From NCBI GenBank assembly GCA_947568835.1, contig OX387612.1, forward strand, positions 439,001 through 503,000: a stretch of 64,000 nt of DNA, in the 5' to 3' direction. Source of the stretch: Protonemura montana (lineage: Eukaryota > Arthropoda > Insecta > Plecoptera > Nemouridae). The notes below the pieces were generated by a model. It was not told the origin of the DNA and searched no databases. It saw only the letters and a list, made by a program, of their open reading frames with translations. Made by a program: the position numbers and the translations under genes. This document shows positions 1 through 64,000 of this stretch, piece by piece (positions within the stretch are counted from its first letter, which is position 1; each line of letters opens with the position of its first letter).

Positions 1-3000
1 GCGAGGCAGAGTGTCTGGAGTGCCCGGCTTGCGAGGCAGATTGTCTGGAGCGTCTGGGTAGCAAGGCAAAGTGTCTGGGGCGTCTGGCTGCTAATGCAGA
101 GAGTCTGAAGCGTCTGGCTTGCGAGGCAGAGTGTCTGGAGTATCTGGGAAGCAAGGCAGAGTGTCCGGAGCGACTAGGTAGCAAGGCAGAGTGTCTGAGG
201 AGTCTGGCTAGCGAGGCAGAGTGTCAGGAGCGCCCGGCTTGCGAGGCAGATTGTCAGGAGCGACTGGGTAGCAAGGCAGAGTGTCTGAGGCGTCTGGCTA
301 GCGAGGCAAAGTTTCTCGAGCGTCTGGCTAGCGAAGCAGAGTGTCTGGAACGTCTGGCTAGCGAGGCAGAGTGTCTGGAGCGCCCGGCTTGCGAGGCAGA
401 GTGTCTGGAGCGTCTGGGTAGCGGGGCAGAGTGTCTGGAGCGTCTGGCTAGGCCCGGCTTGCGAAGCAGAGTGTCTGGAGCGTCTGGGTAGCGGGACAGA
501 GTGTCTGGAGCGTCTGGCTAGCAAGGCAGAGTGTCTGGAGCACCCGGCTTGCGAGGCAGAGTGTTTGGAGCGTCTGGGTAGCGGGTCAGAGTGTCTAGGG
601 CGTCTGGCTAGCGAGGCAGAGTGTCTGGAGCGACTGGCCAGCATGGCAGAGTGCCTGGAGCGCCTTGGTAGCTAGGCAGAGTGTCTGAAGCGCCTGGCCT
701 GCGAGGCAGAGTGTCTGGAGTGCCCGTCTTGCGAGCCAGAGTGTCTGGAGCGCCCGGGAAGCAAGGCAGAGTGTCTGGAGCGTCTTGATAGCTAGGCAGA
801 GTGTCTGGAGCGACTGGCTAGCGTGGCAGAGTGTCTGGAGTTTCTGGCTAGTGAGGCAGTGTCTGGAGCGTCTGGCTAGCGAGGCAGAGTGTCTGGAACG
901 CCCGGCTTGCGAGCCAGAGTGTCTGGAGCGTCTGGGTAGCGGGGCAGAGTGTCTGGAGCGTCTGGCTAGGCCCGGCTTGCGAAGCAGAGTGTCTGGAGCG
1001 TCTGGGAAGCAAGGCAGAGTGTCTGGGGCGTCTGGCTAGCGAGGCAGAGAGTCTGGAGTGCCCGGCTTGCGAAGCAGGGTGTCTGGAGCGTCTGGGTAGC
1101 GGGTCAGAGTGTCTAGGGCGTCTGGCTAGCGAGGCAGAGTGTCTGGAGCATCTGGCTACTAAGGCAGAGTGTCTGGAGCGTCTGGCTAGCGAGGCAGAGT
1201 GTCAGGAGCGCCCGGCTTGCGAGGCAGATTGTCAGGAGCGACTGGGTAGCAAGGCAGAGTGTCTGAGGCGTCTGGCTAGCGAGGCAAAGTTTCTCGAGCG
1301 TCTGGCTAGCGAAGCAGAGTGTCTGGAACGTCTGGCTAGCGAGGCAGAGTGTCTGGAGCGCCCGGCTTGCAAGGCAGAGTGTCTGGAGCGTCTGGGTAGC
1401 GGGGCAGAGTGTCTGGAGCGTCTGGCTAGGCCCGGCTTGCGAAGCAGAGTGTCTGGAGCGTCTGGGTAGCGGGACAGAGTGTCTGGAGCGTCTGGCTAGC
1501 AAGGCAGAGTGCCTGGAGCACCCGGCTTGCGAGGCAGAGTGTTTGGAGCGTCTGGCTAGCGAAGCAGAGTGTCTGGAGCGTCTGGCTACTAAGGCAGAGT
1601 GTCTGGAGCGTCTGGCCTGCGAGGCAGAGTGTCTGGAGAATCTGGGTAGCAAGGCAGAGTGTCTGGGGCGTCTGGCTAGCGAGGCAGAGAGTCTGGAGTG
1701 TCTGGCTACTAAGGCAGAATGTCTGGAGCGTCTGGCTTGCGAGGCAGAGTGTCTGGAGCATCTGGAAAGCAAGGCAGAGTGTCTGGGGCGTCTCGCTAGC
1801 GAGGCAGAGAGCCTGGAGTGCCTGGTTTAAGAGGCAGCGTGTCTGAAGCGTCTTGGTAGCTATGCAGAATGTCTGGAGCGTCTGGCTAGCGAGGCAGAGT
1901 GTCTGGAGCGATTGGCCAGCATGGCAGAGTGACTGGAGCGTCTGGCTTGCGAGGCAGATTGTCTGGAGCGTCTGGGTAGCAAGGCAAAGTAACTGGGGCG
2001 TCTGGCTTGCTAAGCAGTGTGTCTGGAGCGCCCGGCGTGCGAGGCAGAGTGTCTGGAGTGCCCGGCTTGCGAGGCAGATTGTCTAGAGCGTCTGGGTAGC
2101 AAGGCAAAGTGTCTGGGGCGTCTGGCTGCTAATGCAGAGAGTCTGAAGCGTCTGGCTTGCGAGGCAGAGTGTCTGGAGTATCTGGGAAGCAAGGCAGAGT
2201 GTCCGGAGCGACTAGGTAGCAAGGCAGAGTGTCTGAGGAGTCTGGCTAGCGAGGCAAAATATCTGGAGTGTCTGGCTAGCGAAGCAGAGTGTCTGGAGCG
2301 TCTGGCTAGCGAGAAAGTGTGTCTGGAGCATCTGGCTACTAAGGCAGAGTGTCTGGAGCGTCTGGCTAGCGAGGCAGAGTGTCAGGAGCGCCCGGCTTGC
2401 GAGGCAGATTGTCAGGAGCGACTGGGTAGCAAGGCAGAGTGTCTGAGGCGTCTGGCTAGCGAGGCAAAGTTTCTCGAGCGTCTGGCTAGCGAAGCAGAGT
2501 GTCTGGAACGTCTGGCTAGCGAGGCAGAGTGTCTGGAGCGCCCGGCTTGCGTGGCAGAGTGTCTGGAGCGTCTGGGTAGCGGGGCAGAGTGTCTGGAGCG
2601 TCTGGCTAGGCCCGGCTTGCGAAGCAGAGTGTCTGGAGCGTCTGGGTAGCGGGACAGAGTGTCTGGAGCGTCTGGCTAGCAAGGCAGAGTGTCTGGAGCA
2701 CCCGGCTTGCGAGGCAGAGTGTTTGGAGCGTCTGGGTAGCGGGTCAGAGTGTCTAGGGCGTCTGGCTAGCGAGGCAGAGTGTCTGGAGCGACTGGCCAGC
2801 ATGGCAGAGTGCCTGGAGCGCCTTGGTAGCTAGGCAGAGTGTCTGAAGCGCCTGGCCTGCGAGGCAGAGTGTCTGGAGTGCCCGTCTTGCGAGCCAGAGT
2901 GTCTGGAGCGCCCGGGAAGCAAGGCAGAGTGTCTGGAGCGTCTTGCTAGCTAGGCAGAGTGTCTGGAGCGACTGGCTAGCGTGGCAGAGTGTCTGGAGTT

Positions 3001-6000
3001 TCTGGCTAGTGAGGCAGTGTCTGGAGCGTCTGGCTAGCGAGGCAGAGTGTCTGGAACGCCCGGCTTGCGAGGCAGAGTGTCTGGAGCGTCTGGGTAGCGG
3101 GGCAGAGTGTCTGGAGCGTCTGGCTAGGCCCGGCTTGCGAAGCAGAGTGTCTGGAGCGTCTGGGAAGCAAGGCAGAGTGTCTGGGGCGTCTGGCTAGCGA
3201 GGCAGAGAGTCTGGAGTGCCCGGCTTGCGAAGCAGAGTGTCTGGTGCGTCTGGGTAGCGGGTCAGAGTGTCTAGGGCGTCTGGCTAGCGAGGCAGAGTGT
3301 CTGGAGCATCTGGCTACTAAGGCAGAGTGTCTGGAGCGTCTGGCTAGCGAGGCAGAGTGTCAGGAGCGCCCGGCTTGCGAGGCAGATTGTCAGGAGCGAC
3401 TGGGTAGCAAGGCAGAGTGTCTGAGGCGTCTGGCTAGCGAGGCAAAGTTTCTCGAGCGTCTGGCTAGCGAAGCAGAGTGTCTGGAACGTCTGGCTAGCGA
3501 GGCAGAGTGTCTGGAGCGCCCGGCTTGCAAGGCAGAGTGTCTGGAGCGTCTGGGTAGCGGGGCAGAGTGTCTGGAGCGTCTGGCTAGGCCCGGCTTGCGA
3601 AGCAGAGTGTCTGGAGCGTCTGGGTAGCGGGACAGAGTGTCTGGAGCGTCTGGCTAGCAAGGCAGAGTGCCTGGAGCACCCGGCTTGCGAGGCAGAGTGT
3701 TTGGAGCGTCTGGCTAGCGAAGCAGAGTGTCTGGAGCGTCTGGCTACTAAGGCAGAGTGTCTGGAGCGTCTGGCCTGCGAGGCAGAGTGTCTGGAGAATC
3801 TGGGAAGCAAGGCAGAGTGTCTGGGGCGTCTGGCTAGCGAGGCAGAGAGTCTGGAGTGCCCGGCTTGCGAATGCGAAGCAGAGTGTCTGGAGCGTCTGGG
3901 TAGCGGGTCAGAGTGTCTAGGGCGTCTGGCTAGCGAGGCAGAGTGTCTGGAGCATCTGGCTACTAAGGCAGAGTGTCTGGAGCGTCTGGCTAGCGAGGCA
4001 GAGTGTCAGGAGCGCCCGGCTTGCGAGGCAGATTGTCAGGAGCGACTGGGTAGCAAGGCAGAGTGTCTGAGGCGTCTGGCTAGCGAGGCAAAGTTTCTCG
4101 AACGTCTGGCTAGCGAAGCAGAATGTCTGGAACGTCTGGCTAGCGAGGCAGAGTGTCTGGAGCGCCTTGCTTGCGAGGCAGAGTGTCTGGAGCGTCTGGG
4201 TAGCGGGGCAGAGTGTCTGGAGCGTCTGGCTAGGCCCGGCTTGCGAGGCAGAGTGTCTGGAGCGTCTGGGTAGCGGGACAGTGTGTCTGGAGCGTCTGGC
4301 TAGCAAGGCAGAGTGTCTGGAGCACCCGGCTTGCGAGGCAGAGTGTTTGGAGCGTCTGGCTAGCGAAGCAGAGTGTCTGGAGCGTCTGGCTACTAAGGCA
4401 GAGTGTCTGGAGCGTCTGGCCTGCGAGGCAGAGTGTCTGGAGAATCTGGGAAGCAAGGCAGAGTGCCTGGAGCGCCTTGGTAGCTAGGCAGAGTGTCTGA
4501 AGCGCCCGGCCTGCGAGGCAGAGTGTCTGGAGTGCCCGTCTTGCGAGCCAGAGTGTCTGGAGCGTCCGGGAAGCAAGGCAGAGTGTCTGGAGCGTCTTGA
4601 TAGCAAGGCAGAGTGTCTGGAGCGACTGGCTAGCGTGGCAGAGTGTCTGGAGTTTCTGGCTAGTGAGGCAGTGTCTGGAGCGTCTGGCTAGCGAGGCAGA
4701 GTGTTTGCGGCGTCCTGCTAGCGAGGCAAAGTTTCTGGAGCGTCCGTCTAGCGAAGCAGAGTGTCTGGAGCGTCTGGCTAGCGAGGAAGAGTGTGTGGAG
4801 CGTCTGGCTACTAAGGCAGAGTGTCTGGAGCGTCTGGGTAGCGGAACAGATTGTCTAGGGCGTCTGGCTAGCGAGGCAGATTGTCTGGAGCGACTGGCCA
4901 GCATGGCAGAGTGCCTGGAGCGTCTTGATAGCTATGTAGAGTGTCTGGAGCGTCTGGCTTGCGAGGCAGATTGTCTGGAGCGTCTGGGTAGCAAGGCAAA
5001 GTGTCTGGGGCTTCTAGCTAGCGAGGCAGAGTGTTTGGAGAGCCCGGCTTGCCAGGCAGCGTGTCTGGAGCGTCTTGGTTCCGAGGGAGAGTGTCTGAAG
5101 CGTCTTGCTATTAAAGGAGAGTGTATGGAGCGTCTGGCCAGCAAGGAAGAGTGACTGGAACGCCTGACTAGCGTGGCAAAGTGTCTGGAGCGCCCGGCTT
5201 GAGGGGCAGAGTGTCTGTAGCGTGCTGGTAGCGAGGCAAAGTTTCTGGAGCGTCTGGCTAGCGAAGCAGAGTGTCTGGAGCGCCTGGCCAGCGAGGTAGA
5301 GTGTCTGGAGCGCCCGGCTTGCGAGGCAGAGTGTCTGTAGCGTCTGGGTAGCGGGTCAGAGTGTCTAGGGCTTCTGGCTAGCGAGGCAGAGTGTCTGGAG
5401 CGACTGGCTAGCATGGCAGAGTGCCTGGAGCGTCTTGCTTGCTAAGCAGAGTGTCTGGAGCGCCCGGCCTGAGAGGCAGAGTGTCTGGAGTGCCCGGCTT
5501 GCGAGGCAGAGTGTCTGGAGCATCTGGCTACTAAGGCAGAGTGTCTGGAGCGTCTGGCTAGCGAGGCAGAGTGTCAGGAGCGCCCGGCTTGCGAGGCAGA
5601 TTGTCAGGAGCGACTGGGTAGCAAGGCAGAGTGTCTGAGGCGTCTGGCTAGCGAGGCAAAGTTTCTCGAGCGTCTGGCTAGCGAAGCAGAGTGTCTGGAA
5701 CGTCTGGCTAGCGAGGCAGAGTGTCTGGAGCGCCCGGCTTGCAAGGCAGAGTGTCTGGAGCGTCTGGGTAGCGGGGCAGAGTGTCTGAAGCGTCTGGCTA
5801 GGCCCGGCTTGCGAAGCAGAGTGTCTGGAGCGTCTGGGTAGCGGGACAGAGTGTCTGGAGCGTCTGGCTAGCAAGGCAGAGTGTCTGGAGCGACTGACCA
5901 GCATGGCAGAGTGCCTGGAGCGTCTTGCTTGCTAATCAGAGTGTCTGGAGCGCCCGGCTTGCGAGGCAGAGTGTCTGAAGCGCCCGGTTGCGAGGCAGAG

Positions 6001-9000
6001 TTTCTGGAGCGTCTGGCTAGCGAAGCAGAGTGTCTGGAGCGTCTGGCTACTAAGGCAGAATGTCTGGAGCGTCTGGCTTGCGAGGCAGAGTGTCTGGAGC
6101 ATCTGGAAAGCAAGGCAGAGTGTCTGGGGCGTCTCGCTAGCGAGGCAGAGAGCCTGGAGTGCCTGGTTTAAGAGGCAGCGTGTCTGAAGCGTCTTGGTAG
6201 CTATGCAGAATGTCTGGAGCGTCTGGCTAGCGAGGCAGAGTGTCTGGTGCAATTGGCCAGCATGGCAGAGTGACTGGAGCGTCTGGCTTGCGAGGCAGAT
6301 TGTCTGGAGCGTCTGGGTAGCAAGGCAAAGTAACTGGGGCGTCTGGCTTGCTAAGCAGTGTGTCTGGAGCGCCCGGCGTGCGAGGCAGAGTGTCTGGAGT
6401 GCCCGGCTTGCGAGGCAGATTGTCTGGAGCGTCTGGGTAGCAAGGCAAAGTGTCTGGGGCGTCTGGCTGCTAATGCAGAGAGTCTGAAGCGTCTGGCTTG
6501 CGAGGCAGAGTGTCTGGAGTATCTGGGAAGCAAGGCAGAGTGTCCGGAGCGACTAGGTAGCAAGGCAGAGTGTCTGAGGAGTCTGGCTAGCGAGGCAGAG
6601 TGTCAGGAGCGCCCGGCTTGCGAGGCAGATTGTCAGGAGCGACTGGGTAGCAAGGCAGAGTGTCTGAGGCGTCTGGCTAGCGAGGCAAAGTTTCTCGAGC
6701 GTCTGGCTAGCGAAGCAGAGTGTCTGGAACGTCTGGCTAGCGAGGCAGAGTGTCTGGAGCGCCCGGCTTGCGAGGCAGAGTGTCTGGAGCGTCTGGGTAG
6801 CGGGGCAGAGTGTCTGGAGCGTCTGGCTAGGCCCGGCTTGCGAAGCAGAGTGTCTGGAGCGTCTGGGTAGCGGGACAGAGTGTCTGGAGCGTCTGGCTAG
6901 CAAGGCAGAGTGTCTGGAGCACCCGGCTTGCGAGGCAGAGTGTTTGGAGCGTCTGGGTAGCGGGTCAGAGTGTCTAGGGCGTCTGGCTAGCGAGGCAGAG
7001 TGTCTGGAGCGACTGGCCAGCATGGCAGAGTGCCTGGAGCGCCTTGGTAGCTAGGCAGAGTGTCTGAAGCGCCTGGCCTGCGAGGCAGAGTGTCTGGAGT
7101 GCCCGTCTTGCGAGCCAGAGTGTCTGGAGCGCCCGGGAAGCAAGGCAGAGTGTCTGGAGCGTCTTGATAGCTAGGCAGAGTGTCTGGAGCGACTGGCTAG
7201 CGTGGCAGAGTGTCTGGAGTTTCTGGCTAGTGAGGCAGTGTCTGGAGCGTCTGGCTAGCGAGGCAGAGTGTCTGGAACGCCCGGCTTGCGAGCCAGAGTG
7301 TCTGGAGCGTCTGGGTAGCGGGGCAGAGTGTCTGGAGCGTCTGGCTAGGCCCGGCTTGCGAAGCAGAGTGTCTGGAGCGTCTGGGAAGCAAGGCAGAGTG
7401 TCTGGGGCGTCTGGCTAGCGAGGCAGAGAGTCTGGAGTGCCCGGCTTGCGAAGCAGAGTGTCTGGAGCGTCTGGGTAGCGGGTCAGAGTGTCTAGGGCGT
7501 CTGGCTAGCGAGGCAGAGTGTCTGGAGCATCTGGCTACTAAGGCAGAGTGTCTGGAGCGTCTGGCTAGCGAGGCAGAGTGTCAGGAGCGCCCGGCTTGCG
7601 AGGCAGATTGTCAGGAGCGACTGGGTAGCAAGGCAGAGTGTCTGAGGCGTCTGGCTAGCGAGGCAAAGTTTCTCGAGCGTCTGGCTAGCGAAGCAGAGTG
7701 TCTGGAACGTCTGGCTAGCGAGGCAGAGTGTCTGGAGCGCCCGGCTTGCAAGGCAGAGTGTCTGGAGCGTCTGGGTAGCGGGGCAGAGTGTCTGGAGCGT
7801 CTGGCTAGGCCCGGCTTGCGAAGCAGAGTGTCTGGAGCGTCTGGGTAGCGGGACAGAGTGTCTGGAGCGTCTGGCTAGCAAGGCAGAGTGCCTGGAGCAC
7901 CCGGCTTGCGAGGCAGAGTGTTTGGAGCGTCTGGCTAGCGAAGCAGAGTGTCTGGAGCGTCTGGCTACTAAGGCAGAGTGTCTGGAGCGTCTGGCCTGCG
8001 AGGCAGAGTGTCTGGAGAATCTGGGTAGCAAGGCAGAGTGTCTGGGGCGTCTGGCTAGCGAGGCAGAGAGTCTGGAGTGTCTGGCTACTAAGGCAGAATG
8101 TCTGGAGCGTCTGGCTTGCGAGGCAGAGTGTCTGGAGCATCTGGAAAGCAAGGCAGAGTGTCTGGGGCGTCTCGCTAGCGAGGCAGAGAGCCTGGAGTGC
8201 CTGGTTTAAGAGGCAGCGTGTCTGAAGCGTCTTGGTAGCTATGCAGAATGTCTGGAGCGTCTGGCTAGCGAGGCAGAGTGTCTGGAGCGATTGGCCAGCA
8301 TGGCAGAGTGACTGGAGCGTCTGGCTTGCGAGGCAGATTGTCTGGAGCGTCTGGGTAGCAAGGCAAAGTAACTGGGGCGTCTGGCTTGCTAAGCAGTGTG
8401 TCTGGAGCGCCCGGCGTGCGAGGCAGAGTGTCTGGAGTGCCCGGCTTGCGAGGCAAATTGTCTAGAGCGTCTGGGTAGCAAGGCAAAGTGTCTGGGGCGT
8501 CTGGCTGCTAATGCAGAGAGTCTGAAGCGTCTGGCTTGCGAGGCAGAGTGTCTGGAGTATCTGGGAAGCAAGGCAGAGTGTCCGGAGCGACTAGGTAGCA
8601 AGGCAGAGTGTCTGAGGAGTCTGGCTAGCGAGGCAAAATATCTGGAGTGTCTGGCTAGCGAAGCAGAGTGTCTGGAGCGTCTGGCTAGCGAGAAAGTGTG
8701 TCTGGAGCATCTGGCTACTAAGGCAGAGTGTCTGGAGCGTCTGGCTAGCGAGGCAGAGTGTCAGGAGCGCCCGGCTTGCGAGGCAGATTGTCAGGAGCGA
8801 CTGGGTAGCAAGGCAGAGTGTCTGAGGCGTCTGGCTAGCGAGGCAAAGTTTCTCGAGCGTCTGGCTAGCGAAGCAGAGTGTCTGGAACGTCTGGCTAGCG
8901 AGGCAGAGTGTCTGGAGCGCCCGGCTTGCGTGGCAGAGTGTCTGGAGCGTCTGGGTAGCGGGGCAGAGTGTCTGGAGCGTCTGGCTAGGCCCGGCTTGCG

Positions 9001-11900
9001 AAGCAGAGTGTCTGGAGCGTCTGGGTAGCGGGACAGAGTGTCTGGAGCGTCTGGCTAGCAAGGCAGAGTGTCTGGAGCACCCGGCTTGCGAGGCAGAGTG
9101 TTTGGAGCGTCTGGGTAGCGGGTCAGAGTGTCTAGGGCGTCTGGCTAGCGAGGCAGAGTGTCTGGAGCGACTGGCCAGCATGGCAGAGTGCCTGGAGCGC
9201 CTTGGTAGCTAGGCAGAGTGTCTGAAGCGCCTGGCCTGCGAGGCAGAGTGTCTGGAGTGCCCGTCTTGCGAGCCAGAGTGTCTGGAGCGCCCGGGAAGCA
9301 AGGCAGAGTGTCTGGAGCGTCTTGCTAGCTAGGCAGAGTGTCTGGAGCGACTGGCTAGCGTGGCAGAGTGTCTGGAGTTTCTGGCTAGTGAGGCAGTGTC
9401 TGGAGCGTCTGGCTAGCGAGGCAGAGTGTCTGGAACGCCCGGCTTGCGAGGCAGAGTGTCTGGAGCGTCTGGGTAGCGGGGCAGAGTGTCTGGAGCGTCT
9501 GGCTAGGCCCGGCTTGCGAAGCAGAGTGTCTGGAGCGTCTGGGAAGCAAGGCAGAGTGTCTGGGGCGTCTGGCTAGCGAGGCAGAGAGTCTGGAGTGCCC
9601 GGCTTGCGAAGCAGAGTGTCTGGTGCGTCTGGGTAGCGGGTCAGAGTGTCTAGGGCGTCTGGCTAGCGAGGCAGAGTGTCTGGAGCATCTGGCTACTAAG
9701 GCAGAGTGTCTGGAGCGTCTGGCTAGCGAGGCAGAGTGTCAGGAGCGCCCGGCTTGCGAGGCAGATTGTCAGGAGCGACTGGGTAGCAAGGCAGAGTGTC
9801 TGAGGCGTCTGGCTAGCGAGGCAAAGTTTCTCGAGCGTCTGGCTAGCGAAGCAGAGTGTCTGGAACGTCTGGCTAGCGAGGCAGAGTGTCTGGAGCGCCC
9901 GGCTTGCAAGGCAGAGTGTCTGGAGCGTCTGGGTAGCGGGGCAGAGTGTCTGGAGCGTCTGGCTAGGCCCGGCTTGCGAAGCAGAGTGTCTGGAGCGTCT
10001 GGGTAGCGGGACAGAGTGTCTGGAGCGTCTGGCTAGCAAGGCAGAGTGCCTGGAGCACCCGGCTTGCGAGGCAGAGTGTTTGGAGCGTCTGGCTAGCGAA
10101 GCAGAGTGTCTGGAGCGTCTGGCTACTAAGGCAGAGTGTCTGGAGCGTCTGGCCTGCGAGGCAGAGTGTCTGGAGAATCTGGGAAGCAAGGCAGAGTGTC
10201 TGGGGCGTCTGGCTAGCGAGGCAGAGAGTCTGGAGTGCCCGGCTTGCGAATGCGAAGCAGAGTGTCTGGAGCGTCTGGGTAGCGGGTCAGAGTGTCTAGG
10301 GCGTCTGGCTAGCGAGGCAGAGTGTCTGGAGCATCTGGCTACTAAGGCAGAGTGTCTGGAGCGTCTGGCTAGCGAGGCAGAGTGTCAGGAGCGCCCGGCT
10401 TGCGAGGCAGATTGTCAGGAGCGACTGGGTAGCAAGGCAGAGTGTCTGAGGCGTCTGGCTAGCGAGGCAAAGTTTCTCGAACGTCTGGCTAGCGAAGCAG
10501 AATGTCTGGAACGTCTGGCTAGCGAGGCAGAGTGTCTGGAGCGCCTTGCTTGCGAGGCAGAGTGTCTGGAGCGTCTGGGTAGCGGGGCAGAGTGTCTGGA
10601 GCGTCTGGCTAGGCCCGGCTTGCGAGGCAGAGTGTCTGGAGCGTCTGGGTAGCGGGACAGTGTGTCTGGAGCGTCTGGCTAGCAAGGCAGAGTGTCTGGA
10701 GCACCCGGCTTGCGAGGCAGAGTGTTTGGAGCGTCTGGCTAGCGAAGCAGAGTGTCTGGAGCGTCTGGCTACTAAGGCAGAGTGTCTGGAGCGTCTGGCC
10801 TGCGAGGCAGAGTGTCTGGAGAATCTGGGAAGCAAGGCAGAGTGCCTGGAGCGCCTTGGTAGCTAGGCAGAGTGTCTGAAGCGCCCGGCCTGCGAGGCAG
10901 AGTGTCTGGAGTGCCCGTCTTGCGAGCCAGAGTGTCTGGAGCGTCCGGGAAGCAAGGCAGAGTGTCTGGAGCGTCTTGATAGCAAGGCAGAGTGTCTGGA
11001 GCGACTGGCTAGCGTGGCAGAGTGTCTGGAGTTTCTGGCTAGTGAGGCAGTGTCTGGAGCGTCTGGCTAGCGAGGCAGAGTGTTTGCGGCGTCCTGCTAG
11101 CGAGGCAAAGTTTCTGGAGCGTCCGTCTAGCGAAGCAGAGTGTCTGGAGCGTCTGGCTAGCGAGGAAGAGTGTGTGGAGCGTCTGGCTACTAAGGCAGAG
11201 TGTCTGGAGCGTCTGGGTAGCGGAACAGATTGTCTAGGGCGTCTGGCTAGCGAGGCAGAGTGTCTGGAGCGACTGGCCAGCATGGCAGAGTGCCTGGAGC
11301 GTCTTGATAGCTATGCAGAGTGTCTGGAGCGTCTGGCTTGCGAGGCAGATTGTCTGGAGCGTCTGGGTAGCAAGGCAAAGTGTCTGGGGCTTCTAGCTAG
11401 CGAGGCAGAGTGTTTGGAGAGCCCGGCTTGCCAGGCAGCGTGTCTGGAGCGTCTTGGTTCCGAGGGAGAGTGTCTGAAGCGTCTTGCTATTAAAGGAGAG
11501 TGTATGGAGCGTCTGGCCAGCAAGGAAGAGTGACTGGAACGCCTGACTAGCGTGGCAAAGTGTCTGGAGCGCCCGGCTTGAGGGGCAGAGTGTCTGTAGC
11601 GTGCTGGTAGCGAGGCAAAGTTTCTGGAGCGTCTGGCTAGCGAAGCAGAGTGTCTGGAGCGCCTGGCCAGCGAGGTAGAGTGTCTGGAGCGCCCGGCTTG
11701 CGAGGCAGAGTGTCTGTAGCGTCTGGGTAGCGGGTCAGAGTGTCTAGGGCTTCTGGCTAGCGAGGCAGAGTGTCTGGAGCGACTGGCTAGCATGGCAGAG
11801 TGCCTGGAGCGTCTTGCTTGCTAAGCAGAGTGTCTGGAGCGCCCGGCCTGAGAGGCAGAGTGTCTGGAGTGCCCGGCTTGCGAGGCAGAGTGTCTGGAGC
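1..11900. repeat. Higher-order tandem duplication, 6379-bp period
   Basis: Positions 1-5521 recur at 6380-11900 with only scattered single-base differences, for example around 1078 versus 7457 and 2076 versus 8455. Marker units recur at exactly 6379-bp spacing, including the 28-bp unit and the 6-bp insertion (near 3869 and 10248). Positions 5522-6379 of the first copy have no counterpart in the second. The near identity implies a recent segmental tandem duplication inside the satellite, or an assembly duplication. The first copy may begin before the window. Confidence 0.9.
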
Positions 11901-14900
11901 GTCTGGGTAGCGGGGCAGAGTGTCTGGAGCGTCTGGCTAGGCCCGGCTTGCGAGGCAGAGTGTCTGGAGCGTCTGGGTAGCGGGACAGAGTGTCTGGAGC
12001 GTCTGGCTAGCAAGGCAGAGTGTCTGGAGCACCCGGCTTGCGAGGCAGAGTGTTTGGAGCGTCTGGCTAGCGAAGCAGAGTGTCTGGAGCGTCTGGCTAC
12101 TAAGGCAGAGTGTCTGGAGCGTCTGGCCTGCGAGGCAGAGTGTCTGGAGAATCTGGGAAGCAAGGCAGAGTGTCTGGGGCGTCTGGCTAGCGAGGCAGAG
12201 AGTCTGGAGTGCCCGGCTTGCGAGGCAGAGTGTCTGGAGCGTCTGGGTAGCGGGTCAGAGTGTCTAGGGCGTCTGGCTAGCGAGGCAGAGTGTCTGGAGC
12301 GACTGGCCATTATGGCAGAGTGCCTGTAGCGCCTTGGTAGCTAGGCAGAGTGTCTGAAGCGCCCGGCCTGCGAGGCAGAGTGTCTGGAGTGCCCGTCTTG
12401 CGAGCCAGAGTGTCTGGAGCGTCTGGGAAGCAAGGCAGAGTGTCTGGAGCGTCTTGATAGCTAGGCAGAGTGTCTGGAGCGACTGGCTAGCGTGGCAGAG
12501 TGTCTGGAGTTTCTGGCTAGTGAGGCAGTGTCTGGAGCGTCTGGCTAGCGAGGCAGAGTGTTTGCGGCGTCCTGCTAGCGAGGCAAAGTTTCTGGAGCGT
12601 CCGTCTAGCGAAGCAGAGTGTCTGGAGCGTCTGGCTAGCGAGGAAGAGTGTGTGGAGCGTCAGGCTACTAAGGCAAAGTGTCTGGAGCGACTGGCCAGCA
12701 TGGCAGAGTGCCTGGAGCGTCTTGATAGCTATGCAGAGTGTCTGGAGCGTCTGGCTTGCGAGGCAGATTGTCTGGAGCGTCTGGGAGCAAGGCAAAGTGT
12801 CTGGGGCTTCTAACTAGCGAGGCAGAGTGTTTGGAGAGCCCGGCTTGCCAGGCAGCGCGTGTGGAGCGTCTTGGTTCCGAGGGAGAGTGTCTGAAGCGTC
12901 TTGCTATTAAAGGAGAGTGTATGGAGCGTCTGGCCAGCAAGGAAGAGTGACTGGAACGCCTGACTAGCGTGGCAAAGTGTCTGGAGCGCCCGGCTTGAGG
13001 GGCAGAGTGTCTGTAGCGTGCTGGTAGCGAGGCAAAGTTTCTGGAGCGTCTGGCTAGCGAAGCAGAGTGTCTGGAGCGCCTGGCCAGCGAGGTAGAGTGT
13101 CTGGAGCGCCCGGCTTGCGAGGCAGAGTGTCTGTAGCGTCTGGGTAGCGGGTCAGAGTGTCTAGGGCTTCTGGCTAGCGAGGCAGAGTGTCTGGAGCGAC
13201 TGGCTAGCATGGCAGAGTGCCTGGAGCGTCTTGCTTGCTAAGCAGAGTGTTTGGAGCGCCCGGCCTGAGAGGCAGAGTGTCTGGAGTGCCCGGCTTGCGA
13301 GGCAGAGTGTCTGGAGCGTCTGTGTAGCGGGGCAGAGTGTCTGGAGCGTCTGGCTAGGCCCGGCTTGCGAGGCAGAGTGTCTGGAGCGTCTGGGTAGCGG
13401 GACAGAGTGTCTGGAGCGTCTGGCTAGCAAGGCAGAGTGTCTGGAGCACCCGGCTTGCGAGGTAGAGTGTTTGGAGCGTCTGGCTAGCGAAGCAGAGTGT
13501 CTGGAGCGTCTGGCTACTAAGGCAGAGTGTCTGGAGCGTCTGGCTAGCGAGGCAAAGTTTCTCGAACGTCTGGCTAGCGAAGCAGAATGTCTGGAACGTC
13601 TGGCTAGCGAGGCAGAGTGTCTGGAGCGCCTTGCTTGCGAGGCAGAGTGTCTGGAGCGTCTGGGTAGCGGGGCAGAGTGTCTGGAGCGTCTGGCTAGGCC
13701 CGGCTTGCGAGGCAGAGTGTCTGGAGCGTCTGGGTAGCGGGACAGTGTGTCTGGAGCGTCTGGCTAGCAAGGCAGAGTGTCTGGAGCACCCGGCTTGCGA
13801 GGCAGAGTGTTTGGAGCGTCTGGCTAGCGAAGCAGAGTGTCTGGAGCGTCTGGCTACTAAGGCAGAGTGTCTGGAGCGTCTGGCCTGCGAGGCAGAGTGT
13901 CTGGAGAATCTGGGAAGCAAGGCAGAGTGCCTGGAGCGCCTTGGTAGCTAGGCAGAGTGTCTGAAGCGCCCGGCCTGCGAGGCAGAGTGTCTGGAGTGCC
14001 CGTCTTGCGAGCCAGAGTGTCTGGAGCGTCCGGGAAGCAAGGCAGAGTGTCTGGAGCGTCTTGATAGCAAGGCAGAGTGTCTGGAGCGACTGGCTAGCGT
14101 GGCAGAGTGTCTGGAGTTTCTGGCTAGTGAGGCAGTGTCTGGAGCGTCTGGCTAGCGAGGCAGAGTGTTTGCGGCGTCCTGCTAGCGAGGCAAAGTTTCT
14201 GGAGCGTCCGTCTAGCGAAGCAGAGTGTCTGGAGCGTCTGGCTAGCGAGGAAGAGTGTGTGGAGCGTCTGGCTACTAAGGCAGAGTGTCTGGAGCGTCTG
14301 GGTAGCGGAACAGATTGTCTAGGGCGTCTGGCTAGCGAGGCAGAGTGTCTGGAGCGACTGGCCAGCATGGCAGAGTGCCTGGAGCGTCTTGATAGCTATG
14401 CAGAGTGTCTGGAGCGTCTGGCTTGCGAGGCAGATTGTCTGGAGCGTCTGGGTAGCAAGGCAAAGTGTCTGGGGCTTCTAGCTAGCGAGGCAGAGTGTTT
14501 GGAGAGCCCGGCTTGCCAGGCAGCGTGTCTGGAGCGTCTTGGTTCCGAGGGAGAGTGTCTGAAGCGTCTTGCTATTAAAGGAGAGTGTATGGAGCGTCTG
14601 GCCAGCAAGGAAGAGTGACTGGAACGCCTGACTAGCGTGGCAAAGTGTCTGGAGCGCCCGGCTTGAGGGGCAGAGTGTCTGTAGCGTGCTGGTAGCGAGG
14701 CAAAGTTTCTGGAGCGTCTGGCTAGCGAAGCAGAGTGTCTGGAGCGCCTGGCCAGCGAGGTAGAGTGTCTGGAGCGCCCGGCTTGCGAGGCAGAGTGTCT
14801 GTAGCGTCTGGGTAGCGGGTCAGAGTGTCTAGGGCTTCTGGCTAGCGAGGCAGAGTGTCTGGAGCGACTGGCTAGCATGGCAGAGTGCCTGGAGCGTCTT

Positions 14901-17900
14901 GCTTGCTAAGCAGAGTGTCTGGAGCGCCCGGCCTGAGAGGCAGAGTGTCTGGAGTGCCCGGCTTGCGAGGCAGAGTGTCTGGAGCGTCTGGGTAGCGGGG
15001 CAGAGTGTCTGGAGCGTCTGGCTAGGCCCGGCTTGCGAGGCAGAGTGTCTGGAGCGTCTGGGTAGCGGGACAGAGTGTCTGGAGCGTCTGGCTAGCAAGG
15101 CAGAGTGTCTGGAGCACCCGGCTTGCGAGGCAGAGTGTTTGGAGCGTCTGGCTAGCGAAGCAGAGTGTCTGGAGCGTCTGGCTACTAAGGCAGAGTGTCT
15201 GGAGCGTCTGGCCTGCGAGGCAGAGTGTCTGGAGAATCTGGGAAGCAAGGCAGAGTGTCTGGGGCGTCTGGCTAGCGAGGCAGAGAGTCTGGAGTGCCCG
15301 GCTTGCGAGGCAGAGTGTCTGGAGCGTCTGGGTAGCGGGTCAGAGTGTCTAGGGCGTCTGGCTAGCGAGGCAGAGTGTCTGGAGCGACTGGCCATTATGG
15401 CAGAGTGCCTGTAGCGCCTTGGTAGCTAGGCAGAGTGTCTGAAGCGCCCGGCCTGCGAGGCAGAGTGTCTGGAGTGCCCGTCTTGCGAGCCAGAGTGTCT
15501 GGAGCGTCTGGGAAGCAAGGCAGAGTGTCTGGAGCGTCTTGATAGCTAGGCAGAGTGTCTGGAGCGACTGGCTAGCGTGGCAGAGTGTCTGGAGTTTCTG
15601 GCTAGTGAGGCAGTGTCTGGAGCGTCTGGCTAGCGAGGCAGAGTGTTTGCGGCGTCCTGCTAGCGAGGCAAAGTTTCTGGAGCGTCCGTCTAGCGAAGCA
15701 GAGTGTCTGGAGCGTCTGGCTAGCGAGGAAGAGTGTGTGGAGCGTCTGGCTACTAAGGCAAAGTGTCTGGAGCGACTGGCCAGCATGGCAGAGTGCCTGG
15801 AGCGTCTTGATAGCTATGCAGAGTGTCTGGAGCGTCTGGCTTGCGAGGCAGATTGTCTGGAGCGTCTGGGAGCAAGGCAAAGTGTCTGGGGCTTCTAACT
15901 AGCGAGGCAGAGTGTTTGGAGAGCCCGGCTTGCCAGGCAGCGCGTGTGGAGCGTCTTGGTTCCGAGGGAGAGTGTCTGAAGCGTCTTGCTATTAAAGGAG
16001 AGTGTATGGAGCGTCTGGCCAGCAAGGAAGAGTGACTGGAACGCCTGACTAGCGTGGCAAAGTGTCTGGAGCGCCCGGCTTGAGGGGCAGAGTGTCTGTA
16101 GCGTGCTGGTAGCGAGGCAAAGTTTCTGGAGCGTCTGGCTAGCGAAGCAGAGTGTCTGGAGCGCCTGGCCAGCGAGGTAGAGTGTCTGGAGCGCCCGGCT
16201 TGCGAGGCAGAGTGTCTGTAGCGTCTGGGTAGCGGGTCAGAGTGTCTAGGGCTTCTGGCTAGCGAGGCAGAGTGTCTGGAGCGACTGGCTAGCATGGCAG
16301 AGTGCCTGGAGCGTCTTGCTTGCTAAGCAGAGTGTTTGGAGCGCCCGGCCTGAGAGGCAGAGTGTCTGGAGTGCCCGGCTTGCGAGGCAGAGTGTCTGGA
16401 GCGTCTGTGTAGCGGGGCAGAGTGTCTGGAGCGTCTGGCTAGGCCCGGCTTGCGAGGCAGAGTGTCTGGAGCGTCTGGGTAGCGGGACAGAGTGTCTGGA
16501 GCGTCTGGCTAGCAAGGCAGAGTGTCTGGAGCACCCGGCTTGCGAGGTAGAGTGTTTGGAGCGTCTGGCTAGCGAAGCAGAGTGTCTGGAGCGTCTGGCT
16601 ACTAAGGCAGAGTGTCTGGAGCGTCTGGCTAGCGAGGCAAAGTTTCTCGAACGTCTGGCTAGCGAAGCAGAATGTCTGGAACGTCTGGCTAGCGAGGCAG
16701 AGTGTCTGGAGCGCCTTGCTTGCGAGGCAGAGTGTCTGGAGCGTCTGGGTAGCGGGGCAGAGTGTCTGGAGCGTCTGGCTAGGCCCGGCTTGCGAGGCAG
16801 AGTGTCTAGAGCGTCTGGGTAGCGGGACAGTGTGTCTGGAGCGTCTGGCTAGCAAGGCAGAGTGTCTGGAGCACCCGGCTTGCGAGGCAGAGTGTTTGGA
16901 GCGTCTGGCTAGCGAAGCAGAGTGTCTGGAGCGTCTGGCTACTAAGGCAGAGTGTCTGGAGCGTCTGGCCTGCGAGGCAGAGTGTCTGGAGAATCTGGGA
17001 AGCAAGGCAGAGTGCCTGGAGCGCCTTGGTAGCTAGGCAGAGTGTCTGAAGCGCCCGGCCTGCGAGGCAGAGTGTCTGGAGTGCCCGTCTTGCGAGCCAG
17101 AGTGTCTGGAGCGTCCGGGAAGCAAGGCAGAGTGTCTGGAGCGTCTTGATAGCAAGGCAGAGTGTCTGGAGCGACTGGCTAGCGTGGCAGAGTGTCTGGA
17201 GTTTCTGGCTAGTGAGGCAGTGTCTGGAGCGTCTGGCTAGCGAGGCAGAGTGTTTGCGGCGTCCTGCTAGCGAGGCAAAGTTTCTGGAGCGTCCGTCTAG
17301 CGAAGCAGAGTGTCTGGAGCGTCTGGCTAGCGAGGAAGAGTGTGTGGAGCGTCTGGCTACTAAGGCAGAGTGTCTGGAGCGTCTGGGTAGCGGAACAGAT
17401 TGTCTAGGGCGTCTGGCTAGCGAGGCAGAGTGACTGGAGCGACTGGCCAGCATGGCAGAGTGCCTGGAGCGTCTTGATAGCTATGCAGAGTGTCTGGAGC
17501 GTCTGGCTTGCGAGGCAGATTGTCTGGAGCGTCTGGGTAGCAAGGCAAAGTGTCTGGGGCTTCTAGCTAGCGAGGCAGAGTGTTTGGAGAGCCCGGCTTG
17601 CCAGGCAGCGTGTCTGGAGCGTCTTGGTTCCGAGGGAGAGTGTCTGAAGCGTCTTGCTATTAAAGGAGAGTGTATGGAGCGTCTGGCCAGCAAGGAAGAG
17701 TGACTGGAACACCTGACTAGAGTGGCAAAGTGTCTGGAGCGCCCGGCTTGAGGGGCAGAGTGTCTGTAGCGTGCTGGTAGCGAGGCAAAGTTTCTGGAGC
17801 GTCTGGCTAGCGAAGCAGAGTGTCTGGAGCGCCTGGCCAGCGAGGTAGAGTGTCTGGAGCGCCCGGCTTGCGAGGCAGAGTGTCTGTAGCGTCTGGGTAG

Positions 17901-19705
17901 CGGGTCAGAGTGTCTAGGGCTTCTGGCTAGCGAGGCAGAGTGTCTGGAGCGACTGGCTAGCATGGCAGAGTGCCTGGAGCGTCTTGCTTGCTAAGCAGAG
18001 TGTCTGGAGCGCCCGGCCTGAGAGGCAGAGTGTCTGGAGTGCCCGGCTTGCGAGGCAGAGTGTCTGGAGCGTCTGGGTAGCGGGGCAGAGTGTCTGGAGC
18101 GTCTGGCTAGGCCCGGCTTGCGAGGCAGAGTGTCTGGAGCGTCTGGGTAGCGGGACAGAGTGTCTGGAGCGTCTGGCTAGCAAGGCAGAGTGTCTGGAGC
18201 ACCCGGCTTGCGAGGCAGAGTGTTTGGAGCGTCTGGCTAGCGAAGCAGAGTGTCTGGAGCGTCTGGCTACTAAGGCAGAGTGTCTGGAGCGTCTGGCCTG
18301 CGAGGCAGAGTGTCTGGAGAATCTGGGAAGCAAGGCAGAGTGTCTGGGGCGTCTGGCTAGCGAGGCAGAGAGTCTGGAGTGCCCGGCTTGCGAGGCAGAG
18401 TGTCTGGAGCGTCTGGGTAGCGGGTCAGAGTGTCTAGGGCGTCTGGCTAGCGAGGCAGAGTGTCTGGAGCGACTGGCCATTATGGCAGAGTGCCTGTAGC
18501 GCCTTGGTAGCTAGGCAGAGTGTCTGAAGCGCCCGGCCTGCGAGGCAGAGTGTCTGGAGTGCCCGTCTTGCGAGCCAGAGTGTCTGGAGCGTCTGGGAAG
18601 CAAGGCAGAGTGTCTGGAGCGTCTTGATAGCTAGGCAGAGTGTCTGGAGCGACTGGCTAGCGTGGCAGAGTGTCTGGAGTTTCTGGCTAGTGAGGCAGTG
18701 TCTGGAGCGTCTGGCTAGCGAGGCAGAGTGTTTGCGGCGTCCTGCTAGCGAGGCAAAGTTTCTGGAGCGTCCGTCTAGCGAAGCAGAGTGTCTGGAGCGT
18801 CTGGCTAGCGAGGAAGAGTGTGTGGAGCGTCTGGCTACTAAGGCAAAGTGTCTGGAGCGACTGGCCAGCATGGCAGAGTGCCTGGAGCGTCTTGATAGCT
18901 ATGCAGAGTGTCTGGAGCGTCTGGCTTGCGAGGCAGATTGTCTGGAGCGTCTGGGAGCAAGGCAAAGTGTCTGGGGCTTCTAACTAGCGAGGCAGAGTGT
19001 TTGGAGAGCCCGGCTTGCCAGGCAGCGCGTGTGGAGCGTCTTGGTTCCGAGGGAGAGTGTCTGAAGCGTCTTGCTATTAAAGGAGAGTGTATGGAGCGTC
19101 TGGCCAGCAAGGAAGAGTGACTGGAACGCCTGACTAGCGTGGCAAAGTGTCTGGAGCGCCCGGCTTGAGGGGCAGAGTGTCTGTAGCGTGCTGGTAGCGA
19201 GGCAAAGTTTCTGGAGCGTCTGGCTAGCGAAGCAGAGTGTCTGGAGCGCCTGGCCAGCGAGGTAGAGTGTCTGGAGCGCCCGGCTTGCGAGGCAGAGTGT
19301 CTGTAGCGTCTGGGTAGCGGGTCAGAGTGTCTAGGGCTTCTGGCTAGCGAGGCAGAGTGTCTGGAGCGACTGGCTAGCATGGCAGAGTGCCTGGAGCGTC
19401 TTGCTTGCTAAGCAGAGTGTCTGGAGCGCCCGGCCTGAGAGGCAGAGTGTCTGGAGTGCCCGGCTTGCGAGGCAGAGTGTCTGGAGCGTCTGGGTAGCGG
19501 GGCAGAGTGTCTGGAGCGTCTGGCTAGGCCCGGCTTGCGAGGCAGAGTGTCTGGAGCGTCTGGGTAGCGGGACAGAGTGTCTGGAGCGTCTGGCTAGCAA
19601 GGCAGAGTGTCTGGAGCACCCGGCTTGCGAGGCAGAGTGTTTGGAGCGTCTGGCTAGCGAAGCAGAGTGTCTGGAGCGTCTGGCTACTAAGGCAGAGTGT
19701 CTGGA
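10451..19705. repeat. Higher-order tandem triplication, 3085-bp period
   Basis: Three consecutive copies at about 10451-13535, 13536-16620 and 16621-19705. Distinctive units (ATTAAAGGAGAGTGTATGG, GTTCCGAGGGAGAG, a GGGAGCAAGG unit missing one base) recur 3085 bp apart. The copies differ from each other by a few substitutions, such as GGCAGAGTGACTGG near 17430 where the sister copy at 14345 has TGTCTGG. The left border falls where the block joins GCGTCTGGCTAGCGAGGC near 10451. The right border is where the third copy diverges near 19706. Confidence 0.85.
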
Positions 19706-21350
19706 GCGTCTGGCCTGCGAGGCAGAGTGTCTGGAGAATCTGGGAAGCAAGGCAGAGTGTCTGGGGCGTCTGGCTAGCGAGGCAGAGAGTCTGGAGTGCC
19801 CGGCTTGCGAGGCAGAGTGTCTGGAGCGTCTGGGTAGCGGGTCAGAGTGTCTAGGGCGTCTGGCTAGCGAGGCAGAGTGTCTGGAGCGACTGGCCATTAT
19901 GGCAGAGTGCCTGTAGCGCCTTGGTAGCTAGGCAGAGTGTCTGAAGCGCCCGGCCTGCGAGGCAGAGTGTCTGGAGTGCCCGTCTTGCGAGCCAGAGTGT
20001 CTGGAGCGTCTGGGAAGCAAGGCAGAGTGTCTGGAGCGTCTTGATAGCTAGGCAGAGTGTCTGGAGCGACTGGCTAGCGTGGCAGAGTGTCTGGAGTTTC
20101 TGGCTAGTGAGGCAGTGTCTGGAGCGTCTGGCTAGCGAGGCAGAGTGTTTGCGGCGTCCTGCTAGCGAGGCAAAGTTTCTGGAGCGTCCGTCTAGCGAAG
20201 CAGAGTGTCTGGAGCGTCTGGCTAGCGAGGAAGAGTGTGTGGAGCGTCTGGCTACTAAGGCAAAGTGTCTGGAGCGACTGGCCAGCATGGCAGAGTGCCT
20301 GGAGCGTCTTGATAGCTATGCAGAGTGTCTGGAGCGTCTGGCTTGCGAGGCAGATTGTCTGGAGCGTCTGGGAGCAAGGCAAAGTGTCTGGGGCTTCTAA
20401 CTAGCGAGGCAGAGTGTTTGGAGAGCCCGGCTTGCCAGGCAGCGCGTGTGGAGCGTCTTGGTTCCGAGGGAGAGTGTCTGAAGCGTCTTGCTATTAAAGG
20501 AGAGTGTATGGAGCGTCTGGCCAGCAAGGAAGAGTGACTGGAACGCCTGACTAGCGTGGCAAAGTGTCTGGAGCGCCCGGCTTGAGGGGCAGAGTGTCTG
20601 TAGCGTGCTGGTAGCGAGGCAAAGTTTCTGGAGCGTCTGGCTAGCGAAGCAGAGTGTCTGGAGCGCCTGGCCAGCGAGGTAGAGTGTCTGGAGCGCCCGG
20701 CTTGCGAGGCAGAGTGTCTGTAGCGTCTGGGTAGCGGGTCAGAGTGTCTAGGGCTTCTGGCTAGCGAGGCAGAGTGTCTGGAGCGACTGGCTAGCATGGC
20801 AGAGTGCCTGGAGCGTCTTGCTTGCTAAGCAGAGTGTTTGGAGCGCCCGGCCTGAGAGGCAGAGTGTCTGGAGTGCCCGGCTTGCGAGGCAGAGTGTCTG
20901 GAGCGTCTGTGTAGCGGGGCAGAGTGTCTGGAGCGTCTGGCTAGGCCCGGCTTGCGAGGCAGAGTGTCTGGAGCGTCTGGGTAGCGGGACAGAGTGTCTG
21001 GAGCGTCTGGCTAGCAAGGCAGAGTGTCTGGAGCACCCGGCTTGCGAGGTAGAGTGTTTGGAGCGTCTGGCTAGCGAAGCAGAGTGTCTGGAGCGTCTGG
21101 CTACTAAGGCAGAGTGTCTGGAGCGTCTGGCCTGCGAGGCAGAGTGTCTGGAGAATCTGGGAAGCAAGGCAGAGTGTCTGGGGCGTCTGGCTAGCGAGGC
21201 AGAGAGTCTGGAGTGCCCGGCTTGCGAGGCAGAGTGTCTGGAGCGTCTGGGTAGCGGGTCAGAGTGTCTAGGGCGTCTGGCTAGCGAGGCAGAGTGTCTG
21301 GAGCGACTGGCCATTATGGCAGAGTGCCTGGAGCGCCTTGGTAGCTAGGC
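17900..21350. repeat. Higher-order tandem repeat, 1417-bp period
   Basis: A block beginning near 17914 recurs at 19331 and 20748, each time 1417 bp later, with a further related copy at 22496 after a 1748-bp interval. The same 1417-bp spacing reappears right of the DNA transposon (28107 and 29524). These blocks overlap the end of the 3085-bp series, so the array was rearranged by repeated unequal exchange in different registers. Borders are approximate. Confidence 0.8.
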
Positions 21351-23534
21351 AGAGTGTCTGAAGCGCCCGGCCTGCGAGGCAGAGTGTCTGGAGTGCCCGT
21401 CTTGCGAGCCAGAGTGTCTGGAGCGTCCGGGAAGCAAGGCAGAGTGTCTGGAGCACCCGGCTTGCGAGGCAGAGTGTTTGGAGCGTCTGGCTAGCGAAGC
21501 AGAGTGTCTGGAGCGTCTGGCTACTAAGGCAGAGTGTCTGGAGCGTCTGGCCTGCGAGGCAGAGTGTCTGGAGAATCTGGGAAGCAAGGCAGAGTGCCTG
21601 GAGCGCCTTGGTAGCTAGGCAGAGTGTCTGAAGCGCCCGGCCTGCGAGGCAGAGTGTCTGGAGTGCCCGTCTTGCGAGCCAGAGTGTCTGGAGCGTCCGG
21701 GAAGCAAGGCAGAGTGTCTGGAGCGTCTTGATAGCTAGGCAGAGTGTCTGGAGCGACTGGCTAGCGTGGCAGAGTGTCTGGAGTTTCTGGCTAGTGAGGC
21801 AGTGTCTGGAGCGTCTGGCTAGCGAGGCAGAGTGTTTGCGGCGTCCTGCTAGCGAGGCAAAGTTTCTGGAGCGTCCGTCTAGCGAAGCAGAGTGTCTGGA
21901 GCGTCTGGCTAGCGAGGAAGAGTGTGTGGAGCGTCTGGCTACTAAGGCAGAGTGTCTGGAGCGTCTGGGTAGCGGAACAGATTGTCTAGGGCGTCTGGCT
22001 AGCGAGGCAGAGTGTCTGGAGCGACTGGCCAGCATGGCAGAGTGCCTGGAGCGTCTTGATAGCTATGCAGAGTGTCTGGAGCGTCTGGCTTGCGAGGCAG
22101 ATTGTCTGGAGCGTCTGGGTAGCAAGGCAAAGTGTCTGGGGCTTCTAGCTAGCGAGGCAGAGTGTTTGGAGAGCCCGGCTTGCCAGGCAGCGTGTCTGGA
22201 GCGTCTTGGTTCCGAGGGAGAGTGTCTGAAGCGTCTTGCTATTAAAGGAGAGTGTATGGAGCGTCTGGCCAGCAAGGAAGAGTGACTGGAACGCCTGACT
22301 AGCGTGGCAAAGTGTCTGGAGCGCCCGGCTTGAGGGGCAGAGTGTCTGTAGCGTGCTGGTAGCGAGGCAAAGTTTCTGGAGCGTCTGGCTAGCGAAGCAG
22401 AGTGTCTGGAGCGCCTGGCCAGCGAGGTAGAGTGTCTGGAGCGCCCGGCTTGCGAGGCAGAGTGTCTGTAGCGTCTGGGTAGCGGGTCAGAGTGTCTAGG
22501 GCTTCTGGCTAGCGAGGCAGAGTGTCTGGAGCGACTGGCTAGCATGGCAGAGTGCCTGAAGCGTCTTGCTTGCTAAGCAGAGTGTCTGGAGCGCCCGGCC
22601 TGAGAGGCAGAGTGTCTGGAGTGCCCGGCTTGCGAGGCAGAGTGTCTGGAGCGTCTGGGTAGCGGGGCAGAGTGTCTCGAGCGTCTGGCTAGGCCCGGCT
22701 TGCGAGGCAGAGTGTCTGGAGCGTCTGGGTAGCGGGACAGAGTGTCTGGAGCGTCTGGCTAGCAAGGCAGAGTGTCTGGAGCACCCGGCTTGCGAGGCAG
22801 AGTGTTTGGAGCGTCTGGCTAGCGAAGCAGAGTGTCTGGAGCGTCTGGCTACTAAGGCAGAGTGTCTGGAGCGTCTGGCCTGCGAGGCAGAGTGTCTGGA
22901 GAATCTGGGAAGCAAGGCAGAGTGTCTGGGGCGTCTGGCTAGCGAGGCAGAGAGTCTGGAGTGCCCGGCTTGCGAGGCAGAGTGTCTGGAGCGTCTGGGT
23001 AGCGGGTCAGAGTGTCTAGGGCGTCTGGCTAGCGAGGCAGAGTGTCTGGAGCGACTGGCCATTATGGCAGAGTGCCTGTAGCGCCTTGGTAGCTAGGCAG
23101 AGTGTCTGAAGCGCCCGGCCTGCGAGGCAGAGTGTCTGGAGTGCCCGTCTTGCGAGCCAGAGTGTCTGGAGCGTCTGGGAAGCAAGGCAGAGTGTCTGGA
23201 GCGTCTTGATAGCTAGGCAGAGTGTCTGGAGCGACTGGCTAGCGTGGCAGAGTGTCTGGAGTTTCTGGCTAGTGAGGCAGTGTCTGGAGCGTCTGGCTAG
23301 CGAGGCAGAGTGTTTGCGGCGTCCTGCTAGCGAGGCAAAGTTTCTGGAGCGTCCGTCTAGCGAAGCAGAGTGTCTGGAGCGTCTGGCTAGCGAGGCAGAT
23401 TGTCTGGAGCGTCTGGGAGCAAGGCAAAGTGTCTGGGGCTTCTAACTAGCGAGGCAGAGTGTTTGGAGAGCCCGGCTTGCCAGGCAGCGCGTGTGGAGCG
23501 TCTTGGTTCCGAGGGAGAGTGTCTGAAGCGTCTT

Positions 23535-23571
23535 CCCTGCTGAAAATTCTTAGCAAGATCTTGCAAGATCT
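23535..23571 (+). repeat. Left terminal inverted repeat of the DNA transposon
   Basis: It begins CCCTGCTGAAAA and continues into TCTTAGCAAGATCTTGC. The inverse complement of the right end matches the first 12 bases exactly and most of the next 25. The first base abuts a TT that is repeated after the right end. Confidence 0.85.
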
Positions 23572-23800
23572 TGCAAGATCTTGGCAAGATCTTGGTAAGA
23601 TGCAAGATCTTGCCAATTTCTTGTCAATTTCTTGAAAACATTTAAGATTTTTCCCTTCAGACAAGATTTTTTCAAGATCTTGGTAAGAAATTGACAAGAT
23701 CTTGACACGGTCCCGTGGGATCTTACATGGCTGCAAGATTTTTGGAATCTTGGCAAGGAAACGATATCTTGGCAAGTTCTTAGCAAGTTCTTGAAATAAT
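23551..23800. repeat. Left subterminal AAGATCTTG repeat cluster
   Basis: Dense copies of the palindromic octamer AAGATCTT and near variants spaced 10-11 bp apart at first (CAAGATCTTGCAAGATC), becoming degenerate toward 23800. Because the motif is its own reverse complement, the cluster has the same sequence on both strands. Subterminal motif clusters are typical transposase-binding regions in several DNA transposon groups; that role here is inference. Confidence 0.75.
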
Positions 23801-24770
23801 TTTTTTGTGTTGCGATTCTTGAAAGATCTTGCACGCAGAATTCTGCGTTTCCGACTTTAAAGTCTTCTAAAATAATAATTGATAACTGCAAGATCTTGCT
23901 CGGTGCGAAAACGCACTCGTGAATGGAGAGCACACAAATGAGATTAATGTTTGTCTTGTTGAATGCTCTAGTTCTGGATCTGATCCCTCTGATTCTGAGT
24001 TTCTGGACAACTGGACCATGATCCAGTTGTAACTTTTTCTGCGTAAAGGTTTACAACGTCATTATACTTAGGGGTCGTTGTGACAACAATACGTCGTAAA
24101 ACTGTGAAATTTAACGACGCATTGTTTCTATAACCTCTCTCCGGTACAGAACTGTGTGTGATGGTCACTCATATAATACCCAGCGCGTGTTGCTTGACTT
24201 CGGTGTTCTCACGAGGACCGGTGTTTCCAACATGCCAAATCGTTCGGTGATAAGCTGAATGTCGGTTTAATGTGAATGTATGATGCGATTCTCCATTCGG
24301 GCTCTATAGTATTGCAATATATCTTTTTTTCATTCTAAATGATAAATACTCATGCTAAGTTTTGTTTAGTAGGTATGTGGCAATTGTTGGACTGGGACCG
24401 AATTTTGGCCTTTCAACTGATATTTAATATTTCTACTAATAAATTTACATTTTATTACTTTCTCACAGAGTCGTACATTTTGTACCACAAGATGCACATT
24501 ATTGTAAATGTTTAATTATATTTATTTCAATCCGAGGATTCTACGGAATTATTTGAAACTCCACAGGAATTTTGCATTGCATTCAGCAATGCACGACCTT
24601 TTCAATCCTAAGTTACAATAAACACCATCATCATCCACTGATTAACCGACGTCTTTAGGCCGCTGACAACGATGGCTGTTTGCAAAATAGTGCGTCGTTG
24701 AACACTTTGATCAATCAACTGTGTTATTATGCAACTATAGCAAATATCACGGAAGGTATTGTTCTCAAAA

Positions 24771-24935
24771 ATGCCTCGTGTGCTTTTCTCTACGTGGATG
24801 AGAGCTTTATCAAACATTGGTGCTGGGCCCTATGTGATTTCCGAAGAATTAAACTCCCAAATTCGAAGAATTGGCTTGATGTACAAGCGTACTTTCTTCT
24901 GTGTTTTCGACCAACGAAGACTTTCGAATTCACAA
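24771..24935 (+). CDS. Possible first coding exon inside the DNA transposon, function unknown
   Basis: An ATG in an AAAAATGCC context opens a 55-codon frame that ends exactly at a strong splice donor, CACAA followed by GTAAGT. The peptide begins MPRVLFSTWMRALSNIGAG and ends with SNSQ. The length is a whole number of codons (phase 0). I recognise no family. A second frame is also open across the same stretch, so the frame choice is uncertain. Its placement inside a transposon suggests an element-encoded protein, but that is inference from position only. It could equally be a chance open frame in AT-rich DNA. Confidence 0.25.
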
Positions 24936-25852
24936 GTAAGTACGAAACAAACTTATAGTCAATACGGTACATACATTTACTTTGTAGACTTTGCACTCAA
25001 GATTTTCTTTTGGCGAACCTATACAATATTGGTTATTTTGTGTATACGTTTCGCTGTTATGCAAGTTGTTATTTTGGTAAGAACAAAAAATACCCTCGAT
25101 TATCTCTGAAAACGCTCTTATAATCACAGTGAATTTACTGTGTTTTTTCATTCACAGTGAATCTCAGGTATAAACAAAACAAATGACTGGATTCCAATTT
25201 AACGCTCGGCTATAATAATTGTCATTTTATAATCATAACATGGTCATTGGTGATAGGTGACATGTGTGTGAAACATTCGGCTGACAAAGAGTGGCGCGAT
25301 GGACCAATACCTTGTTATAGTTCTTTCATTTATCTCAACAGCAATTCTTTACTTTTCTGTCAAGAGAATAAATGTGCTGATGCTGAAATGTAGTGCGTCT
25401 ACTCAAGTTGAACTCATACTCGAGTTGCTGTTGCAGATAAGAAAACTAGACTCCAACGACTCATTCTTTATTAGCCGGGCTATATATGCATTTTAGCAGA
25501 CTTGCAAAATGATACTCGTAGCGAGCAGCGTTCCTCAGTATGAACTAGATTTCGACTGGTGGAGATGTGTCGCGTCGCGTCGCGTTGCTTTGTTTAGTCT
25601 CTAATTGCACAAATTATTTGTCTTTTTCGGCAATGTGATTGTTAGAAATAGGAAGTCATTTTTACCGTCTGCACTGTGGCATTTTTTGTCTTCGGGGTTT
25701 GAAGTTAATAGGGGAGACCTTTCAATTGATTTGTTTCGTGTAATTTGAAGGTACGCATCACTGTTACATTCAAACGCATCACTTCTTGAATATCGTTTGT
25801 CTAGAAGCAAATTGGAAACATCACCTTATCAACATGCTTCCTACTTTTTCAG

Positions 25853-26007
25853 TCTTGGAGCTCAAAACGTTGCTGCGTTCATCAGTACTGAATTGGAAGA
25901 CAGATGCTCCACTTTATTCCCTGACAAGCTGCCCTTGTCCACAGTAGAAGCAGCTATATCGCTTGAAGATGGCGTTGCGATGTCAACGGACAATTTCACA
26001 ACTCTTG
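25853..26007 (+). CDS. Possible internal coding exon inside the DNA transposon, function unknown
   Basis: A 155-bp block is bounded by a pyrimidine-rich acceptor (CTACTTTTTCAG) and a strong donor (CTCTTG followed by GTAAGTTT). It is open in one frame. The encoded segment starts SLGAQNVAAFISTELED and includes DKLPLSTVEAAISLEDG. The composition (acidic, few stops, GC higher than its surroundings) looks coding. With the preceding candidate exon it would be on the same strand, about 0.9 kb downstream. I cannot assign a family. Further acceptor-like sites follow near 26050 and 26141, but the frames after them hit stops quickly, so either the gene is degraded or I have not found the correct exon joins. 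Confidence 0.3.
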
Positions 26008-27457
26008 GTAAGTTTGCTAGGATGCAACTACAATAATCAATTAATTTTCAGTAACCTATGGTGGCATTTATTGATCAGGAGGTGCTAGTACAAATGATGC
26101 TTGTTTCCATGTGTTTAAAACCGCACATTTTTTATTGCAGTGCTGTGAATCTCTCCTGGCTGGTGGCAACAACCTCTGAGATTCCATGCCCATGGTGTGA
26201 TGTCCCAACTTATTTCTGCCCTCCATTCCATGCTCCATTGGAAGAAAAATGATTATGGTAAGTTAATTTGAATTTTCCTCCAAAATCTATGTTCGTACTA
26301 TCTATTTAAATAGCATTTGTTAACATATGCGATTTCTTAGACGCAAATTTTTTCACGTAATATACAAGTACTCCAAAAAACTACTTGGTGGGCCCCTTTA
26401 ACTGCTTTACCAACATTTTGTAACCTTTGCTAGTTGCTTTCTCAAGGTAAAATGTTTGATGGATTTGACAGGATAAACAAAATATCAAGAAGAAATTATA
26501 TATTTCCCAATGATTCCTTGAATCAAAATAGTTCGATAATTAATCCAGCTAAATGAGGCTTTTTGAATAAAAAATCCCAAAACCACAAAAAATGGCATAT
26601 CTAAATCCATTTACTTACCACCTCTGTTATTATTCTGTGATAGTACAACAAAAACAAATTTGTTTACTCTGTAAAATCAGTGATTCATTGAAAAAAAAGT
26701 ATATCACAGATTTAAAAAATTTAGAAAACAGATGCTCTTATTTATTTGTTTTGGCTGTTATTTGTCTGGCGACAAAGCTTTTACACATTTACTTTTTTTT
26801 TTACAGATACAGTAAGACATCCTAATTGACAGAGGGTGCACTGCACTTCCTGGCCGGCTGTTCCTCTCTTCTCTTTATGTTCATTAAGTACCTTGTTTGA
26901 ATTTTGTGCTGAATTAGGTTATTATTTTTGCATACTTATTATATTTCTCAATCAAGAGTTTCTTACAGGGTTCTTTTTTACCATTTTTATCTTAATATTG
27001 TTTAAAATATTTATTGTTATATGAGGCATTCATGATTTTTATTTGCCAAGTTTTAAAGTATTTTATTTTTATTTTTAGGAACACCTATATAGGTATACTG
27101 AATTGCATTCATAAAATTCTTATACTATATTTTTCAATTATTAGAGCTTTGATTCTATTTGACAATTTTTTTCTTAATTTTGTTTCATGTTTACATCCTA
27201 CAAAAGATAGGGCATTGATAGTTTGTATTTGCCGATTTTCAATTCTTATTTGATTTTTGTTTGTTTTGTTTTGAAGCTGTTTTGAAGTTGTTGGAAAGAA
27301 GAAAGTATATCTTAACTGCAATTTCTGTAATTTGTTATACAGTGCATACAGTTTTGCAATTTTAAAATAAATTTGGTAGCATCTCTAATTATGCATTCAT
27401 TTTTTTGTAAACCTACTTTGCCTTTCCGTGCCATTTTACAGTGAATCTTAGGAAATC
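26008..27457. other. AT-rich transposon interior without a supported gene
   Basis: About 1.45 kb of A+T-rich sequence with many stops in every frame. An acceptor-like site and a short open block at 26141-26252 end at TGA and are followed by a GTAAGTT donor-like site at about 26259. Long T-rich runs occur around 26797 and 27060. I see no transposase motif, RNA gene or tandem repeat here. Confidence 0.5.
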
Positions 27458-27835
27458 TTGCAAGATATTCAAACAAGATCTTATCAGATCGTAGTAAGAT
27501 TTCATGAGATCGTGGCAAGATCTTATAAGAACTTGGTAAGATCCTAAACAATCGTGGCAAGTTCTTGGCAAGATCTTACAAGATCTTATAAGAACTTGGC
27601 AAGATCTTAAACAATCGTGGCAAGTTCTTGGCAAGATCTTACAAGATCTTGATTCAAGATCTTGATTCAAGATCTTGCAAGATCTTAAAAGATCTTGCAA
27701 GATCTTATGAAAAATCTTAAAATCTGAAAAATCTTACGTAAGATCTTGCAAGATCTTGTAAGATCTTGACTCAAGATCTTGCAAGTTTTTCTTGACAAGA
27801 TCTTGGTAAGATCTTGCAAGATCTTACGTAAGATT
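27458..27835. repeat. Right subterminal AAGATCTTG repeat cluster with a 63-bp direct repeat
   Basis: AAGATCTT, CAAGATCTTG and related motifs fill nearly 380 bp up to the right terminus. Within it a longer block containing AAACAATCGTGGCAAGTTC occurs twice (around 27548 and 27611), showing tandem growth of the subterminal region. It is larger than the left cluster, so the two ends are asymmetric. Confidence 0.75.
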
Positions 27836-27846
27836 TTTCAGCAGGG
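27810..27846 (-). repeat. Right terminal inverted repeat of the DNA transposon
   Basis: It ends TTTTTCAGCAGGG, the inverse complement of the left terminus apart from one position in the first 18. It is followed directly by the second TT of the target duplication and then by intact satellite sequence (GCTATTAAAGG). Confidence 0.85.
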
Positions 27847-30779
27847 TTGCTATTAAAGGAGAGTGTATGGAGCGTCTGGCCAGCAAGGAAGAGTGACTGG
27901 AACGCCTGACTAGCGTGGCAAAGTGTCTGGAGCGCCCGGCTTGAGGGGCAGAGTGTCTGTAGCGTGCTGGTAGCGAGGCAAAGTTTCTGGAGCGTCTGGC
28001 TAGCGAAGCAGAGTGTCTGGAGCGCCTGGCCAGCGAGGTAGAGTGTCTGGAGCGCCCGGCTTGCGAGGCAGAGTGTCTGTAGCGTCTGGGTAGCGGGTCA
28101 GAGTGTCTAGGGCTTCTGGCTAGCGAGGCAGAGTGTCTGGAGCGACTGGCTAGCATGGCAGAGTGCCTGGAGCGTCTTGCTTGCTAAGCAGAGTGTTTGG
28201 AGCGCCCGGCCTGAGAGGCAGAGTGTCTGGAGTGCCCGGCTTGCGAGGCAGAGTGTCTGGAGCGTCTGTGTAGCGGGGCAGAGTGTCTGGAGCGTCTGGC
28301 TAGGCCCGGCTTGCGAGGCAGAGTGTCTGGAGCGTCTGGGTAGCGGGACAGAGTGTCTGGAGCGTCTGGCTAGCAAGGCAGAGTGTCTGGAGCACCCGGC
28401 TTGCGAGGTAGAGTGTTTGGAGCGTCTGGCTAGCGAAGCAGAGTGTCTGGAGCGTCTGGCTACTAAGGCAGAGTGTCTGGAGCGTCTGGCCTGCGAGGCA
28501 GAGTGTCTGGAGAATCTGGGAAGCAAGGCAGAGTGTCTGGGGCGTCTGGCTAGCGAGGCAGAGAGTCTGGAGTGCCCGGCTTGCGAGGCAGAGTGTCTGG
28601 AGCGTCTGGGTAGCGGGTCAGAGTGTCTAGGGCGTCTGGCTAGCGAGGCAGAGTGTCTGGAGCGACTGGCCATTATGGCAGAGTGCCTGGAGCGCCTTGG
28701 TAGCTAGGCAGAGTGTCTGAAGCGCCCGGCCTGCGAGGCAGAGTGTCTGGAGTGCCCGTCTTGCGAGCCAGAGTGTCTGGAGCGTCCGGGAAGCAAGGCA
28801 GAGTGTCTGGAGCGTCTTGATAGCTAGGCAGAGTGTCTGGAGCGACTGGCTAGCGTGGCAGAGTGTCTGGAGTTTCTGGCTAGTGAGGCAGTGTCTGGAG
28901 CGTCTGGCTAGCGAGGCAGAGTGTTTGCGGCGTCCTGCTAGCGAGGCAAAGTTTCTGGAGCGTCCGTCTAGCGAAGCAGAGTGTCTGGAGCGACTGGCTA
29001 GCGAGGAAGAGTGTGTGAAGCGTCTGGCTACTAAGGCAGAGTGTCTGGAGCGACTGGCCAGCATGGCAGAGTGCCTGGAGCGTCTTGATAGCTATGCAGA
29101 GTGTCTGGAGCGTCTGGCTTGCGAGGCAGATTGTCTGGAGCGTCTGGGAGCAAGGCAAAGTGTCTGGGGCTTCTAGCTAGCGAGGCAGAGTGTTTGGAGA
29201 GCCCGGCTTGCCAGGCAGCGTGTCTGGAGCGTCTTGGTACCGAGGGAGAGTGTCTGAAGCGTCTTGCTATTAAAGTAGAGTGTATGGAGCCTCTGGCCAG
29301 CAAGGAAGAGTGACTGGAACGCCTGACTAGCGTGGCAAAGTGTCTGGAGCGCCCGGCTTGAGGGGCAGAGTGTCTGTAGCGTGCTGGTAGCGAGGCAAAG
29401 TTTCTGGAGCGTCTGGCTAGCGAAGCAGAGTGTCTGGAGCGTCTGGCCAGCGAGGTAGAGTGTCTGGAGCGCCCGGCTTGCGAGGCAGAGTGTCTGTAGC
29501 GTCTGGGTAGCGGGTCAGAGTGTCTAGGGCTTCTGGCTAGCGAGGCAGAGTGTCTGGAGCGACTGGCTAGCATGGCAGAGTGCCTGGAGCGTCTTGCTTG
29601 CTAAGCAGAGTGTCTGGAGCGCCCGGCCTGAGAGGCAGAGTGTCTGGAGTGCCCGGCTTGCGAGGCAGAGTGTCTGGAGCGTCTGGGTAGCGGGGCAGAG
29701 TGTCTGGAGCGTCTGGCTAGGCCCGGCTTGCGAGGCAGAGTGTCTGGAGCGTCTGGGTAGCGGGACAGAGTGTCTGGAGCGTCTGGCTAGCAAGGCAGAG
29801 TGTCTGGAGCACCCGGCTTGCGAGGCAGAGTGTTTGGAGCGTCTGGCTAGCGAAGCAGAGTGTCTGGAGCGTCTGGCTACTAAGGCAGAGTGTCTGGAGC
29901 GTCTGGCCTGCGAGGCAGAGTGTCTGGAGAATCTGGGAAGCAAGGCAGAGTGTCTGGGGCGTCTGGCTAGCGAGGCAGAGAGTCTGGAGTGCCCGGCTTG
30001 CGAGGCAGAGTGTCTGGAGCGTCTGGGTAGCGGGTCAGAGTGTCTAGGGCGTCTGGCTAGCGAGGCAGAGTGTCTGGAGCGACTGGCCATTATGGCAGAG
30101 TGCCTGGAGCGCCTTGGTAGCTAGGCAGAGTGTCTGAAGCGCCCGGCCTGCGAGGCAGAGTGTCTGGAGTGCCCGTCTTGCGAGCCAGAGTGTCTGGAGC
30201 GTCCGGGAAGCAAGGCAGAGTGTCTGGAGCGTCTTGATAGCTAGGCAGAGTGTCTGGAGCGACTGGCTAGCGTGGCAGAGTGTCTGGAGTTTCTGGCTAG
30301 TGAGGCAGTGTCTGGAGCGTCTGGCTAGCGAGGCAGAGTGTTTGCGGCGTCCTGCTAGCGAGGCAAAGTTTCTGGAGCGTCCGTCTAGCGAAGCAGAGTG
30401 TCTGGAGCGTCTGGCTAGCGAGGAAGAGTGTGTGGAGCGTCTGGCTACTAAGGCAGAGTGTCTGGAGCGTCTTGATAGCTAGGCAGAGTGTCTGGAGCGA
30501 CTGGCTAGCGTGGCAGAGTGTCTGGAGCGACTGGCTAGTGAGGCAGTGTCTGGAGCGTCTGGCTAGCGAGGCAGAGTGTTTGCGGCGTCTTGCTAGCGAG
30601 GCAAAGTTTCTGGAGCGTCCGTCTAGCGAAGCAGAGTGTCTGGAGCGTCTGGCTAGCGAGGAAGAGTGTGTGGAGCGTCTGGCTACTAAGGCAGAGTGTC
30701 TGGAGCGTCTGGGTAGCGGAACAGATTGTCTAGGGCGTCTGGCTAGCGAGGCAGAGTGTCTGGAGCGACTGGCCAGCAT

Positions 30780-33700
30780 GGCAGAGTGCCTGGAGCGTCT
30801 TGATAGCTATGCAGAGTGTCTGGAGCGTCTGGCTTGCGAGGCAGATTGTCTGGAGCGTCTGGGTAGCAAGGCAAAGTGTCTGGGGCTTCTAGCTAGCGAG
30901 GCAGAGTGTTTGGAGAGCCCGGCTTGCGAGGCAGAGAGTCTGGAGCGTCTGGGTAGCGGGTCAGAGTGTCTAGGGCGTCTGGCTAGCGAGGCAGAGTGTC
31001 TGGAGCGACTGGCCATTATGGCAGAGTGCCTGGAGCGCCTTGGTAGCTAGGCAGAGTGTCTGAAGCGCCCGGCCTGCGAGGCAGGGTTCTGGAGTGCCCG
31101 TCTTGCGAGCCAGAGTGTCTGGAGCGTCCGGGAAGCAAGGCAGAGTGTCTGGAGCGTCTTGATAGCTAGGCAGAGTGTCTGGAGCGACTGGCTAGCGTGG
31201 CAGAGTGTCTGGAGTTTCTGGCTAGTGAGGCAGTGTCTGGAGCGTCTGGCTAGCGAGGCAGAGTGTTTGCGGCGTCCTGCTAGCGAGGCAAAGTTTCTCG
31301 AGCGTCCGTCTAGCGAAGCAGAGTGTCTGGAGCGTCTGGCTAGCGAGGAAGAGTGTGTGGAGCGTCTGGCTACTAAGGCAGAGTGTCTGGAGCGTCTGGG
31401 TAGCGGAACAGATTGTCTAGGGCGTCTGGCTAGCGAGGCAGAGTGTCTGGAGCGACTGGCCAGCATGGCAGAGTGCCTGGAGCGTCTTGATAGCTATGCA
31501 GAGTGTCTGGAGCGTCTGGCTTGCGAGGCAGATTGTCTGGAGCGTCTGGGTAGCAAGGCAAAGTGTCTGGGGCTTCTAGCTAGCGAGGCAGAGTGTTTGG
31601 AGAGTCCGGCTTGCCAGGCAGCGTGTCTGGAGCGTCTTGGTACCGTGGGAGAGTGTCTGAAGCGTCTTGCTATTAAAGGAGAGTGTATGGAGCGTCTGGC
31701 CAGCAAGGAAGAGTGACTGGAACGCCTGACTAGCGTGGCAAAGTGTCTGGAGCGCCCGGCTTGAGGGGCAGAGTGTCTGTAGCGTGCTGGTAGCGAGGCA
31801 AAGTTTCTGGAGCGTCTGGCTAGCGAAGCAGAGTGTCTGGAGCGTCTGGCCAGCGAGGTAGAGTGTCTGGAGCGCCCGGCTTGCGAGGCAGAGTGTCTGT
31901 AGCGTCTGGGTAGCGGGTCAGAGTGTCTAGGGCTTCTGGCTAGCGAGGCAGAGTGTCTGGAGCGACTGGCTAGCATGGCAGAGTGCCTGGAGCGTCTTGC
32001 TTGCTAAGCAGAGTGTCTGGAGCGCCCGGCCTGAGAGGCAGAGTGTCTGGAGTGCCCGGCTTGCGAGGCAGAGTGTCTGGAGCGTCTGGGTAGCGGGGCA
32101 GAGTGTCTGGAGCGTCTGGCTAGGCCCGGCTTGCGAGGCAGAGTGTCTGGAGCGTCTGGGTAGCGGGACAGAGTGTCTGGAGCGTCTGGCTAGCAAGGCA
32201 GAGTGTCTGGAGCACCCGGCTTGCGAGGCAGAGTGTTTGGAGCGTCTGGCTAGCGAAGCAGAGTGTCTGGAGCGTCTGGCTACTAAGGCAGAGTGTCTGG
32301 AGCGTCTGGCCTGCGAGGCAGAGTGTCTGGAGAATCTGGGAAGCAAGGCAGAGTGTCTGGGGCGTCTGGCTAGCGAGGCAGAGAGTCTGGAGTGCCCGGC
32401 TTGCGAGGCAGAGTGTCTGGAGCGTCTGGGTAGCGGGTCAGAGTGTCTAGGGCGTCTGGCTAGCGAGGCAGAGTGTCTGGAGCGACTGGCCATTATGGCA
32501 GAGTGCCAGGATAGCCCTGGTAGCTAGGCAGAGTGTCTGAAGCGCCCGGCCTGCGAGGCAGAGTGTCTGGAGTGCCCGTCTTGCGAGCCAGAGTGTCTGG
32601 AGCGTCCGGGAAGCAAGGCAGAGTGTCTGGAGCGTCTTGATAGCTAGGCAGTGTGTCTGGAGCGACTGGCTAGCGTGGCAGAGTGTCTGGAGTTTCTGGC
32701 TAGTGAGGCAGTGTCTGGAGCGTCTGGCTAGCGAGGCAGAGTGTTTGCGGCGTCCTGCTAGCGAGGCAAAGTTTCTGGAGCGTCCGTCTAGCGAAGCAGA
32801 GTGTCTGGAGCGTCTGGCTAGCGAGGAAGAGTGTGTGGAGCGTCTGGCTACTAAGGCAGAGTGTCTGGAGCGTCTGGGTAGCGGAACAGATTGTCTAGGG
32901 CGTCTGGCTAGCGAGGCAGAGTGTCTGGAGCGACTGGCCAGCATGGCAGAGTGCCTGGAGCGTCTTGATAGCTATGCAGAGTGTCTGGAGCGTCTGGCTT
33001 GCGAGGCAGATTGTCTGGAGCGTCTGGGTAGCAAGGCAAAGTGTCTGGGGCTTCTAGCTAGCGAGGCAGAGTGTTTGGAGAGCCCGGCTTGCGAGGCAGA
33101 GAGTCTGGAGCGTCTGGGTAGCGGGTCAGAGTGTCTAGGGCGTCTGGCTAGCGAGGCAGAGTGTCTGGAGCGACTGGCCATTATGGCAGAGTGCCTGGAG
33201 CGCCTTGGTAGCTAGGCAGAGTGTCTGAAGCGCCCGGCCTGCGATGCAGGGTTCTGGAGTGCCCGTCTTGCGAGCCAGAGTGTCTGGAGCGTCCGGGAAG
33301 CAAGGCAGAGTGTCTGGAGCGTCTTGATAGCTAGGCAGAGTGTCTGGAGCGACTGGCTAGCGTGGCAGAGTGTCTGGAGTTTCTGGCTAGTGAGGCAGTG
33401 TCTGGAGCGTCTGGCTAGCGAGGCAGAGTGTTTGCGGCGTCCTGCTAGCGAGGCAAAGTTTCTCGAGCGTCCGTCTAGCGAAGCAGAGTGTCTGGAGCGT
33501 CTGGCTAGCGAGGAAGAGTGTGTGGAGCGTCTGGCTACTAAGGCAGAGTGTCTGGAGCGTCTGGGTAGCGGAACAGATTGTCTAGGGCGTCTGGCTAGCG
33601 AGGCAGAGTGTCTGGAGCGACTGGCCAGCATGGCAGAGTGCCTGGAGCGTCTTGATAGCTATGTAGAGTGTCTGGAGCGTCTGGCTTGCGAGGCAGATTG

Positions 33701-34200
33701 TCTGGAGCGTCTGGGTAGCAAGGCAAAGTGTCTGGGGCTTCTAGCTAGCGAGGCAGAGTGTTTGGAGAGCCCGGCTTGCCAGGCAGCGTGTCTGGAGCGT
33801 CTTGGTACCGTGGGAGAGTGTCTGAAGCGTCTTGCTATTAAAGGAGAGTGTATGGAGCGTCTGGCCAGCAAGGAAGAGTGACTGGAACGCCTGACTAGCG
33901 TGGCAAAGTGTCTGGAGCGCCCGGCTTGAGGGGCAGAGTGTCTGTAGCGTGCTGGTAGCGAGGCAAAGTTTCTGGAGCGTCTGGCTAGCGAAGCAGAGTG
34001 TCTGGAGCGTCTGGCCAGCGAGGTAGAGTGTCTGGAGCGCCCGGCTTGCGAGGCAGAGTGTCTGTAGCGTCTGGGTAGCGGGTCAGAGTGTCTAGGGCTT
34101 CTGGCTAGCGAGGCAGAGTGTCTGGAGCGACTGGCTAGCATGGCAGAGTGCCTGGAGCGTCTTGCTTGCTTAGCAGAGTGTCTGGAGCGCCCGGCCTGAG
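30780..34200. repeat. Higher-order tandem repeat, 2165-bp period
   Basis: Marker units recur 2165 bp apart: 30807 and 32972, 31047 and 33212, 31159 and 33324. Both copies share GGTACCGTGGGAGAG and the shortened GCAGGGTTCTGG-type unit, which are rare elsewhere. They differ by isolated substitutions, for example GCTATGCAG near 31493 against GCTATGTAG near 33658. Confidence 0.8.
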
Positions 34201-35093
34201 AGGCAGAGTGTCTGGAGTGCCCGGCTTGCGAGCCAGAGTGTCTGGAGAGTCCGGGAAGCAAGGCAGAGTGTCTAGGGTGTCTGGCTAGCAAGGCAGAGAG
34301 TCTGAAGTGCCCGGCTTGCGAGGCAGCGTGTCTGGAGCGTTTTGGTAGCTTGGCAGAGTGTCTGGAGCGACTGGCTAGCGTGGCAGAGTGTCTGGAGTTT
34401 CTGGCTAGCGAGGCAGAGTGTCTGGAGCGTCTTGCTAGCTAAGCAGAGTGTCTGGAGCGCCCGGCTAGCGAGACAAAGAGCCTGGAGTGCCTGGTTTAAG
34501 AGGCAGCGTGTCTAAAGCGTCTTGGTAGCTATGGTAGCTGAAGCGACTGGCTAGCGAGGCAGAGTGTCTGGAGCGACTGGCCAGCATGGCAGAGTGCCTG
34601 GAGCGTCTGAATAGCATGGCAGAGTGCCTGGAGCGTCTGGGTAGCAGGGCTGAGTGTCTGGAGCGTCTGGCTAGCATGGAAGAGTGTCTAGAGCGTCCGG
34701 GTAGCGAAGCAGAGTTTCTGGAGCGTCTTGCTAGCGAGGCAGAATGTCTGGAGCGTCTGGCAAGCGAAGCAGAATGTCTGGAGCGACTCGCTAGCAAAGC
34801 AGAAGGTCTGGAGCGTGTTACTACGGAGGCATAGTGTCCGGAGCGATTGGCTAGCAAGGCAGAGTGTCAGGAGCGACTGCAAGAGCAAAGCAGAGAGTCT
34901 GGAGTGCCCGATTTGCGAAGCAGCGTGTCTGGTGCGTCTTGGTAGCTAGGCAGAGTGTCTGGAGCGACTGGCTAGCGAGGCAGAGTGTCTGGAGCGATTG
35001 GCCAGCATGGCAGAGTGACTGGAGCGTCTGGCTTGCGAGTCAGATTGTCTGGAGCGTCTGGGTAGTAAGGCAAAGTGTCTGGGGCGTCTAGCC
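34201..35093. repeat. Degenerate right border of the 30-bp satellite
   Basis: From about 34200 the units become individually diverged (AATAGCATGG, GTTACTACGGAGGC, GCAAGAGCAAAGC, TTTGCGAAGCAGC) and no longer belong to the near-identical higher-order blocks. Such worn edge units are expected where unequal exchange homogenises the interior but not the border. The last recognisable unit ends at CGTCTAGCC around 35093, where retroelement sequence starts. Confidence 0.8.
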
Positions 35094-35862
35094 AATCTTC
35101 CGTTTATCCTCACGACCGACTGCTCAAACTTTGCTGCTGGTGCTGTCTTATCGCAAATAATTGACGGTAATGAACACGCCATTGCTTATGCCTCTCGCGT
35201 TCTTAAAACCAGCGAACTTAATTATAACGCCACTGAACGTGAGCTCACCGCAGTCCTCTTTGGCATCAAAACTTTTAATTGCAATCTTTATGGACGAAAA
35301 TTCACGCTGATAACAGATCATAGCGCAATTAAATTCCTGATTGCAAATGTCAATCCAACTTCTAAGCACACTCGTATGCACCTTACCTTGTTAGAATATG
35401 ATATGGAAATTGTTCATCGTTCTGGACGTACTATTTCCCATGCAGATGCTTTATCTCGTATCTCTCTCCCAGACAATTCTGATTCGGCGCCCCCTTTGCC
35501 CACTATAGCCACGGTCTCTGTCGACCCTGAGCCCGACCAATCGCCTGACGATCTTGACCCTACGATGCCATTCGAACCGATTTGGGATCGCCAATTTATT
35601 CGATCTCAACAGCTTGCTGATGCTCAGCTTCGCCCCATCATCGATCGCCTAGCAATAAATAACGATACAGTTCCTAAATTTGCTCTTGATGAAGACAAAT
35701 TACTCTATTGCTTGCGTAAAACACCCGATAAACAAGACCGACTTGTATCTCCGCGCTCAATGAATTTTCAAATCATGGATACTTTTCACAAGGCCCCTTG
35801 TGCTGGTCATCCCGGTACTCCACGTACAACCACGCTAATTTGCGATCGTTTTTATTGGAAAG
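35094..35862 (+). pseudogene. pol: Ty3/gypsy-type pol remnant, 5' truncated: RNase H and first half of integrase zinc finger
   Basis: Translation in one frame gives a retroelement RNase H. ILTTDCSNF carries the first catalytic Asp (35118-35120), ATERELTAV the Glu (35241-35243), LITDHSAIKFL the second Asp (35316-35318) and SHADALSR the last Asp (35445-35447), so all four metal-binding residues are present. A linker rich in Pro and Asp follows, then the His-His half of the integrase zinc-binding domain (FHKAPCAGHPG). The reading frame stops making sense at the LTR insertion after 35862. Protease and reverse transcriptase, which should precede RNase H, are missing; satellite sequence abuts the start of the domain. 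The satellite frame is open into it back to a TGA near 35018, but I take that as chance. Copies of such elements normally encode one Gag-Pol or Pol of over 1000 residues, so this is a dead fragment. Confidence 0.92.
35858..35862 (+). repeat. Target site duplication (left copy) of the antisense LTR element
   Basis: GAAAG immediately precedes the left LTR and recurs directly after the right LTR at 37331-37335. Five bases is a usual duplication length for LTR retrotransposons. Confidence 0.93.
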
Positions 35863-36022
35863 TGTTTTGTTTAATTCTAGGTACTTTATTCAATCAGACA
35901 GACGTACGTTCCTCAGTACATGCCGGGTATATCTACCCCTCCTCATGGCCTGGGACAGCCTTTATATACTTGATCGGTCCCCTGGACGACCTTACATAGA
36001 CTGGTTATTGACATACATTACA
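35863..36022 (-). repeat. 3' LTR of the small element (160 bp)
   Basis: It is identical to the other LTR except at three sites (near 35867, 35884 and 35999). On the minus strand it contains TATATAAAGG and the polyadenylation hexamer AATAAA (plus-strand TTTATT at 35885-35890), giving a compact promoter and terminator. Confidence 0.93.
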
Positions 36023-36036
36023 CTTCTCCCCCTTCC
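36023..36036 (-). promoter_or_regulatory. Polypurine tract of the small LTR element
   Basis: On the minus strand this reads GGAAGGGGGAGAAG, fourteen purines ending at the first base before the 3' LTR. This is the standard position of the plus-strand DNA primer in LTR elements. Confidence 0.88.
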
Positions 36037-36298
36037 AACAAATGGGAACAACTTAAGTAATAAACACTAGAAATCTATTTTCCTAGGATAAGGAACAAAA
36101 TACAGTTTCATTTCTCCATACAGCAAAATAATTGATACACGAGTACAATGTTTGGTTCTATAACTGATACAAAAAATTTACAAAATAATATGTTATAATG
36201 GTTACTAAATTTTACCATTTTCTGAATATAAATCAAGGTTCCTTGTACTTAATTCTTAAACCTTTCTGGTGCCTTGCGATCTCTAGACGACCTTCGTA
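36037..36298. other. Non-coding interior of the small LTR element
   Basis: AT-rich sequence of about 260 bp between the polypurine tract and the end of the gag tail. I see no zinc knuckle, protease or other domain and no repeat in it. Confidence 0.6.
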
Positions 36299-36598
36299 CT
36301 ACAGAACGCAGATCATCTGCATGGAAAAATTGCAATTTGACTCACGACTTGACTCACGACTTGACTCACGACTTGACTCACGACTTGACTCACGACTTGA
36401 CTCACGACTTGACTCACGACTTGATTCCCGCCGCTGACTGAACTCACGATGCTCACTGACACTAGGACGCTCGGACACTTTGTAGACTTCCGACGTAACT
36501 TTTTGACTAATTACATTTGTGTTTTCTTCTGTACACTCCATGGTTTGGGTAATTTCGCATGCTCTCTTGAATGTCAACTTTTCTTTTTCTAGTAGCAC
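36299..36598 (-). pseudogene. gag: Frameshifted C-terminal part of the gag-like gene, with RESS repeats
   Basis: This frame continues the Gag protein after a one-base slip: it opens with LLEKEKLTFKRACEI, a helix-rich stretch like the end of capsid-type Gag proteins (AIQKKLL and KALEIA type in relatives). It then runs into a charged tail with seven or more copies of the tetrapeptide RESS. No CCHC zinc knuckle follows, although Ty3/gypsy Gag usually carries one. Whether the slip is a disabling mutation or a programmed shift cannot be told from one copy; the A-rich run suggests a plain indel. Confidence 0.7.
36339..36422. repeat. 12-bp tandem repeat, seven units, in the gag tail
   Basis: GACTCACGACTT is repeated seven times with no mismatch, followed by a degenerate eighth copy (GATTCCCGCCGC). 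On the minus strand it encodes the repeated RESS tetrapeptide. The 12-bp unit keeps the frame. Confidence 0.95.
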
Positions 36599-37100
36599 TT
36601 TTAAGTTTTTGAATCTTAGATGCGTTTAATAACCCACAGACGAATCGATCCCGAAGCGCGTCATTCAGAAAATTACCAAAATTGCACGACCTAGCTAAGT
36701 GTTGCAGTTCGACTGCATAATCTTTTGATGTTTCCCCGGGCCGCTGGTCCCTTTTTCCAAATTTAAAGCGCTCTGCAAGCTCGTTTTGCTTGGGCAGAAA
36801 GTGACTTTGTAACACTTGCACCAACTCCGGGTAATTCTTTTCTCCTACCTTCGCCGGACATACCAGCCGTTTCAGTAATCCGTATGTTGTTGCCCCAACT
36901 ACGGTGATCAATGTATTCAATTTTGCTACATCTTTAATATTATTTATTTGAAAACACGACTCGAGGCGTTCGATGTACGAGTCTATGTCTTCCAAGCTTT
37001 GCTTCAACTCCAGGAATTGAAAATTATTTTGTGCCATTTGTGTCACTAATTCTACTTCACTTGCCGACACATCCACTAACGTTGGTACACGAACCCTCAT
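36507..37100 (-). pseudogene. gag: Gag-like capsid protein of the small LTR element, main part
   Basis: A 197-codon frame. The recognisable part starts at an internal Met (MAQNNFQFLELKQ) and contains features of Ty3/gypsy-type Gag: an amphipathic start with YIERLESCFQINN, then KLNTLITVVGATTYGLLKRL, YPELVQVLQSHF, and RPGETSKDYAVELQHLARSC followed by LRDRFVCGLLN. Relatives carry the same order (FxxN, LLxxxGxxxYxxL, L-x-HF-P, E-S-x-x-x-F-x-x-x-L-x-x-L-A, and D-R-F-V-C-G-L). The capsid fold forms the particle that packages element RNA. The frame leaves the conserved track at the A-run near 36597-36604, after which the family-like sequence is in another frame, so the gene is probably broken there. 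The upstream Met at 37100 adds 21 residues without recognisable conservation; the internal Met is the better start. Confidence 0.8.
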
Positions 37101-37151
37101 TGACGCAACTTTACTTCTACTTTTACGTAACCGATTTTTATTTCCTAATTC

Positions 37152-37169
37152 CTTTTATCATCGTCGCCA
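37152..37169 (-). promoter_or_regulatory. Primer-binding-like site of the small LTR element
   Basis: On the minus strand, one base after the CA end of the 5' LTR, the sequence reads TGGCGACGATGATAAAAG. Primer-binding sites begin TGG because they pair with the CCA end of a tRNA. TGGCGAC resembles the start of arginine-tRNA primed elements, but I cannot confirm the tRNA. Confidence 0.7.
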
Positions 37170-37170
37170 C

Positions 37171-37330
37171 TGTTATGTTTAATTCTAGGTATTTTATTCA
37201 ATCAGACAGACGTACGTTCCTCAGTACATGCCGGGTATATCTACCCCTCCTCATGGCCTGGGACAGCCTTTATATACTTGATCGGTCCCCTGGACGACCT
37301 TACATATACTGGTTATTGACATACATTACA
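37171..37330 (-). repeat. 5' LTR of the small element (160 bp)
   Basis: On the minus strand it starts TGTAATGTATGTC and ends CATAACA. A TATATAAAGG box lies at about 37267-37276 and AATAAA at 37193-37198, some 70 bp downstream, as expected for a minimal U3-R-U5 unit. It is followed on the plus strand by the second GAAAG. Confidence 0.93.
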
Positions 37331-37335
37331 GAAAG

Positions 37336-39069
37336 GAATGTACGAAGATATCAAAGAATACTGTGCGAATTGCATGTCGTGCCAACAACGACGCAACCCT
37401 CCTTCAAATACTCGCGCTCCCCTCCAACGTTTTCAAGATATGCCCATTTATGCGCCTATCAATGGATATTTTGGGTCCATTTAAACCAACTCCGACTAAC
37501 AATCGCTACCTACTCACAGTAGTTGATCATTTCACCAAATTCATCGTCATCGTACCGATGCATAATCAGACAGCTCACACTGTTGCCCGTGCTTTCTTCA
37601 AGGAAGTTATCAGTAAATTTGGCGTTATGGAACAATTACTTACTAATCGAGGAGCACAATTTACATCACATATGTTCTGCGACCTATGCACTCTCCTCAA
37701 GGTTAAAAAGCTGTTCACTACTAGTTACCGTCCCCAAACAAATGCCGCTATTGAGCGCATGCATCGTGTTATTGCTGATATTATGTCTCATTATACCAGT
37801 GATACTCGTGCTTGTGATGAAATGGTCCCCTTTGTTGAACTAGCAATGCGTAGTTGCATTTCCTCAACAACAGGCTACTCTCCGTTCTATTTAGTATTTG
37901 GTCGCGAAGTTGATCTCCCGTTCGAAGCTTTCATTCGACCTTCACAAACTAACTACGATCCCGACTCGCATTATCCTACTGAAGTGCAAGCCAGAATGTC
38001 CGATGTCACCCTAAAGGTTGGCGACCTTGTGTTGTTATTTATACCTGTCATAGCGCCTAACGTCACGCGTAAGTTTGCCCAACTTTGGTCTGGTCCTTAT
38101 CGTATAACATCTCAGCCTGGTCCAGTCAACTTTGACGTCCAGCACATATATACGAAGAAATCACAACGCGTTCATGTCAATCCTCTCAAACTATTTAAAG
38201 CATTTAACCTCGATGCATTTAATGATGACTTTACTCTCAACGAAAACGCAAGGAATTCTGATTTACCTCCTATTCCAATGTCTGACCAAGTAGACGACTC
38301 TCAAGCTAGCCTGCTTGCCAACCCACCGTCGGCTTACTACTCCTTTGAAAGCGACAGTGATTACGACGATCCACCACCTCCGGTCCCTGACCCTGAAGAA
38401 ATGTGCATAAACCAGCCAGAGCTTGTCGAACCGCCCTTGCCTCAGGCAGACGCTGCAATTCCACTTGTAGCTCTTCCGCATGTTGACAATGCCGAGGATC
38501 CACTACCTGAGATCGAGGATCCTCCCAACGACCTTCCTCTGGGGGATGACCCAGATATGCCACTCATTGAGGCCGTTGCTCCTGATGCACCAGCGATCGC
38601 AGTTCCTCCCTACGAATCTATCGTACGAGATGACCCAGATATGCCACTCATCGAGGACGTTACTCCTGATGCACCAGCGATCGCAGTTCCTCCCTACGAA
38701 TCTATCGTACGAGATGACCCAGATATGCCACTCATCGAGGACGTTACTCCTGATGCACCAGCGATCGCAGTTCCTCCCTACGAATCTATCGTACGAGATG
38801 ACCCAGATATGCCACTCATCGAGGCCGTTACTCCTGATGCACCAGCGATCGCGGTTCCTCCCTACGAATCTATCGTACGAGATGACCCAGATATGCCACT
38901 CATTGAGGCCGTTGCTCCTGCTGCACGACTAAATGACCCACGGCAACCTGATGAGCAGACTTCTCCAATACATAGTCGACACGTCACTCTACGTGAAATG
39001 TTTAATCAACCAAGAAGTTCTTCACCACCAACACTACACGATCTTTTTATCCATCACGACTTTAACCAC
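37336..39069 (+). pseudogene. pol: Ty3/gypsy-type pol remnant: rest of integrase and acidic tail
   Basis: It resumes the integrase zinc finger with the Cys cluster CANCMSCQQRR (37362-37391). A one-base frameshift lies at about 37431-37437, after which the integrase core is read in the frame used from 37363 onward. The core shows MDILGPF with the first catalytic Asp (37465-37467), a second site reading LLTNRGAQFT where relatives have Asp, so Asp is replaced by Asn (37645-37647), and the Glu in NAAIERMHR (37753-37755), spaced D-x35-E. A GPY/F module follows (LWSGPYRITSQPG, near 38085-38125), then an acidic Pro-rich tail with the 84-bp repeats. Integrase would join element DNA to chromosomes; with the insertion, frameshift and Asn substitution this copy cannot be active. 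The tail runs into the 9-bp array without a stop. Confidence 0.92.
38545..38925 (+). repeat. 84-bp tandem repeat in the pol tail
   Basis: Four full copies and a partial fifth start at 38545, 38629, 38713, 38797 and 38881. Each encodes 28 residues with DDPDMPLIE, PDAPAIAVPPYESIV. Copies differ by a few bases (GAGGCC versus GAGGAC, GCAGTT versus GCGGTT). The period keeps the reading frame, so this grew as a coding minisatellite inside pol. Confidence 0.95.
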
Positions 39070-42782
<3,713 letters not shown>

Positions 42783-42956
42783 CCGGCGGACCTGCCCAAT
42801 GTTGTTTTCTTTACCATTTATGTTTTGTTTTCCTTGCAATCTTATTTTTAATTTGTTCCTACATTCCTGATGTTTCGCCCTTGCTTTAGCTAGGTCATTC
42901 ACCCTAGCCGGTTTAGTTTGCATTGTTTGCATTGTGTAACAACCCCTACAGCCTAC
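42783..42956. other. Retroelement 3' untranslated stretch
   Basis: About 170 bp of T-rich sequence between the pol stop and the purine-rich tract. I see no frame, repeat or RNA gene here. Confidence 0.5.
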
Positions 42957-42974
42957 AGAAAACAAAGGACAGAA
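42957..42974 (+). promoter_or_regulatory. Probable polypurine tract of the gypsy-type element
   Basis: AGAAAACAAAGGACAGAA is nearly all purine and stands immediately before TGTGATTTG, the expected TG start of an LTR. It is correctly placed downstream of the pol stop. Confidence 0.45.
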
Positions 42975-43450
42975 TGTGATTTGTTATCATTCAACTGTTC
43001 AGACAATTCTCTAGAAGTACTTTTTTTTTATTTTTGATAAACTAAATATTGGAGGCGTGAGAGGAGGCGGCGTTTTTAGCACTCGTCATTAGACTAATGC
43101 AAAATAAAATATATATATCGCAAGATGACACTTCCATCCCAATCTGTAAAGTCCTTCAGCATGTAAATTAGATATGAAAACACAACCCAAATAAAGAGAG
43201 ATGTAAAACTTGCATGTGAAGTATGGTCAGTACGGTAGTTGACCTACGTGGCTACGCGGTAGTTGAACGTAGTCACGCTTATATATCGGCCGTATCAATA
43301 AGATACAGCTACACTCAGTTTTTTGCTTGCAACAGTTTCTGCCTTTCTTACTGTTTAGCAAATATACAATTTGCTCAAACAAGTAACATCTCATGTTATG
43401 AAATCTCAAATGTACCTTATACAGTAATACCTCAAATGTACCACGCAACG
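42975..43450 (+). repeat. Probable 3' LTR of the gypsy-type element, borders uncertain
   Basis: It starts TGTGATTTGTTATC after the polypurine tract. It contains a TATA box (TTATATATC at 43279-43287) followed about 31 bp later by an initiator-like TCAGTT (43315-43320), the layout of an LTR promoter. An AATAAA lies near 43189. The partner 5' LTR is not in the window, so the right end cannot be fixed; 43450 is an upper guess before the sequence becomes intron-like. Confidence 0.4.
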
Positions 43451-43541
43451 CCATCTGTTTGTTGAGTTTCCATTAAGTTTTGCTCTCCCTTTTATCTCAT
43501 TTTTCCTACGCCAATCCCCGATCTTCGGGCAGGATACTGAC
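43451..43541. other. Intron sequence 3' of the GCN1 exon
   Basis: On the minus strand this begins with a donor, GTCAGT, at 43541-43536, directly after the GCN1-like coding block, and continues into unassigned sequence. It is the start of the intron that would hold the retroelement and satellite if the gene is intact. Confidence 0.5.
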
Positions 43542-43737
43542 TAGGCATAAGCTGGTGGAGCTTGTCGACTCCAAGTCCACCAACCGCCTCGCTGAATCCC
43601 TGCGCGGCACCGGATCGTTCCACGGAGCTCGACTCCGAGGTCAGCGTCTGCATCAGCCACGGCAGCAGGTCCTCAAAGCTGGCCTTGCCCATGCCACGCA
43701 CCATCGCTCCCAGAGCTTGAGCAAAAACGCTGCGTAC
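43542..43737 (-). CDS. GCN1: Internal exon of GCN1 (eIF2-alpha kinase activator)
   Basis: The 196-bp block translates on the minus strand to a segment beginning VRSVFAQALGAMVRGMG, continuing FEDLLPWLMQTLTSE, VERSGAAQGFSEAVGGLG and ending VDKLHQLMP. I recognise this as the HEAT-repeat region of GCN1, where animal relatives have VRTVSAKALGAMVKGMG, FEDLLPWLMETLT and VDRSGAAQGLAEVMAGLG. GCN1 is a very large ribosome-bound protein that helps GCN2 sense uncharged tRNA. A pyrimidine-rich acceptor (GGGTTTCTCAG) precedes it and a donor-like GTCAGT follows, giving entry at a codon boundary and exit after one extra base. The exon is GC-rich compared with its surroundings. A few changes from usual residues (SAKALG to FAQALG) could mean lineage divergence or an isolated, decaying duplicate exon. 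No other GCN1 exon is in the window. Confidence 0.85.
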
Positions 43738-43846
43738 CTGAGAAACCCAGCGGATGAAAACACAGCTCCAACTGGACACCTCTGTGGGACAAACTGTTGA
43801 AAACCCTGGTGTTGAAAACCAGGGGCCCTAGCTAGAGCAGTAGCAA
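43738..43846. other. Short spacer between GCN1 exon and the 60-bp array
   Basis: On the minus strand it holds the acceptor region of the GCN1 exon. It also contains the near-duplicate phrases GAAAACCCTGGTGTTGAAAA and AAAACCAGGGGCCC, which form a short inverted pair around CCCTGGTGTTG. The first partial repeat unit (GGTATTACTGTCA) begins at about 43847. Confidence 0.6.
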
Positions 43847-45960
43847 TGGTATTACTGTCAGTAGCACCGTGCTAACTAGCACCACCATAGCACCAAGCAG
43901 TGACCCTGGTATTACTGTCAGTAGCACCATGCTAAGTAGCACCACTAAAGCACCAAGCAGTGACCCTGGTATTACTGTCAGTAGCACCGTGCTAACAAGC
44001 ACCACCATAGCACCAAGCAGTGACCCTGGTATTACTGTCAGTAGCACCGTGCTAACTAGCACCACCATAGCACCAAGCAGTGACCCTGGTATTACTGTCA
44101 GTAGCACCGTGCTAACTAGCACCACCATAGCACCAAGCAGTGACCCTGGTATTACTGTCAGTAGCACCGTGCTAACTAGCACCACCATAGCACCAAGCAG
44201 TGACCCTGGTATTACTGTCAGTAGCACCGTGCTAACTAGCACCACCATAGCACCAAGCAGTGACCCTGGTATTACTGTCAGTAGCACCGTGCTAACTAGC
44301 ACCACCATAGCACCAAGCAGTGACCCTGGTATTACTGTCAGTAGCACCGTGCTAACAAGCACCACCATAGCACCAAGCAGTGACCCTGGTATTACTGTCG
44401 GTAGCACCGTGCAAACTAGCACCACCATAGCACCAAGCAGTGACCCTGGTATTACTGTCAGTAGCACCATGCTAACTAGCACCACCATAGCACCAAGCAG
44501 TGACCCTGGTATTACTGTCAGTAGCACCATGCTAACTAGCATCACCATAGCACCAAGCAGTGACCCTGGTATTACTGTCGGTAGCACCGTGCAAACTAGC
44601 ACCACCATAGCACCAAGCAGTGACCCTGGTATTACTGTCAGTAGCACCATGCTAACTAGCACCACCATAGCACCAAGCAGTGACCCTGGTATTACTGTCA
44701 GTAGCACCGTGCTAACTAGCACCACCATAGCACCAAGCAGTGACCCTGGTATTACTGTCAATAGCACCGTGCTAACTAGCACCACAATAGCACCAAGCAG
44801 TGACCCTGGTATTACTGTCGGTAGCACCGTGCAAACTAGCACCACCATAGCACCAAGCAGTGACCCTGGTATTACTGTCAGTAGCACCATGCTAACTAGC
44901 ACCACCATAGCACCAAGCAGTGACCCTGGTATTACTGTCAGTAGCACCGTGCAAACTAGCACCACCATAGCACCAAGCAGTGACCCTGGTATTACTGTCA
45001 GTAGCACCGTGCTAACTAGCACCACCATAGCACCAAGCAGTGACCCTGGTATTACTGTCAGTAGAACCGTGCTAACTAGCACCACCATAGCACCAAGCAG
45101 TGACCCTGGTATTACTGTCAGAAGCTCCATGTTAATTAGCACCACCATAGCACCAAGCAGTGACCCTGGTATTACTGTCAGAAGCTCCATGTTAATTAGC
45201 ACCACCATAGCACCAAGCAGTGACCCTGGTATTACTGTCAGTAGCACCGTGCTAACTAGCACCACCATAGCACCAAGCAGTGACCCTGGCATTACTGTCA
45301 GTAGCACCGTGCTAACTAGCACCACCATAGCACCAAGCAGTGACCCTGGTATTACTGTCAGTAGCACCGTGCTAACTAGCACTACCTAAGCACCAAGCAG
45401 TGACCCTGGTATTACTGTCAGTACCACCGTGCTAACTAGCACCACCATAGCACCAAGCAGTGACCCTGGTATTACTGTCAGTAGCACCATGCTTACTAGC
45501 AACACCATAGCACCAAACAGTGACCCTGGTATGACTGTCAGTAGCACCATGCTAACTAGCACCACCATAGCACCAAGCAGTGACCCTGGTATTACTGTCA
45601 GTAGCACCGTGCTAACAAGCACCACCATAGCACCAAGCAGTGACCCTGGTATTACTGTCAGTAGCACCGTGCTAACTAGCACCACCATAGCACCAAGCAG
45701 TGACCCTGGTATTACTGTCAGTAGCACCGTGCTAACTAGCACCACCATAGCACCAAGCAGTGACCCTGGTATTACTGTCAGTAGCACCGTGCTAACTAGC
45801 ACCACCATAGCACCAAGCAGTGACCCTGGTATTACTGTCAGTAGCACCGTGCTAACTAGCACCACCATAGCACCAAGCAGTGACCCTGGTATTACTGTCA
45901 GTAGCACCATGCTAACTAGCACCACCATAGCACCAAGCAGTGACCCTGGTATTACTGTCG

Positions 45961-48240
45961 GTAGCACCATGCTAACTAGCACCACCATAGCACCAAGCAG
46001 TGACCCTGGTATTACTGTCAGTAGCACCATGCTAACTAGCATCACCATAGCACCAAGCAGTGACCCTGGTATTACTGTCGGTAGCACCGTGCAAACTAGC
46101 ACCACCATAGCACCAAGCAGTGACCCTGGTATTACTGTCAGTAGCACCATGCTAACTAGCACCACCATAGCACCAAGCAGTGACCCTGGTATTACTGTCA
46201 GTAGCACCGTGCTAACTATCACCACCATAGCACCAAGCAGTGACCCTGGTATTACTGTCGGTAGCACCGTGCAAACTAGCACCACCATAGCACCAAGCAG
46301 TGACCCTGGTATTACTGTCAGGAGCACCATGCTAACTAGCACCACCATAGCACCAAGCAGTGACCCTGGTATTACTGTCAGTAGCACCGTGCAAACTAGC
46401 ACCACCATAGCACCAAGCAGTGACCCTGGTATTACTGTCAGTAGCACCGTGCTAACAAGCACCACCATAGCACCAAGCAGTGACCCTGGTATTACTGTCA
46501 GTAGCACCGTGCTAACTAGCACCACCATAGCACCAAGCAGTGACCCTGGTATTACTGTCAGAAGCTCCATGTTAATTAGCACCACCATAGCACCAAACAG
46601 TGACCCTGGTATTTCTGTCAGTAGCACCGTGCTAACTAGCACCACCATAGCACCAAGCAGTGACCCTGGTATTACTGTCAGAAGCTCCATGTTAATTAGC
46701 ACCACCATAGCACCAAGCAGTGACCCTGGTATTACTGTCAGTAGCACCGTGCTAACTAGCACCACCATAGCACCAAGCAGTGACCCTGGCATTACTGTCA
46801 GTAGCACCGTGCTAACTAGCACCACCATAGCACCAAGCAGTGACCCTGGTATTACTGTCAGTAGCACCGTGCTAACTAGCACTACCTTAGCACCAAGCAG
46901 TGACCCTGGTATTACTGTCAGTAGCACCGTGCTAACTAGCACCACCATAGCACCAAGCAGTGACCCTGGTATTACTGTCAGTAGCACCATGCTTACTAGC
47001 AACACCATAGCACCAAGCAGTGACCCTGGTATGACTGTCAGTAGCACCATGCTAACTAGCACCAACATAGCACCAAGCAGTGACCCTGGTATTACTGTCA
47101 GTAGCACCGTGCTAACTAGCACCACCATAGCACCAAGCAGTGACCCTGGTATTACTGTCAGTAGCACCGTGCTAACTAGCACCACCATAGCACCAAGCAG
47201 TGACCCTGGTATTACTGTCAGTAGCACCGTGCTAACTAGCACCACCATAGCACCAAGCAGTGACCCTGGTATTACTGTCAGTAGCACCGTGCTAACTAGC
47301 ACCACCATAGCACCAAGCAGTGACCCTGGTATTACTGTCAGTAGCACCGTGCTAACTAGCACCACCATAGCACCAAGCAGTGACCCTGGTATTACTGTCA
47401 GTAGCACCATGCTAACTAGCACCACCATAGCACCAAGCAGTGACCCTGGTATTACTTTCGGTAGCACCGTGCAAACTAGCAGCACCATAGCACCAAGCAG
47501 TGACCCTGGTATTACTGTCAGTAGCACCATGCTAACTAGCACCACCATAGCACCAAGCAGTGACCCTGGTATTACTGTCAGTAGCACCATGCTAACTAGC
47601 ATCACCATAGCACCAAGCAGTGACCCTGGTATTACTGTCGGTAGCACCGTGCAAACTAGCACCACCATAGCACCAAGCAGTGACCCTGGTATTACTGTCA
47701 GTAGCACCATGCTAACTAGCACCACCATAGCACCAAGCAGTGACCCTGGTATTACTGTCAGTAGCACCGTGCTAACTATCACCACCATAGCACCAAGCAG
47801 TGACCCTGGTATTACTGTCGGTAGCACCGTGCAAACTAGCACCACCATAGCACCAAGCAGTGACCCTGGTATTACTGTCAGGAGCACCATGCTAACTAGC
47901 ACCACCATAGCACCAAGCAGTGACCCTGGTATTACTGTCAGTAGCACCGTGCAAACTAGCACCACCATAGCACCAAGCAGTGACCCTGGTATTACTGTCA
48001 GTAGCACCGTGCTAACAAGCACCACCATAGCACCAAGCAGTGACCCTGGTATTACTGTCAGTAGCACCGTGCTAACTAGCACCACCATAGCACCAAGCAG
48101 TGACCCTGGTATTACTGTCAGAAGCTCCATGTTAATTAGCACCACCATAGCACCAAGCAGTGACCCTGGTATTTCTGTCAGTAGCACCGTGCTAACTAGC
48201 ACCACCATAGCACCAAGCAGTGACCCTGGTATTACTGTCA
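45961..48240. repeat. Duplicated 720-bp block at 1560-bp offset (26 units) in the 60-bp array
   Basis: Units 45961-46680 recur at 47521-48240. Both carry the ordered series ATCACC, GTGCAAAC, CTAACTATC, GTGCAAAC, GGAGCACC, and the GAAGCTCC unit with ATTTCTGTCA. One difference is CACCAAACAG near 46591 against CACCAAGCAG near 48151. It is older than the 6180-bp event because the right-hand copy is inside that block and was duplicated with it. Confidence 0.75.
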
Positions 48241-51200
48241 GAAGCTCCATGTTAATTAGCACCACCATAACACCAAGCAGTGACCCTGGTTTAACTGTCA
48301 GTAGCACCGTGCTAACTAGCACCACCACAGCACCAAGCAGTGACCCTGGTATTGCTGTCAGTATCACCGTGCTAACTAGCACCACCATAGAACCAAGCAG
48401 TGACCCTGGTATTACTGTCAGAAGCTCCATGTTAATTAGCACCACCATAGCACCAAGCAGTGACCCTGGTATTACTGTCAGTAGCACCGTGCTAACTAGC
48501 ACCACCATAGCACCAAGCAGTGACCCTGGTATTACTGTCAGTAGCACCGTGCTAACTAGCACCACCATAGCACCAAGCAGTGACCCTGGTATTACTGTCA
48601 GTAGCACCGTGCTAACTAGCACTACCTTAGCACCAAGCAGTGACCCTGGTATTACTGTCAGTAGCACCGTGCTAACTAGCACCACCATAGCACCAAGCAG
48701 TGACCCTGGTATTACTGTCAGTAGCACCATGCTTACTAGCACCACCATAGCACCAAGCAGTGACCCTGGTATTACTGTCAGTAGCACCATGCTAACTAGC
48801 ACCACCATAGCACCAAGCAGTGACCCTGGTATTACTGTCAGTAGCACCGTGCTAACTAGCACCACCATAGCACCAAGCAGTGACCCTGGTATTACTGTCA
48901 GTAGCACCATGCTAACTAGCACCACCATAGCACCAAGCAGTGACCCTGGTATTACTGTCAGTAGCACCGTGCTAACTATCACCAACAAAGCACCAAGCAG
49001 TGACCCTGGTATTACTGTCTTTAGCACCGTGCAAACTAGCACCACCATAGCACCAAGCAGTGACCCTGGTATTACTGTCAGTAGCACCGTGCAAACTAGC
49101 ACCACCATAGCACCAAGCAGTGACCCTGGTATTACTGTCAGTAGCACCGTGCTAACTAGCACCACCATAGCACCAAGCAGTGACCCTGGTATTACTGTCA
49201 GTAGCACCGTGCTAACTAGCACCACCATAGCACGAAGCAGTGACCCTGGTATTACTGTCAGAAGCTCCATGTTAATTAGCACCACCATAGCACCAAGCAG
49301 TGACCCTGGTATTACTGTCAGTAGCACCGTGCTAACTAGCACCACCATAGCACCAAGCAGTGACCCTGGTATTACTGTCAGAAGCTCCATGTTAATTAGC
49401 ACCACCATAGCACCAAGCAGTGACCCTGGTATAGCTGTCAGTAGCACCATGCTAACTAGCACCACCATAGCACCAAGCAGTGACCCTGGTATTACTGTCA
49501 GTAGCACCGTGCTAACTAGCACCACCATAGCACCAAGCAGTGACCCTGGTATTACTGTCAGAAGCTCCATGTTAATTAGCACCACCATAGCACCAAGCAG
49601 TGACCCTGGTATTACTGTCAGTAGCACCGTGCTAACTAGCACCACCATAGCACCAAGCAGTGACCCTGGTATTATTGTCAGTAGCACCGTGCTAACTAGC
49701 ACCACCATAGCACCAAGCAGTGACCCTGGTATTACTGTTAGTAGCACCGTGCTAACTAGCACTACCTTAGCACCAAGCAGTGACCCTGGTATTACTGTCA
49801 GTAGCACCGTGCTAACTAGCACCACCATAGCACCAAGCAGTGACCCTGGTATTACTGTCAGTAGCACCATGCTTACTAGCACCACCATAGCACCAAGCAG
49901 TGACCCTGGTATTACTGTCAGTAGCACCATGCTAACTAGCACCACCATAGCACCAAGCAGTGACCCTGGTATTACTGTCAGTAGCACCGTGCTAACTAAC
50001 ACCACCATAGCACCAAGCAGTGACCCTGGTATTACTGTCAGTAGCACCGTGCTAACTAGCACCACCATAGCACCAAGCAGTGACCCTGGTATTACTGTCA
50101 ATAGCACCATGCTAACTAGCACCACCATAGCACCAAGCAGTGACCGTGGTATTGCTGTCAGTAGCACCGTGCTTACTAGCACCACCATAGCACCAAGCAG
50201 TGACCCTGGTATTACTGTCAGTAGCACCGTGCTTACAAACACCACCATAGCACCAAGCAGTGACCCTGGTATTACTGTCAGTAGCACCGTGCTAACCAGC
50301 ACCACCATAGCACCAAGCAGTGACCCTGGTATTACTGTCAGTAGCACCGTGCTAACTAGCACCACCATAGCACCAAGCAGTGACCCTGGTATTACTGTCA
50401 GTAGCACCGTGCTAACAAGCACCACCATAGCACCAAGCAGTGACCCTGGTATTACTGTCAGTAGCACCGTGCTAACCAGCACCACCTTAGCACCAAGCAG
50501 TGACCCTGGTATTACTGTCAGTAGCTCCGTGCTAACAAGCACCACCATAGCACCAAGCAGTGACCCTGGTATTACTGTCAGAAGCTCCATGCTAACTAGC
50601 ACCACCATAGCACCAAGCAGTGACCCTGGTATTACTGTCAGTAGCAACAAGCTAACTAGCACCCCCATAGCACCAAGCAGTGACCCTGGTATTACTGTCA
50701 GTAGCACAGTGCTAACTAGCACCACCATAGCACCAAGCAGTGACCCTGGTATAACTGTCAGTAGCACCGTGCTAATTAGCACCACCAAAGCACCAAGCAG
50801 TGACCCTAGTATTACTGTCAGTAGCACCGTGCTAACTAGCACCACCATAGCACCAAGCAGTGACCCTGGTATTACTGTCAGTAGCACTGTGCTAACTAGC
50901 ACCACCATAGCACCAAGCAGTGACCCTGGTATTACTTTCAGTAGCACCGTGCTAACTAGCACCACCATAGCACCAAGCAGTGACCCTGGTATTACTGTCA
51001 GTAGCACCGTGCTAACTAGCACCACCATAGCACCAAGCAGTGACCCTGGTATTACTGTCAGTAGCACCGTGCTAACTAGCACCACCATAGCACCAAGCAG
51101 TGACCCTGGTATTACTGTCAGTAGCACCGTGCTTACTAGCACCACCATAGCACCAAGCAGTGACCCTGGTATTACTGTCAGTAGCACCGTGCTAACTAGC

Positions 51201-54200
51201 ACCACCATAGCACCAAGCAGTGACCCTGGTATTACTGTCAGTAGCACTGTGCTAACTAGCACCACCATAGCACCAAGCAGTGACCCTGGTATTACTGTCA
51301 GTAGCACCGTGCTAACTAGCACCACCATAGCACCAAGCAGTGACCCTGGTATTACTGTCAGTAGCACCATGCAAACTAGCACCACCATAGCACCAAGCAG
51401 TGACCCTGGTATTACTGTCAGTAGCACCGTGCAAACTAGCACCACCATAGCACCAAGCAGTGACCCTGGTATTACTGTCAGTAGCACCGTGCTAACTAGC
51501 ACCACCATAGCACCAAGCAGTGACCCTGGTATTACTGTCAGCAGCACCGTGCTAACTAGCACCACCATAGCACCAAGCAGTGACCCTGGTATTACTGTCA
51601 GAAGCTTCATGTTAATTAGCACCACCAAAGCACCAAGCAGTGACCCTGGTATTACTGTCAGTAGCACCGTGCAAACAAGCACCACCATAGCACCAAGAAG
51701 TGACCCTGGTATTACTGTCAGTAGCACCGTGCAAACTAGCACCACTATAGCACCAAGCAGTGACCCTGGTATTACTGTCAGAAGCTCCATGTTAATTAGC
51801 ACCACCATAGCACCAAGCAGTGACCCTGGTATAACTGTCAGTAGCACCGTGCTAACTAGCACCACCATAGCACCAAACAGTGACCCTGGTATTACTGTCA
51901 GTAGCACCGTGCTAACTAGCACCACCATAGCACCAAGCAGTGACCCTGGTATTACTGTCAGAAGCTCCATGTTAATTAGCACCACCATAGCACCAAGCAG
52001 TGACCCTGGTATTACTGTCAGTAGCACCGTGCTAACTAGCACCACCATAGCACCAAGCAGTGACCCTGGTATTACTGTCAGTAGCACCATGCTAACTAGC
52101 ACCACCATAGCACCAAGCAGTGACCCTGGTATTACTGTCAGTAGCACCGTGCTAACTAGCACCACCATAGCACCAAGCAGTGTCCCTGGTATTACTGTCA
52201 GTAGCACCGTGCTTACTAGCACCACCATAGCACCAAGCAGTGACCCTGGTATTACTGTCAGTAGCACCGTGCTAACAAGCACCACCATAGCACCAAGCAG
52301 TGACCCTGGTATTATGGTCAGTAGCACTGTGCTAACTAGCACCACCGTAGCACCAAGCAGTGACCCTGGTATTACTGTCAGTAGCACCGTGCTAACTAGC
52401 ACCACCATAGCACCAAGCAGTGACCCTGGTATTACTGTCAGTAGCACCGTGCAAACTGGCACCACCATAGCAACAAGCAGTGACCCTGGTATAACTGTCA
52501 GTAGCACCGTGCAAACAAGCAACACCATAGCACCAAGCAGTGACCCTGGTATTACTGTCAGTAGCACCGTGCTAACTAGCACCACCATAGAACCAAGCAG
52601 TGACCCTGGTATTACTGTCAGTAGCACCGTGCTAACTAGCACCACCATAGCACCAAGCAGTGACCCTGGTATTACTGTCAGAAGCTCCATGTTAATTAGC
52701 ACCACCATAGCACCAAGCTGTGACCCTGGTATTACTGTCAGTAGCACCATGCTAACTAGCACCACCATAGCACCAAGCAGTGACCCTGGTATTACTGTCA
52801 GTAGCACCGTGCTAACTAGCACCACCATAGCACCAAGCAGTGACCCTGGTATTACTGTCAGTAGCACCGTGCTAACTAGCACCACCATAGCACCAAGCAA
52901 TGACCCTGGTATTACTGTCAGTAGCACCGTGCTAACTAGCACCACCATAGCACCAAGCAGTGACCCTGGTATTACTGTCAGTAGCAACAAGCTTACTAGC
53001 ACCACCATAGCACCAAGCAGTGACCCTGGTATTACTGTCAGTAGCACCGTGCTAACTAGCACCACCATAGCACCAAGCAGTGACCCTGGTATTACTGTCA
53101 GAAGCTTCATGTTAATTAGCACCACCATAACACCAAGCAGTGACCCTGGTATAACTGTCAGTAGCACCGTGGTAACTAGCACCACCATAGCACCAAGCAG
53201 TGACCCTGGTATTACTGTCAGTAGCACCGTGCTAACTAGCACCACCAAAGCACCAAGCAGTGAACCTGGTATTACTGTCAGTAGCACCGTGCTAACTAGC
53301 ACCACCATAGCACCAAGCAGTGACCCTGGTATTACTGTCAGTAGCACCGTGCTAACTAGCACCACCATAGCACCAAGCAGTGACCCTGGTATTACTGTCA
53401 GTAGCACCGTGCTAACTAGCACCACCATAGCACCAAGCAGTGACCCTGGTATTACTGTCAGTAGCACCGTGCTAACTAGCACCACCATAGCACCAAGCAG
53501 TGACCCTGGTATTACTGTCAGTAGCACCGTGCTAACTAGCACCACCATAGCACCAAGCAGTGACCCTGGTATTACTGTCAGTAGCACCATGCTAACTAGC
53601 ACCACCATAGCACCAAGCAGTGACCCTGGTATTACTTTCGGTAGCACCGTGCAAACTAGCAGCACCATAGCACCAAGCAGTGACCCTGGTATTACTGTCA
53701 GTAGCACCATGCTAACTAGCACCACCATAGCACCAAGCAGTGACCCTGGTATTACTGTCAGTAGCACCATGCTAACTAGCATCACCATAGCACCAAGCAG
53801 TGACCCTGGTATTACTGTCGGTAGCACCGTGCAAACTAGCACCACCATAGCACCAAGCAGTGACCCTGGTATTACTGTCAGTAGCACCATGCTAACTAGC
53901 ACCACCATAGCACCAAGCAGTGACCCTGGTATTACTGTCAGTAGCACCGTGCTAACTATCACCACCATAGCACCAAGCAGTGACCCTGGTATTACTGTCG
54001 GTAGCACCGTGCAAACTAGCACCACCATAGCACCAAGCAGTGACCCTGGTATTACTGTCAGGAGCACCATGCTAACTAGCACCACCATAGCACCAAGCAG
54101 TGACCCTGGTATTACTGTCAGTAGCACCGTGCAAACTAGCACCACCATAGCACCAAGCAGTGACCCTGGTATTACTGTCAGTAGCACCGTGCTAACAAGC

Positions 54201-57200
54201 ACCACCATAGCACCAAGCAGTGACCCTGGTATTACTGTCAGTAGCACCGTGCTAACTAGCACCACCATAGCACCAAGCAGTGACCCTGGTATTACTGTCA
54301 GAAGCTCCATGTTAATTAGCACCACCATAGCACCAAGCAGTGACCCTGGTATTTCTGTCAGTAGCACCGTGCTAACTAGCACCACCATAGCACCAAGCAG
54401 TGACCCTGGTATTACTGTCAGAAGCTCCATGTTAATTAGCACCACCATAACACCAAGCAGTGACCCTGGTTTAACTGTCAGTAGCACCGTGCTAACTAGC
54501 ACCACCACAGCACCAAGCAGTGACCCTGGTATTGCTGTCAGTATCACCGTGCTAACTAGCACCACCATAGAACCAAGCAGTGACCCTGGTATTACTGTCA
54601 GAAGCTCCATGTTAATTAGCACCACCATAGCACCAAGCAGTGACCCTGGTATTACTGTCAGTAGCACCGTGCTAACTAGCACCACCATAGCACCAAGCAG
54701 TGACCCTGGTATTACTGTCAGTAGCACCGTGCTAACTAGCACCACCATAGCACCAAGCAGTGACCCTGGTATTACTGTCAGTAGCACCGTGCTAACTAGC
54801 ACTACCTTAGCACCAAGCAGTGACCCTGGTATTACTGTCAGTAGCACCGTGCTAACTAGCACCACCATAGCACCAAGCAGTGACCCTGGTATTACTGTCA
54901 GTAGCACCATGCTTACTAGCACCACCATAGCACCAAGCAGTGACCCTGGTATTACTGTCAGTAGCACCATGCTAACTAGCACCACCATAGCACCAAGCAG
55001 TGACCCTGGTATTACTGTCAGTAGCACCGTGCTAACTAGCACCACCATAGCACCAAGCAGTGACCCTGGTATTACTGTCAGTAGCACCATGCTAACTAGC
55101 ACCACCATAGCACCAAGCAGTGACCCTGGTATTACTGTCAGTAGCACCGTGCTAACTATCACCAACAAAGCACCAAGCAGTGACCCTGGTATTACTGTCT
55201 TTAGCACCGTGCAAACTAGCACCACCATAGCACCAAGCAGTGACCCTGGTATTACTGTCAGTAGCACCGTGCAAACTAGCACCACCATAGCACCAAGCAG
55301 TGACCCTGGTATTACTGTCAGTAGCACCGTGCTAACTAGCACCACCATAGCACCAAGCAGTGACCCTGGTATTACTGTCAGTAGCACCGTGCTAACTAGC
55401 ACCACCATAGCACGAAGCAGTGACCCTGGTATTACTGTCAGAAGCTCCATGTTAATTAGCACCACCATAGCACCAAGCAGTGACCCTGGTATTACTGTCA
55501 GTAGCACCGTGCTAACTAGCACCACCATAGCACCAAGCAGTGACCCTGGTATTACTGTCAGAAGCTCCATGTTAATTAGCACCACCATAGCACCAAGCAG
55601 TGACCCTGGTATAGCTGTCAGTAGCACCATGCTAACTAGCACCACCATAGCACCAAGCAGTGACCCTGGTATTACTGTCAGTAGCACCGTGCTAACTAGC
55701 ACCACCATAGCACCAAGCAGTGACCCTGGTATTACTGTCAGAAGCTCCATGTTAATTAGCACCACCATAGCACCAAGCAGTGACCCTGGTATTACTGTCA
55801 GTAGCACCGTGCTAACTAGCACCACCATAGCACCAAGCAGTGACCCTGGTATTATTGTCAGTAGCACCGTGCTAACTAGCACCACCATAGCACCAAGCAG
55901 TGACCCTGGTATTACTGTTAGTAGCACCGTGCTAACTAGCACTACCTTAGCACCAAGCAGTGACCCTGGTATTACTGTCAGTAGCACCGTGCTAACTAGC
56001 ACCACCATAGCACCAAGCAGTGACCCTGGTATTACTGTCAGTAGCACCATGCTTACTAGCACCACCATAGCACCAAGCAGTGACCCTGGTATTACTGTCA
56101 GTAGCACCATGCTAACTAGCACCACCATAGCACCAAGCAGTGACCCTGGTATTACTGTCAGTAGCACCGTGCTAACTAACACCACCATAGCACCAAGCAG
56201 TGACCCTGGTATTACTGTCAGTAGCACCGTGCTAACTAGCACCACCATAGCACCAAGCAGTGACCCTGGTATTACTGTCAATAGCACCATGCTAACTAGC
56301 ACCACCATAGCACCAAGCAGTGACCGTGGTATTGCTGTCAGTAGCACCGTGCTTACTAGCACCACCATAGCACCAAGCAGTGACCCTGGTATTACTGTCA
56401 GTAGCACCGTGCTTACAAACACCACCATAGCACCAAGCAGTGACCCTGGTATTACTGTCAGTAGCACCGTGCTAACCAGCACCACCATAGCACCAAGCAG
56501 TGACCCTGGTATTACTGTCAGTAGCACCGTGCTAACTAGCACCACCATAGCACCAAGCAGTGACCCTGGTATTACTGTCAGTAGCACCGTGCTAACAAGC
56601 ACCACCATAGCACCAAGCAGTGACCCTGGTATTACTGTCAGTAGCACCGTGCTAACCAGCACCACCTTAGCACCAAGCAGTGACCCTGGTATTACTGTCA
56701 GTAGCTCCGTGCTAACAAGCACCACCATAGCACCAAGCAGTGACCCTGGTATTACTGTCAGAAGCTCCATGCTAACTAGCACCACCATAGCACCAAGCAG
56801 TGACCCTGGTATTACTGTCAGTAGCAACAAGCTAACTAGCACCCCCATAGCACCAAGCAGTGACCCTGGTATTACTGTCAGTAGCACAGTGCTAACTAGC
56901 ACCACCATAGCACCAAGCAGTGACCCTGGTATAACTGTCAGTAGCACCGTGCTAATTAGCACCACCAAAGCACCAAGCAGTGACCCTAGTATTACTGTCA
57001 GTAGCACCGTGCTAACTAGCACCACCATAGCACCAAGCAGTGACCCTGGTATTACTGTCAGTAGCACTGTGCTAACTAGCACCACCATAGCACCAAGCAG
57101 TGACCCTGGTATTACTTTCAGTAGCACCGTGCTAACTAGCACCACCATAGCACCAAGCAGTGACCCTGGTATTACTGTCAGTAGCACCGTGCTAACTAGC

Positions 57201-59460
57201 ACCACCATAGCACCAAGCAGTGACCCTGGTATTACTGTCAGTAGCACCGTGCTAACTAGCACCACCATAGCACCAAGCAGTGACCCTGGTATTACTGTCA
57301 GTAGCACCGTGCTTACTAGCACCACCATAGCACCAAGCAGTGACCCTGGTATTACTGTCAGTAGCACCGTGCTAACTAGCACCACCATAGCACCAAGCAG
57401 TGACCCTGGTATTACTGTCAGTAGCACTGTGCTAACTAGCACCACCATAGCACCAAGCAGTGACCCTGGTATTACTGTCAGTAGCACCGTGCTAACTAGC
57501 ACCACCATAGCACCAAGCAGTGACCCTGGTATTACTGTCAGTAGCACCATGCAAACTAGCACCACCATAGCACCAAGCAGTGACCCTGGTATTACTGTCA
57601 GTAGCACCGTGCAAACTAGCACCACCATAGCACCAAGCAGTGACCCTGGTATTACTGTCAGTAGCACCGTGCTAACTAGCACCACCATAGCACCAAGCAG
57701 TGACCCTGGTATTACTGTCAGCAGCACCGTGCTAACTAGCACCACCATAGCACCAAGCAGTGACCCTGGTATTACTGTCAGAAGCTTCATGTTAATTAGC
57801 ACCACCAAAGCACCAAGCAGTGACCCTGGTATTACTGTCAGTAGCACCGTGCAAACAAGCACCACCATAGCACCAAGAAGTGACCCTGGTATTACTGTCA
57901 GTAGCACCGTGCAAACTAGCACCACTATAGCACCAAGCAGTGACCCTGGTATTACTGTCAGAAGCTCCATGTTAATTAGCACCACCATAGCACCAAGCAG
58001 TGACCCTGGTATAACTGTCAGTAGCACCGTGCTAACTAGCACCACCATAGCACCAAACAGTGACCCTGGTATTACTGTCAGTAGCACCGTGCTAACTAGC
58101 ACCACCATAGCACCAAGCAGTGACCCTGGTATTACTGTCAGAAGCTCCATGTTAATTAGCACCACCATAGCACCAAGCAGTGACCCTGGTATTACTGTCA
58201 GTAGCACCGTGCTAACTAGCACCACCATAGCACCAAGCAGTGACCCTGGTATTACTGTCAGTAGCACCATGCTAACTAGCACCACCATAGCACCAAGCAG
58301 TGACCCTGGTATTACTGTCAGTAGCACCGTGCTAACTAGCACCACCATAGCACCAAGCAGTGTCCCTGGTATTACTGTCAGTAGCACCGTGCTTACTAGC
58401 ACCACCATAGCACCAAGCAGTGACCCTGGTATTACTGTCAGTAGCACCGTGCTAACAAGCACCACCATAGCACCAAGCAGTGACCCTGGTATTATGGTCA
58501 GTAGCACTGTGCTAACTAGCACCACCGTAGCACCAAGCAGTGACCCTGGTATTACTGTCAGTAGCACCGTGCTAACTAGCACCACCATAGCACCAAGCAG
58601 TGACCCTGGTATTACTGTCAGTAGCACCGTGCAAACTGGCACCACCATAGCAACAAGCAGTGACCCTGGTATAACTGTCAGTAGCACCGTGCAAACAAGC
58701 AACACCATAGCACCAAGCAGTGACCCTGGTATTACTGTCAGTAGCACCGTGCTAACTAGCACCACCATAGCACCAAGCAGTGACCCTGGTATTACTGTCA
58801 GTAGCACCGTGCTAACTAGCACCACCATAGCACCAAGCAGTGACCCTGGTATTACTGTCAGAAGCTCCATGTTAATTAGCACCACCATAGCACCAAGCTG
58901 TGACCCTGGTATTACTGTCAGTAGCACCATGCTAACTAGCACCACCATAGCACCAAGCAGTGACCCTGGTATTACTGTCAGTAGCACCGTGCTAACTAGC
59001 ACCACCATAGCACCAAGCAGTGACCCTGGTATTACTGTCAGTAGCACCGTGCTAACTAGCACCACCATAGCACCAAGCAATGACCCTGGTATTACTGTCA
59101 GTAGCACCGTGCTAACTAGCACCACCATAGCACCAAGCAGTGACCCTGGTATTACTGTCAGTAGCAACAAGCTTACTAGCACCACCATAGCACCAAGCAG
59201 TGACCCTGGTATTACTGTCAGTAGCACCGTGCTAACTAGCACCACCATAGCACCAAGCAGTGACCCTGGTATTACTGTCAGAAGCTTCATGTTAATTAGC
59301 ACCACCATAACACCAAGCAGTGACCCTGGTATAACTGTCAGTAGCACCGTGGTAACTAGCACCACCATAGCACCAAGCAGTGACCCTGGTATTACTGTCA
59401 GTAGCACCGTGCTAACTAGCACCACCAAAGCACCAAGCAGTGAACCTGGTATTACTGTCA
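47101..59460. repeat. Tandem duplication of a 6180-bp block (103 units of 60 bp)
   Basis: Positions 47101-53280 and 53281-59460 are adjacent and almost identical, unit by unit. Rare variants line up at exactly 6180 bp, such as the ATCACC unit (47581 and 53761), GTCTTTAGCACC (near 49018 and 55198), CGTGGTATTGCT (50145 and 56325) and TGTCCCTGG (near 52182 and 58362). Rare differences exist, for example ATAGAACC at 52588 against ATAGCACC at 58768. Confidence 0.9.
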
Positions 59461-62400
59461 GTAGCACCGTGCTAACTAGAACTACCTTAGCACCAAGCAG
59501 TGGCCCTGGTATTACTGTCAGTAGCACCGTGCTAACTAGCACCACCATAGCACCAAGCAGTGACCCTGGTATTACTGTCAGTAGCACCATGCTAACTAGC
59601 ACCACCATAGCACCAAGCAGTGACCCTGGTATTACTGTCAGTAGCACCGTGCTAACTAACACCACCATAGCACCAAGCAGTGACCCTGGTATTACTGTCA
59701 GTAGCACCGTGCTAACTAGCACCACCATAGCACCAAGCAGTGACCCTGGTATTACTGTCAATAGCACCATGCTAACTAGCACCACCATAGCACCAAGCAG
59801 TGACCGTGGTATTGCTGTCAGTAGCACCGTGCTTACTAGCACCACCATAGCACCAAGCAGTGACCCTGGTATTACTGTCAGTAGCACCGTGCTTACAAAC
59901 ACCACCATAGCACCAAGCAGTGACCCTGGTATTACTGTCAGTAGCACCGTGCTAACCAGCACCACCATAGCACCAAGCAGTGACCCTGGTATTACTGTCA
60001 GTAGCACCGTGCTAACTAGCACCACCATAGCACCAAGCAGTGACCCTGGTATTACTGTCAGTAGCACCGTGCTAACAAGCACCACCATAGCACCAAGCAG
60101 TGACCCTGGTATTACTGTCAGTAGCACCGTGCTAACCAGCACCACCTTAGCACCAAGCAGTGACCCTGGTATTACTGTCAGTAGCTCCGTGCTAACAAGC
60201 ACCACCATAGCACCAAGCAGTGACCCTGGTATTACTGTCAGAAGCTCCATGCTAACTAGCACCACCATAGCACCAAGCAGTGACCCTGGTATTACTGTCA
60301 GTAGCAACAAGCTAACTAGCACCCCCATAGCACCAAGCAGTGACCCTGGTATTACTGTCAGTAGCACAGTGCTAACTAGCACCACCATAGCACCAAGCAG
60401 TGACCCTGGTATAACTGTCAGTAGCACCGTGCTAATTAGCACCACCAAAGCACCAAGCAGTGACCCTAGTATTACTGTCAGTAGCACCGTGCTAACTAGC
60501 ACCACCATAGCACCAAGCAGTGACCCTGGTATTACTGTCAGTAGCACTGTGCTAACTAGCACCACCATAGCACCAAGCAGTGACCCTGGTATTACTTTCA
60601 GTAGCACCGTGCTAACTAGCACCACCATAGCACCAAGCAGTGACCCTGGTATTACTGTCAGTAGCACCGTGCTAACTAGCACCACCATAGCACCAAGCAG
60701 TGACCCTGGTATTACTGTCAGTAGCACCGTGCTAACTAGCACCACCATAGCACCAAGCAGTGACCCTGGTATTACTGTCAGTAGCACCGTGCTTACTAGC
60801 ACCACCATAGCACCAAGCAGTGACCCTGGTATTACTGTCAGTAGCACCGTGCTAACTAGCACCACCATAGCACCAAGCAGTGACCCTGGTATTACTGTCA
60901 GTAGCACTGTGCTAACTAGCACCACCATAGCACCAAGCAGTGACCCTGGTATTACTGTCAGTAGCACCGTGCTAACTAGCACCACCATAGCACCAAGCAG
61001 TGACCCTGGTATTACTGTCAGTAGCACCATGCAAACTAGCACCACCATAGCACCAAGCAGTGACCCTGGTATTACTGTCAGTAGCACCGTGCAAACTAGC
61101 ACCACCATAGCACCAAGCAGTGACCCTGGTATTACTGTCAGTAGCACCGTGCTAACTAGCACCACCATAGCACCAAGCAGTGACCCTGGTATTACTGTCA
61201 GCAGCACCGTGCTAACTAGCACCACCATAGCACCAAGCAGTGACCCTGGTATTACTGTCAGAAGCTTCATGTTAATTAGCACCACCAAAGCACCAAGCAG
61301 TGACCCTGGTATTACTGTCAGTAGCACCGTGCAAACAAGCACCACCATAGCACCAAGAAGTGACCCTGGTATTACTGTCAGTAGCACCGTGCAAACTAGC
61401 ACCACTATAGCACCAAGCAGTGACCCTGGTATTACTGTCAGAAGCTCCATGTTAATTAGCACCACCATAGCACCAAGCAGTGACCCTGGTATAACTGTCA
61501 GTAGCACCGTGCTAACTAGCACCACCATAGCACCAAACAGTGACCCTGGTATTACTGTCAGTAGCACCGTGCTAACTAGCACCACCATAGCACCAAGCAG
61601 TGACCCTGGTATTACTGTCAGAAGCTCCATGTTAATTAGCACCACCATAGCACCAAGCAGTGACCCTGGTATTACTGTCAGTAGCACCGTGCTAACTAGC
61701 ACCACCATAGCACCAAGCAGTGACCCTGGTATTACTGTCAGTAGCACCATGCTAACTAGCACCACCATAGCACCAAGCAGTGACCCTGGTATTACTGTCA
61801 GTAGCACCGTGCTAACTAGCACCACCATAGCACCAAGCAGTGTCCCTGGTATTACTGTCAGTAGCACCGTGCTTACTAGCACCACCATAGCACCAAGCAG
61901 TGACCCTGGTATTACTGTCAGTAGCACCGTGCTAACAAGCACCACCATAGCACCCAGCAGTGACCCTGGTATTATGGTCAGTAGCACTGTGCTAACTAGC
62001 ACCACCGTAGCACCAAGCAGTGACCCTGGTATTACTGTCAGTAGCACCGTGCTAACTAGCACCACCATAGCACCAAGCAGTGACCCTGGTATTACTGTCA
62101 GTAGCACCGTGCAAACTGGCACCACCATAGCAACAAGCAGTGACCCTGGTATAACTGTCAGTAGCACCGTGCAAACAAGCAACACCATAGCACCAAGCAG
62201 TGACCCTGGTATTACTGTCAGTAGCACCGTGCTAACTAGCACCACCATAGCACCAAGCAGTGACCCTGGTATTACTGTCAGTAGCACCGTGCTAACTAGC
62301 ACCACCATAGCACCAAGCAGTGACCCTGGTATTACTGTCAGAAGCTCCATGTTAATTAGCACCACCATAGCACCAAGCTGTGACCCTGGTATTACTGTCA

Positions 62401-63060
62401 GTAGCACCATGCTAACTAGCACCACCATAGCACCAAGCAGTGACCCTGGTATTACTGTCAGTAGCACCGTGCTAACTAGCACCACCATAGCACCAAGCAG
62501 TGACCCTGGTATTACTGTCAGTAGCACCGTGCTAACTAGCACCACCATAGCACCAAGCAATGACCCTGGTATTACTGTCAGTAGCACCGTGCTAACTAGC
62601 ACCACCATAGCACCAAGCAGTGACCCTGGTATTACTGTCAGTAGCAACAAGCTTACTAGCACCACCATAGCACCAAGCAGTGACCCTGGTATTACTGTCA
62701 GTAGCACCGTGCTAACTAGCACCACCATAGCACCAAGCAGTGACCCTGGTATTACTGTCAGAAGCTTCATGTTAATTAGCACCACCATAACACCAAGCAG
62801 TGACCCTGGTATAACTGTCAGTAGCACCGTGGTAACTAGCACCACCATAGCACCAAGCAGTGACCCTGGTATTACTGTCAGTAGCACCGTGCTAACTAGC
62901 ACCACCAAAGCACCAAGCAGTGAACCTGGTATTACTGTCAGTAGCACCGTGCTAACTAGAACTACCTTAGCACCAAGCAGTGGCCCTGGTATTACTGTCA
63001 GTAGCACCGTGCTAACTAGCACCACCATAGCACCAAGCAGTGACCCTGGAATTACTGTCA
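56101..63060. repeat. Tandem duplication of a 3480-bp block (58 units of 60 bp)
   Basis: Positions 56101-59580 and 59581-63060 are adjacent and nearly identical. The ACTAGAACTACCTTAG unit with TGGCCCTGG recurs at 59461 and 62941, and the CTAACTAAC unit at 56161 and 59641. Differences include CACCCAGCAG near 61953 where the partner has CACCAAGCAG, and CCTGGAATT near 63046. The left part of this block lies inside the second 6180-bp copy, so it is the later event. Confidence 0.9.
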
Positions 63061-64000
63061 GTAGCACCATGCTTACTAGCACCACCATTGCACCAAGCAG
63101 TGACCCTGGTATTACTGTCAGTAGCACCATGCTAACTAGAACCACCATAGCACCAAGCAGTGACCCTGGTATTACTGTCAGTAGCACCGTGCTAACTAGC
63201 ACCACCATAGCACCAAGCAGTGACCCTGGTATTACTGTCAGTAGCACCATGCTAACTAGCACCACCATAGCACCAAGCAGTGACCCTAGTATTACTGTCA
63301 GTAGCACCGTGCTAACTATCACCACCAAAGCACCAAGCAGTGACCCTGGTATTACTGTCGGTAGCACCGTGCAAACTAGCACCACCATAGCACCAAGCAA
63401 TGACCCTGGTATAACTGTCAGTAGCACCGTGCAAAATAGCACCACCATAGCACCAAGCAGTGACCCTGGTATTACTGTCAGTAGCACCGTGCTAACTAGC
63501 ACCACCATAGCACCAAGCAGTGACCCTGGTATTACTGTCAGTAGCACCGTGCTAACTAGCACCACCATAGCACCAAGCAGTGACCCTGGTATTACTGTCA
63601 GAAGCTCCATGTTAATTAGCACCACCATAGCACCAAGCAGTGACCCTGGTATTACTGTCAGTAGCACCGTGCTAACTAGCACCACCATAGCACCAAGCAG
63701 TGACCCTGGTATTACTGTCAGAAGCTCCATGTTAATTAGCACCACCATAGCACCAAGCAGTGACCCTGGTATAACTGTCAGTAGCACCGTGCTAACTAGC
63801 ACCACCATAGCACCAAGCAGTGACCCTGGTATTACTGTCAGTAGCACCGTGCTAACTAGCACCACCATAGCACCAAGCAGTGACCCTGGTATTACTGTCA
63901 GAAGCTCCATGTTAATAAGCACCACCATAGCACCAAGCAGTGACCCTGGTATTACTGTCAGTAGCACCGTGCTAACTAGCACCACCATAGCACCAAGCAG

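Follow-up and report, generated by a model that had tools for sequence, protein, structure and literature searches.

A 60-bp satellite array and a flanking GCN1-like exon lie at the right-hand end of the window, the 64,000-nucleotide stretch of DNA analysed here (C15:439001-503000, in a genome of 258 Mb). The array continues past the window to C15:511563 and comprises 478 copies over 28.7 kb. The exons identified at both of its flanks are GCN1-like and on the minus strand, and the array sits between them in a predicted GT-AG intron whose splicing we infer from exon places and splice contexts. The features are as follows.

43546..43737, minus strand: GCN1-like exon (VRSVFAQALGAMVRGMGK...DKLHQLM), downstream of the array-bearing intron, located by sequence match
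43738..64000, minus strand: GCN1-like intron that holds the array, window portion, predicted from exon places and splice contexts
43847..64000, no strand: window part of the 60-bp satellite array, from Tandem Repeats Finder and unit-by-unit register
45386..45389, no strand: stop common to the plus and minus open frames, in one unit with two adjacent changes
C15:482738-511674, minus strand: whole array-bearing intron as predicted, GT-AG, about 28.9 kb
C15:511675-511824, minus strand: GCN1-like exon upstream of the array-bearing intron, outside the window

When the downstream exon was joined with the exons that precede it, the product gave a collinear match across the junction to a PDB chain named GCN1 and to a longer chain, and it matched Pfam HEAT_EF3_GNC1. 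The next downstream GCN1-like exon (in the C1 frame from C1:30156011) had no match in C15:419001-583000 with large arrays masked, and the C15 copy appears to be partial rather than an intact gene within that interval. The same exon pair recurs at C12 and C1. The C1 copy of the intron is 656 bp long and holds six 60-bp units, among which a 26-bp spacer, flanked by GTAACCC-type direct repeats, occurs three times. The number of satellite units in this intron thus runs from six in C1 through about 125 in C12 (from coordinates) to 478 in C15, a series that can be used to study the onset and growth of a satellite within an intron. The C1 copy is probably the ancestral one, judging from the part of the C1 gene that was read.

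Unit length and growth of the array

Tandem Repeats Finder placed the array at 43847-64000, with a period of 60, 335.9 copies and 0% indels. All 335 full units from 43901 are in exact register despite substitutions (mean of 1.7 and maximum of 7 per unit relative to the consensus), and the window part contains 77 distinct units, with 68 variant types spread across 47 of the 60 columns. The strict unit length described in a sequence-only reading of this DNA was therefore confirmed for the window, but it does not extend to the whole array, where 472 of 477 complete units are 60 bp long. The five exceptions, three of 71 bp and two of 61 bp, occur in the last 8.6 kb (C15:504172, 506023, 506714, 507245 and 508756), and each of them shifts the frame. 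That reading had also set the array against 30-bp arrays of variable length. Window alignments of the latter did reveal net changes of -4, -2, -1, +1, +2, +4 and +10 bp, but the +6 class that had been described was absent.

Exactly repeated blocks, defined as exact repeats of at least 8 units carrying at least four different non-consensus alleles, account for 315 of the 477 units. The blocks span 90, 39, 39 and 18 units at lags of 103, 161, 58 and 58 units, respectively; a misassembly may account for the exact 90-unit repeat. The C15 array grew via in-register block duplication, and given these repeats the apparent independence of its units is overstated. An amplification mode that purges length variants had been suggested earlier; the amplification by in-register blocks is borne out, but the purging, as stated, is rejected because the 71-bp variant was copied as well and now stands at three places in the array.

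The strictness of the array was compared with that of other DNA by counting indel and substitution types. A 41-bp array located 16 kb further on (521.7 units) has 4 indel types and 63 substitution types, compared to 3 and 91 for the whole 60-bp array (p 0.45). The 41-bp array, whose period rules out keeping a frame, is not distinguishable from the 60-bp array in strictness; when the window part alone is compared with it, the difference is borderline (p 0.058). Most of the other arrays of the 60-bp family that were read are strict, which makes strict length a common property of the family: no indel was found in 11 of 14 dispersed arrays of the unit or in four pieces of the C12 array that overlap one another. 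It is possible, at somewhat short of an even chance, that the strictness comes chiefly from youth, such that few independent units and few mutations are present and the lack of indels in the window is near chance. The extent of the repeated blocks agrees with this explanation, as do two further observations: the window part has 68 substitution types, and it does not differ significantly in indel types from the remainder of the C15 array (p 0.11). In contrast, the unique C15-C1 flanks are richer in indels than the whole array (10 indels to 70 substitutions; p 0.04), and the lack of indels in most of the other arrays read also speaks against youth as the chief cause. Some length conservation remains, independent of frame.

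Coding potential of the repeat

The 60-bp period is divisible by three, and the plus frame is free of stops from 45390 to 63998, up to the window edge, as had been proposed; this open frame of 18.6 kb in the window reaches 6603 aa across the whole locus. Serine, threonine or proline make up 12 of the 20 consensus residues of its translation, again as predicted. MUC1-type coding VNTRs likewise have a 20-residue repeat, and the unit resembles them in its 60-bp length and its Ser/Thr/Pro-rich frame. These properties would fit a giant mucin-like coding exon in which selection on the 20-residue repeat maintains the period, as the sequence-only reading had suggested, but we consider such an exon extremely improbable. 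The minus frame is equally open, from 64000 down to 45386, and both frames carry the shared stop at about 45386-45389, within the window. Openness of the plus frame proves little, because none of the 180 single substitutions of the unit creates a stop (two of 180 do so in the minus frame); the frames are open as a consequence of a period that is a multiple of three and of unit codons far removed from stops.

The pattern of substitutions carries no sign of selection on either frame. Variant types are distributed over the three codon positions as 18/27/23, with no third-position excess when both strands are considered. Synonymous types number 17 of 68 in the plus frame (18.5 expected) and 23 of 68 in the minus frame (24.1 expected). 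The array differs from MUC1-type repeats in this missing codon signature, in its frame shifts (5 of 477 complete units, C15:504172-508756) and in its location between GCN1-like exons that lie on the minus strand at both flanks. Furthermore, the 41-bp array, with a period that is not a multiple of three, is not distinguishable from it in strictness. Coding on either strand was rejected on the basis of the frame shifts, the absent synonymous bias and this control array. The locus is a worked case of how weakly a strict period and a long open frame speak for coding in a tandem array; the control for the coding inference is the neighbouring array, whose period three does not divide.

The satellite family and the origin of the array

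Exact 31-mers of the unit occur 2405 times genome-wide, compared to 0 for the reversed control. All 14 dispersed places that were fetched carry arrays of the unit (2.6-38.7 units each), and 28 of the 29 array places among the matches listed are no more than 3 Mb from a contig end. This presence at many sites, together with a homogenised 478-copy tandem array containing exactly repeated blocks of up to 90 units, is what characterizes a satellite. The C15 array is very probably a non-coding satellite, of a minisatellite family, that expanded in place within one intron of a GCN1-like gene, a partial duplicate located close to the end of C15. Because this is the most likely origin, the array is largely ordinary.

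Under this explanation, the seed would have been a short diverged group of six units, of the kind that survives in the same GCN1 intron of the C1 copy, and spacer loss between the GTAACCC-type direct repeats may have produced the pure 60-bp array. The array would then have grown in large blocks as in-register units underwent unequal exchange or conversion, with either enzymatic mode presumed. In-register exchange would preserve the period, so that substitutions would accumulate and spread while length variants stay rare; length variants, once arisen, would be copied like other variants.

Subterminal minisatellites and euchromatic satellite DNA have a homogenised unit at many sites, lie near chromosome ends and grow by blocks. 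The family described here shares with subterminal minisatellites the homogenised multi-site unit, the concentration near chromosome ends and the block growth. It differs from them in that the 28.7-kb array fills a single intron of a gene fragment and in that a six-unit form of the GCN1 intron survives on another chromosome. A paper on Tribolium, PMC3411249, deals with satellite-like elements located near genes. No title about the 60-bp satellite was found in the open-access literature by a search framed mostly on sea anemones, which is no proof of unpublished status; in the main text of PMC10719294, on sea anemone genomes, words beginning with "telomer" and "satellite" occur 0 times.

A different source of the unit would be the inside of a MITE-like small transposon with inverted ends that spread genome-wide, the big arrays being expanded insides. 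We regard this as unlikely, although several features point to it. A 20-bp motif is found 1-5 bp from the left edge of 4 of the 14 fetched arrays with at most two mismatches, and at one array (L033) it is inverted at the right edge with one mismatch. Satellite origins of this type are reviewed in sections of PMC9659126 and PMC12628747, and a section of the latter treats miDNA4 and Xstir of Xenopus as MITE-borne satellites. The two resemble the present unit in having short internal tandem repeats that expand and direct-repeat microhomology beside the unit; they differ from it in their inverted ends, which just one of the 14 fetched sites here shows clearly. Against a MITE-like source, 8 of the 14 arrays lack the motif within 100 bp of either edge at up to 7 mismatches, and the matches with 6-7 mismatches (L035 right, L036, L037 and C15 itself) are attainable from shuffled flanks.

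Besides the GCN1-like locus, where we favor expansion of a satellite within an existing intron, four dispersed arrays lie in predicted introns of other genes, bounded by exon edges read in their flanks. These introns measure 2414 bp (L029), 2082 bp (L032), 1304 bp (L039) and 1725 bp (L040), of which 94, 32, 72 and 42 bp, respectively, are not satellite. Flanking exons carry the putative labels CKAP5-like, GH16-like, WNK-like and C2H2-like. Ten flanking-exon queries of Pfam supported CCDC113/CCDC96 and protein kinase; VWC was matched by three queries, two of them below the curated cut-off, and M13 peptidase was matched below the cut-off. There was no Pfam match for 3 of the 10 queries, including the CKAP5-like one, which carried an extra residue at the exon junction and matched nothing in Pfam or PDB. 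That the satellite makes introns, with unit arrays forming nearly the whole intron rather than merely occupying it, seems improbable to us; if it does, and relatives lack these introns, the satellite would be an introner-like driver of the gain or replacement of introns near chromosome ends. Introns nearly filled by one unit in unrelated genes offer a lead, open to testing, on how introns grow or are gained. The 60-bp unit contains the word CTAAC, which resembles a branch-point consensus, and the 5' splice site of the L032 intron, GTCAGT, comes directly from the unit.

Unit length and reading frame of the 60-bp array

The genome comprises 258,480,905 bases in 34 contigs, and the right edge of the window (C15:439001-503000) falls within the 60-bp satellite array, which continues along the same contig.

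Window 43847 to C15:511563: 60-bp array, 478 copies
C15:504172, 507245 and 508756: 71-bp units, all with an identical 11-bp duplication
C15:506023 and 506714: 61-bp units (+1)

Unit-by-unit reading of the window part revealed exact register in 335 of 335 full units, with 68 variant types, 574 substitution cells and no indels. The sequence-only reading, which had remarked on a strict 60-bp length, was therefore correct for what was visible to it; beyond the window edge the strictness broke down, with 472 of the 477 complete units measuring 60 bp and five of odd length (three of 71 bp, two of 61 bp). The observation is thus right but local. The shared 11-bp duplication is most simply a single event that was then copied.

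The same reading had offered a mucin-like coding exon as one of two explanations. Every odd unit length found (71 and 61 bp) loses the frame, and the longest plus frame, of 6603 aa, closes at C15:504198, just past the first 71-bp change. The consensus unit is open in two of its six frames, one per strand. This is weakly informative, since of the 180 possible single substitutions none introduces a stop codon into the plus frame and 2 do so in the minus frame. A two-base change near 45386 accounts for the sole stop within the window and hits both frames. With the count of each base-change type held fixed, synonymous variant types numbered 17 of 68 in the plus frame (18.5 expected) and 23 of 68 in the minus frame (24.1 expected). 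Codon positions 1, 2 and 3 of the plus frame held 18, 27 and 23 variant types and 239, 174 and 161 substitution cells, respectively. The suggested selection on a reading frame found no backing here, since neither strand showed a synonymous or third-position excess; the synonymous counts for the 68 variant types of the window part gave no sign of codon-level selection. We rejected the coding explanation on the basis of the frame-shifting units and this lack of codon-level signal. The array is an ordinary type of satellite whose location is instructive.

A predicted GCN1-like intron, its copies and other satellite-filled introns

The array lies between two exons.

C15:482546-482737 (window 43546-43737), minus strand: exon left of the array, reading VRSVFAQALGAMVRGMGKASFEDLLPWLMQ...
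C15:511675-511824, minus strand: exon right of the array, reading ERSTKTRKMAAQIIGNMYSLTDQKDL...

The upstream exon ends in CCAGAG, followed by GTTGGT, and the intron ends in TTTCTCAG, followed by GTACGC. The peptide query consisted of both exons joined plus an exon piece from a nearby 105-bp array. It matched the 2898-residue PDB chain 8i9x_LR over residues 1-131 (E 2e-48, gap-free at the junction); this chain is labeled ribosomal protein L19 in the table, but we take the protein to be of GCN1 type. The peptide also matched PDB chain 7nrc_A, named GCN1 (residues 1-89, E 9.4e-30), and Pfam HEAT_EF3_GNC1 (E 3.6e-18). Because the joined flanking exons match a GCN1 chain and this domain, we place the 60-bp array in a predicted GCN1-like intron of ∼28.9 kb, which it fills. 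The 105-bp array (C15:513042-518717, outside the window; 54 copies, 98% matches) holds the GCN1 exon piece FVHLIDSPSLDLIIPVMQRAFQ in each unit, with AG before and GT after; contig C4 likewise opens with this GCN1 exon repeat at 105-bp spacing (C4:37-5370).

The left flank of the array occurs at three genome places, on C15, C12 (96%) and C1 (91%), all with both exons. The C1 intron measures 656 bp and contains six 60-bp units; three times they are interrupted by a 26-bp spacer, GACCTAGAGCGGTGATTCG..., which is flanked by direct repeats of the GTAACCC type. The C12 intron (∼7.7 kb) is mostly array, ∼125 units by coordinates, with no indels in the four overlapping pieces read; its downstream exon has one TGA. 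The right array edge, CCCTGACCTAGAGCGG, is identical on C1 and C15, as would fit array growth in place. The GCN1 copy on C15 seems to be partial, as the next exon, as read on C1, had no match in C15:419001-583000 with large arrays masked. Between C15 and C1, the 192-bp exon shows five changes in synonymous and seven in non-synonymous codons, small counts that suggest relaxed constraint.

The genome contains 2405 exact matches to a 31-mer from the unit (1134 forward, 1271 reverse) and none to the reversed control. Among the matches listed, 28 of 29 array places, on seven contigs of known length, lie <3 Mb from a contig end (expected fraction, 0.28); these places were drawn from the best or first matches listed, with C1 over-represented and two C13 places left out. 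Fourteen dispersed arrays, among them L029, L032 and L040, were fetched: three contained indels (L038, L039 and L041), two of them with the 26-bp spacer parting units, and 11 contained none. For pieces of C15, indels were present in the L002 and L003 arrays and absent from L004, L005 and L008.

At L040, the two array-flanking exons join into a collinear Pfam CCDC113/CCDC96 match (53.1 bits, versus 41.4 for the second exon alone). Pfam also indicated VWC-type exons on both sides of L029 and to the left of L032, an M13 peptidase-like exon after L042 and a protein kinase exon adjoining L035, several of the matches for flanking exons being below curated cut-offs. At L029, L032, L039, L040 and L042, arrays of the unit occupy introns of unrelated genes almost completely. 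Four of the 14 dispersed arrays, picked for exon edges readable from flanking sequence on both sides, were measured: the non-satellite part of the intron amounts to 94 (L029), 32 (L032), 72 (L039) and 42 bp (L040). The unit shares the orientation of the host gene at L029, L032 and L039, and has the opposite orientation at L040 and in GCN1. The predicted 5' splice site at L032 reads straight from the 60-bp unit. Old short introns may have been filled, or the introns may have come with the satellite.

Indel frequency and array growth

Arrays were compared across C15:419001-583000.

C15:527509-548903: 41-bp array, 521.7 units, 4 types of indel against 63 substitution types

In the 60-bp array, 3 indel types stand against 91 substitution types, which does not differ significantly from the 41-bp array (Fisher p 0.45), whose period cannot hold a reading frame. 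Counter to our reading, the window part alone gave p 0.058 against the 41-bp array and p 0.11 against the remainder of its own array. The 105-, 62-, 22-, 13-, 9- and second 60-bp arrays contain no indels, but only 2-23 substitution types each. The two 30-bp arrays gave 7 indel types to 65 substitution types and 8 to 70, and indels abound in two more arrays, with periods of 20 and 28 bp; arrays therefore differ among themselves. The unique flanks of the GCN1 copies, left plus right, differ by 10 indels and 70 substitutions (C15-C1), 7 and 43 (C15-C12) and 9 and 60 (C1-C12), the three counts being non-independent. Compared with the C15-C1 flanks, the 60-bp array is lower in indels (p 0.04), and the 41-bp array is not significantly lower (p 0.26).

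Coded as unit alleles, the 60-bp array comprises 125 alleles (47 singletons). An exact 90-unit repeat, C15:486141-491540 and 492321-497720 (window 47141-52540 and 53321-58720; lag of 103 units, 6180 bp), reflects either duplication in the very recent past or an error of assembly. Other exact block repeats span 39 units at lag 161, 39 at 58, 18 at 58 and 14 at 24, and 315 of 477 units lie within exactly repeated blocks of at least 8 units. Of 351 cases, only 3 showed a non-consensus allele common to two neighbouring units, which argues for growth by blocks rather than unit by unit. In-register block exchange, as the block pattern suggests, would keep the period without any selection.

Other elements in and near the window

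A single 1721-aa open frame (window 37282-42447) runs from a putative retroelement integrase-like part through an 84-bp repeat and a 9-bp repeat (364.6 units, no indels) and makes a stronger coding-array candidate than the 60-bp array does. Within the putative retroelement, a ∼1.4-kb insertion (window 35863-37330) is bounded by 160-bp direct repeats (157 identical; window 35863-36022 and 37171-37330) enclosing a 215-aa minus frame (window 36507-37154), resembling a small LTR element lodged inside a larger one. The 30-bp satellite is broken by a 4.3-kb A+T-rich segment (window 23548-27830) that carries palindromic repeats of the CAAGATCTTG type at each end and resembles a mobile element with repeat-rich ends. 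Outside the window, at C15:519213-519481, five copies of a 52-bp unit look like part of a tRNA or candidate tRNA-derived SINE.
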